This document shows, one piece after another, positions 1-64,000 of a stretch of 64,000 bases of DNA (the first letter of the stretch is position 1; each line of letters opens with the position of its first letter). Origin of the DNA: Dysidea avara (Eukaryota > Porifera > Demospongiae > Dictyoceratida > Dysideidae); the NCBI RefSeq assembly GCF_963678975.1, contig NC_089274.1:45104075-45168074 (forward strand), written 5' to 3'. The position numbers were made by a program, and so were the translations under genes. Under the pieces are notes generated by a model, which did no database searches, was not told the DNA's origin, and saw only the letters and a list, made by a program, of their open reading frames with translations.

Positions 1-3000
1 CTCATGACAATCATGTCTGTACCCTCGCCTGTTCTGGAAACCTTCTCTTCAGTGGATCACTAAAATCCATTAAGGTACAATGAGTAGCCACTGTGAAACC
101 TGTTAATATAGACACTTGAGAACCCAGACACAGTGTAGTTATAAGTATCCCTTACTACATAAATTTGCCTAGAAGATAAGGACACTTAGTTGGTCCCACT
201 GTGTCCATATTATGCAAATTCAATTATGTATATTTGTAATGAAGTGTATAAGATAGTGTGTGTTACTATGGTAGGTATGGGATTTGCTTACTCACAAACT
301 GGTATCAGATTTACATGGAGAGAACCACTGGGTGAGAGCCTTAAAGGCTTGTGGCAACTTCCTCTACTCTGGCTCCTACAAGACCATCAAGGTATTGTTT
401 GTATTGCAATATATAGTTGTGCATGGAATGTATGTACCTAGTGTATAGTAGTAGTACTGTATATTAGGGCTTGGGTGTTTCTAGCCAAAAATCACCCAAA
501 AACCAGCTTCACAATACCATCCTGACACCTTGGCAGTATATAGGTATAACCAAAGTTCATAATATATATACTGAGGAGAGTATCTTACTCTCATATACCC
601 CTGTAGAAGGGTGTATCGTGAAGTTATGACATAGCACTTCTGAGTTCACCCGTTTTTCTTTGTATAATTAATGATGTCATTATGGTATCGATTGAACGCG
701 TGCCTAACAACGTCGCTAGCAACTACATTAACTCCAGTTCTAAGCATTTCTCACTGAACTACAATCGTTCCTTCATGGGTTAAGACCGCTTCATAGGCGT
801 TTATTGCTAGGCCATTCGTGAATAAGCATTGGGAGTGTGAAATGGTGCTAACGATTCGTGCACTTTTACAGTTGCTTGTACATCACAAACCACAACATCT
901 TGTCGTTACACCATAACTTCACGATACACCCGGGTATATGAGAGTAGGATACTCTCCTCAGTATATATATTATGAACTCTTGGTATCCAAAAGTGCCTTA
1001 AATGCCTCCAATAGATAGCTACAAAAATATTTTTTAAACCTATTCAACGGAATTTTCTACTGACTGATTGACTGACCGACTGACTGACCGACCAACTGCC
1101 TGCCTGACAAGTGTTACTCGATAATGGCTCAGGCTATGGGCTTGATTTTTTCACTCTTCGATGTCGCTTTGTCTGTAGATGTGCCTTTTGGAATACCGCA
1201 GTACATAAAATGTACACTTCTATTTCTTTTTTGCTGACAGTCCAAGGTGTCAATTTGTGGTAGCATGATGGATGGCTTCCTGTATGGAAATGGTCCATAT
1301 TTTCATGGTGATTGGGTTGATTGCAGGGGGTGTTCTTCGTTTGTAATGTTGTGTAACGGGCTGAAAATAGGTGAAAGCGAAGCATGATGTTCACTTGACT
1401 TTTGAGTCAGTAATTGATAGTTGGGGGCGTGTGAATCATCCATAAATTTTGTGGTGGCTGGATTGATTGCAGAGGTGCTTCTCATGCTGTTCTTTGTTTG
1501 TATCACAGCGTAATGGGCTAAACATAGCTGAAAGCAAAGCGTAATGGCCATTTCACTTTTGAGTCAATAACTAATAGCTGGGGTGTGTGTTCAGACAAAA
1601 ACATTAACTCTGGTGCCATCCTTTCTTTTGATGTGGTATGTGCGGGTTCACCAGTCATAATAATCACAAAAAAGTAAACAAACAAAATTAAGAATTTAAA
1701 TTTAATTAGGGATCATAGAAAAAAGTAGGTAAACAATGGAGGTCACCTACACCTGCAGATATACTAGTGAACATTTAATCCCTAATTCAGTCATCTAGAC
1801 TGAAGTGTTGATTAAATGTTCACTAGTATATTTGCAGGTGTAGTGTGTTTCCCTACTTTTTTTAAAATGATCCCTAATCAAACTTAAAATTTCTAATTTT
1901 TTTTATACTCGTACTTTATTTCTCCGGTCCTGTGATGCTGTGTTACATCTTCTGTTGATTATGTACTCCTGTAACTAGCAGTTACACAGACACTGTGTAT
2001 AGCATTCATTTAGAGTAGAAACAGTGTTGTGTGTAAGATACGTACATCCATCTTTCCCACAGATTTGGGACCTCAATTCATTTGAATGTGTCCACATAAT
2101 GGAGCCTCATGGAGGTAGTGTCTACTCTCTCGCTGTCACTAACCAGTACATCATCTGTGGCACTTATGAGAACAACATCAATGTCAGTGAGAGAGTAGTG
2201 TTGAGTGTTTGTTAGTCTGTGTGTGGTGTCACAGGTATGGAAAGTGGAGAACCTCCAACCAGTTGGGACACTTGAAGGTGCGTACACTATCAGTTTTTTT
2301 TTTTACATGATGTATTGATATGGTGTTGTAACTATTGTCGTTAAATGATTGTGGTATGTGTGACTTCATTTCCTTGTCTGATGAATGTTCTTTAATTAAT
2401 AGTGAGTGAGTCATTATTATTATTGACTTCACATATAAATACTCTAATAGAACAATCATCAATGTTAACTCTAATAGAACACACACCAAAAATATGATTG
2501 CTAAACCAGTGATATTATTGTACTACTAGTGTTACAATTTTGTGTTGTGTGTGTACTGGCAGGTCATGTGGGTACAGTGTATGGATTAACAGTGATAGAA
2601 ACACCAGGAAATATCCGATTAGTTAGTGCCTCTTATGACAAGACACTCAGGGTATGTGTGCATGTTTGACATGTGGCAACAAAAGACAAGATTGTATTGT
2701 GAAACCTCATTAATGTAGTTACTACAGGGATCATGCCTCAATCAGATTATGAAATATATGTGGAACTGTCTGGCTGCTATATTGAAATGGCCTTTTCAGC
2801 ACTCAATGAAATGTTATTCACCCACATCATATGGAACCCATCTATTCAAATTGCTTTATTTAGTGGGTTGGGCTGGTCACTTAGTTATTAAATAACACTA
2901 TCACATTTTTGCAATGACAGTTCAGAAAGATTAAGTTTGTGTAAAGTGCTACTATATATAGTGTTAATATGTTTCTACAGGTCTGGAATATAGAGCACAT

Positions 3001-3215
3001 GCGTTGTGTACAGACTCTAATAAGACATGAAGGCAGTGTGTCTTGTCTCACTGTGTCCCGGGGGAGGCTCTTCTCAGGAGCAGTAGACAGTACTATCAAG
3101 GTCAGTAGGTCTTTAGTATGCCGACTGCTCTATTAGAGTATTTGTGACTAGCAATAGGTGTATGTTTATTAGGTACACCTGATTATATTACCTTTCTGTT
3201 TAGGTGTGGCAGTGA
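1..3215 (+). CDS. TRAF7: TRAF7 homologue, C-terminal WD40 propeller (5' end outside window)
   Basis: The visible exons are 1-74, 275-391, 2063-2182, 2235-2277, 2563-2651, 2981-3100 and 3204-3215, all with GT-AG borders and a continuous frame ending in VWQ and a TGA. They encode the last WD40 blades: [20 protein letters not shown], then a VWDLL blade with [20 protein letters not shown], then [39 protein letters not shown], and [20 protein letters not shown]. This order and wording match the TRAF7 propeller, so I read it as the E3 ubiquitin ligase TRAF7. In vertebrates its WD40 part binds MEKK3 and other partners; the RING and TRAF-type zinc fingers would lie upstream of the window. Nearly every intron falls just before a VW/IW dipeptide, so one exon is about one blade. 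The large second intron (392-2062) holds MITEs and tandem repeats. An AATAAA-like signal lies near 3299. Certain for the family; orthology is very likely. Confidence 0.93.
545..987. mobile_element. MITE with ~75-bp inverted termini in a TRAF7 intron
   Basis: The left arm (about 547-630) and right arm (about 903-985) are inverted copies that differ at a few positions. Both contain the blocks ACTGAGGAGAGTATC and GGGTGTATCGTGAAGTTATG. The roughly 270-bp centre has no reading frame. This is a non-autonomous inverted-repeat element; I cannot name the superfamily because no clear target duplication is visible. Confidence 0.75.
1040..1600. repeat. CTGA-rich repeat and ~150-bp tandem duplication in a TRAF7 intron
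   Basis: Bases 1061-1110 are runs of (ACTG/ACCG) preceded by GGAATTTTCTACTGAC. The same block occurs inverted near 62790, so this marks a dispersed family. Bases about 1300-1440 and 1455-1600 are direct copies sharing TTTTGAGTCA(G/A)TAA and GGGCTGAAAATAGGTGAAAG-like stretches. Nothing here looks coding. Confidence 0.6.
1687..1898. mobile_element. Palindromic (fold-back) MITE
   Basis: The two halves are reverse complements. The left half carries TTAGGGATCA, then AAGTAGG, then CACCTGCAGATATACTAGTG; the right half has the mirror of each. The loop lies near 1785-1805. The outer GGGATC...AAAAAG pattern resembles the fold-back element at 62043-62270, so the two may belong to one family. Confidence 0.75.
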
Positions 3216-3384
3216 TGATTGGTTCTGGTGGTGTGTTGTGATATGGGGTGGATGATGGTACACGGTTCATTACTTACATATTGCACATGAAGTTTTGCTA
3301 ATAAAATTTTTATATAACGATTGCGTAATAAAATAAATTGTAATTGCGCATGCGTGTTCATGATAGCGTCCAGTTTGACCGAAA

Positions 3385-4492
3385 ATGGGTTCGCCTAAGA
3401 GACATTGTTCCCCAAGAAGGGGCCTACGGTCTGGTGGTAACCGGAATACACCTCCACGATTAAGGGGGCAAATCACACCACCCAAAACACCTGCCATTTG
3501 CTACCAATTGTCCACAGTACCTAAGAGTAATTCACCTTGGCGTACACAGCCTTCTTTCACATATAACTTGCGCCTGTCACCAAATTGGAAGTCTCCTTTT
3601 CTACCTCCGTCACCGCCCAACTTTCTGACCCCGCATGGCGTGGACCAGATGGCCATCCCTACAACAATAGAAGAAATGGACGTGTTTCTGAGTGCGGCAT
3701 GGGTAGATGACGCTCCAGTTTCGTCTGAATATTCTAGAAAAGTGAGCACAAGAGAACTGATCTGTTGCTATAAACAAACGTCCTTGAGAGCATGTCACCT
3801 CAATAGTTGATTGCTCTATTAGATTATTTACTTTAATAGTACAATCATTAGTAGGATTAACTGTAGAAATAATATTATGTCTTCAATGCCATACAGATGT
3901 GTGGAGTATATTACCATTGTATCATGGTGTTTTTCTGTAGCTTTCTGAACTGCACAGCATTTACACCAGCAAAATGACACAGATAGACAGAAAGGAGATG
4001 GAGATGCTTGCTCAATGTCAGTGCCTCCCTACTTCAAGCAGAGGTGCTGGCAGATCATCAAACAACTACTCCATCATGGGTGCCATAATACGGTCCAACT
4101 ATGCTGACGTTAAGAAAAAACTGAAGGAAGAGATTACTTCATCCATTTTGAAACTACAAGCAAAATCCTCTGCCACAAAGCACAAGCAAATTTCTGATGA
4201 TGAAGCAAGTCCACAAAGGAAGGGAAAGAGTCCAAATAAGGCTAAGAAATTGCCCCAAAAGACACCTGCTGAAAAGAAACCTTTGGATACTGATGCTATC
4301 AGTATACTAAACAAATGGTTTGATGAACACGGCAACAGACCTTATCCAAACAAGAAGGAAAAGCAAGATCTTGCAAGACGTTGTAACATGACCATTAACC
4401 AGTTGTCCACATGGTTCAACAATAAACGATATCGCTCCAACTGTACCAAGACTAAGACGGGAAAGGGAAAAGGAAAGGCAACAAAGAAATGA
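3385..4492 (+). CDS. TALE-class homeobox protein, tandem copy A
   Basis: Two exons, 3385-3741 and 3941-4492, joined by a phase-0 GT-AG intron, give about 302 residues. The C-terminal homeodomain has helix 1 (ISILNKWFDEH), the TALE loop RPYPNKKEKQDLA, and recognition helix QLSTWFNNKRYRSN, followed by a Lys/Gly-rich tail. RPYP is the three-residue-extension hallmark of TALE proteins. Position 50 is Asn, whereas Meis/Irx/Tgif usually have Ile and Pbc Gly, so I cannot assign a named subclass. Upstream is a Pro/Ser/Thr-rich N terminus and a block spanning the intron (PTTIEEMDVFLSAAW; then LSELHSIYTSKMTQID) that recurs in copy B. A sequence-specific nuclear transcription factor is the expected role. 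It lies 170 bp after TRAF7 and 134 bp before copy B. Confidence 0.85.
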
Positions 4493-4626
4493 ATACATCA
4501 AAATATTTTGTCATCTTTTTTTCAATTTTTCTAACTTTCATTGTCTGTAATGCGTAAGATGACGTATGGATGCTATGTGACGCATGCGTGCCTCGTTACA
4601 TAGCAATCGGGCGTCCATCAGGTTAA

Positions 4627-5883
4627 ATGAGCTCCACTGGGAAAGGACGCCGTTCTCCTAACGGAAATTCTAATTCTCGAGGCACGACTCCACTAAACAA
4701 TAGCCGTAATACACCACTAAACACACCTCCTGAGAGCCACGCCTCCTCGTGGTTCTACGATGACGTCTCCCCTTTTCCTTACGATCTACGGTGGAATTTC
4801 TCCCCCAAAACTCCTGAGAAATCTCTTCTCGACTTACTGTCTTCCTGTAAGTCACCACTTCAATTTTTCTCCCCGGGAAAGTCTCCGTTTGCGGGGCTAT
4901 CTCCCTCAAACTCTCCTTTGGTGCAAAAATCACCCACAGCGTCCCGTGTAGCACTCCTGTCTCCAGAAACTCTGTCATTACTTGACCCTGTGGGAGCGAG
5001 AAGGTCTTCTCCTCAATTGCTATTATCCCCTTCCCTCTCGTCTCCAGTACATATCACTGTCCCAGCGGGTGTGGACCGCAACAATGTTCCTACCACAGCT
5101 GAAGAGATAGATGAATTTTTAGCCTCAGCGTGGAATAATGAAGAGCCTACTTCGTCTGAATACTCCAGCAAAGTGAGTCGATAAATTGAACCATATATAG
5201 ATACAACAATATTTTATAAGAGTATTTATGTGAAATCAACCAGACCACTAACAAATAAACTGTGCAAGCTCATAGCTACAGTGTAAAGTTAGTTACAATA
5301 CTCTTCACTCCACATGTAGTTGTCTGATCTCTTCCAATTTTACACAAGCAAGTTAACAGAAATTGATACAGCAGAGAGGAGGTCACTAGCTGATAACCTG
5401 CCTGATGGAAGCCAAGCAGGATCATCACTAAACTCCATTGATGACTGTTTCAAAGATGCTCAGATCAGGGGACATTATGATGCCGCCAGAAAGCGACTCA
5501 AAGAAGAAACTGTTCAAAGTATCTTCAGGCTAAGAGTGAAATCTCCTGCAAGACCCAACACAAGCATAAATTCCAGAGCTTGCAGGAGTAAGAGTCCACA
5601 AATGAATAATAGTTCTGCAACAGAACATGGGAGAAAAAGCCTGCATAAAAAGTCTCCAGCAAAGGGAAGAAAGCTACAAACTGACAGAAAGCCACTGGAT
5701 ACTGATAGTATACTGGATCAATGGTTTGAGGAGCATAGTGAGAGACCTTATCCAAACAAGAAGCAGAAAGAAGATCTTGCTAAACATTGTAACATCACCA
5801 TTAAACAGGTCACCACATGGTTCAACAACAAGCGTTATCGTTCCAACTGTACAAAGACTAAGAAAGGAAAAGGAAAGAAATGA
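4627..5883 (+). CDS. TALE-class homeobox protein, tandem copy B
   Basis: Exons 4627-5172 and 5320-5883 with a phase-0 intron at the same codon as in copy A, giving about 369 residues. The N terminus is longer and rich in Ser-Pro repeats (KSPLQFFSPGKSPFAGLSPS), which may be proline-directed kinase sites. The conserved block PTTAEEIDEFLASAW..SSEYSSK joins to LSDLFQFYTSKLTEID. The homeodomain carries SILDQWFEEH, the TALE loop RPYPNKKQKEDLA and the helix QVTTWFNNKRYRSN, again with Asn at position 50. Homeodomains A and B are far more alike than the N termini, showing a tandem duplication followed by divergence outside the DNA-binding part. A polyadenylation-like AATAAA lies near 5988. Confidence 0.85.
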
Positions 5884-7340
5884 GATCAATTACATGCATG
5901 TTTCGTTTTTATTTTTTGTAACTTTGTAACCCCCACCAGTGTTAAGTATCCACCCTTTATACTGTGTGAATGAATGTATGCAGTATAATAAATATCAGTC
6001 AGTCAGAGTACACATACAGAGAGTGACTACTACTGTATGGGTGGCAATCAGTGTTACAGGGTAACAAACAGAATGCCACACATGTGCAATTCTCAAGGTA
6101 GTATTGTGAAACGCATGTCTGAAGCCATGTTACAGTTGTACATGTGTCAAAATATATTTTAATGCTGAGGCCTTGCTATAAAATTGTAGGATTGCAGTAT
6201 AGTGGATCCTCAATAATACAAACATGTCAAAAGTATTTAGATAAGTGAACTACTAACTGAAATCCATTGATTCTATATAGAGAGCTCCATTTAATTACAA
6301 TAGAACATATACTTCGCAATGAAATACTCTAATTGAACAGTCACTATGGCACTTGTGTTTGGGTAACAGAGGCTCAGATAACCAAGGATACACATGTTTG
6401 CCACCCAATACATAACATATGGGACATTTTTTAAGCCTCACAACTCAGGTGTTCTGGCTTGTATGAACCATTTTTTATTGAGGGTTCACACATAGAGCTT
6501 CAGCTTCTTAATATAGAGCTGACCGCTCCATTAGAGTACTTGAGTGAAACGTGTAGAGTAAATATGTATATTAATATATTAATAGAACACACTGCACAAA
6601 AACAACCCAGGTTGTCGAAAAATGAAGTGTATTTTTGCAGTGAAACTCCCAAAGGTCATTAATTACTTGCTCACAATTACCATGTAAGGTATGTACATAC
6701 ACAAAATGATAAGATGTAAATTTCATTGTATATTATTACTGAGGCTATTTGAAATTTGGAGTGGAACATCATTTCAAAAATGTTGATCTAAATACTGACA
6801 CAATTCAATGTCATGACTACGCACCAACTGTTGTGCCATGTCCTGTGCTGAGCTGACTGACTCCACCTGTAATGAGAAACAAAATGCCGAGCATGGCCAG
6901 GTGTTTACAAGCATTGAACGGTGCTTGTGAGCTCTTGAGCCTGATACAGACATTTTGGGACCAGTTAATTGTTTTGCAGCATTATAAAGACTTCCTCTTT
7001 CAGAGGTAAGATCTGTTAGGACAAGTACTCTTGTCCTTATTGTAATTTATTTTTGTTGTTGGAGAGTTTGTTAAAAGAGGTAAAAGTCCAGGCATTTGTT
7101 TCTTATAATCTTTTCACAAACCAGCTTTAAAATTATACTACACCTTATACACTATAGTAACTGCCATTGAATTTACCAAAGTGCGTATATATTCCAAGAT
7201 CCTTATCAAAACCATGTATAGCCCTCCCCTGGTCATAAGTTAGGACTACTTATATAGTTGAGACCATCTTATATTAGCCTAGCCAAAGACTGTAATCTGT
7301 TTATTTTGAAGCAGCAAACAAATTGCAACTGTAAAATTGT
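5884..7340. other. Intergenic, no gene seen
   Basis: AT-rich stretch between the convergent TALE copy B and MED7 genes. It holds copies of the dispersed 19-bp motif near 6324 and 6519 but no conserved reading frame that I can support. Confidence 0.5.
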
Positions 7341-7540
7341 TATACCGTATAGAGGGAAACTTTGGCGAATAGCAAGCTAAATTGCATTTGGCAAAATAAA
7401 CTTTGGCAAACTCAAGCTCAATCTATATAACTAATCTCCGGCACTACGAGTAATTGGCGGGTTAAACTTTGGCGAATTTGTAGTGAATCACCAAGTTCAC
7501 CAAAGTTTCCCCCCGCCAAAGTTTCCCTCTATACGGTATT
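7341..7540. mobile_element. MITE with ATACCGTATA termini
   Basis: Termini ATACCGTATAGAGGGAAACT and its exact mirror AGTTTCCCTCTATACGGTAT bound about 200 bp. Subterminal repeats of AACTTTGGC(G/A)AA occur several times inside. Another element with the same outer ATACCGTATA lies at 13912-14126, so this is a dispersed family. Confidence 0.75.
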
Positions 7541-7568
7541 TGTCTATAGCCATGTAAATAAAATTTCA

Positions 7569-8858
7569 TTATTCAGCACTAACTTTCTTATTTTCATCAG
7601 TTTCCATCATTTCTTCATCAGGTGGTTGTGACAGTAGTGGGTGTAACTGTTGTTCATTGAGGAAAGTGTCTGTCTCCTTGTGGCACTCTGCTAGTAAGGA
7701 ATTAGCTTTCTTAATAGCTCTGTATGTGACAAGTGAAAGGGTATTAATATACCCCGGGCAAAAGTTTGTACCTGTCTAACAGCAAGATGGCATCATCTCT
7801 TTGCTTCTTCTGTCTCTCCATTATCACCTTCAAAGTTTCCCTTGCCTGAGGAAAGATGAATAATGTGCTGGAACACAAAATGTATTTTATAATACAGCAT
7901 GGAATCTTCACGGGCACAAGTGGCAACTCAGGTAAGCTAAGAGAGGATATTTGGCCAGGGTTGCCCCACCCCCCCTCCTCCCCCAAACACACACACACAC
8001 CTCATGAAGGTTCACAATTCATAAACACTTACTTGATGGGGTCTGTACCCATTAACTAAATGATGCATATTGACAAACAGTAGGTTGAGGTCTTGTACCT
8101 TCTTCATTCTCTACAAAATTAAGACAACCTAAATATTTGATGGTGGATTTTCTATACAACCTGAACATGCGTATTGGTCGTATTATTAACATTAGCAAGT
8201 GTGAACACACTAAATATTACATAAACTTGTTGACAAACACCATATGAAGAAGTTTGCTACATGGCATGGACATTATTTTGCTTAATCATGGAACACTGTA
8301 ATTTTCACAAACTAACCTGCAGAACTAATTCACAGTGCTTTTGTTTCATTGTAACACTAATGTAGTGAAGGTTAGTCAAGTCATCAAAATAGCTCAGAGC
8401 GTCCCTTTCCAAATATCCACCATTCAACTCACCATAGAAAAAGTAAGTTATTTTCAACCTTAAAATGACGACCTTAAATTTACTCTAATTTCCTTCTGCT
8501 GTACAGTAGCTCATCTTAATCACTATTCACTGCTTTTTCCAAATCTGGTTCAGAATCTGAGGTATCTATCACATGTCGTGGGTTATTACGCCTTTTATTG
8601 CATGCCCCCGAAATGCCCAATACAAAATGTATGGGGAAATTTGCTACACCCGGTCGGTTTAGGTCATTTCGACGAGCCTAAATTTCCGTGAATTGGGCAT
8701 CAGTGTACTCGCAGAGAGTTGCTCTACACGTATCAGATTCGGAAAGTTACTAAACAGACTCGAGGTAGGCGGTACACGATAATTAATTTAATTTTTAATG
8801 GTTTTTCAATCGAAATGTATTGGACATGCCTGTTCCAGCTGGCAATTTTTCCATGAAC

Positions 8859-8926
<68 letters not shown>

Positions 8927-9357
8927 CACACTCTACCTGTGGTGATGAAGGACAGTTAATGAGCACATCTAATAATTCCAGGAAACTAATTACTATTGAG
9001 CCATTTAACTTCTTGAGCTCTTCTTTGCTATCTGTGCCAACCATCATAACACTGTACATACATGCTAAACATGATGATGCACTGACCAAACTTCTTGGGG
9101 TATATTCTCTGGAGCCCTTGGTCTTCAAGGTTTCTTAATATTGAATCATTTGTCTACAGGAATACAGTACAAATAAACTTTCTGAATTTTATGGTGTGGC
9201 TTACATCAAAAGGGGAGCCAAAGGTAGAATAGCTACCACTTATTACTGGCGGCGGAGGGGGTGCTAGTCCGGCCTGCACGTTTTCATCCGTATAGAGTTT
9301 ATAAAATAGTTTCGGAGGGTCTGGAAAAGTACTCACTCCTTGCTCCGCTTCTTCCAT
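7569..9357 (-). CDS. MED7: Mediator complex subunit 7
   Basis: Six minus-strand exons: 9205-9357, 9087-9153, 8937-9031, 8033-8110, 7772-7845 and 7569-7719, all GT-AG, giving about 205 residues (human MED7 has 233). The start [15 protein letters not shown] leads into [20 protein letters not shown], the N-terminal MED7 signature. Then come [59 protein letters not shown] and [16 protein letters not shown], each aligning with MED7. The acidic tail ends [14 protein letters not shown]7 is a core subunit of the Mediator middle module and pairs with MED21, linking activators to RNA polymerase II. One intron (9032-9086) is only 55 nt. The intron 8111-8936 carries a long CA repeat. It is head to head with SPT2, 229 bp apart. 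Confidence 0.95.
8862..8930. repeat. (CA)n microsatellite in a MED7 intron
   Basis: About 70 bp of near-perfect CA dinucleotides lie directly inside the splice donor of MED7 exon 3. Reading it as protein gives only Val-Cys repeats, which is meaningless. Confidence 0.95.
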
Positions 9358-9586
9358 ACTGAGTAAATATACGCGCACGTTAATAATTACAGTAATACAA
9401 TTCTTTGCGCGCTTGTAGAAAGTAGCTATGTTTACAGATTAGGGTATGAGGTAGACAGGACCAATGTATTATACTTTATAATTAGAGGAATACTTTAGAA
9501 ATATTGTACAGTTCGTACTTTTACGTGTAGGAATGAATGGATTGTGATTTAATGGATGGCACTATTTAGAATATTAACGTATAGAC
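9358..9586. promoter_or_regulatory. Shared divergent promoter of MED7 and SPT2
   Basis: Only 229 bp separate the ATG codons of two divergent genes, so both core promoters and 5' UTRs must lie here. No TATA box is obvious on either side. The MED7 side has CpG-containing blocks (CGCGCACG, TTTGCGCGC), as expected of a housekeeping bidirectional promoter. This is an inference from layout. Confidence 0.6.
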
Positions 9587-12500
9587 ATGGACTTTTCATC
9601 GCTTATGCAGCAGGCTACGGCCAACCAAGAGTACACAAAGAAAAAGGTTGGTGGTTACCTTAACCTTCTTAAGTAAAGCATGATTTACTGTGTCAAATTA
9701 ATGTACGTGTCATAAAACACTCGCCATTTTACTTTGACGTTCCTGTACAGCGCTGTGGTCTGTCTCGCCACATATGCAGACAAATATGTTTAGTGTAGAT
9801 GTTACGTGTCAGACAAAACATATACATTTTGTGTAGTAGTTTTATTAGTTGTGGTTTAATTAAATAATTTTGTTAAATGACGTAGTATGACGAAATAAAG
9901 AGAAATAGCAAGGAGGAGGAGGCTAGGAGAAAAGAGAGGGAACAGCTACGAAGAGAACGAGCAAAGAGGAAAATTGAACTTTCTCTAGCAGAGGAGAGAG
10001 CTAGGAAGATTAAACCACCACCACTTGGTATGTATGTGTATAACAAATGATTGTGGGATCGTTAATTTCTAGAAGAAATGTTGGTCGGTTTATTTTTAAA
10101 AAGGCACGTTCCCACAGCTGTGGGCATATGTACCTATATGAGCAAATACATTTAATTTAATGGTAAAAAAAAAGCCAGCATATGAGAATTAAAAAATAAG
10201 CCTGTGTTAAATTGTAAGTTAAGTAGTTATGTTACTGTAACTTGTAAGTTAAACAGTCATGATTTTACTTTAATTGTAATTTGTAATTTTAAGTTAAGTA
10301 TAATTACAAGTAATGTAGTTTTAGGATACTAGCACAGGATGCCTGTATTCCATCAGTGTTATTTTTACATAATATAGTTAGTTTATTCCACTGTACAACC
10401 TCAATTTTGTCTGTTACTGCTTTTTACACTGTAAAGTCTTTAAATAAATAAACTTCAGCATAAGTAAGCTTTGGACTGAGTTAGTTTCTTTCCACAGGTT
10501 TAAAATACTGGTGTAGCAACTCTACAAACTTTGTGAACAACCTGCCCATTGGGCTCTTCAGGTATTTAATGGCTGAAAAACTCTGTAGCAGATCTTATAG
10601 GCTACCAGGAAAGCATATCTCTTCGGCTTGAAAGGGGTTATGTCTCTTATACACACAAGTGAAAATGATGAGGCTTTGTTGAGAAAATTTGCAGAAAAAA
10701 AAGGGGGTTATAAAACAGTTGGGAAGATACTTCTGTGTGTTTGAAGCATTTTGTTTGATAGTGTTTCCTTAGCAATGCATAGCAAACTATAAAATTTATG
10801 ATTTCTTTATTTTTGATCTAATCATCTTCAGCAAGAGTACTGCGAGATTACAGAGAGCATATTTGAGGGGAGGTGAACCTAACCAATACGCTTTAATATT
10901 CTGGACTATCACAAAGAGAAATATACTAATGCTATTTGCTTAGAATGTTAATTAAAGTGTATGGTAGAAGCTGAGTGCAGTTGGAGTCTGATTTAGTGGC
11001 TCACTGCCAGAATTGAAGCTGGGTTGGGTCACGTTTAGTATGGGTCATCCAGGTCTGACCTGGCCACTGCATAGAATGTCCAAGTCTGAATAAACTAATT
11101 GAGTTTTCAATGTAGAAATATATTAATGTATCATAGTCTAGTCCTGTAGCATTCTTTTATGAGGCACACCTACTAATAGGGATTGTGTGTTGCTGTCTGT
11201 AGGTATATGTGGAGCCACACTCATTTATCAGTAGGTGTGTTGTAGTCTGTAGATATACATGAGCCATGTCCATTGTTATCTGCAGGCTTTCGTGGAGCCA
11301 CGCCTACTAATTGTTTGTTTTTGTACGAGTCATAGTTTTGAAGCAGGCCAGCTTCTATTGTAGGCCACACCCACTGGCGATGCTGTCTGTGGGCATGTGT
11401 GGAGGCATGCAAGTTTATTAGTAAGGAGTAGTGAAGTATTTTATGCATGGACTTACATGCAACTACATTTGCTTGATTATCCTATTCTGTTGTCTTATAG
11501 CTACCAGTTTACTTACGCTAGCAGTGCCCTAAATCGGAGGTCTGACCTGGATTACTATCTGGCTCTGACCCAGATTGTTATACAGGTCAACATTAACCCT
11601 GCTTGCTATATAGCCAAGTGGTATATACAAAACTCTAAATATATGTGACCTGCTGAGGGAAACCCAACTAAATGCATAATTATGTTTTTGAGGTAAAATA
11701 CATTAAGTAAAAATGCATACAATATCATTTTATGTATGTTTTAATTACTTCAGTAAGCAACAAAACAATACTTGAGTTAAAATGTCTAATAGACCATCAA
11801 ATTTTATTTTGTTTCATTTCCGTACCATGAAACAAATGTGAGTTATGTGAGTTTGTTAACATATCGGTAAAATGTAACATTATAGTTGCTATTCTTAGCT
11901 TGAACATCCGGCCAAAGACTGCACCGTAGTGAGTCCCCCAATTCATGGTGAGCACAATGAGACAAATGCCAACTCCATAGCCTGTTGCACGGTCAATTAA
12001 ATGACTGCCTACAATTTATTTTTCATATTGTTACTGTACAGATTGATTTCTTTGCTCTTCTTATTGTTTGTTGTTATAACTCCTGATGTAAGGCTGAAAC
12101 TTTAGGCTTTTCCATCTAGACAACAATAGCTGTAAAAGTTTGAGAAAAATTGAGGGGTTTCGCAGGTCACACATAATTGCTATCAACATTTTATCAACAC
12201 CTATGGTATGTTCACGTTGAGCTGAATCCTGAAAAACAGCTAAAAATTAAAAGTGGATTTTTTCTCAACAGAGTTAACATTTCAGCCAACCAGATGATTA
12301 TTGGTAACAGCAAAGGTGTCAACAACAGACATGTACAGTTTGGCTCCATTACAAGTTCGGGAAAGGGCTGTAATGGACACTGTACTTATATGGTTTCCCC
12401 ATAGGAAATGTATTGTGAAAATTTTGATTGGCCGTAAATATTATGTCAAACATTTGAACAAAAAGATTTCAAAATATTTTTAGCGGATCAAGCAGTACTA

Positions 12501-15500
12501 CAAATGAGCCAAATTTCAAGATCATGTGTAATTGCATCCATGAGTTATTAAATGTTTTTGAGGATTCAGCTCAACGTGAACGTACTATAGTGTGTGTGCA
12601 TACGTGCTTGCATGTGTAGTCATAGCAGCTTTTGTACACACACATACACACGCACACACACACCTGTCCTATTTCATTCCTGTTTAACACTGCCCGAGTG
12701 GGTCATGTGTCCCCCTGCAGGGGAAGCAAAAACATCTATGCACATAGATTACATGATCTTTTGTCCCCAAAACCAATGTTGACACTGTTCCATCATTCCA
12801 TTGACTTGCCATCTCAATGGGACCTTCTGTGTCCACCACTGACTGTACATTCCACGTGCTAGTTGTTGTTTTTGCACTTTGTTATATGGTGCAACAACTA
12901 TACATATTGGTGAAGGTTGAGGCCATGATACATATTGATATGAAGTGTATCATGATGTATTGAGGTGTATGGACTTTAGAAATGTACTAGATTTTAATGG
13001 CTGACATTCTCATAAATTCAAATTATTATATGTTGTAGACGCTAAAGCTAAATGATTACTTTGCATTCTAGTATCTCTCCATTTCCTAATAAGTATCAAA
13101 CATCTATGTTTATACTCCATATCATAATTGTGATACAATGGAGTTTCACTGCAACTGGTCTAACCTGTCATACAAGTTTCCACACTTCCAGCTGCACTAA
13201 CCTGTTGAGTTTCATTGTCTCCTAGGTAACTGTATGCAACATCTGTTTTTGGTCAACCACTATAATTACTTTTTATGAACTTGCAAATTGTGTTTTAGTT
13301 GGTCATGATTTTCATTATTGTCGTACTGAAAGTGAGTGGTATATGAAAGGTAACACATGCTGTTAAGACAATGCTTCAGTTCAGTCGTTGCCAATGTAGT
13401 GGAGCTAGCTGTTCAAAGGTGTTTTAGTTTGTTATTAAAATGTACCCCAAATTCACGGTAAACCGTCTAGGATCTCGACACTGTATGTAAATGTCTTTTA
13501 CATAGCTCATCCAAAGTTCAAGTGCCTGTAAGGAGTGGTGTCACTAAATGGTTTGGTAGCTCATTAGAATTCTGTCATGTTAAAACAAAGGAAATTACAG
13601 GTAACTAGAAGCCGGACTTTAAAGCACACACTTGGGGTGTAGCCACTGCAATAACTAAAACACTCAGCTTCATCTTGGACTCTACTGGACTACTCCCCTC
13701 TAATATGCTACTGCCATGGTGATGCCTAACTAGTGCTCTTTTTGGTTTATTTAATGAAAACATTTGTTAATTAATGTTGTAACAGTATTTTTAACAGACA
13801 ACCCTAGACAACATAGTTTGAAGCCAGTTCCTATTTTACAAGGAGTTTCTAAATAGAGTTTTGATCATACATTGTGTATGCCCATATTTGGATATCTTGG
13901 TTTACAAGATTATACCGTATAACCTGAAATTTTCAAAGGATGGAACTTTTGCGAATTTCACGAGCAATGATAGCTTTGTGAAAATATAATCGTGAAATGT
14001 TTCAGGTTTATACACATAGCTAGTAGCTTACCAATCCATTTTCTAGACATTCGTGAATGTAAAAAAACTTGAAAATCAGATTTTACACTGTTCTGTGAAA
14101 GTTAAAAAATTTCCCACTATACGGTAGTTGTACAGTTGAGTTTTGGAAGTGTGATTTTATTATTATTTTTATTTTTACTACAATTTACACCCAGGAGTGC
14201 ATCATTATAGAGAACCCTTGTCACACTTGAATCCTTGTCCACGGGATTTAATGTGCTTCTGGTACAACCTGTACTTTCCTCTATCAGAATTAAAGAGAGC
14301 TAGACATGGTGGGGGAAGACACTTTTCTATTTAAAGTGCTGAAGAAGGCTGTACTGTATTCCCATTATCTTGTTAACCAGGTGTGCACACCCCACAATCG
14401 GCCTTGGTCAGCTGCAGGATATGCACCTGGTTACTGTAATTGTTTTGGAAAAAATGTGTGTATGTGTGATTGTGTGTGAGTCCATGTCATTTTGCCAACA
14501 GTGTTGTATCAAAACTAAGCATCCTGCATATGGCTTTGTATTACACTTTCACTAAGCTTTATGCTGAAACCGCTATTTTGAAATTCGAGTTTAACAGGTA
14601 AAAGAACACGTTGTGAACAACTTTCTTAATGGGCTATATGGGCATAATAATAGGCTTCGTCAAAGAGAAAAGGGCATGTTCCGTACTCATGTGACCGAAA
14701 ATGAAGGGCAGCCTTGAGGCTTTCTCTAAAGAATTCATGTGAGAAAACACGATAGACACACTATAAAACAGTTGAGAAGATACTTCTGTGCATAATTTGC
14801 GGTTTGTTAGAGGTACACTTCCATAGCAATGTAATTACTGAAGTATAATATAATTCATGAAAAATTATGAAATACACTAAATTACAGTACTAATTATCTA
14901 GCTGGATTAATAATAGCAATAGCATGAATATAAAAATTATTGATGTGGTTGATTAATTACCTATTTAGCTAGAATGGGATGGTATTGACTGCATGGGTGC
15001 TTGGTTTTTAGAAGTAGCAACATCAACTTGTTTTTGTGAGTTGTTATCAAACACAGCTAGAATAATCATCCTGTAGGGAGTTTTTAGAATTGTTCCCAGG
15101 AGGATTAGGAGACAAACAGACTGTACTGCATGTGATGGGCTTCAACAAGTTGCTTACCCACTAAAGGAGAACAGACAAGAAGTCTGAGGGATGTTTATGC
15201 ACCTCCATCTTGGTAGTTCCAGTCCTATTCAATTGGTAGTCATTTCTTAAATGTTGGGACACTTAAGCTAACATAAAAAATTTTAATCTACAAAACTTAA
15301 CTGCTTAATATCACCTGTAAACAAACATTGATGCATTTCAAATTCTCATCTTGCTATGAGTTATGTATGGTGATTGATTGCCACTTTTACGTGACTTTTT
15401 GATCTGTTGATATGGAATAAACCTCTTGATTGCTTGATTCAGTTTTTGTTCCAGTCACAAGTTGAACATGCATTTTAGAAGTGATGAATGGAACCTTCTC

Positions 15501-18500
15501 TATAACACGCCATTTGAGACTAAGAATATGTTGCTTATAGACCTGTTGGGGCCAAAATCTTTTCAGGAGCACGTAAGCACTGCAAGATGCATCATGACAC
15601 TTTGTTATAGGGTTTTCTGTAATGTCCTTGATTCAGGGAGTTTAAGAGATCTTGTGTGCCCCTTGCTATTTGAGGATTCTTATTTTGCTTTGGTAGACGT
15701 TTGAGGTGTTGAGATGGACCTATCCTATTATTCCAGTCTTGTGGTTGCACTGGGATAAACTAGTTTATCAAAATACTTGTCTAGCAAAGTGGTTTCAATT
15801 TGTGTGCACACATCTTAGACAATTTTCTATAATCCAGTCACATGCAGTACACAGGATATTGTATCATAGTTTGTATTCCATCGTAGATTTGTGTAATGTG
15901 CTCTTATGCAATTTTAAAATTCTTTAATAATCTCAGTTATCATTTGTCTGCTGTCATGTTTTACAAAGACATCTTTGATGATGCGTATAATTGCCATTTT
16001 ACTGTTTTCATTGTATCAACGGATCTAAATTAAGCCATCTTCTGAGTGTACAGCTTGTTTACAAAGTGATGGGTTTACCAATATCGCTTGGTGTTTTGTA
16101 ATAGTAGTAACACGGCATGAAGGCTTTGCTTGATATGTGAGCCTGACAGCCCCAGGGCCGCAGACCCGAGGGCTGATGGCATACATATCAGGCAAAGCCC
16201 GTGTTCTGCCTGTGTTACAGCTAATATGTAACACTACTTCTGATCTGTATCAGGCTAATAGCCTGAAGCTTGGGCAATCAAATCACCCAAGCCAACCACT
16301 GGCACTGGATGTATTATATTTACATGCCTTAAGGATTCGATTATGAGTCAGCAGCTGGACGTTCTGGCTACGTATGGCTATGATAAACGGACAAATCACA
16401 GAGAATTTCGGTTACCCGAGTTTAATGGTTTAATCAGTGCAATTGAATCATTTATGGAGAGTTATCTAAAGGCCTAGATGGGTAAGTTTGCTTGTAAAGT
16501 GGTTACTTCCTGTAGAGTGGTAATTTCGTGATGGGGGTGTGGTCTGTATTTGAAAACGTGTTTGGTGAATAAGCTATAGCACTAGTTGTCACTTTAGCCC
16601 AGCATTTTTCAATTCATACAGTAGTGAGGATAACAGAATGTTTTCCGTCTGCATGGTTTTTGTGGCCAAATCTAACTCATGCATACTAATCACGTGTGTA
16701 TTAATCCATCCCCACCATCGATTTTGGCCTTAACGTCTATGTAATCACTGCCCAAATGTAGCCCAGGAGACTCCTTTGATCTGAGGTGTGAAAGTGTTAT
16801 ATTAAAAAGATAAAGCCACAATGATGTGGAATCAGCGTGGTTACTGTATATAGGCAAATATAATACCAGGCAATAAATGGCACACTAAAGAATAATATTA
16901 AAGTCGAACAGAACTTATGTAACATGTCTCGTTACATGGACAGTTAGTGGGATGAACTAGTTTGTAGGGGTGTGTTAATGGTTGCCACGGCCACACACAC
17001 ATTGATGTAGAGTAGTTGACATTTTAAATGAGATGTAGTCACTAGGTTACTTCACCTGTGATAGCCACCACTATCATAACTTCATTTTTAATCCTAGTTT
17101 CCTTTCCTTTGGGTGCTTAATGGAGTGGAAATGAAGAAATGAAATAGTCAAGGTAGAAGAATGTAAAACATTAAATATTCAAATGTAGGAATACAGAGAA
17201 ACGATAGTTGGTTTAGAATGTATATACAGTGTGTACACAAGTTTGAGGATGGTGTGGAGGGAATGATTAGCCTACGAAAGCTAGACACCACCTTTACATG
17301 CGTAATGTGAAATGTGTGGCTTCTATGTAATCCTACAATGTCCAGTCTTTTACCTTGACAACTCAGAGTACCAATATCATTAATTAAAGTGTCATAGTAC
17401 AGCTGTGTAGTGTAATATAATGGGAACTGGTGCCATAACTTTTTCTGCAGGGACCCCCTTGCTTCTGTCAGCAGTCCTGGGTAAAGTCTGTAGCTATGAC
17501 AGATTTCTTTACCAGTTTTTGATTCTCTTGTTCAGAAGTGTGCCTAATGGTGATGAAGACATTTTGTTGCCAGCTTGTATGAGAATCTGTAAAAATACTT
17601 GCTGTTTAATTGTTTAATTTGATGTCAATATTTGTGTTGCCTTCAGCAAGAGAAATAAAAAATAAGGTGTCTGTGGTCGGTCACTGCCAGGCCTCATTTT
17701 GCTACAACAGTCTTCCAATTGACATTAAGTCGATATTTATCAAGACTTAAATTTGATTTACTGGAGTGATTATTTTGGTCATGTTTATGCTGTTTACACT
17801 GTAGTTACAATGTGTGTGTTGTGTGTGGGCCCTGCTGTGTAGAGGTGTAGCAACAACATGTTACATACCAGCGTATTACATGGATTTGTGTTGTACTGTT
17901 GGGACCAAGTAACTAAGTTTGTGCTGGTAATCCTTAAGTAATAATACATACAAAAGTCAAATTTGGGTGGCCATTTGTAGTAGGTAACTAAATTTACTCA
18001 AGTAACTCTTAAATAATAGATACGTGTTCAACTCTAATTTTGGGTGGCTGTTTGTAGTTTAAATTGAACATGAGTTTTTGTGATTGGTACTTTTTGTAGC
18101 TTCTCTGGTCTCTTACTGTTATTATGTAGTTTCATTTGGTTAAAATTCTCAGTCTAATTATTGTATTGTGTTTGCTGTTGTAGTTCAACCATCTGAAACC
18201 AACTCAGTGTCTTCTTCAAAGCATGCAACTAGCACATGTAAATCACATGCTGGAAAGAGTAGTAAGAAAGAGAAACCATCTTCAGTGTCCTGTGGGACTA
18301 CTACAGCAGCCCACAAAACTGTTCCGCCATTGTCTGTCAAAGGTCATGCCCCAAAGCACAAAGCAAATTCAACTCCACAGCCACCTCCTCAACCCCCAAA
18401 GCAACCAGCATCCAAGCCATTAGACTTTAAACAACTTATGGAGATTGCAAGCAAACAAGGTAGCGGAAATAGGAGTAAAGAATTAGTTAAGCAGCAGTTA

Positions 18501-19527
18501 TTAAAGCAACAGGCTAAATCATTGTCAGCAACTGTAAAAGCATCAGTGGCAACACCTACTTCTTCTAAACCAGTTAAACCAGTTGGTCATGCTGGCACTA
18601 ATAAGCCACACTCAGCAGTACCCCCCAAACAGGTTTCCACCCACAAAGGTGTGGCTGGCAACAAAATCACTTCAGTATCTTTGACAAAGCAACGTCCATC
18701 TTCTGCCACTGCTGCTGCTGCTGCTACTAAGAAACTACCTGAAACTACTAAAGTGAACTGCAAGGCTAACTCCAAGCGACCTGGTGTTAAGTTAAAGACA
18801 GGATCATTCTACCAGTCATCTGCAATGGGTTCAGATTGGAGTGACATGAAAAAGACAATTAAGAGACCACAACAGCAGCAACTGCAGCAGCGTCAACTTA
18901 ACGGTTTCAACATATCTGGCTCTTGGATCAATGAACTGGGTCTTAATAAATTGCCCACTGATCTTGACTCTGATTATGAAGAAGATGATGACATGTCTGA
19001 TTTTGTTGCCTCCGATGACGAGGGAATAGATGAAGATTGTGAAGACTACTCTGCAGCCATTAGAGACATCTTTGGCTACGACCGAAGCAGGTAAGTAGAG
19101 TTGTCAATGCATGCATACAATGATCTCTCTCACACACACACACGCACGCACGCACGCACACACGCACACGCACACACACAAACATAATAAAAGCCTCATC
19201 TTAAACACTAAGATATGTGGTTTGCTCTGTACAAATAACAATCTAACTGGCAATTATTTGTGCACTGAAATGTTCTGCTTTTGTGTAAATGTTGTTGTAT
19301 TTGGATTTATCCCCTCATTCTCAGGTTTGGCAATGATGACACTGAGGTTATGGAATCAAGCTATACACAGCAGCAGTTTGAAGAAAAACGAAGGTACGTA
19401 GATGTTGCATGTTAATATAACAGATATTCATTTGACTCTTTACAGTGCTCGCATTGGTAAGGCAGAGGATGAAGAAGATATGAAAAGAGAACTTGAAGAA
19501 ATGAGAAGGAAAAAACGTAAAAAATGA
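9587..19527 (+). CDS. SPTY2D1: SPT2 histone chaperone homologue
   Basis: Exons 9587-9646, 9886-10027, 18184-19090, 19325-19393 and 19446-19527 join in frame to about 419 residues. The start MDFSSLMQQATANQEYTKKK is like SPT2's MDF start and is followed by a highly charged coil (RRKEREQLRRERAKRKIE). The middle is a Ser/Lys/Pro-rich linker. The C terminus has the SPT2 signature: an acidic stretch (DSDYEEDDDMSDFVASDDEG), then AAIRDIFGYDRSRF, then VMESSYTQQQFEEKR and IGKAEDEEDMKRELEEMRRK. SPT2 binds histone H3-H4 and DNA and helps preserve nucleosomes during transcription; the C-terminal helices do this in known family members. Intron 2 (10028-18183) is 8.16 kb, huge beside the others, and filled with repeats. 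A second SPT2-like DFKQLMEIASKQG motif occurs in the linker. Confidence 0.93.
10480..10810 (+). repeat. Dispersed repeat R1, copy 1
   Basis: Shared blocks are GTGAACAAC, TATAAAACAGTTGGGAAGAT, ACTTCTGTG and CCTTAGCAATGCATAGCAA. The same blocks occur in order at 14580-14900 and, inverted, at 57300-57660 and 63420-63740. No terminal inverted repeats or coding frame are visible. Confidence 0.6.
11150..11420. repeat. ~60-bp tandem repeats with GGAGCCAC(A/G)CC core
   Basis: Four or five degenerate units carry TGTCTGTAGGTATATGTGGA followed by GCCAC(A/G)C(C/T). Inverted units with GGGCGTGGCTA and TCTACAGACAGTAAT occur at 62400-62560, marking a dispersed tandem family. Confidence 0.55.
12201..12590. 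mobile_element. MITE with GTTCACGTTGAGCTGAATCC inverted termini
   Basis: Left terminus CTATGGTATGTTCACGTTGA and right terminus TCAACGTGAACGTACTATAG are inverted copies about 36 bp long. The 390-bp element has no transposase frame. Confidence 0.75.
13912..14126. mobile_element. MITE with ATACCGTATA termini, second copy
   Basis: It begins ATACCGTATAACCTGAAATT and ends with the inverse CCCACTATACGGTA. Inside are repeated TTCGTGAA / TTGCGAATTTC motifs. It shares only the outermost bases with the element at 7341-7540. Confidence 0.65.
14580..14900 (+). repeat. Dispersed repeat R1, copy 2
   Basis: It carries GTGAACAACTTTCTTAATGG, GCCTTGAGGCTTTCTCTAAA, CTATAAAACAGTTGAGAAGA and CCATAGCAATGTAATTACTG in the same order as the other R1 copies. 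Confidence 0.6.
16100..16223. mobile_element. Palindromic MITE (AACACGGGCAT family), copy 1
   Basis: An imperfect palindrome with GTAACACGGCATGAAGGCTT on the left and its inverse ending CTGTGTTACAGCTA on the right. The inner arms are TGATATGT / ACATATCAGGCAAAGC. Two further copies are at 27904-28027 and 33326-33438. Confidence 0.75.
17906..18060. repeat. ~80-bp direct repeat in the SPT2 intron
   Basis: Two adjacent degenerate copies share AGTAACTAA(G/A)TTT and TTTGGGTGGC(C/T)(A/G)TTTGTAGT. The rest of the intron (10028-18183) outside the listed repeats shows no conserved coding frame. Confidence 0.5.
19127..19181. repeat. (CA)n microsatellite in an SPT2 intron
   Basis: Interrupted CA/CG dinucleotide run between SPT2 exons 3 and 4. 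Confidence 0.9.
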
Positions 19528-19718
19528 AGCCAAAAATGATTGTTTTTATATGCTGTATATAATAACAAGTGATGTAATCGCTTGTGGTAAAAAGCGCACG
19601 TGCGCTAACGAGTTTAGCTTATAGATGAAAACTTAGCTATCTCAGGATGATTTACGTTTTGTGCTGTGTCAACGAACGGTGATAACTAGTTATAAGCCAG
19701 AACATTAGGACTAAGACG

Positions 19719-20320
19719 ATGACTCGTAGAGCCAGTTGGATCGTTCTATTGGTCGTCGTGTTTGTAGTGGCGGTTGGGGGGCAAGGGGATGACTCTGATT
19801 CCCGATACAACTACGTAGAAGAGTCGTGCTATAATATGATGCCCTCGCAGATGATGGAGTCCAACATGCCCTCACAAAATGTGGAGACTTCCACGGTCCT
19901 CGCCAAATTCATGAATCGGAGCGAAGCCATGTACACTTACGAGCCTGGCCATGAATACTCAAGTAAGTGACTGTATAAACCACCTGTAATTAGCTTAATC
20001 TTCACTAACAATATTCACATCAGCCATTAATGAAATCATTTAGGATAGCTGTTTATGAACCTGCATCCATGTTAGCCTCCATACTGACACATGTGACATA
20101 GCCGGCTATTATAATCTTAAGCCTATGATGTAGTTATAGCTACCCTTGTTTGAATCTTACAGTTATTATATCAAGTGAAAAAGATGATTTTATGGGATTT
20201 ATTGCAAACATGCGCCTGGCCAGTAATTCCAGCGTGATTGTGGGAACAGTGTCAGAGCCAAACAGGACCACAACTTCATCATCGGTGAAAACAATGACTT
20301 GTAATGGCAACAATGTAAGT

Positions 20321-20417
<97 letters not shown>

Positions 20418-22672
20418 TGCAGTCTTGTACACAGTTAGCTAAATGTGTTGTTGCATATGAGCATATGCATAATTGAGAGTGTTTGGGCTGTTACAAATGT
20501 GTCCATGCAATATTCCAATACTAATCAGTCCCAGATTAATTGCATGTATCCTATAGTGTATGGATTCTGCACATGTACTTTACTTTATAGGGGCATAATA
20601 ATTACGTTTACCACTGGGAAATAGTAATGTATCCCTACCTGGTCATTGTAATACTATCCCTTATTGAATATCCTCCCCTATGGTGTGGTGTTACTGTAGG
20701 TTTATGGGCTTGTGTCTGTTTTAGCTATTTCCTTTCCTACCAGGGTGCAAGGATGTGGGTAAATACTTTCTACATCATGATGTGCTGAATAATGTTTACA
20801 CTATCTGCAATGATTTCTTGGAATAGCAAGGTGTAAAGAAATAACTCTTCATGACTTGAGAAATCCTAGGCATCATCCTGTTTTTAATATAAGATGGGAA
20901 GGCCTACACAATGAACATATAATTATGAAACTCATAGCTACTGAATAACATTATATGAATAGCACATGCAGTCATCACAGTCTGGGCCTGTATGCAGTGT
21001 ATGGTGTACAAAACACATGGATGGCTTTTATGTAGGTACACTTAGTTTCCACATATGTTTTGTAGTTATTACCCCTCCCAGCCATAGTGTCATTTATATG
21101 GTCACTATTACAGGATTAACACTGTTAAACACCAGCCCTGATTAGATAATTTGCGAGTGGAATTCCAACATGGTGACCTAGTGAGACTCATCATGGTTGG
21201 ATTTGCCAACATTATGTTGAGCTCAGCCACCATGCTTGTGTTCATGCATGGGTTCTGTGGGGCTATGTGGTATTACGTGGTTTCTTTTTCATTATAGAAC
21301 ACTGCAACTCAGATGAGTATCACCCAACATTTCTCAGTGGAGTTTGTATGGACAGCACCACCAGACCTGAATGAGACTGTTATATTAATGTAAGTTGACA
21401 TCATTATACAGTATATGTTAAAATGCAGCATGTGTATAAGCATCTGCTATGTAAATGCATGGCTGACTATATGTATAATCTTTTTATTGCCAGGTATGGA
21501 GTGTTCAAGAATCGCACAGTGTTTTGGAGCAACCTAACATCTCATTGCATTACACCTGTGGTATGTAGCTGTACCTACTGTGGCCACCATAGTGTAACTC
21601 TATACTGCATTGTTTAGTTACTGATACTGCTGCTGTGTAATCAACCACTATCACTTTTGCTGTTCTTTATAGGGTTTTGATCCATCTGTAGTAAACCAGA
21701 TTTGTACTACTGTGTCTTCACTACCGTCACCTAGTACCACTTCTACAAAATCAATTAGTACTTCTCCTATCACATCTCAGTCATTGTTTTCACCATCAAT
21801 GTCATCCATTGCTAGTACTATCACTACTATACAGCCTTCATCTTCATCCAGACCATCAGTGCATTTGTCAAGTGTTCCAAACTTTAATCATCACAGTTTG
21901 ATAGTCTTACCTTCTGTCTCCCGAAATTTCCATTCAGCTGTGATAAGATCCACTGTCACTAAACGTACAGTAATCAGTTCAACCTTCCTTTTGTCAACAA
22001 CATTTACTTTCAAGTATACAAGTGTGAGTGTGCCAGTTCAAACATCAACAAGAACAACTGATACTAGTTCGGCATTACCTATCATTCCTACAGCTGTTGT
22101 AGGCAGCAGTGACGGTATGTATATATTTTTATTGTCTTAAGATGTTTAAGTATATTGTTTTCATATATATGTTCAAGTTGTTCTGGAACATTTTAAGCAC
22201 CTGTTTAGGCTACTTTTGTACATGTTTGTACATTAAGTAAAGATCCATGACCTTGTTGTTGCATTTTTGTGTAGGATCCAACAGCTTGATTGAAAATACT
22301 AGTGAAGTAATGGCAATTGGAATTGCAATTTGTTTTGTGTTGGTGCTCATCGTCCTTCAAGTTGTTATTGTATTTGTTGGCTGTGCTTACCGAAGAAGAC
22401 ATAAACAGTCTCGATCTCGGAGCTCATCTTTCCGCACCCTTTACAGTTTGGACACAGCTAGTGTTCGATCAGAATCCATAAGGCGATCAAATAGACTGTA
22501 CTCTCGTGAGAATTGTCAGATTGATCTTAAGCTGAACATTATAGAAGTTGATGATAATGACTGTTCATCATCACCAGCACCTCGTAACCAATGCCAACCA
22601 TTGAATCAATCAGAACAGTCTTGTACAGAAGTAGATGTCCATTCAACCACAAATAGCAGATCATTTCAATAG
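19719..22672 (+). CDS. Reeler-domain type I membrane protein
   Basis: Exons 19719-19962, 20163-20314, 21298-21389, 21494-21560, 21673-22114 and 22275-22672 join in frame to about 464 residues. A signal peptide (SWIVLLVVVFVVAVGGQG) starts the protein. Residues about 30-185 form a Reeler-type fold: SCYNMMPSQ near the start, DDFMGFIANMRLA (family FxGFLLQAR), MTCNGNN, FVWTAPPDLNETVIL (family FTWTAP) and FKNRTVFW. Then comes a roughly 140-residue Ser/Thr/Pro-rich, mucin-like stalk, one transmembrane helix (VMAIGIAICFVLVLIVLQVV, about residues 344-371) and a 93-residue cytoplasmic tail starting RRRHKQSRSRSSS. Reeler domains occur in reelin, spondins, FRRS1 and insect defence proteins; this architecture lacks DOMON or cytochrome b561, so it is not FRRS1-like. 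Ligand unknown. It starts 191 bp after SPT2 on the same strand. Confidence 0.8.
20323..20415. repeat. (CA)n microsatellite in the Reeler gene
   Basis: About 93 bp of pure CA repeat starting eight bases after the exon 2 donor. The long Val-Cys and Thr-His frames it creates are artefacts. Confidence 0.95.
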
Positions 22673-23091
22673 AAGTATTTTGATTTTATTTCTCAATCCA
22701 GCTACAATTCTATCATGATTTTTAACACATTTTTTGTATCTTTATATTATTTTGACCATGTCTGTTATGTATGGTTCATGTGTTGCTTGCAAATATGTTT
22801 GTTGTAATGTTATTTTATTCACTTAAAAAAGTACACCAACATACTACGTATAATGGAAGTAACTTTACATTGAACCTTGAATTAGTGCATAGTACAGTGT
22901 AACACTGGATGCCAAAAGAAAGTAGCTACTACAGCACAATATGACGTACATATGGTAACAGAATTAGCTATGCTATGAAACAGCAATTTAAATGAAATTG
23001 TGTGTTTACGATGAATGATTATGATGCCGGAAAAAATGTTCTGATTACTTTGATATTGATTCCTGAAATGAGTGAAATAAGTTACCACATC
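22673..23091. other. Convergent 3' flanks, no gene seen
   Basis: 419 bp between the stop codons of the Reeler gene (+) and the ankyrin gene (-). It must hold both 3' UTRs. No repeat stands out. Confidence 0.5.
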
Positions 23092-25314
23092 TCATGTAAT
23101 TGTATTAGCTACCTTTTTCTTGAATAAGTTCCATCCCTTTTTCTTCTTCTCAGTGTCTATTTGTTTAATTCTTGCTGCCATTTTTGCATCCACATCCTGT
23201 GAAGAATTACATAATGTTGTGATGTTTGTAAAACAGTGATGATGCTTACTACAAGTGGTGTTGAATGTTTTCTCTTGTTATACATTTCTTCAGGATTTAT
23301 GAGAAATTCTACACAGCGTGTGTGATTTCCCTGTTCAGCTAAGTCTCTGCAGTAACGGATGGGAAACAATTATAATCATGTTACAGACTGAAGCCCAGCA
23401 TTGATTACACTGGAACCATTCAAAATATCCCCTAAAATATGAATCCCTTTATAATGATGTCACTGAACCATGGTGTTGTTATAAGTACAGGACATCATTT
23501 CAATTACTTCCAAGGTTAGGACTACATGTGCAACTGTACATGCATAATATAACAAGCCAGCCACATTAAAGTTGAAAACAACAAAATTGCACATTCGTGT
23601 GACTAACAGGGAACATGTAACTTTGGGTGTAGCTGCTAACATAAATTACTTAATATGGTACTTAGATAAAAATAATAAAAAGGGTTTGTCATCAGACATT
23701 CCCTTTACACCACAAAAACAACCACCAGGCCATTTAATGGAAATCTAGTAACCAATGTAAAGGGTTGTCAAAACAGTACATAGCAACAGGAAGGGTTGTT
23801 TATGGAACTGTTTTTGTAGTAACAAACACACAGTGAGGTATAGTTTATAAAGAGATGGTATTTATGCACCTTGGTGTTAAGCCGTCACAATCTTGAGAGT
23901 TCAGATTTACAGAATGCTCATAGAACACTTTCAAGGACTCCAGTTGGCCATGTTCTGCAGCATCATGAACTGGAGTCGCTCCAAAGTCATCTGCTTCATC
24001 CCCGGTGACCAGCGAATGATGGAGCATCCACTGTAGAATTGCCACATGACCTGCAGAAATCAATGCACATGTTTTCATAGGAAGTCCTCTGCACCGATCT
24101 ATTGATTCCATTCAAAACAATACGGTGATTATGTACCTTTGGCAGCTGCAAAATGGAGGGGTGTGGCTCCATCACATGTCTTGCTGATGACAGAGCATTT
24201 AGCAGTTCTCACAAGCCAGTGTGTCACATTTACTTGACCAGTTTGTGCTGCTGCATGTAATGGGGTCATACCATCATTGGATGAACTTGTTGGATTAGCT
24301 TTGGCCATTTCTACTAGCCATTGAACACAGTGCAAGTGACCTTCTTGTGCAGCATAATATACTAGAGGTGAGAAAACCATATATCTCACAACAACAAAAC
24401 AACTATCACCTATGTTAAAGAACAGAAACACCTTTGATGCAAAGTGCAGGTGTTACAATACCTCATGATTATTATTGTTCTTTGTGGTACATAATTTGTC
24501 ACCATATGTGTACTATATCATACATGAAGCTACATGTAGCTTCCTCTAGCATACTGTTCTTGTTAAACATGTGGTATTGCAGGTCATATGCCTCTACAAA
24601 TGACCTCTGATAAGTGCCCCATCCTGTCATGTGCAACACTTTTACCTTATACAGCCACGCCCCACTCTTACCTGGAGTCTCACCACTGTAGGTCTGTATA
24701 TTTGGGTCACCATTTCCTGTTTGCATTAGTTCTTGGAGACATTCCAAGTGCCCTGAAACTGCTGCGTAATGAACTGGCGTGGCGCCGTCCAAATCTTTGT
24801 GCGCAGCAGACCCACCATTCTTTAGCATCCATGACAAGCATCCGTGGTGTCCATTGTAACAAAGAACGTGTGTCGCGGTGGCGCCACGTGCATCCTTGCT
24901 TTCTGCCATTGTACTGTCCTTCGAAAGGAGTAGCTCTAAAAATTCTGCGTTCCCATGTTTCGCTGCAACATGAATCGGCGTTGTGCCGTCTTCAGCGCTC
25001 ACTTCACAGTTCTTTAAAGTGCTCATATTGCACAGTAGTGCCCTTAAGCATTGTTTATGACTCTGAGTGATGGCGCTAGTAATTGAGAAAGTGACACTCT
25101 TACATTTGTTGCACACATCGGTTAGATCTCTCAATGATATCGTTGGACGGACATGCACTTCAAGTGATCCTATAGAATCGGTGTCATCGTCGTCAGAGAC
25201 TCCAGCCAAATAACTGTCCAAATCATCTAGAGCATCAGTCGCTTTCAAGCTGAGTCTGTTCTGCTTCTTCCCTTCTGGCATTGTCATAGATGCACTTTTT
25301 GTAACATAGATCAA
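23092..25314 (-). CDS. Espin-like ankyrin-repeat protein
   Basis: Minus-strand exons 24672-25314, 24137-24361, 23870-24050, 23253-23346 and 23092-23196 join in frame to at most 415 residues. The start is unsure: ATG at 25312-25314, or the better-context ATGs about 27 and 33 bases in. About eight ankyrin repeats follow an acidic N terminus (SDDDDTDSIGS). The last ones match espin closely and in order: NDGMTPLHAAAQTGQVNVTH, CDGATPLHFAAAKGH, DDFGATPVHDAAEHGQLESL, then DCDGLTPRDLAEQGNHTRCV. The tail DTEKKKKGWNLFKKK is basic. Espins bundle actin in vertebrate stereocilia and microvilli; ankyrin repeats there bind myosin III. No WH2 or C-terminal actin-bundling module is visible, so this is an espin-type ankyrin head with a short tail, perhaps an ancestral or truncated form. 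Confidence 0.75.
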
Positions 25315-26817
25315 GCCACTGCTGGGGTAATACTGTAGCTACACCCATTAAATAGGAGCACGTGATACTTGCAATGACGCAACAGTGACTACTTGACAAT
25401 ATTAGAGATGTGTTTGAGCCTTCTCCATTAAAGTGTATGCATGTTACTTACTGCTATAATTAAACCTTTTACAAAAACAGCATTTCAAATAGCTAAACAC
25501 AAGGAAGTCTTTGCCACCTTGCTCAAACTGCATGTGGGCAGAGAAGCAAACTCAACAGAAGCAGAAAAGCACCCTGTTTCTCAACTTATAGCTACTTATA
25601 TGCATTCATCTACTTTTGAGACAATCATGCAATCAGCACATTATCAGGTATTTAGTGCATCCTACCATCCTTTGTACTGACTTAAAGTACACATATTCAT
25701 GCATGTAGTAACTAGTTATGTAAAATATTTATCTACCTTGTTATTTTTTACTGGGCATGCATCCGCAGGCTCAGGAACTGACAATTTAAAGCTCAATATT
25801 ACATGCATGGAGCTCGCCACCAGTTAAAAACACCATGAATGCATGCGTGTGTGCATACATGTAGTATAACTAGTAGCTATACTGCTGCATACATGTAGTA
25901 TAACTAGTAGCTATACTGCTATTTTTTGTCATATTTACATGTGTACGACTCACATTAATTGCCATATATAGGTCCCCAGGACTTGCTCCAATTTGCTCTG
26001 CATGCACAACTGTCAACCATGACAAGGTGAATGCCTATTTGTTGCAACACATTTTATGATTATCATTGTTATACTAACTTACTACAGAAATTCATACACT
26101 CTTCAGGTTTGCAGGTGGAGCATCCAGTAATACTGAAGTGTGTTTGCTCTAGTAATTATGTAGATATAAGATTTAGCACGGTAAGAGAGTTTAAGGCCAA
26201 ACTGGCAAAAATCATAAGAGGTGATTATTTGCTTCTTCAGCAATTTAACAAGAGAATCTATATTCTCCCCCAGCCACCTATAGCTATAGCCTGTTTGTGT
26301 CCCTCCCCTTTCCAGCTCCTGGATCCGCCCTGAGATCTAAGAATGCACCCAATCTATAGCTGTATGGTATGTCAAAAGGCTACATTATATATAGCTATAC
26401 AGTGCGGCAACCATGTGCAACTGCAACTCTCCTACTTTCTATTACAACTGCTGTGAAGCAACCAATACAGATTATGATGCCACATGTATGTTACATTGTA
26501 TGTAGTTATCCAAAAAGCGATCAAAGAATTTAGTGTGATTACAGAGGAAAAAATGAAAATTTGAAGTAGCTAATCAAGTTGATTCTTGCATGTGGGCTAT
26601 TGAGTGAAGTATAGCCCCTTAACAGCATTGCATGAGCATGCAATACATATTATATTATGTCAATAATAATAAGTAATTATTAAGATCATCAGCAGATGGC
26701 TGTGGAGTCTTTAAGCTGTTTATCAGGCTATGGGTGTGTTGAACACGCAAAATATATTCATTTTTAGAGGCGTTTAGTATACGGACGAAGATGCTGGTTA
26801 GCAGTTTGACAGTGATT
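25315..26817. other. Intergenic, no gene supported
   Basis: A 34-bp tandem duplication (unit GCATACATGTAGTATAACTA...) lies at about 25852-25920. A frame of 79 codons at 25441-25680 has no recognisable domain. A CTGGATCCGCC remnant of the GGATCC-end element family lies near 26325. Confidence 0.4.
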
Positions 26818-27037
26818 CACTGTTAAAATGAAGAGTAACGACAACTCTTACAGAATTCCCATAATAGGGAGGATTAATACCCCTCAGAGTAACCATTACT
26901 CTAAAGGAGTAACACATGCTCTGAAGGTGGTGTCACTTACTATTCAGAGTAATGGCTATTATAATAACTCTTCAAAGTGAATCCTCCCTACACTGGGAAC
27001 TCTTTAGAGTGGTGGTTACAGTTCATTTTTAACAGTG
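26818..27037. mobile_element. MITE with CACTGTTAAAA termini
   Basis: Termini CACTGTTAAAATGAA and TTCATTTTTAACAGTG are inverted copies. The homology continues inward for about 60 bp, including GGGAGGATT / AATCCTCCC. There are internal repeats of CAGAGTAA. Length is 220 bp with no coding frame. Confidence 0.75.
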
Positions 27038-27903
27038 TTTGACTTTGGTTTCAATTGAATTTGTACCAATATTTTAGGCATTTACCCCAAATGTTCCATC
27101 CTGGATCTTCCATTGGATCTATACCTATCTGAGCAGATCCTATGCATGCAGTTAAAATGTGATAGTGTGCACGTGCTGTATGACCAGTATATATAGAGTC
27201 AAACACATACCATGGCATACATAAGTCATATATATATAAGATGCAACCTTAAACCCTCCTAGCTAGCTATATATGTTAAAATCAAGTTACAGCCGGTTAA
27301 AATCAGAAAATTGGATACATGTGGAAGCCTTGTTTTGTCAAATTCGGTCACAAATATATTTTGTGGGAGTGGTAGCTAACCCTGATGAGGGTACTGTTAT
27401 TTCTAGAAGACCTTATTAGCATACGTATATAAACTAATGCAATTGTATTGTGTCCTTCTATGTGTAGCTAGCTGCTTATTCACTTAATTATGGATTTTAA
27501 TGCTGCCATGTCATCTTTGTACAGTCATCACAACTCATTATGACTGACATGCATACTAAAATTTTTGGAGGGAAGTTAAGAGCTCCCACGACCTCCCTTA
27601 AACTACTTCTGGTGGACAATAACAGACAATGTTACCAGTATAGCAGGAGGAATACTCACATAATGCTGAGTGAAATGGTTGAAGTGTGTCTGCCGAGGTG
27701 GTGTTGAATATTCTTCATACTAAGGTATGTATGTGTGCATGCATGAGTGCTATGGATCATAAACATTTCATGTGCATTAATTATCTCTTTTCAGTTGATA
27801 CACACATAGCTGTATGCTACTTACATATTAGCTATCAACAAGTATATGCAATATGTCCTCTCCTATAAGGAAAATTACTGACAGAGTCGCCTGGTATGTA
27901 TGT

Positions 27904-28027
27904 AATAGTTGTAACACGGGCATGAGGGCTTTGCCTGATATGGTATACCTGACTTCCTGAGGGCCACAGGCCCGAGGGCAGAGGGCATACATATCAGGCA
28001 AAGCCCAAATGCCCCGTGTTACAGCTA
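27904..28027. mobile_element. Palindromic MITE (AACACGGGCAT family), copy 2
   Basis: TAGTTGTAACACGGGCATGA on the left mirrors GCCCCGTGTTACAGCTA on the right, with inner arms GGGCTTTGCCTGATATG and ATATCAGGCAAAGCCC. It is followed by an ATGT microsatellite (28048-28085). Confidence 0.85.
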
Positions 28028-29124
28028 ATATGTAACACTTTTCAGACGTACATATGTATGTAATGTATGTATGTATGTATGTACGTTAAATAAGAGTAGC
28101 TATATATTAGGGTGGGTGCATGGGGTGCCAAAGCATCCCCTCCAATGTGTTAGCAACTAGAAAGCTAGTAGAAGTTACACTACAAATGTAATTGCATCTT
28201 AAAGATGGAAAGAGCAAGAAGGGAAGCTGAAGCTAAAGTCTCTTCTAGGAATCAACAAGAAGGGTTAATTAAAATTTTATTTTATGTGCAAAACCGCTAA
28301 AAGCTACTAATAATCAAAATACTCTTATAGAACAGTAAATTACTGTACTAGAATATTTATCAATAAAAACATTCTAAACTAAAAGGAACAAAGACCCGTA
28401 TGTATTTGAGCAATTCTCCTTCTTGACTTGTGTACTGAATCTCACCATTGTACCAAGCATCCAATTGCTGCCAGAAAGTGATTGACTGGTATCATTTAAA
28501 ATTGGCACATAGTTGCTTGCAATGTTAAAACTGTATCCTGTTATCAGTCCAGCTTAGGGGCACTTGCCTGAGATTATGTGTGAAGATATACAATAGGCTG
28601 GTATGTAATGATTTGTAACATAACTTCTTTAAAACACATGTGAGTCAAAAAAAGTAGTGATGTACAAAATAAGCATTACTTACAGGATAATAATAATATG
28701 AATGAATGCAGTAATTAGCTATGAATGTGTGATATTGTAATATGGAGCAGACCTGGATCAAGCACTCAATCACTTGCAAAAGTGTTTGAGCGCAGGCACA
28801 AATGTTGATTATGCTTAAATAAATTGCTTCAATTACAAAATGAAGCACTATAAAAGTGGGTAACAATTTAAGTATTTATTGCAACTATAAACAAACAGTA
28901 ATCGGTAAAGTGTTTCATCATTTAATCTACACCTCTCAGACCTGAAAAATTTCCCTACATGCACCATGCACTAAATAATCACTTTACAAGAACAGATGAT
29001 GCAGGAATTCCTTACTGCTACTTTGTCTGCTAGCACTTTTGGCTGATATTTCATTGAAGCAAAGTTGGGAGCCCTTGTGTTTTAAAGTGCTGCATAAAGT
29101 GCTTATAAGTACAAGTGCCTTAAG

Positions 29125-29178
29125 CAGTGCAGATCCAGACATGACAGGGGGCACATGACAGAGGGGCATACATGTGCC

Positions 29179-29209
<31 letters not shown>

Positions 29210-29679
29210 AGTTAGATATGTACTCTAAGAGAAGGCGGTAAAATAATCTAATAGAACAGTCACAGTATGTTACACTATTAAGAATCCTCCACTGAGTATG
29301 AATACTTGCATCTATAGTACCAACCCATGGGCACATTTAGAAATGTATCCTGTTAAAGGATTTTATTTTGCAAATTATAAGTTTACTTGGTCTTTTGTAT
29401 GTCATCCTGACAATTTACTCTTGGCTGAGTTGGCTCATACATGACTGTCGCTGATCCTTACATGCAGTTCTTTATCAATGTAGACCACTTAGAAAGTATG
29501 ATTTATTACTATGATTTAAATATATTTCTACACTGCATCAAAATTTTCAGTCCTGAAGCATGTAAAATATACCTATAGATTCTGGGGCCTCCAGACCCCC
29601 TGCTTTATATATAACTACCTACTACCCTAGTCATGGTGCACCCCCCCCTTCCTTTGTCAAACCCTGTATCTGCCCCTGT
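29125..29679. mobile_element. GGATCC-end element in unit 1
   Basis: It begins CAGTGCAGATCCAG and ends with the inverse form ATCTGCCCCTG, flanked by TTAAG on both sides. It is present at the same place in unit 2 (35095-35638), so it predates the duplication. Inside is a C homopolymer of about 26 bases followed by A10 (29178-29210) and copies of the 19-bp motif. Confidence 0.65.
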
Positions 29680-29744
29680 TAAGTACGTGACCGATGTCTG
29701 ATGTAAAGTATACAACAATTGATAATGGTACTATACAATATAGG

Positions 29745-30506
29745 TTAGATATTGCATCTGGTTGGTCTGATCTTTATCTCGATGAATGGGAGAAAATGCC
29801 ATTTTGAATTTAAATGTATTCCATCCCAGTGATTATAGAATATGTTAGGAGCAGTACGGTGGCATTTACCAAACCACCATCCTCCAAGTGGAACACTATG
29901 ACCACGATAGAGGGCACAGTTTACACCGCTATGTGAATCATTGTCACTGTCTTTAGTGGTGAAGTTCTTTCCATTGTGAGCTCTCATTGGATCAGTAGTG
30001 GTCCCCTGGAATCCTCCAACAGTTAGTTTGTACTTGTCTTTAGCTGATGCAACTTTAAACTGCTCATATTGGAAGAAGAGCTTAGTACCATTAGTTAACT
30101 TGATGTCCATTCTCATTTCCCAACCACCTTGACCAGTGAGACAATGGAGGGCTCTCAGTCCGTACCAAAATTCCCCAGTTAATTTCCCAAATCCATCTTC
30201 ATACCCAACCCAGGTCCTGTTAAAGTCAACAGATCCATCTTCTCTCCTCTGTACCACTAACCATCCTCCTCCTCCATTGATAGTGTCACAATAAGCCTCA
30301 GCCTCCAAATGATCATCCCTACAGACATTGGGAATGACATAAATTCCTGATTGTCTAGTCTTCCTGGAGAAGGTGAAACTACCATATCCTAGATCACAAC
30401 AGCTGTTAATGACATGAATACTATTGGTCTGTTGACCACTGGAGAGTGGTAGTATCCCAACAGCCAGTAGTAGTATTATTGTAGTAATAGTAGTAGTAGT
30501 AGTCAT
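29745..30506 (-). CDS. Secreted fibrinogen-related lectin FReD-1
   Basis: A single uninterrupted frame of 253 residues. A threonine-rich start (MTTTTTITT, encoded by an ACT repeat) leads into a signal peptide ending near SSGQ. The rest is one fibrinogen C-terminal domain: CCDLGYG, AYCDTINGGGGWLVVQRRED, GSVDFNRTW, GFGKLTGEFWYGLRALHCLT, TTKDSDNDS (the DxDND calcium site), NCALY, GGWWFGKCH and IKIRP. Such stand-alone FReD lectins (ficolin, tachylectin type) bind acetylated sugars on microbes in known animals; that role here is inferred. No collagen or coiled-coil stalk is seen. Unlike ficolins, the LNGxY segment after the WW-CH motif reads APNIFYN. Its 3' third matches the fragment at 35710-36018 better than FReD-2, suggesting a mosaic gene. 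Confidence 0.9.
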   Translation of the reverse strand: MTTTTTITTIILLLAVGILPLSSGQQTNSIHVINSCCDLGYGSFTFSRKTRQSGIYVIPNVCRDDHLEAEAYCDTINGGGGWLVVQRREDGSVDFNRTWVGYEDGFGKLTGEFWYGLRALHCLTGQGGWEMRMDIKLTNGTKLFFQYEQFKVASAKDKYKLTVGGFQGTTTDPMRAHNGKNFTTKDSDNDSHSGVNCALYRGHSVPLGGWWFGKCHRTAPNIFYNHWDGIHLNSKWHFLPFIEIKIRPTRCNI

Positions 30507-30527
30507 TGTAGAGCTACTGATGAACTA

Positions 30528-30558
30528 GAGATCACCTCACAATGTGATCTCTTTATAG
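30528..30558 (-). promoter_or_regulatory. FReD-1 core promoter: TATA box plus 24-bp palindrome
   Basis: Reading on the minus strand, CTATAAAG is followed at once by GAGATCAC-attgtgag-GTGATCTC, whose 8-bp arms are perfect, and the ATG follows 21 bases later. The same arrangement sits before FReD-2, FReD-3 and the pseudogene. Confidence 0.7.
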
Positions 30559-30590
30559 CAGTGGTGTACAATGAAATGTGATAAGTGATG

Positions 30591-30928
30591 CAGGGGCGGA
30601 TCCAGAGTTTCGAAAGAGGGGGGGCACCTTTCTGAAAAACAGTTGAAGACCAAAAAACTTGCTGAAAACCAGTTGAAGACCAAAAAAAAAAAAAAAAAAA
30701 GGTCACAACAATAATAGCTAGTTATCCTTACCAACTATATCACGTCTGTTATGTAAAATAAAATCCTATTTGTAGCTTCATAGGTAAGCTACACTGCCTC
30801 ATGAACATTGTGACTGCTTTATTAGAGTACTTGACTGCTCTATTAGAGTATCTCGATCTTGTATGCAATTTCTTGAAGAGGGGGGGGGGGGCATTTGCCC
30901 CAAATGCCCCATCCTGGATCCGCCACTG
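30591..30928. mobile_element. GGATCC-end element inserted in unit 1 only
   Basis: Termini CAGGGGCGGATCCAG and CTGGATCCGCCACTG are 15-bp inverted repeats with one mismatch. GTGATG flanks both sides (30585-30590 and 30929-30934). Unit 2 has an intact single GTGATG at the matching point (near 37350), so this is a filled site with a 6-bp target duplication. Inside are A18 and G12 tracts and two tandem copies of the 19-bp motif. No transposase is present. Confidence 0.88.
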
Positions 30929-31154
30929 GTGATGTGACACATGTACATATATAGTCAATATAATTGCACTGCTACTCCAGCTTGCTGATCCATATAATTA
31001 ACTGAATGGAGTGTGTATAATTTTATAATAGCCTAACTGTCATATATGGTAATTTTTATAGTTTTGCACACATTATGGCCAAACATTCAGTTCTAAGATT
31101 ATTACCACGTGGTGTGAAGCCATGCAGGTGCATGTCTGTTACACACTAAAATCC

Positions 31155-31490
31155 ACTATAAGAATATGTGGGCATGATTGTCTAGTAGTCACAGCATTGG
31201 GCTGTTAATTCAGGGATCCCAAGCCAGGGATAAACTTAAGTAAATATGTTTTGAAACCCTTATCAAGAATAGACTGTCAACTATACACTCCTTCCCATCA
31301 GCAATAAAGTTATGGAACAACTTACCCTTGAATGAAGCAGGAACAACACTAGAGAGATTTAAACAGTTGATAAACTTCATTTTTATTTAACTAGTTTGTA
31401 GTTAATCATCCAATCTATCGTGCAAAATCATAATTTCCTGTACCTCACACTCCCTGATGGAGGCTCTAAATACAATACAATATGTTGGCT
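31155..31490 (+). mobile_element. tRNA-like head joined to LINE 3' tail, unit 1 copy
   Basis: Bases about 31165-31240 look like a degenerate tRNA (TGTCTAGTAGTCACAGCATT, then GGGATCCCAAGCC as a weak B box). Bases 31262-31389 encode RLSTIHSFPSAIKLWNNLP, the typical end of a non-LTR reverse transcriptase protein. It ends in ATACAATACAATAT. The counterpart in unit 2 is 37588-37915. It may be a SINE with a LINE-derived tail. Confidence 0.5.
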
Positions 31491-33325
31491 TAAGTTTAGT
31501 ATTATGTATGTTAATGGTATAACATTGTCTTCAGCTTTCTGAAGGGTTGTGTTGACCATATGTTGAAGTACACACCATGCATGTGGTAACATGATGAGAG
31601 TTTGTAGATACTACAATGAGTGGAATGGTTTTATTGGTATTAACATCATCATGTGATGTAACGCTTGTCAGAGGAGTACATATTCTGAACAACATGAGGA
31701 TGGTGATGGACAACAACAGAATACGTAACTATTTATAGGATTAACAAACAATAGTATAGTAGCTGATCAACAAACAAGAGTATAGTAGCTGTAAGTTGTA
31801 TAGGTGGATAGATGTGTTTAGTATGCTAAAAGCATCCTCTTTGAAAATTTCATCATTTTATCATTTAGTACGTAGCTAGGCATAGGCATATATGTAGCTA
31901 GAAGATGTTAGAAGTGTAATTCAGCATAAGCAATATATGTACACAGATGAAGGGCAAGGAGAAGCGTTAAGTAGGTGATTAAATTATATCTGTTGTAGCA
32001 AGGCTTTACATATACTTTAATCTTTAATACAACTACTCTAATAGAATGTTCAACAGATTTCATTAAAACTTTATTACATATTAATATATAGTAGAAACAG
32101 TGTGTGAGCTGAAATAGAACTTCTATCATTATCAGTTTATTTCTGCATTGCTATCTCACCATTAGGTAGGGTTTCCAACTCAAAATAAGAAGGTGCTTCC
32201 ATTTGTTGTTTCTGGTGATTTTCACACAGATCGACCTTTACGATAAAGCAAAAAAGTGCTAATTTATTATTGGATTGCTTGTAGCATTGGGTATCAGCAT
32301 AAGTGTAACACACAAAAACATATAAAAGGGGTCACGTGACCAAAAATATCAAAATAGTTGAATTGGGAAGCTTAATACAAAATCATTGTATTTTAGGATG
32401 ACCGAAGTCACAATTAGTATATTTTCTTGTCTTATAATGAAGACTTCTACATCTTGTAGTGCTTTAGCATCCTGTGTAGCTGTGATGGGATTGTTGGCCA
32501 CATGACCCGGGCCACTTTTGGGTACTTACAGTTAAAACTGCACTGACATTGAAGGTAATAGACGGTTTACTAATATATTAGCACTTGTTTGTTTTATCTT
32601 AAGGTCAGTCTGCATAAAAATCATCAGAAATAATGAAAAAGGCTAAGGCATCATCTTATTTTGCAGTGGAAATCCTCCGTATATGGAGGGATTTTTGGTC
32701 ACGTGGCCATGTGGATATTTACATATGTTAAAATTGTGCTGATAGTGACTGCTGCAAACGATTAGCGCTTGTTTACTTTATCTTAAAGGTAAATCTGTGT
32801 GAAAATCTCCAGAAACAAGAAAATGAAGCACCTTAGTGAAAACCCTACATTAGGTAAAACATCCTGCTATACCTACATATGGGTTACAGTATTCATACCA
32901 TGTTAGTTGTTAAATTATATTTACTCTTTGGTGTGTTTTAATATCTGTTCCATAACAAGCTGATTAGTATTAATTCCAGTGACATTAGAAACATCTTTAA
33001 AACTAACAGGGATTCTAACTGTCTTTTTAAACTAGCTTGACAATGACTATTGGGAAGACAAAATGGGTGGAGATTGTATCATTGCTCTCTCTATAGCATG
33101 TAGCTATGTATGTAAAAGACGTATGTGAAGTGTGTCTGTGAGGTGATGTTGAATGTTCTTCATACTAAGGTATGTATTTGTTCATGAGCGCTATGGATCA
33201 TAAATATTTCATGTGCATTAATTATCTCTTTTCAGTTGATACATACATAACTGTATGCTACTTACATATTAGCTATCAACAAGTATATGTCAAGAATTAC
33301 TGACGGAGTCACCTGGTATGTATGT

Positions 33326-33438
33326 AATAGTTGTAACACGGGCATGAGGGCTTTGCCTGATATGTATGCCTGACTTCCTGAGGGCCGGCAGAGGGCATAC
33401 ATATCAGGCAAAGCCCAAATGCCCCGTGTTACAGCTAA
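33326..33438. mobile_element. Palindromic MITE (AACACGGGCAT family), copy 3
   Basis: The orthologous position of copy 2 inside unit 2. It is nearly identical but about 11 bp shorter at the palindrome centre, followed again by an ATGT microsatellite. Confidence 0.85.
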
Positions 33439-33989
33439 TATGTAACACTTTTCAGATGTACGTATGTATGTAATGTATGTGTGTATGTATGTATGTACCT
33501 TAAATAAGAGTAGCTATATATATATAGGTATCTCTAAATGGTTAAGATGTAATTCTGACCAATAAGAGCAAGTCATAAATTTTGAATATTGCAAAATAGT
33601 TCAATATCAATATAACAAGTCAAACTGATGTTACCATTGTCATATTCTCAGTTATTTATGGGTACATACAAATATATCAATTCATTGCACACCACTAAAC
33701 TCTCTGTGATCATAAGGGAAGATTTAGGGTGGGTGCATGGGGTGCCAAAGCATCCCCTCCGAAATTTTACTATGTGTTAGCAACTAGAAAGCTAGTAGAA
33801 GTTACACGCAGCTTAAAGATGGAAAGAGCAAGAAGGGAAGCTGGAGCTAAAGTCTCTTCTAGGAATCAACAGGAAGGGTTAATTAAAATTTTATTTTATG
33901 TGCAAAGCCGCTAAAAGCTGCTATTAATCTAAATACTCTTATAGAACAGTCAACTACTGTACTAGAACATTCATCAATAAAACATTCTT

Positions 33990-34272
33990 ATTAGTACTTT
34001 ACAGTGTCCAGCACTGAAGGTCTGACAGCAACATGTGCTGCAGGCCTGCAGCCTTTGGATTATCCTAACCTAACAGGAACTGGAGACTTAATGATTACTT
34101 TAACTTAGCTAACAATAAGGTGAAACAGAAAAGGGCCAAAGAAAGCCTCCTACCCAAGGATTTGAACTGCAGGCCACCCAATGTCTAGTTAAGCACCACA
34201 CTCAGTCTCCTCCAGGAGGGATGGATTTTCTTCCTTTAAACCTAAGTATTTATTGTTATTTGTACTTTACAG
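33990..34272 (-). mobile_element. tRNA-derived SINE inserted in unit 2 only
   Basis: On the minus strand the head has a tRNA-like stretch ending in CAGTTCAAATCCTTGGGTAG, a good B box. The body carries TTTCACCTTATTGTTAGCTA and GTTAGGTTAGGATAATCC. ACATTCT flanks both ends and occurs once in unit 1 near 28368, so this is a filled site. A 28-bp direct repeat (GTGCTGGA..ACTGTAAAGTAC) lies at both ends of the insert, suggesting a partial dimer. A truncated relative is at 43855-44040. Confidence 0.75.
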
Positions 34273-35094
34273 TATCCAGCACATTCTAAACTAAAAGGAA
34301 CAAAGACCAGTATGTATTTGAGCATTTCTCCTTCTTGACTTGTGCACTGAATCTCACCATTGTACCAAGCATCCAATTGCTTAAAAAGTTAAATCCAATG
34401 CTAGAAAGTGATTGACTAATGTCATTTTAAATTGACACATATGGTTGCTTGCAAAGTTAAAACTGTAGCCTGTTATCAATCCAGCTTAGGGGCACTTGCC
34501 TGAGATTATGTGTGAAGGTTTACAATAGGCTGGTATGTAATGATTTGTAACATAATTTCTTTAAAACACTTACATGAGTCAAAAAAATAGTGATGTACAA
34601 AACAAGCATTGATTACAGGATAATATAATGTGTAATAATTAGCTATGAATGTGTGGTATTGTAATTTGGAGTAGACCTGGGTCAAGCAATTAGGTTGAGT
34701 GCTCTTCAAACATTCAATCACTTGCAAAAGTGCTTGAGCAAAAGCACAAATGCTGATTATGCTTAAATATAGTAATTGCTTCAATTACAAAATGAAGCAC
34801 TATAAAAGTGCTTACTTAATTACTTGAAATTAGATAACAATTTAAATATTTATTGTTACTATGAACAAACAGTAATCGGTAAAGTGTTTCATCATTTAAT
34901 CTACACCTCTCAGACCTGAAAATTTTCCTACACCACTAAATAATCACTTTACAAGAGCAGATGATGCAGGAATTCCTTACTGTTACTTTGTCTATTAGCG
35001 CTTTTGGCTGATATTTCATTGAAGCAAAGTTGGGAGCCCTTGTGTTTTAAAGTGCTGCATAAAGTGCTTATAAGTACAAGTGCCTTAAGCAGTG

Positions 35095-35638
35095 GCAGAT
35101 CCAGAGGAAGGCAACAGGGGGGCGCATGACAGGGGGCACGTGTGTACCCCCTCTCCCCCCCCCCCCAAAAAAAAAAAGATACGTACTCTAACAGAGCAGT
35201 CAGTCACATACTCTAATAGAACAGTCACTGTATGTTACACTATTACATGTAAGAATCCTCCACTGAGTATGAATATACAATACCAACCCATGGGCACACT
35301 TAGAAATGTAACCTGCTGAAGGAATTTTTTTTGCAAATTATATATTCACTTGGTCTTTCGTATGTCATTCTTATATGACAATTTACTCTTGGCTGAGTTG
35401 GCTCGTACGTGACTGTCGCTGATCCCTACATGCTCTTTATCAATGTAGACCACTTAGAAAGTATGATTTATTACTATTATTTAAATAGTTCTACACTGCA
35501 TCAAAATTTTCAGTCCTGAAACATGTAAAATATACCTATAGGTTCTGGGTGGCCCAGACCCCCTGCTTTATATATAGTTACCTACTACCCTGGTCATGGT
35601 GCACACCCCCCTTTGTAAAACCCTGGATCTGCCCCTGT
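35095..35638. mobile_element. GGATCC-end element in unit 2
   Basis: The unit 2 copy of the element at 29125-29679, starting GTGGCAGATCCAG and ending CTGGATCTGCCCCTG with TTAAG on both flanks. It has a C tract, an A tract and two copies of the 19-bp motif (35184 and 35209). Confidence 0.7.
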
Positions 35639-35709
35639 TAAGTGCTTGACCCATGTCTGATGCAAAGTATACAACCACTGATAATGGCATATACTATATA
35701 CAGTGTGGG

Positions 35710-36018
35710 TTAGATACTGCATCTGGTTGGTCTGATCTTTATCTTGGTGAATGGGAGAAAATGCCATTTTGAATTTAAATGTATTCTATTCCAGTGATTA
35801 TAAAATATGTTGGGAGCAGCATGGTGGCATTTACCAAACCACCATCCTCCAAGTGGAACACTATGACCATGATAGGGGCACAGTTTACACTATGTGAATC
35901 ATCACCATCTTTAGTTGTGAAGTTCCCTCCATTGTGAGCTCTCATTGGATCAGTAGTGGCCGGTTCCCTGGAATCCTCCAACAGTTAGTTTGTACTTGTC
36001 TTTAGCTGATGCAACTTT
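35710..36018 (-). pseudogene. FReD 3' fragment
   Basis: This minus-strand stretch matches the last 300 bases of FReD-1 (29745-30055) closely, including its 3' flank, but stops abruptly at GCTGATGCAACTTT. The frame is broken: after TTKDG the reading drifts from the FReD sequence through small deletions. It has no promoter or signal peptide. It looks like the remnant of a neighbouring FReD gene whose 5' part was deleted. Confidence 0.85.
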
Positions 36019-36510
36019 TCATACATAAGTAGCTACATACCTATACGTACAGTATGTAGCTATTTCAAGCACAAATGAATTTTTAGTTTCAACAAATACC
36101 CTCCCCCCTCCCCCCTACCCAGGTCTCACATTACACTAGTTGTAAATAGCATTTTGTCACTGAGTCAAAAAGTGAAATGATTTACCATCATGTCATGGAG
36201 AATCTGTGGCAGTGAAATATTTGAAAAACATCATTTTCTGATGTCTGCATGCTTTACTGTGAGCCTTGAATGCAAATGCCTGTAAGCAAATTGATCGGTG
36301 ACATACACAGTGGTAGATACTACAGTGTAAGTGTAAATAAGCTTGTGTACACCGAGTCTTTTGACTAACACTTTATGTAATTCATGAGCTTGTAGCTAAC
36401 ATGCATGACATTCTACACAGGAAAGCAATGGACATTGCAGTATGACATGGAATACATGATACGTAACAATGGTGTGCATTATTGAGTCCAAAAAAACTAT
36501 ATAATGTAGG

Positions 36511-37272
36511 TTAGATGTTGCATTTAGGTGGCCTGATTTTTATCTCAATGAATGGGAGAGAGTGCCACTGTCCATTGAGAAAAATTCCCACATGAAAATT
36601 ATAGAAATTGTTTGGAGCAACTTCAAAGCAATGTATATAATGCCACCATCCTCCAGATGGTGATCCTGGAGCATACAACAGTGCACAATTCCTCATGTAT
36701 GAGTCATTGTCACTGTCTTTGGTAGTGAAGTTCATTTCATTGTGAACTGCCATTGGATCAGTAGTGATCCCCTGGAATCCTCCAACAGTTAGTTTGTACT
36801 TGTCTTTAGCTGAAGCAACTTTAAACTGTTCATAATGGAGAAAGATTTTAGTACCATTGGCTAACTCGATATCCATTCTCATTTCCCAACCACCTTGATC
36901 AGTGAGACAATGGAGGGCTCTCAGTCCATACCAAAATTCTCCATTCAACTTGCCAAATCCATTTTCGTACTCAATCCAGTTCCTGTTAAAGTCAACAGAT
37001 CCATCTTGTCTCCTCTGTACCACTAACCATCCTCCTCCTCCATTGATAGTGTCACAATAAGCCTCAGCCTCCAAATGATCATCCCTACAGACATTAGGAA
37101 TGACATAAATTCCTGATTGTCTAGTCTTCCTGGAGAAGGTGAAACTACCATATCCTAGATCACAACAGCTGTTAATGACATGAGTACTATTGGTCTGTTG
37201 ACCACTGGAGAGTGGTAGTATCCCAATAGCCAGTAGTAGTATTATTGTAGTAATAGTAGTAGTAGTAGTCAT
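36511..37272 (-). CDS. Secreted fibrinogen-related lectin FReD-2
   Basis: An intact single-exon frame of 253 residues. The signal peptide and first ~170 residues are nearly identical to FReD-1 (AYCDTINGGGGWLVVQRRQD, GEFWYGLRALHCLTDQGGWE). The last 80 residues differ much more: MNFTTKDSDNDSYMRNCALL, APGSPSGGWWHYIHCFEVAP. The DxDND calcium motif is kept. The ligand-pocket segment is changed from that of ficolins, so sugar preference cannot be predicted. The TATA box and palindrome lie at 37294-37324. Expected to be secreted and to act in recognition or defence, by family analogy. Confidence 0.9.
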   Translation of the reverse strand: MTTTTTITTIILLLAIGILPLSSGQQTNSTHVINSCCDLGYGSFTFSRKTRQSGIYVIPNVCRDDHLEAEAYCDTINGGGGWLVVQRRQDGSVDFNRNWIEYENGFGKLNGEFWYGLRALHCLTDQGGWEMRMDIELANGTKIFLHYEQFKVASAKDKYKLTVGGFQGITTDPMAVHNEMNFTTKDSDNDSYMRNCALLYAPGSPSGGWWHYIHCFEVAPNNFYNFHVGIFLNGQWHSLPFIEIKIRPPKCNI

Positions 37273-37293
37273 TGTAGAGCTACTGATGAACTA

Positions 37294-37324
37294 GAGATCA
37301 CCTCACAATGTGATCTCTTTATAG
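37294..37324 (-). promoter_or_regulatory. FReD-2 core promoter: TATA box plus 24-bp palindrome
   Basis: Identical to the FReD-1 element: TATAAAG then GAGATCAC-attgtgag-GTGATCTC, 21 bases before the ATG. Confidence 0.7.
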
Positions 37325-37587
37325 CAGTGGTGTACAATGAAATGTGATAAGTGATGTGACACATGTACATATATAGTCAATATAATTGCACTGCTACTCC
37401 AGCTTGCTGATCCATATAATTAACTGAATGGAGTGTGTATAATTTTATAATAGCCTAACTGTCATATATGGTAATTTTTATAGTTTTGCACATATTATGG
37501 CCAAACATTCAGTTCTAAGATTATTACCACGTGGTGTGAAGCCATGCAGGTGCATATCTGTTACACACTAAAATCCACCATAAGAAT

Positions 37588-37915
37588 ATGTGGGCATGAT
37601 TGTCTAGTGGTCACGGCATTGGGCTGCTTGCTAATCCAGGGGTCCCAGGCCAGGGATTCACTTATTTTTTGAGACCTTAATCAAGAATAGCCTGTCATAT
37701 ACACTCCTTCTTCCCATCAGCAATAAAGTTATGGAACAACTTACCCTCGGATGTAGCAGGAACAACACTAGAGAGATTTAAACAGTTGATAAACTCCTAC
37801 TTAACTAGTTTGTAGCTAATCATCCAATCTATTTTGCAAAATTGTAATTTTCCTGTGTGCCTTGTACTACTTGGCGGAGGCTCTGCACAGTAATAAATAC
37901 AATACAATATTATGT
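37588..37915 (+). mobile_element. tRNA-like head joined to LINE 3' tail, unit 2 copy
   Basis: The duplicate of 31155-31490. The tRNA-like head reads TGTCTAGTGGTCACGGCATT, closer to a real tRNA A-box region than the unit 1 copy. The SAIKLWNNLPS remnant of the reverse transcriptase tail is still readable. Confidence 0.5.
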
Positions 37916-38041
37916 TATGTTGGCTTAAGCTTAGTATTATCTTAATGGTATAACCTATACTGCTATTGTCTTCAGCTTTCTGAAGAGTTGTGTTGACCAT
38001 ATGTTGAAGTACACACCGTGCATGCGGTAACATGTTGAGAG

Positions 38042-38636
38042 TAGGGCTGAAACGGATAGCAACTTTTACTATCCGGATATCCTGAACAAAACCTATCCGG
38101 ATATCCTACGGATAGTGACATCATCACTTGCTATAGAAACATTTTATAGTTTATTTTAAACATCCTTGTTTTACTAGTACTAGAAGCAAACAAACATTAA
38201 CATGATAGCAAAAGTTTGTGGTAATGTTACAGTGTTACTTTGCACCGTCTGTAACAAGATTGGCAGCTGGAGAAAACATGAATACAAGATGTAGCAGTTG
38301 CTACAAGACTTTTTCCAGGTACAACTAGTCGTAAAGAACTCTTTGTAAGGCAATAACTATTCTGTTACAACTTCTTCAGTAACATTCACAGCCTCGCTTC
38401 GTAATTTAGCGATGGGCGTGGTCGCGAGCAAACTGATTAACTTACCAGGTTGCTGTTAACTTCACATAATCTAGCTTAGCTAACTCTCCATGATGAAAAT
38501 TGATTCATCTGGTGATGAGAAAGTTGGACAGATAAATGGCTTTAAGTTATTACTATCCGCTTGGCTTCAAAGTACTATCCGGATAGTAAATTATTATCCG
38601 GATATCCGGATAATACGGATATCCGTTTCAGCCCTA
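38042..38636. mobile_element. hAT-type non-autonomous element in unit 2 only
   Basis: Termini TAGGGCTGAAACGGATA and its inverse TATCCGTTTCAGCCCTA are flanked by a perfect 8-bp duplication GTTGAGAG (38034-38041 and 38637-38644). Unit 1 has the unoccupied site near 31590. Subterminal TATCCGGATATCC repeats cluster at both ends. The 8-bp target site and TAGGG ends fit the hAT superfamily. No transposase frame. Confidence 0.9.
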
Positions 38637-39370
38637 GTTGAGAGTTGGTAGACACTACAGGTGAAATGTTTTCATTGGCATTGACATCATGTGATGTAGC
38701 ACTTGTCAGAGGAGTACATACACTGGACAATATGAAGATGGTGACGGACAACAACAGGAAAAGTTACTATTTGTAGGATCAACAAACAGTAGCTGTAAGT
38801 TGTAGAGGTGGATAGGGGTGTTTAGTATGCTAAAGCATCCTCCTTGAAAATTCCATCATTTCATCATTTAGTACGTAGCTAGGCATATAGCTGGAACATA
38901 ATTGTATCTTCAGCATAAGCAATGTACAAAGATGAAGGGCAAGGAGAGGCATTAAGTAGGTGGTTAAATTATATCTGTTGGAGCAAGGCATACTTTAATA
39001 CAACTACTCTAATAGAATGTTCAACAGATTTCATTAAAACTTTGTTATATAATGTGAGCTGAAATCGAACTTTTATCTTATTCAGTTTATTTCTGCATTG
39101 TTATCTCACCATTAGGTCAAACATCCTGCTATACCTACATATGAGTTACAGTTTTCATACCACATTGGTTGATTATATTTACTTTATTGGTGTGTTTTAT
39201 CTTTCCATAACAAGCTGATTAGTATTAATTCCAGTGACATTATAGAAACAAAACTAACAGGGATTCTAACTGTTCTTTTAAACTAGCTTGACAATGACTA
39301 TTGGCATGACAAAAATGTGTGGAGATTGTATCACTGCTCTCTCTATAGCACATAGCTGTGCAAAAGACAA

Positions 39371-40913
39371 TTATTCAAATTGAGAAAAATATGAATTAGA
39401 TGCATAATATAGCTACTATTAAAATTCTAAATGTCTTAAAATCTACGGGTGTAAAATTGCTTCAAACTAAATGTAACTAAATTGTACATAGTTTTCATCT
39501 CATTCAGTCCAAAATTACTTCCAGATCTCAATCATTTCTCTCAAATTGCTCAATCTCGTTTCCTGGGGAAGTATATGTTTCTAGTCCCCCCTTCCCCTAT
39601 AGTTGGTGAGAACTCTCGTTAGCCTTCCCCTAGACTGTTATTTGCACACTAGCCTCTCTTCTCTTTAACAGTTTGGACTACCATGACAATAAAATACAGT
39701 GTGTACTACAAGAACAAATGCATTTTTAGGTTCAACAAATACCTCCCCCTCCTGGTCTCAGATTACAGTTAGTTGTAAATAACTTTAGTCACTGAGTCAA
39801 AAGTGAAATGATTCACAATCATGTCATGAAGAATGGCACATGTATCTGTGACAGTAAAATATTTGAAAAACATAATTTTCTGATGTCTGCTTTTCTGTGA
39901 TCCTTGAATGTAGATATAAATGCCTTTCATCCTGCTAAACAAATTGATCAGTACCATACATACACAGTGGTTGCTAAAGTCAGAGATACATATGTACTTT
40001 ACACTATAGCCTATACACTCTCAACACTCTGCAATTGCACAATGTATAAAATGGCATAGAGAAGATATGTGGGTTTGATATAAATTAGAGCCATTCGAGT
40101 CAAAATACTTTGATATTGTTTAATAATGCTCAACCAAAGCAACTTAGTGGCTAGATTTAGAGAGGGCAGCACATTCAGGGTTCTCAGCTCCCGGTAAAAC
40201 ATGTACTTAAATAGGATGCTACCATAATTTTATGGCGATGACTATCATTAAGATACTGTACAAGTAGATAATCAGTAAATGCAGGCATTATACAGATAGA
40301 CTTATGCATTTGATTATGTATAGATACATTTGTTAATGGAGACTGGTTAAATAAATGAACCAACTTATTATGTTTCTGCTGAATGTTCTATTAGAGTAAT
40401 TAGGTGACTATTCTGTTAGAGTATCTCGATCTCTTGCATTCCCAATTTTTGATTGAAAACCATCAATACATTAAGTATATGCATGAAAATCCTTGGTCAC
40501 ATGCAACCACAAAGACTGGCTCAAAAATGAAACCAGTGTGGGCATGGCAAGGTTACAGTTAGCTACCTCTAATTTACGTATAGCATTCCATTCTTGCATA
40601 ACGTTTAGCACAAATCCTAAGGCAAAGTAAATTGGCCATGCATGATAAGATAAAAGAAGTACAATAGTTGCTGTACTTTAGTAGGAAAAGTTCCCCTCCA
40701 CCCTTCCAAGTGTGGGAGCAGCCGTTGCTCCCTCTACCCCCCCTTATTTCACTGACCCTGCTATCAATAGTAGCTGTGTGACTAGAGCAACACTATAATT
40801 TTCCATAGCCATGTACTACAAACACTATTTTGACTGACCAATGATAATTATAGCTACGGGGTTAGCCAGTATATGCAACAATACAATACACAGTAAAAAC
40901 AAACTAGCTATAA
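39371..40913. other. Remnant FReD 3' flank and intergenic sequence
   Basis: Bases about 39690-40000 match 36070-36310, the 3' flank of FReD-2, which marks an older third copy of the duplicated unit. No gene is seen. Confidence 0.5.
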
Positions 40914-41072
40914 TGAAGGTCACTACTAATTTCTGCCACAATACTCACTGTTTTTGTGTAGTACTTTTTTAGTGACCTTCACTACTCTTTTGTATAGTGA
41001 CCCTCACTACACAAAAATAGTGAGTATTGTGGCAGACAGTGACCTTCACTACATTTAGTAGTTACCTTCACT
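40914..41072. mobile_element. Palindromic MITE (GAAGGTCACT ends)
   Basis: TGAAGGTCACTACTAA and CTGCCACAATACTCACT on the left are mirrored by AGTGAGTATTGTGGCAG and AGTGACCTTCACTAC on the right. The centre holds ACTACACAAAAA repeats. Confidence 0.7.
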
Positions 41073-41288
41073 AGTTCATTTTTACTGCCAGATGAGTATC
41101 GCTGTCTGCTGACCACTGTACAGTAGTATATGAAACCTCAATCATGGGTACATATATTATATATAATATGAATGTAACATACACAATGCTGCCCAAAACA
41201 CTCAAAGTATGTAATGTATAGCTACATAATGAAACAAATAATGAACACACACGAGTCAGTAATGTGCAGAACAACAGTATGCTCAATC

Positions 41289-42040
41289 AGTAGATGTTGC
41301 ATTGAATTGGCCTGATTTATATTTCAATAAATTGGAGAATTGATGGTTGGTCATTACAAGGTAAACACCATTAAATCAATTATAGTAGCTATTTGGAAAA
41401 ATAGACCAGCAAGCACTGAACTGCCATCCCCCATGTTCAGCATTAGCACCAGTACAATTTCCAATCCCTTGATCATCATCACTGTCTGCAGTGGTTAAAT
41501 TCATTTAGTTGTGCCATGCCCATTGGATCAGTACAGCCCCCCTGAAATCCTCCAACAGTAAGGTTGTATTTGTCTTCAGCTGATGCAACTTTAAACTCTT
41601 CATAATGGAGAAAGACTTTAGTACCATTAACTAACTTGAGGTCTATTCTCATTTCCCAACCACCTTGACCAGTAAGACAATGGGGCTCTCAACCCATACC
41701 AAAATTCTCTAGCCAATTCACCACATCTACCTTCATACTCAACCCAGGTCCTGTTAAAGTCAACAGATCCATCTTATCTCCTCTGTACCACTAACTGTCC
41801 TCCTCCTCCATTGATAGTGTCACAATACACTTCTGCATCATAACATTTTACACCACAGAAATTGACCGGTGTACACTCCTGATTTCCTCCAGTTGAAGAC
41901 ACTAGTGTTGAAGCCAAGACAACAGCAACTTTAATAGGAACATTTTCCTTAGGACATCCCGCTACTATTCCAATAGCCAGTAATAGTAGTCATTGTAGGG
42001 CTAGTCATTGTATTATTGTAATAGTAGTAGTAGTAGTCAT
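41289..42040 (-). pseudogene. FReD pseudogene
   Basis: A full-length but broken FReD gene on the minus strand with an intact upstream TATA box and palindrome (42062-42092). The signal peptide region is scrambled by a short local duplication around CCCTACAATGACTACT. A base is missing just before the first CC motif compared with FReD-3, a TAA replaces the Gln codon in VVQRRQDG, and the normal stop context is lost. Sequence such as GCPK and CYDAEVYCDTI is closer to FReD-3 than to FReD-1/2. Confidence 0.85.
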
Positions 42041-42230
42041 TGTAGGGCTACTGATGAACTAGTGATCACCTCACAATGTGATCTCTTTTATACTAACAGT
42101 GACAGTGTGTGTGTAGTTTGGTAATTTGATCATACTTTTTTGTACATATATGGTCAGTATATAAATTACTATAATTAAACTGTATAGTCACATGTGTACA
42201 GAAAATTACATAATGTTGCTACAATGCTGT

Positions 42231-42290
42231 TAAGAGTATATAGTAGAAACCATGACACAAACCATAATAGAAGTCATGGTTTCTATTGTA
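42231..42290. repeat. Short perfect-arm hairpin
   Basis: AGAGTATATAGTAGAAACCA and its near-perfect inverse TGGTTTCTATTGTATACTCT flank a 20-bp loop. It is too short to place in a family. Confidence 0.6.
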
Positions 42291-42299
42291 TACTCTTGA

Positions 42300-43854
42300 T
42301 GCTGTGAATAGTCAAATTAATTGCTCTATTAACTTATAACCATGCACTGTACATATTGTGGTATGGATGATTGATCATACGTACTACATTAGATGATATA
42401 ATACATGCATACATTCCATCAATACCAGTATTTTATCCATTCCATAACAGCCGAGCTATATGTGACAACTTCAGTGTTTGACCCTTGTGGTTATGGCGGT
42501 CACTGCAGCTGTGTGTATAGTAGGTACATGTGGCCCAAAACCCTCAGAACTTTAAGAATAACTGTAATTGGTCTTAAAGCTGCACAAATATTTGCATAAT
42601 TGCATATCTGCAAGGCGTCTTACATATATATCAAGGATAGGGCAGAGGGGCTATTGCCCATACCTTCAAAAAATTGTACAGTGTTCAGCTTATTATATAC
42701 CATAGGCATCTTAAACAGCAGTTGCACATTACACAAAATAAAATATCCAAGTATGTGGCTATATATGTGTACATCCAAATGCCCATATGCATAACATGGG
42801 AGTTGGAGCCACTTTACTTTTTTTTCAGACCCTGAAGTGGCTTAGCCCCTCCACTTATAGATATCATAACTCTATTAAAACAGTCATTGACATACTTGAA
42901 TAAAACAGTCAAGAGCAGCTGAGAGTGTTAGCACCTAGTACAACCTTAAATGATTGTTTATGCTCTGTGTTTAGTGTCTCATTATCCTCATCTCATATTT
43001 AATAATGTATATTGAAACTATATATTCTTACTGTCATGGACTAGTACGTATATAACTGCATGTATATTAAGAATTATTAATCTATCTATATATATATAAA
43101 GCTGAAAATCCGTCTGTCTGTCTGTCTACATTCCTTTGACATCAGACGTTTATCTTGCTAACTGATGCATGTATCAAAGTAGTTGCTGTGTCAAACAAAG
43201 TGCTCATCCTCTAAGAAATGCGTCATTTTAAAATGAAGCTTCTAACTGCCATCGTTCGTCATTTACAGCTCGATTAGTGCAAGGGTGTAGACAAAAATTT
43301 GCTTGAATTCCGGTGTTCTTTCTGTAAACCGCATGCAAACCACAAGTAAACAGCTTTCCATTCAACTTAAGCTGGCCTTTATAAACAACTTATAGGCTAA
43401 AAGAAACCACAGGTCACATTTGGTCAAAGCAGTAGAAGGTGTTCAACTTGCGAGTGTTCAGTCCTCAGATTGAATCCCAGTGGTATCATGGTTATTTTTT
43501 TCTTTTTACCAGACATTTTTGGTTACAACCTCTTTCTGAACCCTTTTGGTTACAAGTTCTTTTTTGCTTCAACAACCTTTCTGTTACAACTTTGAATTCT
43601 GTTTTGGCAACCGTTTTGGTGACACCATTTTTCTGTTATATGTACCGCATGCACATAACATAATATATGCCATACTATACCATTGAGTATTCTCTCACTG
43701 GACACCTGCTTACCTATTTCAACATTGTTTTTTCCCAAGTGTTTTTGTCCTTGCAATCAATGCAGCTTATACTTTACTGAGGAAGGTGCTGAGTAATGAC
43801 AAGATAGTACTGTTTTAGTGCATTATATAGGCTAACATTAATTGCTTCAGTACT
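42300..43854. other. Intergenic, no gene seen
   Basis: It contains a TCTG microsatellite at about 43110-43128 and two copies of the 19-bp motif (42868-42910). No coding signal. Confidence 0.4.
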
Positions 43855-44040
43855 TTGGCCCATTTTTTTTTTGTTTCACCTTATTGTTAGCTAAGTTAAG
43901 TAATTTTATATAGTCTTAAGTTCCAGTTTGTTAGGTTAGGTAATCCAAAGACTGCAGCATATGTTACAGTCATACCTTCAGTGCTGGCCACTGAATAAGA
44001 ATAAGATCACTGTAAAGCATTATAATAATAAATAAGATAC
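43855..44040 (+). mobile_element. 5'-truncated SINE tail
   Basis: TTTCACCTTATTGTTAGCTA, GTTAGGTTAGGTAATCCAAA and CCTTCAGTGCTGG match the body and tail of the SINE at 33990-34272 in the opposite orientation. The tRNA head is missing. Confidence 0.65.
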
Positions 44041-44762
44041 CATTATTAAGTATACAGAAATTAATAGTGTAACTAATGGCATGTAAGGAATGCACAGGTA
44101 TCAGTCACAGCAATCTGTCACCTAGCTTACTTGAATGCATAACATGTGAAACTCCTGCACCATACCAGTGCTGTAGGGCAGTGTATACTGATGCTACATG
44201 TTACATTATGTACAAGTTCATTTCTTTTTGTAGTCAGTAAGTCAAATGTCATGTAGAATCTGAAATGGTGCCATTACATGCATAGCCTGTATGACAGTTA
44301 CTACTAACATTGTATAAATTTTATTGTTTACACCTTTGTGGTAAACATGTGGGATAGCACAAGGCTTAGCTTAGAGCTACACCCAGCTCACATTCTTTAA
44401 AAGTGACATCATCATGCATGCTACATAGTTACATGAATGGCACTGATGTTTAATGCTTGGTTCCCATTGCTTAGTTAATGTGGAGATGGCTCTGCATATT
44501 TAGCACATAACATACACAAGTACTTGAAGCATAATTACATTATCTATATGGTTAAAGTATAGAAAAGTGATGTTTTATGTTTTATACTAGGGTTTCCAAT
44601 GCTGTGTAGGGAATTTTTGCCACTAGATAGCTACAAGATTAAACTTAGTGTAAAGTGCATGACACTGTAAACAGTCCTTCACCGTATATAGGGCAGGTAC
44701 CAGTGCTAGTTTAAAAATAAAGTAGGGATCCAAGCAATAAAAGGTAGTGAAACAAGAGATGA

Positions 44763-44878
44763 ATGATGGTATTACAGCATAGCTCAGTTGGAAAATCCCT
44801 ACATTGGCATGATATAACAATCATTTTGTTCAATGCCAAATTTTCCCACTGAGCTATCATGCTGTAACACCATTAAAC
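44763..44878. repeat. Inverted repeat with tRNA A-box-like TAGCTCAGTTGG
   Basis: GGTATTACAGCATAGCTCAG and its inverse CTGAGCTATCATGCTGTAAC face each other about 60 bp apart. TAGCTCAGTTGG fits an A box, but no B box follows on either strand. Confidence 0.55.
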
Positions 44879-45369
44879 TTGTAGTAAAATACATTTCTAT
44901 TTTCATAATAAAAAAAAACCACCTCTCCTCATGCTTTTTGAAAAAAACCCTGACAATAAACTGTGAATCAACTTTGCCTGGCCTAACTAACACAGGTAGC
45001 TGTTAATCAGATACGTATTAAGTACTACATGCACATGGTCTGCAATTCTGCATGAGCCCTCCAAGATGCATGTTCACAAAGTATTTTCTGCTGTGGATTA
45101 ATTGAGTTTCCTTGAAGAGTATAGACTAAAGAAAATGTGCTAAATTATCAGCTTGGAAACATGTGGATATAGACACCAGCCCATTAAGACTTGCTAATGT
45201 AGCAAGGTAATGTTGTATATGCCATGCAGTATCACACTCACTTGTAATAAATACTATGCTATTTGCAGAGTGCATGATATGTACAGATGAATTGTCTATT
45301 TCAATATTAGTAGTGTAATCTAGATCACAGACAGTTTAGTGGTGTGTGATGAATTGACAATATAATTTT

Positions 45370-45545
45370 TTTTAATTATTTTTATTAAGGCTTTTGAAGC
45401 CTGTTTAAAAGTTGTTACAGAAAGTGTGTTTGAAAAGGTGGAGAAAGGAGAAAAAATTTATGACTGGACCTAGGCGGCCTCAAGCCTGCAGCCATCCGAT
45501 TAACGCTCGAACGCTTACAGGAGTCTGCCAGGTGGTCAGGATGTT
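45370..45545 (-). mobile_element. tRNA-derived SINE, second family
   Basis: On the minus strand it reads TAAGCGTTCGAGCGTTAATC, then GGCTTGAGGCCGCCTAGGTC, which looks like tRNA anticodon-arm and B-box sequence (GGTTCGAGGCC type). It then runs through a pyrimidine-rich body to an A/T-rich tail. No clear target duplication. Confidence 0.5.
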
Positions 45546-46100
45546 TTCTCTTTGTCAATTTCATGTATATGTATCCAAGGAACTCTAGAGAGTGACTTAT
45601 TATCTCAAAGTACCCCATGTGGAACCAAATGGATATTAGTTTATTTATGTACCCATGCATGAATCACTGAAATACAACTAAACATGCCAGCTATACTGAC
45701 AACGAGACAACGATATGACATTTGCAGAATATGTAAAATCATCTTGTCATGCACACAACATTATAGCTACTGAGCTACGTAGTAAGCATAAATGTTTTAA
45801 TTTACTGATAAAGGAGTTCTTTTTAAAAGAACAGTTTTTCACATTGAGTATATACAAATGTAGAAATGATATAGAACTGTAACTATACATCTGACTGCAA
45901 TTCTGTACAACCACATATATACATAGCTATGTTTATGATATAAAATGGCACAACTGCTAAATCAATATACACATTCCCAACTATACACTAAAAAAGGCTG
46001 TCCATATATGTACAAGAAAGTGTACTGACCATATATGTACAAGAGAGTATCACATTACCATATTAAGCTATACATACCTACTACACATTGTCACTATTAG

Positions 46101-46131
46101 TATAAAAGAGATCACACTGTGAGGTGATCAC
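46101..46131 (+). promoter_or_regulatory. FReD-3 core promoter: TATA box plus palindrome
   Basis: TATAAAA at 46101 is followed by GAGATCAC-actgtgag-GTGATCAC and, 21 bases later, the ATG. Sequence and spacing match the minus-strand FReD genes. Confidence 0.7.
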
Positions 46132-46152
46132 TAGTTCATCAGTAGCTCTACA

Positions 46153-46896
46153 ATGACTACTACTACTATTATTACTACAATAACACTACTACTGGCTATT
46201 GGGATAGTAGCAGTTCTAGCTGGATGTCCTAAAGCAAATGCTCCAATTGAAAGTTGCTGTTATCTTGGCTTCAACACTAGTGTCTTCAACAAGAGGAAAT
46301 CAGGAGTGTACACCATGGTCAATTTCTGTGGAGTAAAATGTTATGATGCAGAAGTGTATTGTGACACTATCAATGGAGGAGGAGGATGGTTAGTGGTACA
46401 GAGGAGACAAGATGGATCTGTTGACTTCAAAAGGACTTGGGGTGAGTATGAAGATGGATTTGGTGAATTAACTGGAGAATTTTGGTATGGACTGAGAGCC
46501 CTCCATTGTCTTACTGGTCAAGGTGGTTGGGAAATGAGAATAGACATCAAGTTAGCTAATGGTACAAAACTCTTTTTCAATTATGAACATTTTAAAATTG
46601 CATCAGCTAGAGACAAGTACAAATTAACTGCAGAAGGATTCCAAGGGACCACTACTAATCCAATGGGGTGGCACAATGGAAACTACTTTACCACTACAGA
46701 TAACGATAATGATGGATGGATTAGTGGGAATTGTGCTGGTGCTGATGCTAAAAATGGTGGATGGTGGTTCACTGCTTGTGCAACTATTTCTCTCAATGGT
46801 TACTATGGCCAAGTTAATAGTGTATATCTTTATGGCCAGCCATATGTTCTCAAATTCAGTGAGATGAAGATCAGGCCAAGGCAATGCAGCATTTAA
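46153..46896 (+). CDS. Secreted fibrinogen-related lectin FReD-3
   Basis: A single-exon frame of 247 residues with the Thr-rich signal peptide (MTTTTIITTITLLLAIGIVA). The fibrinogen domain has CCYLGFN, CYDAEVYCDTINGGGGWLVV, GSVDFKRTWGEYEDGFGELT, GEFWYGLRALHCLTGQGGWE, TTTDNDNDGW (calcium site), GNCAGADAKNGGWWF and FSEMKIRPRQCSI. It keeps the SLNGYYG segment near the ligand pocket, as in ficolins and tachylectins, which FReD-1 and FReD-2 have lost. It is the only plus-strand member and the closest relative of the pseudogene at 41289-42040. Role by family: calcium-dependent secreted recognition of acetylated ligands; unproven here. Confidence 0.9.
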   Translation: MTTTTIITTITLLLAIGIVAVLAGCPKANAPIESCCYLGFNTSVFNKRKSGVYTMVNFCGVKCYDAEVYCDTINGGGGWLVVQRRQDGSVDFKRTWGEYEDGFGELTGEFWYGLRALHCLTGQGGWEMRIDIKLANGTKLFFNYEHFKIASARDKYKLTAEGFQGTTTNPMGWHNGNYFTTTDNDNDGWISGNCAGADAKNGGWWFTACATISLNGYYGQVNSVYLYGQPYVLKFSEMKIRPRQCSI

Positions 46897-47949
46897 TCTA
46901 GAGTACAGTAACTATTTATAGCTATATAGTACTATAACACTATGACCTACAATGAATATTTTTACACACTAAAATATATCATGGTACAGCCACCTATTCA
47001 TGCACAAGCTTCCAGCAGTCACTATATAACTATACTGTGTGATAACAGATTAATTTAGTATTGGTAACTGGAGTTAAAGCTACCAATTAAGATTGTATCT
47101 ATACCTTGGTTTGGCTACTATCTTGTATTGAGTGTATCCTTACAATAGGAACATTTCTTGTAGTTTGATCAGTATCATTGCAGCCATTGTTGGCTGTGCG
47201 ACCAGGTTGATTTCACAATTTTTTAAACCCTGACTTTTCTGAAGGGCGCACACTTTATTCACAGCTTGACTGTTTAGTGTAAGGATACTTATACTATATT
47301 GAGATACTACCACTGCAGTATCCAGCAGTCAACAAACAAAACAAATGATTGTTGTTCTTATCTAGTATATGCATGCAAGCATTCAATAAGGATTTTCAGA
47401 AACTTTTATTTATTTAGTTTTTGCAGTTTTATTTGTGAGGATCACTTAATTATTTGCACACAGCAAGGGAAAATCCAGAGTTTAGAAAGGTAGGGTATAC
47501 CAGTGTATATGTACATATGACAATATGAGTAGGGAATCCGAGAAGGGCTGTGCACCCTTCCCACAAATAAGTAGGCATTGTTGGAATACCTTAAACTAAT
47601 TTGTCAGCATAAGTTATAGTATATACAAGGGATAGACACATTATCAGCTAGCATGTCACAGGCATGCATAGCCTCCTAGAAAGTTTTGTAAATAGAATAT
47701 TGGAGGATTTTTGTGCTGCACACAATGAATACTTTATTAGAGTACCTCAATATCGTATGAAACGTTTCCTTAGTTTGAGGATGGACAGATGTGAAAGGTA
47801 GGGGAGCTGAGAACCCTGTGCTTCCCTCTCTAAATCATGCACATACATACATACATAAAAAGAAACAAACAAAAAAACTTAATTGCAGAATTATACAAGT
47901 CGCCTAAAAAGAGGAATGATGGGAAATTTGAATGAGATGGAGTTCTACT
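46897..47949. other. Intergenic, no gene seen
   Basis: AT-rich sequence after FReD-3. It contains a 19-bp motif copy near 47730 and an ACAT microsatellite near 47840. Confidence 0.4.
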
Positions 47950-48720
47950 TAAAGATACTATTTACAAAAAAGGAATACCTATATGAGTTAATGGAGGAAT
48001 ACTTACACAAGATAGACAATGAGATCTAGTTGAACTTGGAGCAGAGGAGAAGGTAAAATGATCACTAAAAGGTAGGGATATATGTTGATGGAGCATATCA
48101 TATGCTTCGACAAGCCCAACGGGCATCACAATTTTGTATTTTCTCCAGTGCTGAAGTGTTTATCAGAGTATGGGGATTCCTTACCACACTCACATAATAT
48201 AATAGGAATCACAAGAGCTCTACTTTTATTTTTATAATGGTGCAAAAAGTTCAAGATTTTAGCGGCTTTAGTAGAAACATGTGATATATGATTATTCCAT
48301 GATAGCTTAGTATCTACAACAACACCCAAGTGCTTGACAGACATAGCCCACTGGAGATTATGGTTATTAAAAAGGTTTAAAGGGTGAGCATTTATAATGT
48401 ACAAAAGTTCATATTTAGAAAGGTTTAAACACATTTACCATTTGGAACACCAAGTAGAAATGAAGTCTAGATCATGTTGGAATCAGAGACTGATTCTACA
48501 GAGCAATACATAGCCACATCATCAGCAAAATTTTCATTGTAGAGCAAACAGCAGTTGGTAAATCATTGATGTAGAGTATGAAAAGTAAAGGTCCCAGGAT
48601 GGAACCTTGTGGAAATATTGATGATACTGGGGACCAATAAGAAGAACAACCATTAACCCAAACTCTCTGTCTCCTAGCAGTGAGAAAAGAGCAAAACCAT
48701 TAGATATTACATAGTGATCA
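47950..48720 (-). mobile_element. LINE reverse-transcriptase fragment
   Basis: Read on the minus strand it gives PQGSILGPLLFILYINDLPT (near 48612-48550), then FADDVAMYC (48533-48507, the RT catalytic FADD box), then VKHLGVVVDTKLSWNNHI (about 48340-48285), then LEKIQ..ARWACRS (about 48140-48100). This is the order seen in non-LTR retrotransposon proteins. Stops and shifts break the frame between these blocks, so it is a dead, 5'-truncated copy. The clade cannot be told from this. Confidence 0.85.
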
Positions 48721-49919
48721 AATGCATATTCAAATTAATGAAAAACTCAAGTTGTGGCTAACTACTAAATTACTCCATAAAATTCAAGTTACTGTATAGT
48801 CTTACATTATTATTTTTAATACCAATTTTAAAACTGCATTCCGTTGTGAATGTTCTATTAGAGTAGTTTTGACTGCTCTATTAGAATACATTTGACTGCT
48901 CTCAATCTTCATAAAAACATACATACCCTTGCTCTCCAAATTCATCTTTCAGGGGTCAATGTAAGTTTCTCCTATTACTGCCCTGCCATGTTCCTATTTA
49001 TTTGTACTGCAGCGCAGTGCCAAACTGATGTTCCTGCTGCTAGGCCACAAGTTAAAATTCCAGAAGGGGTCTCCAGAGCCTCCCTAAATACCCCCCCCCC
49101 TGGAAATGTATCCCTTTGTCACCTCCAATTCAATTTGGTCACTGCCATTCTCAATATAATAGCAGGATAAATGACTATTTTGCTACTTCACCAAGATTCC
49201 ACCTCAAGGGTGTACCACTTCTCACTGGTGGAACAATACCATCCTTTTTCATACTGCTATCGAGGACCTAACATATACACACACACTTTCAGCAATTCCA
49301 CCATGATCACTATGCAACACATCTACTTAATGATTTGTAATTTTTAGCTGTTTGGGTGGTATATAGTTGTCTGTAATTAAGTTTTTGGTTCCGTGTGCAT
49401 GTGCTCTTGTTTGTATGTTTAGCTTCTTTGTACTGGATAGTTCAGTAGTATTGCTGTACATTGTCACTCCTGCAAGGAAGGACAGCTCTAGCCGATTGCA
49501 TTGTTGAGTTTAAACAATAAATTAAATCAAATCGGACACAATTGGGTGGAAGTTCAATATGATTTCAGACACACCATTATAGAGAAGTCAATGTGTATGG
49601 TGAATGACTGAAGGCATAAACTCACTTTCAAAATCTCAAAAAAAATTCAACTTCATATACTACTTCACACACTTTGTGTGCTGCCATTCATGGACTACTG
49701 AATAAAACTTAGGCCAATTGCTTAGATCATCATTTTTAAAATTGATTTTAGGGTAAAAATAATTGGCTATTAATTGCATGTCTGCAGAGATTCTGCAACA
49801 TAGCTTGTATGTCAGCAGAGAGTCTGATAACTATACCCAAGTAAATAAGCTATGCTTCAATGGCCAAATAGCAGGAAAAAATCACACACACGCATGCACA
49901 CATGTACTCATGCTTGGTT
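48721..49919. other. Intergenic, no gene seen
   Basis: Contains two 19-bp motif copies (48850-48889) and a short C tract near 49091. No conserved frame. Confidence 0.35.
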
Positions 49920-50265
49920 AAATATATTAATAAACTAGAAAAGATACAGAGAAAAGCTGCAAGATGGACAATGTCAGATTATATATAACTGGTCAAGTTC
50001 TGTTACTTCTATGCTGCAATCATTACAATGGTCTACTCTAACCACACATAGACACATCTCAAGGCTACACATTTTCTATATAAATCCATTTACCACCTTA
50101 CAGCAGTACAGATACCACCATGCATACTTCACCCAAAACCCAACGATCAACCCCTCTCCATTTCATTATCCCTATTGCAAATTGTGATTACTACAAATAT
50201 AATAGTCTCCTGGATACATCAGACATCATCTGTTTGTCCAGTAAATACAAATAAAATAAATTAAT
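49920..50265 (+). mobile_element. LINE 3' fragment
   Basis: The plus strand reads NKLEKIQRKAARWTMSDY, then, after a shift, SVTSMLQSLQWSTLTTHRHI-like sequence and a downstream HLFVQ end. This is the C-terminal stretch after the reverse transcriptase of a non-LTR element. The terminal AAATACAAATAAAATAAATT is A-rich. It is opposite in orientation to the fragment at 47950-48720 and may be another copy. Confidence 0.7.
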
Positions 50266-50324
50266 AAAACACACACATGCACATGTGTGTAAATAAACTT
50301 CGTCAGTTTTTTGTTAGCTGTACA

Positions 50325-52354
50325 GTACACAGTCCAGTTTCCAATCTGTGACTGGCATCATGATAGGGAGAAGAGACATGAATATGCCAACAATGGGTTG
50401 ATGACTGTCTCATTTACTCTATATAAGTTAAGTTCACCACCACTGCAGCTGATGGAATGGGTGATGCCATCTCTCAGTGATGAGATTGGTAACTACCAAG
50501 CACAACTGTTAATTCTTACAGCATTGTGATGGGATGGATGATATGTAAATTAAGCTTTTCTTTGGATATACAATCATGTGTACTGTGCTGTTGCCGAAGT
50601 TCAAATTGCTGTGCAGGCTTAGTTGTATTATTTATAGATTTGAGCCTTTCAATGACTGTCTGTAATAATCAATTATAGCTGTGCTTAATCTATGTAACTG
50701 TCAGCTTTTTATCAGTGAAAGCTTGCAATATAACTAAAATGACATGATGTGTACAGTATAGACTAATACTCTAATAGAACAGTTAGTATACTCCTAATGT
50801 ACTCTAATTAAGTAGTTGGTAAACCCTCAATGTACTCTAATTGAGTAGTCATTTTATTGTTGTCAGATCCCTTATTCAATCACGTAGCAATGTACATTCA
50901 GTGGGTAATTATGTTTCTGGCATGATATTCAGTATGAAGGTGCATGGATTTCATAGTAAGTACTTGTTTACTTCAATCTAAAAAAGCCATGAACCTGTGA
51001 GGTCTATACCACTGAAGATAATCAGATAATCATTTAACTGAACCTTAACAGAGTTGGCGTTCTACACCTGAGCTAAAGAATAAAGTTTGGGAGATGAGCT
51101 ATTATCCATATAGCTCATCTCCTAAACTTTATTCTTTAGTTCAGGTGTAGATATACTTCTATACGTTATAAACTCTTGGAGCTAAGTATGTGCAAATAAT
51201 ACTGTATAGATATATAGCTCATCTCCCACACTTTATTCTTTAACTCAGGTGTATATAGAATGCCAACTCTGTTAAGATTCAGTTAAATGATTATTTGATT
51301 ATCTTCAATGGTGTATATGAGCAGGCCTCACAGGCTAGTGGCTTTTTTAGATTGAAGTAAACAAGTACCTACCATGAAATCCACCCTCATACTGAATATC
51401 ATACCAGAAACATGATTACCAGTTGAATGTACATTGCTACGTCATTGAATAAAAGATCCGGCAGCAATAAAATGACTACTCAATTAGAGTACATTGAGAG
51501 TTTACCGACTGTTTAATTAGAGTACATTAGGAGTATACTAACTGTTCTATTAGAGTATTAGTCTATACTGTACACATCATGTCATTTTAGTTATATTGCA
51601 AGCTTTCACTGATAAAAAGCTGACAGTTACATAGATTAAGCATAGCTATAATTGATTTTTACAGACAATCCGGCAATATATTGTTAATCATTGAAAGATA
51701 ATTAAAATTTTGTGATTCAAATCTATAAATAATACAACTAAGCCTGCATAGCAATTGGAACCTCGGCAACACACAAATACACATGATTGCATATCTAAAG
51801 AAAAGCTTAATTATCCATCCCGTCACAATGCTGTAAGAATTAACAGTTGTGCTTGGTAGTCACCAATCTCTTATAACTGAGAGGTGGCATCACCCATTCC
51901 ATCAGCTGTAGTGGTGGTGAAGCTTAACTTAGCTATAGAGTAATGTACCTATCAATGTTATCCCCCACCTCCCCCCTCCCGGGCGTAGTGGGGGAAATGG
52001 TGGGGATTTGACTTTTTGAAAAATCAAATTCTCCACCCACTGGGGAACAACTAGTGGTCAAATCTCCATGTAGTATCGCTGGAATAAACTTTAGGAACAG
52101 ATCAATTCTCATAGCTCGCAAGCTAAAGCAAACGCCTAAAATTTCGAACGGTCAAATGCCCCACTAGTGGGGCAAAATTTCTGATCAAATCGGCGAAAAT
52201 CCCCCACTAATCCCTTAGTAAGCCCGGGAGGGGGGTAGTGGGGCTTAACATTGATAGGTGCATAAATGAGACAGTCATCAACCCATTGTTGGCATATTCA
52301 CATCTCTTCTCCCTATCATGATGCCAGTCACAGATTGGCAACCGGACTGTGTAC
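50325..52354. repeat. 2.03-kb inverted repeat with ~0.8-kb arms
   Basis: The left arm (50325-about 51102) starts GTACACAGTCC; the right arm (about 51213-52354) ends GGACTGTGTAC. Landmarks mirror in order: CATCATGATAGGGAGAAGAG, ATGAGACAGTCATC-type block, AAAAGCTGACAGTTAC, TACTCTAATAGAACAGTTAG, TTTCTGGCATGATATTCAGT and CTTAACAGAGTTGGC. The centre (51103-51212) has a third short copy of the innermost segment. The arms differ by scattered changes and one 319-bp insertion. It could be a large fold-back transposon or a local inverted duplication; no transposase is present. Confidence 0.85.
51944..52262. mobile_element. PIF/Harbinger-type MITE nested in the inverted repeat
   Basis: Termini TGTACCTATCAATGTTA and its inverse TAACATTGATAGGTGCA are flanked by TAA on both sides (51941-51943, 52263-52265). 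The other arm of the big inverted repeat has a single TAA at the matching place, proving a filled site. A 3-bp TAA duplication is typical of PIF/Harbinger. Subterminal GC-rich blocks (CCCCTCCCGGGC) recur at both ends. Confidence 0.85.
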
Positions 52355-52404
52355 TTCTGAATTTAATCTGGCTTCTAGTTAAAAAAAAAAAGCTGCAGTG
52401 AAAC

Positions 52405-52485
52405 TAGACTGGCGCGGCCGCCCCTTCGCAAACAGGAAGTCTGGCGCGGCCTTCCTGTTTGCGAATGGGCGGCCGCGCCAGACTA
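52405..52485. repeat. GC-rich hairpin with GCGGCCGC arms
   Basis: 35-nt arms (TAGACTGGCGCGGCCGCCCC... and the inverse ...GCGGCCGCGCCAGACTA) differ at two positions. The 11-base loop repeats TCTGGCGCGGC from the arm itself. Such GC content is out of character with the AT-rich surroundings. Confidence 0.85.
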
Positions 52486-53169
52486 CCGTGAAACGTCGCT
52501 TTCTCAGCAAAAGGATGCGGGTGGTCTACCCATTTACAGTCTGAGACTCAGACTTACACATCTCAACAACTTTCACGTGCACACACGTGGGTATCGTTGG
52601 CGAGAGTATCCTTTAGCTAACCAACAGCACACGGAGTGGTGTGCTTTAGTTGGAGTCAACTGGTTCCCGTGGTGCACGTGTAGTGCAAGTATCTAAAGTA
52701 TGTTACGAATAGAAAGGATTTTAAGACATAGGAGTTACTGGAAATCTGCAACGGTAAATAACAATCAAGAGTGTATTCTGTAGTGTTCCTAAATTCTCGC
52801 ATCTCATTCGTTAGGCGTTATGGCAGCTATGCAGAGTTACTGCTAGTAGTAGTAGTGCTGACCTAAGCTGGTGTGTATTACGAGGGCTCACAACTACCAG
52901 TGTCTTAGCCAGGTGTGTGATAGTTGTTCTATTTGTGTTTGTATCATAAAAGGCTGTTGACAGAATGTTTTGTTCAGCCTTTTGAAGTTTAACCTCATAA
53001 ATACTATCTATAAAGCCTTACTTCTTATAAAGTATGAAAATATACATTAAAAATCTACTCCATGACTAGTTTTAGCTTGGTCCCACTGATCAGTTAAACA
53101 AGTTGATGTTATGCTACTTCTAAAACCAGGCACCCATACAGTTTATACTATTCCATTCATTAGCAAGGG
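52486..53169. other. Intergenic, repeat-derived
   Basis: The stretch near 53085-53150 (ACAAGTTGATGTTATGCTAC, AAAACCAGG) is related to 63330-63390, so it belongs to a dispersed family. No gene seen. Confidence 0.4.
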
Positions 53170-56100
53170 CAGGGATGAAAATAACAGTCGGCCATTGGCT
53201 AAAATCCGGACATTTCACTAGACTGGCCGTCCATTTTATTCACAACCGGCCCAATAGCCGAACGAGAAAGAACCAGGATGTTATTGCATCATACAAATCG
53301 GTCGCTACGAATCCTCTTCGATAGGTTCGCTGCCACTTAAGAAAAGTCTCCTTCGACACTTGTCTTTTAGTTCGCTTCGAGTTCGAACTCGATCCTCTCT
53401 TGCCAGTACAGGCAGTACTGGACGTGCGAACGCTGCTTGAAACACTGGAAGCCATTTATTTTAATAATTATGTAAGCGCGCATGTTTATAGACATGTGCG
53501 CTTATGTTAAAAATGGCTTCCAGTGTTTCAAGCAGTGTTCGCACGTCCAGTACTGGCAAGAGAGGATCAAGTTCAAACTCGAAATCAAAGCGAACTAAAA
53601 GACAAGTGTCGAAGGAGACTTTTCGTAAGTGGCAGCGAATCTACGAGAAGGAGCATCAGTCTATGGCTTGGTTGCGTGCCGAAATTGATGACGAAGACAA
53701 ATCGTGTGTGTCAACGCTTTGGTGTGTTGTTTTTAGAAGTATGAAAGCAAAATATGTGGGCACAAGAATTTCTCTAAGACATGGATCGATGGTTTCAGCA
53801 ATCATAAGATGAGCAACATCACTGACCATGCCGGGAGTGAACAGCACAAGTCAGCTATGATGCTTTTTCGAAGGGACCAAGCCAAAAGTAGGCATGAACC
53901 AATCACCAGTTACAGCCCTATTGTTCAAAGTCTGTTGTCGTCTGCCATGGATCCAACTGTGAGAGAGAGAGTGAAGAAGAAGTTTGACATCAGTATGGTG
54001 CTTGCAAAAGAGCATATACCTTTTTTGAAATACCCATCAATCCATGAATTGGAAGAGAGACATGGAGTGGATCTTGGCTCGACATATAAAAATAGGGATT
54101 CTGCTCATACTTTTGTTCACTACATAACGGAGAGCCAAAGACAGCAGTTTCATGCTAGCCTAACAACATGCAATTTCTACAGTGCTCTAATGGATGCTTC
54201 TACTGATAAAGGATGTGTGGAGAATGAGTTGTTTGTAATTCTACATTGTAAGAGTGATGATTCATTGCTGGAAGTTACCACCCATGCAAGGTACTTTTGT
54301 GTGTTGGAGCCGACTAAGAGTGATGCAGATGGGCTAGTACAGTGTCTTGGTACAGCGCTGAAGATTATGGGAATAGATGATATACTCCAGAGAGAGAAGG
54401 TTCTTGATGTAAATCAGCACCCTGTCCTTGTTGGCTGTGGAACTGATGGTGCATCAGTAAATGTCTCTGCACAAAATGGTATGCAAGGAAAGCTTAAAGC
54501 TGTCTTACCTTGGTTGCACTGGTCATGGTGCTATGCACATCGACTGGAACTTGCATGCAAGGATGCCTTTACAAGCCAACTCTTTCATGACATTGACGAA
54601 ATGTTGCTACGGTTATACTACCTATACGAAAAGTCCCCGAAAAAGTGTCGGGAACTTTCAGATCTTATTGGTGACTTGAAGGAGGTATACAATTTACCCC
54701 AAGGGGGAAACTTACCTGTACGAGGCAGCGGAAGTTGCTGGATAACGCACAAGCGTAAGGCTTTACAGTGTGTTGTGGATCGATACGGAGCTTACCTCAA
54801 CCATTTGGCAACTCTTGTGGAAGACAGATCAATCAAGAGTGTGGATAGGCAACGGTTAAAGGGCTACCTTCTTAAATGGAGGCAAGCCAAAATGATCATT
54901 GGTGTTGCTTTGTATACTGATGCTCTTAAGCCAGCCTCCCTTCTTAGTCTTACCTTGCAAGAAGATGAAATTGACATGGTACAGGGTATTAACTACATTC
55001 TAAAGTCCCATAGCTCTTTGAAGAAGTTGACTACACAGAATCCGGTTGAGTGGCCAGTGACAAAGGTGGTATTAAGTAAACTGAATGATGAGAATGGAGG
55101 AAAGGTCTATCAAGGAGCAGAGCTACACGGTTTTCGGGACAGCACTATCAAAACCTGCCAAGATCGAGCTCTAGCTGATTTGAAATCTCTTGATGAACGG
55201 ATGTGTTCTCGCTTAGAGTGGTCAGGTATTGATTTTTTAAGATCAGTACTTCTCTTCTTGAACACCCAGAGTTGGCAACTTCAAGGTCCTGAATCAGAAG
55301 AAAATTCCAATGATCGTTTGATTGAAGTGAAAGCAGCACTTGTAAGTATCACCGATATTTTTCATGCTCCTCTTCAGGCTAAAGGAGTTGACCTTACTTC
55401 AACATTGGATGAGATCGAAGACATAATAGAATATTCCAGGGCTCACCTTCGGATTGGACAGGAATCTTACAGGAAAATATGGTACCAGTTGCGCTCTTCA
55501 CCTGATTCAGTCAAGTGGCCTAATGTGCTACTGGTCAGTGAATTACTTTTTAGCTTACCTTTTACAACTGCCAAAGTGGAACGCTTATTTTCTACCTTGA
55601 AGATCATCAAGAATGAAAGAAGGACAAATCTCAGTTGCTCCACACTTAATGATTTGCTAGAAGTGAATACAGAAGGTCCTACCCTGAGTAACTTTACAGC
55701 AGATGCAGCAGTAGATCTATGGTGGAGCGATTGCTCATCTGGAAGAAGAGTTAACCAAAAGCCTCGAAAAGAGTGCTGTCGAAGACAGAATCATGAACTA
55801 AGTGAATCTGAAGAGTCTGAAGCTGAGGAACTAGATTTGTAGAAGTGGGATAACTGGTTTTGTGACGAGGTAGATTTCTCGGTTTTAAGTGATGCTGAAT
55901 CTCAAGACTCCTGAATCGTCAGATTGACTGTTTGATAGTGCACTTACTGTTAATGTATCTAATGTTAGCAAGAGTATAGTTATTATTATGATTCTATGTA
56001 ATCATAATGATATAGTAATCACAATTAATTATTAACTCGACTGTAACTTATACTTTACCCAGGCCACTGGCAACTTATAGTAACTTGTACTATACTTGTA

Positions 56101-56406
56101 CTAATTTATGTCATGCTATTAAGCTAATTTATTATACTCTGACATTAGTCTGAATTGATTCCATGTAATGGTGTAATTAGAGCTACTTGTCACAATGTGT
56201 ACAGTAATGTATTTATAGTAGAAATTGCTGTCTGAGCATGTAAATATACAAAAAATTTCCTGGGTGGGACATGCCCCCAGGATGCTCGTGCTTCGCACAC
56301 TGTGCAGTGACTTTAATGTGTCAGACCAGTCTCACTGATAGCCGACCAAGTCATGTAGTGACCTGACAAACTTCAGTCCAATGTAAAAAAGTTATTTTCA
56401 TCCCTG
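53170..56406 (+). mobile_element. hAT DNA transposon, nearly complete
   Basis: It starts CAGGGATGAAAATAAC and ends GTTATTTTCATCCCTG, a 16-bp inverted repeat typical of hAT elements. GCAAGGG-like direct repeats overlap both ends (7-8 bp, one mismatch depending on where the border is set). It encodes a transposase (53513-55842). The 5' region also has an inverted duplication of the first coding segment (53257-53455 on the minus strand against 53513-53700 on the plus), meeting at a palindrome near 53483. Confidence 0.9.
53513..55842 (+). CDS. hAT transposase (TTF-type zinc finger, RNase H-like, hAT dimerisation domain)
   Basis: The main open frame (53809-55842, 677 codons) has no stops. Just upstream in the same frame is KNFSKTWIDGFSNHK and then SNITDHAGSEQHKSAM, the end of a TTF-type zinc finger as in ZNF862-like hAT proteins. 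Inside are YSALMDASTDKG (first catalytic Asp region), GCGTDGASVN, LHWSWCYAHRLELACKDAF and, at the C terminus, LLFSLPFTTAKVERLFSTLK followed by NERRTNLSCSTLNDLL, the hAT dimerisation domain. The likely N terminus (MASSVSSSVRTSSTGKRG, Lys-rich, then STLWCVV) sits in another frame; the two are separated by about one base near 53728-53745, so the present copy seems frameshifted in its zinc finger unless the shorter form is used. The acidic tail ends ESEESEAEELDL. Confidence 0.9.
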
Positions 56407-56653
56407 CAAGGGGGTGCCAGATATCTCCTGCAAAGCATGGCTATTGTGCCAAGACTAAAGTGACAGCATACCTAGTGTTATACTTGTTTGTGGAAGCAAT
56501 ACAGTGACCATGAGTGAGTGTCGAAGGAATAGCGTACCTTTCTGAAATCATCATGCCCAGTACAGGTTTCCTGAATTAACCAGTTGGCACCCAATGTTTT
56601 GTAAGTGTACTAACAACATCCCTCACTGCAAATACTTTGCTGACTCCAAGGAA

Positions 56654-57033
56654 TATGTGACCGGATCTGCGAAACCCGACACAATCACGCAAGTCTAAAT
56701 AAAGCATTGAATACAATGGGTGAAATGTGTGCATAATATTGAAAAAATTCCGTAACTTTTTTGAATGCCTCTTTCTTAATAAAAGAAGGGACTAACAATA
56801 AAAACCTGGATATCATCTTATTTGTCTGCTCAAGAGGAGTTGAATTGTTTCGTTGCAGTAGACCCAAGGATATGCAAGTTATGAGCATTTGTTTATGTCA
56901 CGTCAAAGCGATCATACGCGATCGATTTTCTTCACAAATTTCACCTTAGTATGCAGTGAAGAAAGAAACATTTAATAAACAGGAATTTGTAAAATGTGCG
57001 ATTGTGTCGGGTTTTCGCAGATCCGGTCACATA
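56654..57033. mobile_element. MITE with TATGTGACCGGATCTGCGAA termini
   Basis: TATGTGACCGGATCTGCGAA begins it and TTCGCAGATCCGGTCACATA ends it; the inverted homology runs about 40 bp through CCCGACACAATC. Length is 380 bp. The centre is AT-rich with short meaningless frames. Confidence 0.8.
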
Positions 57034-57299
57034 TGAAGAAGGTAGTACAATGACCGACACCATTAAAATGTTTGTTACATAACCAGGGGTGCATTCGATC
57101 CACTCTCAGTCTGCTGAATTCAGTTCAGAGAGGCAATGTGCTGTTTACAGGTTATATTATGTTTTGTGTATCTTGTCAAGTTCATGTTGCAGGTGGTAAA
57201 GTACTAGCATCACATGATCTTATTTGGTCCCAAATGTTGTAAACAGCACATTGTCCCTTAAAAGCTTTTAATTTATATTAATGCTATTATTAATTCAGC

Positions 57300-57660
57300 T
57301 AGATAATTAGATTTGTAATTACTGTAATTTAGTGTATTTCGTAATCCATAAATTATTTTGTAATTCGGTAATTATGTTGCTATGCAGTGCTAAGGAAGCG
57401 TAACTCGTTTAAACCACGAATTGTGCACAGAACTGTCTTCTCAACTGTTTTATAGTGTGTCTGTTGTGTTTTCTTGCATGAATTGTTTAGAGAAGCCTTG
57501 AGGCTACCTTTAATTTTCTTATGGGCATAAAAACAACTGAAAAATGGTGTATCTGGCCTCATAGGGTACCAGGAATAGGTCCCATATACCTGTTGTGAAA
57601 GCCATTCATTATGTTTTCAGGAACCTGCTTCACCCGTTTTTAAGTTCGCATGAATAAATA
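57300..57660 (-). repeat. Dispersed repeat R1, copy 3
   Basis: Inverted relative to copies 1 and 2, with TGCAGTGCTAAGGAAGCG, TCTTCTCAACTGTTTTATAG, GTTTTCTTGCATGAATTGTT and AGCCTTGAGGCTACC. A shorter inverted pair (CAATGTGCTGTTTA / TAAACAGCACATTG) lies just upstream at 57136-57255. Confidence 0.6.
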
Positions 57661-58622
57661 GCTCAAAGTGAAAGTTTAGCTACCAGGAAGGTTTATACTG
57701 TTCTGTGCAGCTCCATTTCTTACATACACACACACACACATGTTTTTTTGGAAAGCAATTTCAGTAAACCAGGTGTGTACAGCTGTGGGCATGTGCCTGG
57801 TTAAAAATCTTGTTTTCTTGTCCTGCAGAAAATAGACAATACAGGTATTTACATTGTAATACAAAAATGTAAAAGGGTGCCCATTGGAATCCATACATAA
57901 AAACAAAGCACTTGAATTTCTCAACAATGGCATCCAAACTTTCGTTGTAATGTTTTAATTATGGTAGTTGACTCTGCCATAATGCATGCTCCATACAATT
58001 TTTATTGTTACTTTAGTACACTGGGCTGCCCTTACCAAATTCACTAATCTTGGTCTCATTCTATGAGTAGCACAAGAATCCACCCAAACTAAGGGCCTAA
58101 CTGGCCTTTTTACAAAAATAGACCACAAAACATCATAGTGCTATTTCGTACCTGGGTGTGTAAGTTTACTATGCAACTGATGCAAGGCTCTCTCTTGTCT
58201 CATCTTTTCCATTGGTCTTAACACAAAATGTTATCACATGACTCACAATGGATGATGTCCGCAGTGACGAAATTTGATGTCTTAATTGACAAATGGCCGT
58301 GTTAGTGCGGGGGCTTCAGAGACTTTGGCACACAGCATTCAAAACAAATGTTGTCTAGTTTATTACACATGGAACCAGGAGATAATGAAGGTAACAAGTA
58401 GAATGCATACTGGGATGATTCAAAACACACTCTCCAACAAGACCGAAAATTTTAAATTTATACGCAAATAGGCTTATTTGTATTGCATTTATATACTACA
58501 AGTATTGAGTGTAGCACAGTAGGGATATTCACTTATTATTGTTTTACAGTATTTGGACATTACGTACTACTCCGATCCAGCTTGTTTTAGTACTTTTTAT
58601 TGCAGCATTATACGCTGTCCCT
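57661..58622. other. Intergenic, no gene seen
   Basis: A short CA run lies near 57725-57740. Nothing coding can be supported. Confidence 0.35.
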
Positions 58623-58624
58623 AA

Positions 58625-58876
58625 TCATGAACCACAATAGTGGGTTCATAATAGGGATCGCAGTGGAATTTTTGAAAATCCTAATAGAGCAGTCAGCTAA
58701 AACCAGCCTTAGAAAGCAGACTCAAGCATAAAACAACCCTCAGAAGGCTTATTATCAAACACTGAACTCAGAAAAATTGTAATATAGCAGTAAAAATAGT
58801 CTATACGAAATTTGGTAACATTCAAAAATTGCGAATTTTACGCGAATTGTTCATATTATTATTCATAATATTATTA
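58625..58876 (+). repeat. ~250-bp direct repeat, copy 1
   Basis: Nearly identical to 60003-60263 in the same orientation, from CATGAACCACAATAGTGGGT to GAATTGTTCATATTATTATT. It begins with a small hairpin (GAACCAC..GTGGGTTC) and contains the 19-bp motif variant TCCTAATAGAGCAGTCA. Confidence 0.85.
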
Positions 58877-59584
58877 CTAGGACCGCGTCATATACAACCA
58901 AGTACATACACCAACGTTGCAACCTACCCATTGGGCAAGTATAAACAGTGCCATAGGAAACACTCAGAGCAGTGTGCGTGTACCTGTGGAAATGATACAT
59001 ATGCATACGTACACAGGCAAGGGAGTTTAACTGGCATCAGAAAACCACAATACTAAAACACAACCTACACAAAAAACCAAGTTAAGTTAGCTATATTGAA
59101 AGTAACTATATATTGTAGGTGTGACGTGTCTCTGAAGAAAACTCAGCAGTGAAGTGAGGCTATGCAGAATAAGGGATATGGTGAAGGTACAATTAGCGAT
59201 TGATCCCACTAGATCCCAATCAAGCCAATATGGCACAACAGACTCTGTTGTAACTAGAGGCCACTGGTGATGTACCTGTATATCAGCGGTGTGGCATTGG
59301 CACAGTGATCACAGTCTATAATATTATGCATACAGCCATGCACAACATACAGGAGATAGTTACACATTGTTGTATATGCAGCACTGCATCGGCTTCTTGT
59401 TTAGCTATTACAGACTCACAGTAGGCTAGTAGTTAAGCCGAGTGGAAAATAATTCCAGCCGCCAGTAAGCCAGATGAAGGTGGCGGTATAATGAAAATAA
59501 TTCCAGCCGCTAGCAAGCCAGATGATTGATGAAGATGTAGACCTATAATACAACTACCGGTACAAGTATTACATTACTCATTAC

Positions 59585-59781
59585 CTTGCTGTTCCAGCTG
59601 GTTGTTTATAAGCGCATCAGCTGGTATCCCAACTGGTCATCAGCTGGTCGTTCACTGCATGATGCCTGGAGCGCATATCCTGCACACAAAAGACACAGTT
59701 ACAAACAACATACTTGTAATGTTGTTGCTTACCAGTAAAGTGGCGCCTGGCCTCTCTTACTAATCTTCTCGTTTGAGCAAT
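59585..59781 (-). other. Weak candidate: two spliced exons of an unknown transcript
   Basis: On the minus strand, TTAATTACAG precedes a 49-base open segment (59733-59781; IAQTRRLVREARRHFT) with donor GGTAAGC. Then TGTGTGCAG precedes a second segment (59585-59679; GYALQASCSERPADDQLGYQ) that joins in frame and ends in TAA. No family is recognised and no start exon was found. It could be a small gene's end, a lncRNA or chance. Confidence 0.2.
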
Positions 59782-60002
59782 CTGTAATTAAACAAGGGCG
59801 TGGTGCCGGGCGTTATATAGAATTACACGTATGGTAAAGTCATCAGTACGAACAGGCGTACTTATTATACGGTTGTGCCTTCATTCACAGGCGAATCTAT
59901 CCCCGCTTAGTTCATGTCTCTAGGCCTCGTAGTTTTCTCAAACATTATTTATTATTTATTCATTCATTATTAATGACGTAATTTTAACCGCATTTCGTAT
60001 TA

Positions 60003-60263
60003 TCATGAACCACAATAGTGGGTTCATAATAGGGATCGCAGTGGAATTTTTGAAAATCCTAATAGAGCAGTCACCTAAAACCAACCTTAGAAAGCAGACT
60101 CAAGCATAAAACAACCCTCAGAAGGCTTATTATCAAACACTGAACTCAGAAAAATTGTGATATAGCAGTAAAAATGGTCTAGACGAAATTTGGAAACATT
60201 CAAAAATTGCGAATTTTATGCGAATTTTACGTGAATTGTTCATATTATTATTCATAATATTAA
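60003..60263 (+). repeat. ~250-bp direct repeat, copy 2
   Basis: The second copy, 1.38 kb downstream of the first, differing at only a few sites plus a short insertion (GCGAATTTTACGTGAATTG region). It is bounded on the right by AATATT repeats. Confidence 0.85.
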
Positions 60264-60453
60264 TATTAATATTATTCTTATTATTATTTTGTTTCACTCG
60301 TGTACAGCCCAAGGCTTCCATTTTTTCGCAATAAAAACTACACAGCCTTACTCACTGAGTCCTTCCGCGTGTCCATGACCCATTAATTAACCCGTACTCC
60401 ACAGATCACTAACCGGCCTCCACCTCGATAAATTTCTAAGTTCTTCTTCGCCA

Positions 60454-60713
60454 TTGCCTGTTGTTCTGTATACGGAAGAAGCCGTAGAAGAACAAAATTA
60501 CGGGATTTTGTGTGCACAGGGATGCGTGTTGTTCGACTATAGTATTTATAACGTTAATAGATGGCAGATTGAAGTTGTACAGCACTCTTTTACCTTACAA
60601 GATCGCCATAATAGGGTCTCTAGTAAGCTTCCCGTGTTCGCTACGAGAAGCCGTTCAAGCGCGCATGCAAGGCATCCGTTTATTCTTCTTCCTAGCCATC
60701 ACAGTGAGTGCTT
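60454..60713 (+). other. Weak candidate: CpG-rich first exon with signal-like segment
   Basis: This stretch is richer in CpG than its surroundings (CGCTACGAG, GCGCGCATG). One frame ends with MQGIRLFFFLAIT, a signal-peptide-like hydrophobic run, followed by a consensus donor GTGAGTG at about 60704. A possible downstream exon (61635-61709; RHLVLLQVSCAVINTVSC) has acceptor and donor signals, but the link is speculative and no family is recognised. Confidence 0.2.
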
Positions 60714-60899
60714 TGTTTGTCCATTATAGGTGGAAGATAAATGGTAGCGCTGATATCATGGCTGCTTTTCACAACAAAAAAAAATTTGGTGGGGTGTTTA
60801 TTACAACCCTACCATTTAAAAATATTTTGTGGTCTAACCACATGTCATCAACAACCCTCCCATATGGTATCCATGTCATAAACAACTTAAGGGTGTGAA

Positions 60900-62042
60900 G
60901 CCTGACAGTCTTATATGGGAGGATTGTGTGCTACAGTGTTTATATCACTATAACTAGCTACTGTGTACTTTAGCACATTCTCTGATCAGCTAGTGACATT
61001 AACAGTTGCAAGCATTTATGAACACACGCTAACCAGACTTAAATTTGCTGACTATACCTATGGTGTTCCACTTTATGACACACTGCTGCTAGCCGGCTAT
61101 ACCTAGGCTTTCCAGGGCTAGAGCCCAGTCTAAGTCCTGGCAATTGGAACTCAATATGCCAGTTTAAAGTAGTCTTGCATGGGTATGACTGCCAAATCCC
61201 TGGTAATCATGTAAGACTGGCTACGCCCTGCACTGGCCACTAGTATAGTGACATTGTGATTTGTACATGCAGACACTGGCATAGGAAGACTTCGGCCAAG
61301 CCTAGTCATCTCCTCCTATTTAGCTTGATTAACACCAACTCACACGGTTGCTGCTGCATGCAGCCTTGCATGTTCATATGGGCAACTCGTACATTTATAC
61401 AAAGGTGTTGTAAGCATCATCACTACAATAATAGCACTACAGCTACAATGTATAGCTATCTCTTCACTACCTATTCTGCTAGACAACTCCACACCTGTAA
61501 TGCACATGCTTGATGTATGCATCGTTCTTCACTTTTTTAAAAAAAAATGGACTCTACAGGAATTATAACACTAACAGTTTGTAATACCATTCTTATAACT
61601 TGTATCATAGAGTTTCATTCTTTTCCTTCTTTTAGAATAAACACCTAAGACATCTTGTTCTTCTTCAAGTCTCCTGTGCTGTCATCAACACCGTCTCCTG
61701 TATGATAGGTGCACAATCAGTAATTCTTCTGACAGGTAGCTAGCTCATATAGCAGTGTGTTTTCAGCAATGGCACAAAGTGTGATGATGGTGGCTGAAAC
61801 ACTGAGTAGACTAGGAATTAATATATCCTACCTTATTATTTTGTGCGTGTACAAATCAGAACGAAAATACAGTCTTTATCATAGGTTACAAATAAATGTT
61901 GCATTAAGATACCTAGTTAATGAGTTAACCTTTTAAACTTAGGAATCTCTGTTAGCTTAGGCTACACTATAAATTATAATGTGCCAATTAACTTATAATC
62001 CACAAATGGATTTAGAAAAAAAGTACACAAACTAGACATATT
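60900..62042. other. Intergenic, no gene supported
   Basis: Apart from the possible exon at 61635-61709 noted above, nothing is recognisable. Confidence 0.3.
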
Positions 62043-62270
62043 AATAATTTAAAATAAGAAATAGAGATCGCTAAAAAAAGCCACGAAACAAGAAGGGATT
62101 GCTGGGGTGGTAATGTAAACCACAAATCCCTATTTTGACTACCTATAAATGCTCCATTTGAGTATAAAGAGTCAAAATAGGGATTTGTGGTTTACATTAC
62201 CACCCCAGCAATCCCTTCTTGTTTCGTGGCTTTTTTTAAACGATCCCTATTTCTTATTTTAAATTTTTAT
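62043..62270. mobile_element. Near-perfect fold-back MITE
   Basis: Arms 62043-62147 and 62169-62270 are almost exact inverse copies: ATTTAAAATAAGAAATAG, AAAAAAAGCCACGAAACAAG, AAGGGATTGCTGGGGTGGTA and ATGTAAACCACAAATCCCTA, each mirrored. The loop is about 20 bp. The high arm identity suggests recent origin. Confidence 0.9.
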
Positions 62271-62399
62271 TATGTCTATCTAATTTTAAATTCCAAAATT
62301 TTTCTTATACTTGTTTGTGAAGTTTTTTTGCAAGCTCATGAAATATCTGCTGAGTTACTCACAGCACTATTATACTAGATTATGACTCATACAATAACA

Positions 62400-62570
62400 A
62401 CTGATCAGTGGGCGTGGCTCTATATAAGCCTGCAGACAATAATGGACGTGGATTCGTGCATATCTACATGGGCGTGGCTACCATATGTCTACAGACAGTA
62501 ATTTATGTAAGTGGGCATGGATTCGTGCATACTACACACTGATGATTGGACGTGGCTACTGGTATGGAAG
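62400..62570. repeat. ~60-bp tandem repeats with GGGCGTGGCT core
   Basis: Three degenerate units with GTGGGCGTGGCT, GGATTCGTGCATA and TCTACAGACAGTAAT. They are inverted relatives of the tandem block at 11150-11420. Confidence 0.6.
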
Positions 62571-62699
62571 CCGTACTGTAGTCTATTAGCACTCAGCGGT
62601 AGAACCTTGACTGATGGCCATGGTAAAGAAGGATAAAAGGTAAGACAATAGCGCAAGAATTGTATGTTTATCAATATACCAAAGGTTTTTTCTTAAGCG

Positions 62700-62850
62700 A
62701 TCTAGAAATGTTTCTGCGAAAGACTTAGGGCTGTAGCTGTAGCCAGTTTTCCGCTACGCTTGACTGAAGGCGTCAGGCAGGCAGGCAGGCAGTAGAAAAT
62801 TCCATTGACAAAATTTAAAAAAAAAATCTGTAGCAACTTGACGGAAACGT
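62700..62850 (-). repeat. CTGA/CTGC-rich repeat, inverted relative of 1040-1110
   Basis: GGCAGGCAGGCAGGCAGTAGAAAATTCC is split by the same junction (CAGTAGAAAATTCC) as its counterpart at 1050-1065 read on the other strand, followed in both by an A/T run and TAGC. Confidence 0.55.
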
Positions 62851-63292
62851 TTTGGGTTGATCTGAAGACACTTTTGGGCTTGGTTTTACCCAACCAATAC
62901 TGTCATGTCGTTGTGAAGAAAAATTGCGGCAGGTTATTGGGTTATATTATATCACAGATCGCCCCCACACCTTCGATGTCCCTAATATACAGTACTATCG
63001 TACTGTATGATATGCCTCACCTTTGCCCTTTTATCGAATTTGTAAATACTATCATAGGGAAACACTATCTCACCCAATACCTCTCTGTACAAAGTCCCCT
63101 CACTAGCACAGCCATTTTGTTTTGTGATATCAGAAAACGTCATTGCAGATATCATCAATTCATCAAGGATTCTGATAAACTAAACAACATCCCTGTAAAT
63201 TAAGTATGTGAAAATTAAAATTTTAATTTGTAAAAAAAATTATACACAGTTAAATTGGCACATTTTTGATATGTTCTGTTTGATTACTGTGG

Positions 63293-63356
63293 GTAGTGTA
63301 GACAAGTTAGTGTAAACAAGTTAGTGTAAACAAGTTAGTGTAAACAAGTTAGTGTT
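63293..63356. repeat. 15-bp tandem repeat
   Basis: Four units of (TAGTGTA(G/A)ACAAGT) in a row. Confidence 0.85.
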
Positions 63357-63419
63357 GTGCTACTACCAAAACCAGGAGCTAGATATACAGCTTGAAATAT
63401 ATTGTAATAATGCAATTAT

Positions 63420-63740
63420 GCATAGTTTTGTAATTTTGGACTTTGTAATTGGTAAAATTATTTAGTAATTCTCTAAATATGTTGTTATGCATTGCTAAGG
63501 AAGCGATTTTCAAACAAACCACTTTCAACAACTTATTATGCACAGAAGTATCTTCTCAACCGTTTTATAGTTTGTCTATAGTGTTTTCCTGCAAATTCTC
63601 TGTACAAAACCTCTATGCTACTCTTCATTTTCGTACATGTATGTATAGGGACACGCCCTTTCTTGAGTCGAAGAGATACACATTTCCTAGTAGCCTAAGA
63701 GGCCTGCTATGGTGTTTTTCAGTAGTTAAATACATGAAGA
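63420..63740 (-). repeat. Dispersed repeat R1, copy 4
   Basis: ATGCATTGCTAAGGAAGCG, ACAGAAGTATCTTCTCAACC, GTTTTATAGTTTGTCTATAG and GTTTTCCTGCAAATTCTC match R1 copy 3 in the same orientation. Confidence 0.6.
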
Positions 63741-63959
63741 GCCCAATGAGAAGGTAGTTCTCGAAGTTTGTAGAGAGTCGCTACACCCGTATTTCAAACC
63801 GGCGAAAAGAAACCGTCTCAATGCAAACCTTGCCATGCTCAAGTTTAATACGGGCTTCACTTTGTGTTTAATTTTCATAGGCTGACTGCTTTTACCACTA
63901 AAAGGATTTGCTCGCGTGGGTGCATACGGACAAACATAGATAGGTAGGTAGATAGATGG

Positions 63960-63960
<1 letters not shown>

Positions 63961-64000
<40 letters not shown>
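63961..64000. repeat. (CA)n microsatellite at window end
   Basis: The last 40 bases are a pure AC repeat running out of the window. Confidence 0.95.

Follow-up and report, generated by a model that had tools for sequence, protein, structure and literature searches.

Probable exchange of gene pieces among secreted FReD genes of the sponge Dysidea avara

Introduction

Ficolins consist of a collagen-like stalk and a FReD. Snail FREPs bear one or more N-terminal immunoglobulin domains plus a FReD. Those of Biomphalaria glabrata are termed somatically diversified in one paper title (PMC3313920). For the zebrafish NLR-B30.2 proteins, a very large family, the available part of the report describes N-terminal and NACHT parts that fall into distinct groups and a B30.2 divergence that does not follow them (PMC4852459). 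The same excerpt ascribes this pattern to gene conversion acting differently on the parts of the gene (PMC4852459). The B. glabrata FREPs are described, in the portion of the source at hand, as fibrinogen-domain proteins that owe their diversity to gene conversion together with point mutation (PMC12074976).

The two genes studied here, F1 and F2 of the sponge Dysidea avara, are members of a gene family that is very large, encodes secreted single-domain FReD proteins and consists mostly of uninterrupted (intronless) genes. As far as the accessible text on zebrafish NLR-B30.2 goes, both families are very large and have front-part groups that are not mirrored by the recognition part; the fish proteins, however, have a recognition domain on its own exon, whereas the sponge genes encode secreted FReD proteins with a cassette of about 165 bp within one open frame (PMC4852459). 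Positive selection is also reported in that excerpt for zebrafish NLR-B30.2, whereas dN/dS was below 1 here wherever it was computable (PMC4852459). The sponge family likewise resembles the primate CEACAMs, in which, according to the available sections, an N-terminal piece has been repeatedly converted between paralogues facing microbes; unlike the present case, these are few genes, with immunoglobulin-like domains, cell-surface products and positive selection (PMC8860441). The proteins described below consist of a signal peptide and a FReD alone, unlike the immunoglobulin-bearing FREPs. The B. glabrata FREPs and the present family are nevertheless both fibrinogen-domain proteins, and conversion is invoked for both, for the snail in the part of the source available (PMC12074976).

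Results

The window, that is, the whole stretch of 64,000 nucleotides that was analysed (contig NC_089274.1, positions 45,104,075 to 45,168,074), contains two tandem units. Unit 1 was placed at about 27680-33105 by self-comparison, unit alignment and flank searches, and unit 2 at about 33126-39357 by self-comparison and unit alignment. The unit alignment gave 141/1963 gap-free differences in the left flank, and 40/344 and 20/200 in the distal right flank; overall, the units are 7-12% different, with large indels in addition. The tandem duplication proposed in a first-pass annotation is borne out by these counts, and the gene content that it described, one FReD gene in unit 1 and a 3' fragment followed by a full gene in unit 2, is real. 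F1 (29745..30506, minus strand; PF00147 E 2.7e-48) and F2 (36511..37272, minus strand; E 6.1e-50) are uninterrupted reading frames for secreted fibrinogen-C domain proteins of 253 aa. What unit 2 retains of an F1-like gene is the 3' fragment (35710..36018, minus strand), which differs from F1 at 18/305 sites with 11 gap columns; its frame is broken, each of the three frames on that strand containing stops. Two further FReD genes, both with a beta-type cassette (see below) and absent from the first-pass annotation, were observed in the window: the pseudogene F3 (about 41291..42040, minus strand), with stops and frameshifts, and the intact F4 (46153..46896, plus strand; 247 aa, E 1.3e-49).

Sponge haplotypes can be strongly different, which counts for the reading, also raised beforehand, that the units are two haplotypes set in tandem by the assembler. 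Full-length matches of two flank stretches, of 673 and 1367 bases, were confined to units 1 and 2, the remainder being pieces of dispersed repeats, and no third full-length copy of these stretches was found in the 108 contigs searched. Given this result, the divergence and large indels between the units and the distance of about 30% that separates F1 from F2 at the 3' end, the haplotype reading is very improbable, and what was found in the relatives of the two genes is independent of it.

In F1, F2 and F4 the PF00147 match covers profile positions 13-220 or 13-221 of 221, as expected for a Fibrinogen-C domain, and the Pfam profile comparison revealed no other domain in the three proteins. They thus lack the immunoglobulin domain of snail-type FREPs, and the collagen repeat of ficolins was not seen in the protein alignment. 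An acidic calcium-site motif ahead of an NCA box is typical of FReD proteins. It reads DSDND...NCA in F1 and F2 and DNDND...NCA in F4, where it lines up with DRDND...NCA of tenascin-R; in all three proteins it marks a putative calcium site. The domain is that of ficolins, tenascins and angiopoietins (FReD chains in PDB; best match 1.4e-40, with F4), which differ from the proteins of about 250 aa found here in having a collagen stalk, EGF or coiled-coil part, not seen in the latter. The genome holds at least 150 scored domain matches and about 500 FReD candidates, with a cluster at 44.6-45.4 Mb, and no relatives were confirmed by pattern scans of viral contigs and prokaryote genomes. The domain itself, together with studies of sponges, makes recognition of microbial surfaces the likely function of the family.

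F1 and F2 have a core promoter and 5' leader in common (30507..30558, minus strand), with a TATA-like box and a palindrome at 30528-30551; this element could be recognised by eye, with variants, in 17/20 close genes, including both cassette types and L020. It lies within a tract that a two-breakpoint fit placed at 30216..31184 in unit 1, with an insert of 338 bp inside, and at 36982..37606 in unit 2. Only 7/625 aligned bases differed in the tract (about 99% identity, insert excluded), against 24/216 on one side of it and 43/400 on the other, and the log-likelihood gain of the fit was 30.1, while the maximum in 100 shuffles was 11.9. The tract contains promoter, signal peptide and the first third of the coding sequence, so that the near-identical part of F1 and F2 comprises about the first 265/762 coding bases and some 680 bases upstream, 338 of which are the unit 1-only insert. 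The dS between F1 and F2 rose from 0.034 in the front to 0.413 in the middle and 0.766 at the C end; with a synonymous divergence of 0.034, the tract is recent. Protein-level selection does not explain it, because its noncoding portion is equally alike (3/256 different versus 40/344 just outside). Both tract ends lie in homologous sequence, as conversion predicts; for older events, conversion and crossing-over are indistinguishable.

The identity of F1 and F2 switches at 30216-30242, with 3 differing sites in 30243-30590 and 23 in 30063-30242. It had been proposed that the 5' two thirds of the two genes are near-identical, up to a single sharp switch near 30055, at GCTGATGCAACTTT. The near-identity proved to be limited to the shorter front part given above, and a fusion at GCTGATGCAACTTT was rejected since F1/F2 divergence is already high at 30063-30242 and the switch was fitted at 30216. 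The middle of F1 (30063-30242) is 13% from that of F2, within the 8-17% range found to other paralogues, compared with about 1% in the 5' tract. GCTGATGCAACTTT itself sits within sequence alike in F1, F2 and close relatives, and the similarity of F1 to the fragment goes no further, as the fragment is cut short at this point. The 338 bp insert (30591..30928; unit alignment) has inverted ends (CAGGGGCGGATCCAG) and a 6 bp target duplication, GTGATG; it is probably younger than the tract because it lies inside it and yet is missing from unit 2.

Thirty loci were considered, F1, F2, F4 and 27 others. Sixteen of the 27 joined a 19-gene test. The others were left out of it: L020 has a cassette of a third type, the cassette of L025 is damaged, and nine genes are distant. 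A larger set comprised 33 aligned rows, of which 31 were typed, L020 and L064 being omitted for want of a clear type; 10/20 small pieces (L057-L063, L066-L068), either without the cassette or themselves distant, were not aligned in it. After the signal peptide, the 19 close relatives showed an exchangeable N cassette of about 165 bp in two types, alpha and beta, about 50% apart, and the same was found in the 31. The cassettes of F1 (approximately residues 17-72; 30291..30458, minus strand; sliding comparison and permutation) and F2 (37057..37224, minus strand; alignment with F1) are of alpha type, with borders good to about 12 bases (24-base windows, step 12). The cassette adjoins block X, a conserved stretch of 48 bp in or near which exchanges often end, at 30242..30290 in F1 (minus strand; pairwise comparison) and 37008..37056 in F2 (minus strand; alignment with F1). 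Its identity was 85-100% in most pairs of 21 genes and lower for L020 and for some pairs with L009 and L010.

In the 19 genes, cassette divergence was 0.156 within and 0.512 between types (0/5000 label permutations), while from middle to C end it was 0.237 both within and between (2177/5000). The 31 genes gave 0.180 and 0.495 for the cassette (0/3000) and a within/between difference of 0.008 or less for the segments outside it, of which the core (0.145/0.153; 147/3000) and X (0.064/0.069; 178/3000) were borderline. The signal peptide was weakly associated with cassette type in 19 genes (148/5000) and not in 31 (1713/3000). At fourfold sites the values within/between types were 0.103/0.101 for X, 0.275/0.272 and 0.134/0.143 for the middle, and 0.383/0.378 for C2. 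Cassette distances and middle-to-C distances correlated with r -0.05 in all genes, 0.07 in beta genes and 0.50 in alpha genes (107/2000). In these comparisons of close relatives, the type of the cassette was almost or entirely unrelated to the remainder of the gene.

In a tree of the part before X (20 genes), alpha forms one clade and beta another; the p value of the AU test on the N part is post hoc, its group having been chosen after the distances were viewed. The after-X tree of the same number of genes rejects a single alpha clade (p-AU 1.3e-5), the alpha group being defined here by the cassette alone. This tree is weakly resolved, with 2/17 inner branches starred; it pairs F1 with F2 (82/86), and the two may accordingly be old local sisters as far as the sequences indicate. 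The alpha label takes 5 changes on it against a shuffled mean of 6.9 (54/500 as low), so that, with the r of 0.50 in alpha genes, mixing by exchange is incomplete.

A tract scan found 84/465 gene pairs with a tract more similar than all 1860 simulated nulls. Tracts ending at nt 264-291 include F1-F2 (0..264), F1-L053 (6..291) and L004-F4 (33..282), and 52/128 internal breakpoints, from pairs that are not independent, fell at nt 192-335; close to X they can be placed only roughly, as X shows hardly any variation. Segments of the middle and C part were at odds with one tree in 5/10 comparisons, based on a simulation with guessed rate parameters. Since these segments also conflict, X is one border among several.

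Could strong selection have held the middle alike, with no exchange, while the cassette diverged in two ancient lineages? The protein sequence of the middle is indeed conserved, with a dN/dS of 0.08-0.48 for 8/9 pairs tested (the ninth, L003-L018, has a dS of 0 and no ratio). Within- and between-type divergence is nevertheless equal at fourfold sites too, noncoding DNA is included in the F1/F2 tract and the tree tests reject a single history, which makes this reading scarcely credible. Gene parts with different histories at neutral sites, the mark of a conversion-made mosaic family, are seen here. Positive selection on the binding end was not supported, dN/dS being 0.36-0.83 over residues 169-253 in nine pairs.

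The middle, 3' end and 3' flank of F2 (36019..37010, minus strand; unit alignment) were compared further. No close counterpart of the 3' end and flank was found in unit 1 in the unit alignment. A genome search with 36019-36830 turned up no donor close to identity; among long matches F1 was the best, with 77% over 333 bases, and a conserved 149-base piece reached 90% elsewhere in the genome. For a part of the flank, f (36048..36314), the sole other match in the genome was another copy, located after the end of unit 2 and before F3 (39695..39971), with 223/298 columns identical, 52 gap columns and 23/246 gap-free differences. This copy beyond unit 2 had been missed in the first-pass annotation.

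Two tentative histories of F1 and F2, equally possible, fit these observations. F2 may be the chimera, a full F1 copy in unit 2 having been replaced or invaded by b-type sequence (middle and 3' end, with flank f), which left the fragment. Unit 2 can then be read as unit 1 with 36019-37010 substituted for the middle of F1, the fragment is the unit copy of F1, and f recurs beside the neighbour F3 with an age about that of the unit duplication; the missing near-identical donor of 36019-36830 and the distance between the 3' coding ends of F2 and F3 speak against it. Alternatively, an ancestral unit may have carried tandem genes a and b; once it was duplicated, unit 1 would have lost the sequence separating them through unequal crossing-over at block X, which joined the front of b to the middle and end of a as F1, and unit 2 would have lost the 5' part of a down to the fragment. 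That the 3' end and flank of F2 have no near-identical donor makes a resident b-type gene possible. This course requires two separate deletions, and it predicts fronts as far apart as the units, whereas they differ by about 1%, so that a later conversion is still needed; moreover, the f copies are about as diverged as the units and do not prove that b predates the duplication. The two-gene ancestral unit originally suggested may be kept with the exchange moved to 30216-30290, F1 being no more likely to be the fusion than F2.

Discussion

From the sequence comparisons it is very likely that members of this family traded gene pieces, most plausibly via ectopic gene conversion, F1 and F2 being one case. 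Exchange across the family is indicated because cassette type is almost or fully unlinked to the rest of the gene, and the tree tests agree. In the older part of the proposed course, the unit was duplicated in tandem and the F1-like gene of unit 2 would have lost its 5' part, leaving the fragment. The recent tract, with about 1% divergence, begins upstream of the promoter and runs to X, past which ordinary paralogue divergence resumes. Exchange would start or resolve in the conserved blocks flanking the cassette, promoter plus signal peptide on one side and X on the other, and these may provide the homology for it. The outcome would be a set of secreted proteins, predicted to be lectin-like, with recombined front and binding parts. 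The earlier proposal that exchange places differing binding ends behind one shared secretion module is supported, and the arrangement was seen among close relatives too. A bolder reading, that the family actively generates diversity in an animal of an early branch, the conserved blocks beside the cassette being standing exchange sites with near-free assortment of cassettes and binding ends across hundreds of putative lectins, possibly varying between individuals or cells, is unlikely.

The mechanism is of a known kind, and F1, F2 and their relatives are a new instance of it: a clear neutral-site case of recombination between front and recognition part, found within a very large sponge family of secreted FReD proteins. 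Defined genes, a cassette and an exchange block are now at hand for population tests of conversion. Traded front pieces would newly combine the parts of proteins with a possible role in recognising microbes. With a sponge as the organism, a way of diversifying that has been reported in fish (NLRs), primates (CEACAMs) and snails (FREPs) would be present near the base of the animals.

FReD genes and tandem units

The assembly containing the window comprises 108 contigs (550.8 Mb), with the window at C3:45104075-45168074. Both FReD (fibrinogen-C domain) genes and the 3' fragment of the first-pass annotation were recovered, but the family members in the window are four genes or pseudogenes, not two. 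F1 (29745-30506, minus strand), F2 (36511-37272, minus strand) and F4 (46153-46896, plus strand) each consist of one uninterrupted frame of 247-253 aa, which starts with a signal-peptide-like stretch, judged by eye, and matches a single Pfam domain, Fibrinogen_C. F3 (about 41291-42040, minus strand) contains stops and frameshifts, and the fragment, an F1-like 3' end, lies at 35710-36018 on the minus strand. F1 is held by tandem unit 1 (27680-33105) and F2 by tandem unit 2 (33126-39357). Gaps excluded, the left flanks of the units differ at 141/1963 sites, and their distal right flanks at 40/344 and 20/200 sites. Within the right part of the units, about 31605-32840 fitted poorly in the global unit alignment, yet pieces of this stretch matched in self-comparison. 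Both units carry, in their right flank, a piece of a dispersed repeat (31252-31484), which is LINE-3'-end-like by eye and, being shared, predates the duplication.

Elsewhere in the window, two similar KN/TALE-type homeobox genes or exons stand in tandem at 3941-5883. An imperfect palindrome spans 50324-52355, with a center of about 1 kb (50654-51670, 87%) and outer arms at 50414-50643/51717-51943 (89%) and 50324-50416/52263-52355 (96%). A long open frame of 701 aa (53737-55842) matches the hAT dimerisation domain (PF05699, E 4.6e-5).

Family size in the genome

Searches of the same genome scored at least 150 matches each, among 505 candidates for the F1 query, 510 for F4 and 496 for the Fibrinogen_C Pfam model. 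With the latter, 150/150 exceeded the cut-off of 22 bits, the lowest reaching 139.8 bits. All family counts are lower bounds and some matches carry stop codons; the bulk of the places listed consist of one open frame, about 250 aa in length. Matches were frequent on contigs C2, C3, C4, C7, C9, C13 and C15. The published Dysidea avara genome is described as 575 Mb in 15 chromosomes, with 59 Fibrinogen_C in its table (PMC12909245), fewer than half as many as the matches counted here, although counting methods differ. Among the 28 best F1 places (291 bits or more, counting F1, F2 and F4), 27 were already in the gene set, and the remaining one was added as L069. Since both queries give the same close group, the cassette pattern described below is not produced by the choice of query.

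Recent tract shared by F1 and F2

F1 and F2 are about 99% identical over 30243-30590, and this level extends into the upstream flank as far as about 31184, beyond which identity is about 89%. At the opposite end identity falls at 30216-30242, and 23 differences lie within 30063-30242. The best two-breakpoint fit, for which columns from 30000 up were used and the diverged 3' end was excluded, placed the tract at 30216-31184 (7/625 differences inside, 24/216 and 43/400 outside), with a log-likelihood gain of 30.1 versus at most 11.9 among 100 shuffles. Its noncoding portion differs at 3/256 positions and the adjoining stretch at 40/344. Synonymous divergence was 0.034 for residues 24-72, 0.413 for 89-148 and 0.766 for 169-253. 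A switch had been proposed near 30055; it exists, about 190 bases away, at 30216-30242. Position 30055 is merely where the fragment ends, and the local sequence, alike in close family members, is uninformative on exchange. In unit 1, the tract is interrupted by a 338 bp element showing inverted ends along with a target duplication of 6 bp; as unit 2 lacks this element, it was probably inserted after the tract became shared.

Two histories of the units are possible. An ancestral unit may have held two genes, each unit losing a different piece, or the F1 copy in unit 2 may have been overwritten by the end of another gene. The genome search with the F2 3' end and flank (36019-36830) gave no near-identical copy, a result that does not imply rarity; the best long match was F1 (333 bases, 77%), and a 90% match elsewhere was seen for a conserved piece of 149 bases. 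In comparison with 20 other genes, similarity of the F2 middle does not exceed 91%. One part of the F2 3' flank has one other match, located between unit 2 and F3. These copies are identical in 223/298 columns, with 52 gap columns, and differ at 23/246 gap-free positions, a divergence similar to that between the units. The shared F1/F2 tract postdates the events of both histories.

Cassette types and the rest of the gene

The cassette, a stretch of about 165 bp following the signal peptide, occurs as alpha (F1, F2) and beta (F3, F4) types, with a third in locus L020. In 19 close relatives typed by cassette (9 alpha, 10 beta; 5000 label permutations), cassette residues 24-70 gave a divergence of 0.156 within versus 0.512 between types, and no permutation was as high. 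The corresponding values were 0.207/0.222 for the signal peptide (148 permutations as high), 0.052/0.052 for X, the conserved 48 bp block after the cassette (2295), 0.112/0.112 (1994) and 0.124/0.124 (2012) for two middle segments, 0.128/0.123 for the core (4802), 0.295/0.302 for C1 (701), 0.386/0.383 for C2 (2997) and 0.237/0.237 for the entire middle-to-C part (2177). Fourfold degenerate sites showed the same pattern.

The test was extended to 31 genes (17 alpha, 14 beta; two untyped rows of 33 aligned were excluded; 3000 permutations). Only the cassette clearly separated by type (0.180/0.495; 0 as high). Effects for X (0.064/0.069; 178) and core (0.145/0.153; 147) were tiny and borderline; the remaining values were 0.218/0.216 for the signal peptide (1713), 0.144/0.146 for the middle (789), 0.305/0.303 for C1 (2079) and 0.391/0.396 for C2 (576). 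In the set of 19, cassette and middle-to-C distances gave r -0.05 for all genes and 0.07 for beta genes; alpha genes alone showed a hint of association (r 0.50; 107/2000).

A sliding comparison gave two sharp cassette borders, which in F1 lie near nt 48 (30458) and nt 215 (30291). To the right lies X; to the left, a block common to alpha, beta and L020 comprises a TATA-like box, palindrome, leader and signal peptide, visible by eye in 17/20 genes and unclear in L015, L017 and L019. The palindrome (30528-30551; GAGATCAC...GTGATCTC in F1 and F2) follows immediately after the TATA-like box. With variants, it stands next to this box in 17/20 close genes, by eye, while the sequence upstream differs; it is possibly a common control element.

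Trees and mixed genes

Before X, alpha and beta each form one clade (99/97 and 98/96, respectively). After X (20 genes), where resolution is weak (2/17 inner branches starred), a starred group of seven joins three beta genes, three alpha genes and L020, and a single alpha clade was rejected (p-AU 1.3e-5). On this tree F1 and F2 are adjacent (82/86) and the alpha label changes 5 times versus 6.9 in shuffles (54/500 as low), so some shared alpha descent persists. Grouping L003, L009, L012, L013 and L018, which are alike after X, was rejected on the part before X (p-AU 1.7e-47, post hoc).

On C7, at about 14.07 Mb, the beta gene L003 is separated by about 11 kb from the alpha gene L018. The two have unrelated cassettes and diverged C ends, and show no synonymous difference over residues 89-148 (0/156 bases differ in the middle stretch). 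This is a second clear recent tract, limited to the middle. Segment-wise comparison of 21 more rows identified L053, L054 and L055 as clear mixtures, their fronts being alpha and their middle and C end closest to beta genes.

Where exchange ends

An excess-identity tract above all 1860 simulated nulls was detected in 84/465 gene pairs, of which 45 were alpha-alpha, 23 beta-beta and 16 mixed. Eight of 50 listed pairs (F1-F2, F1-L053, F2-L053, F1-L054, F2-L054, L004-F4, L005-F4 and L007-F4) have a tract starting within the first 33 bases and ending at nt 264-292, and 52/128 internal breakpoints fall in nt 192-335. This is suggestive of an exchange hotspot near X, but does not prove one, because the low variation of X piles breakpoints at its edges and the pairs share history. 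Of 10 segment pairs in the middle and C part, 5 were less correlated than expected from one tree (simulations as low, of 200: C1-C2 0, mid2-C1 0, mid1-core 2, mid1-mid2 4, core-C2 4); the other five were inside the simulated range (13 to 99). The genes look mosaic at more than one place, the cassette being the clearest case.

Comparison with known systems

No description of exchange within sponge FReD genes was found in titles and abstract openings, in literature with few subscription journals. Snail FREPs carry immunoglobulin domains, unlike the sponge proteins studied here. FREPs are reported as fibrinogen-domain proteins diversified by conversion (PMC12074976). The closest likeness of the cassette pattern is to zebrafish NLR-B30.2 genes, reported to form groups set by their N-terminal parts, which the recognition part does not follow (PMC4852459); the shuffling described for primate CEACAM is also close (PMC8860441). 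In Dysidea avara, several fibrinogen-like genes are reported to change expression strongly upon exposure to microbial molecules (PMC6208332), and a recognition role for these FReD proteins would fit this response.
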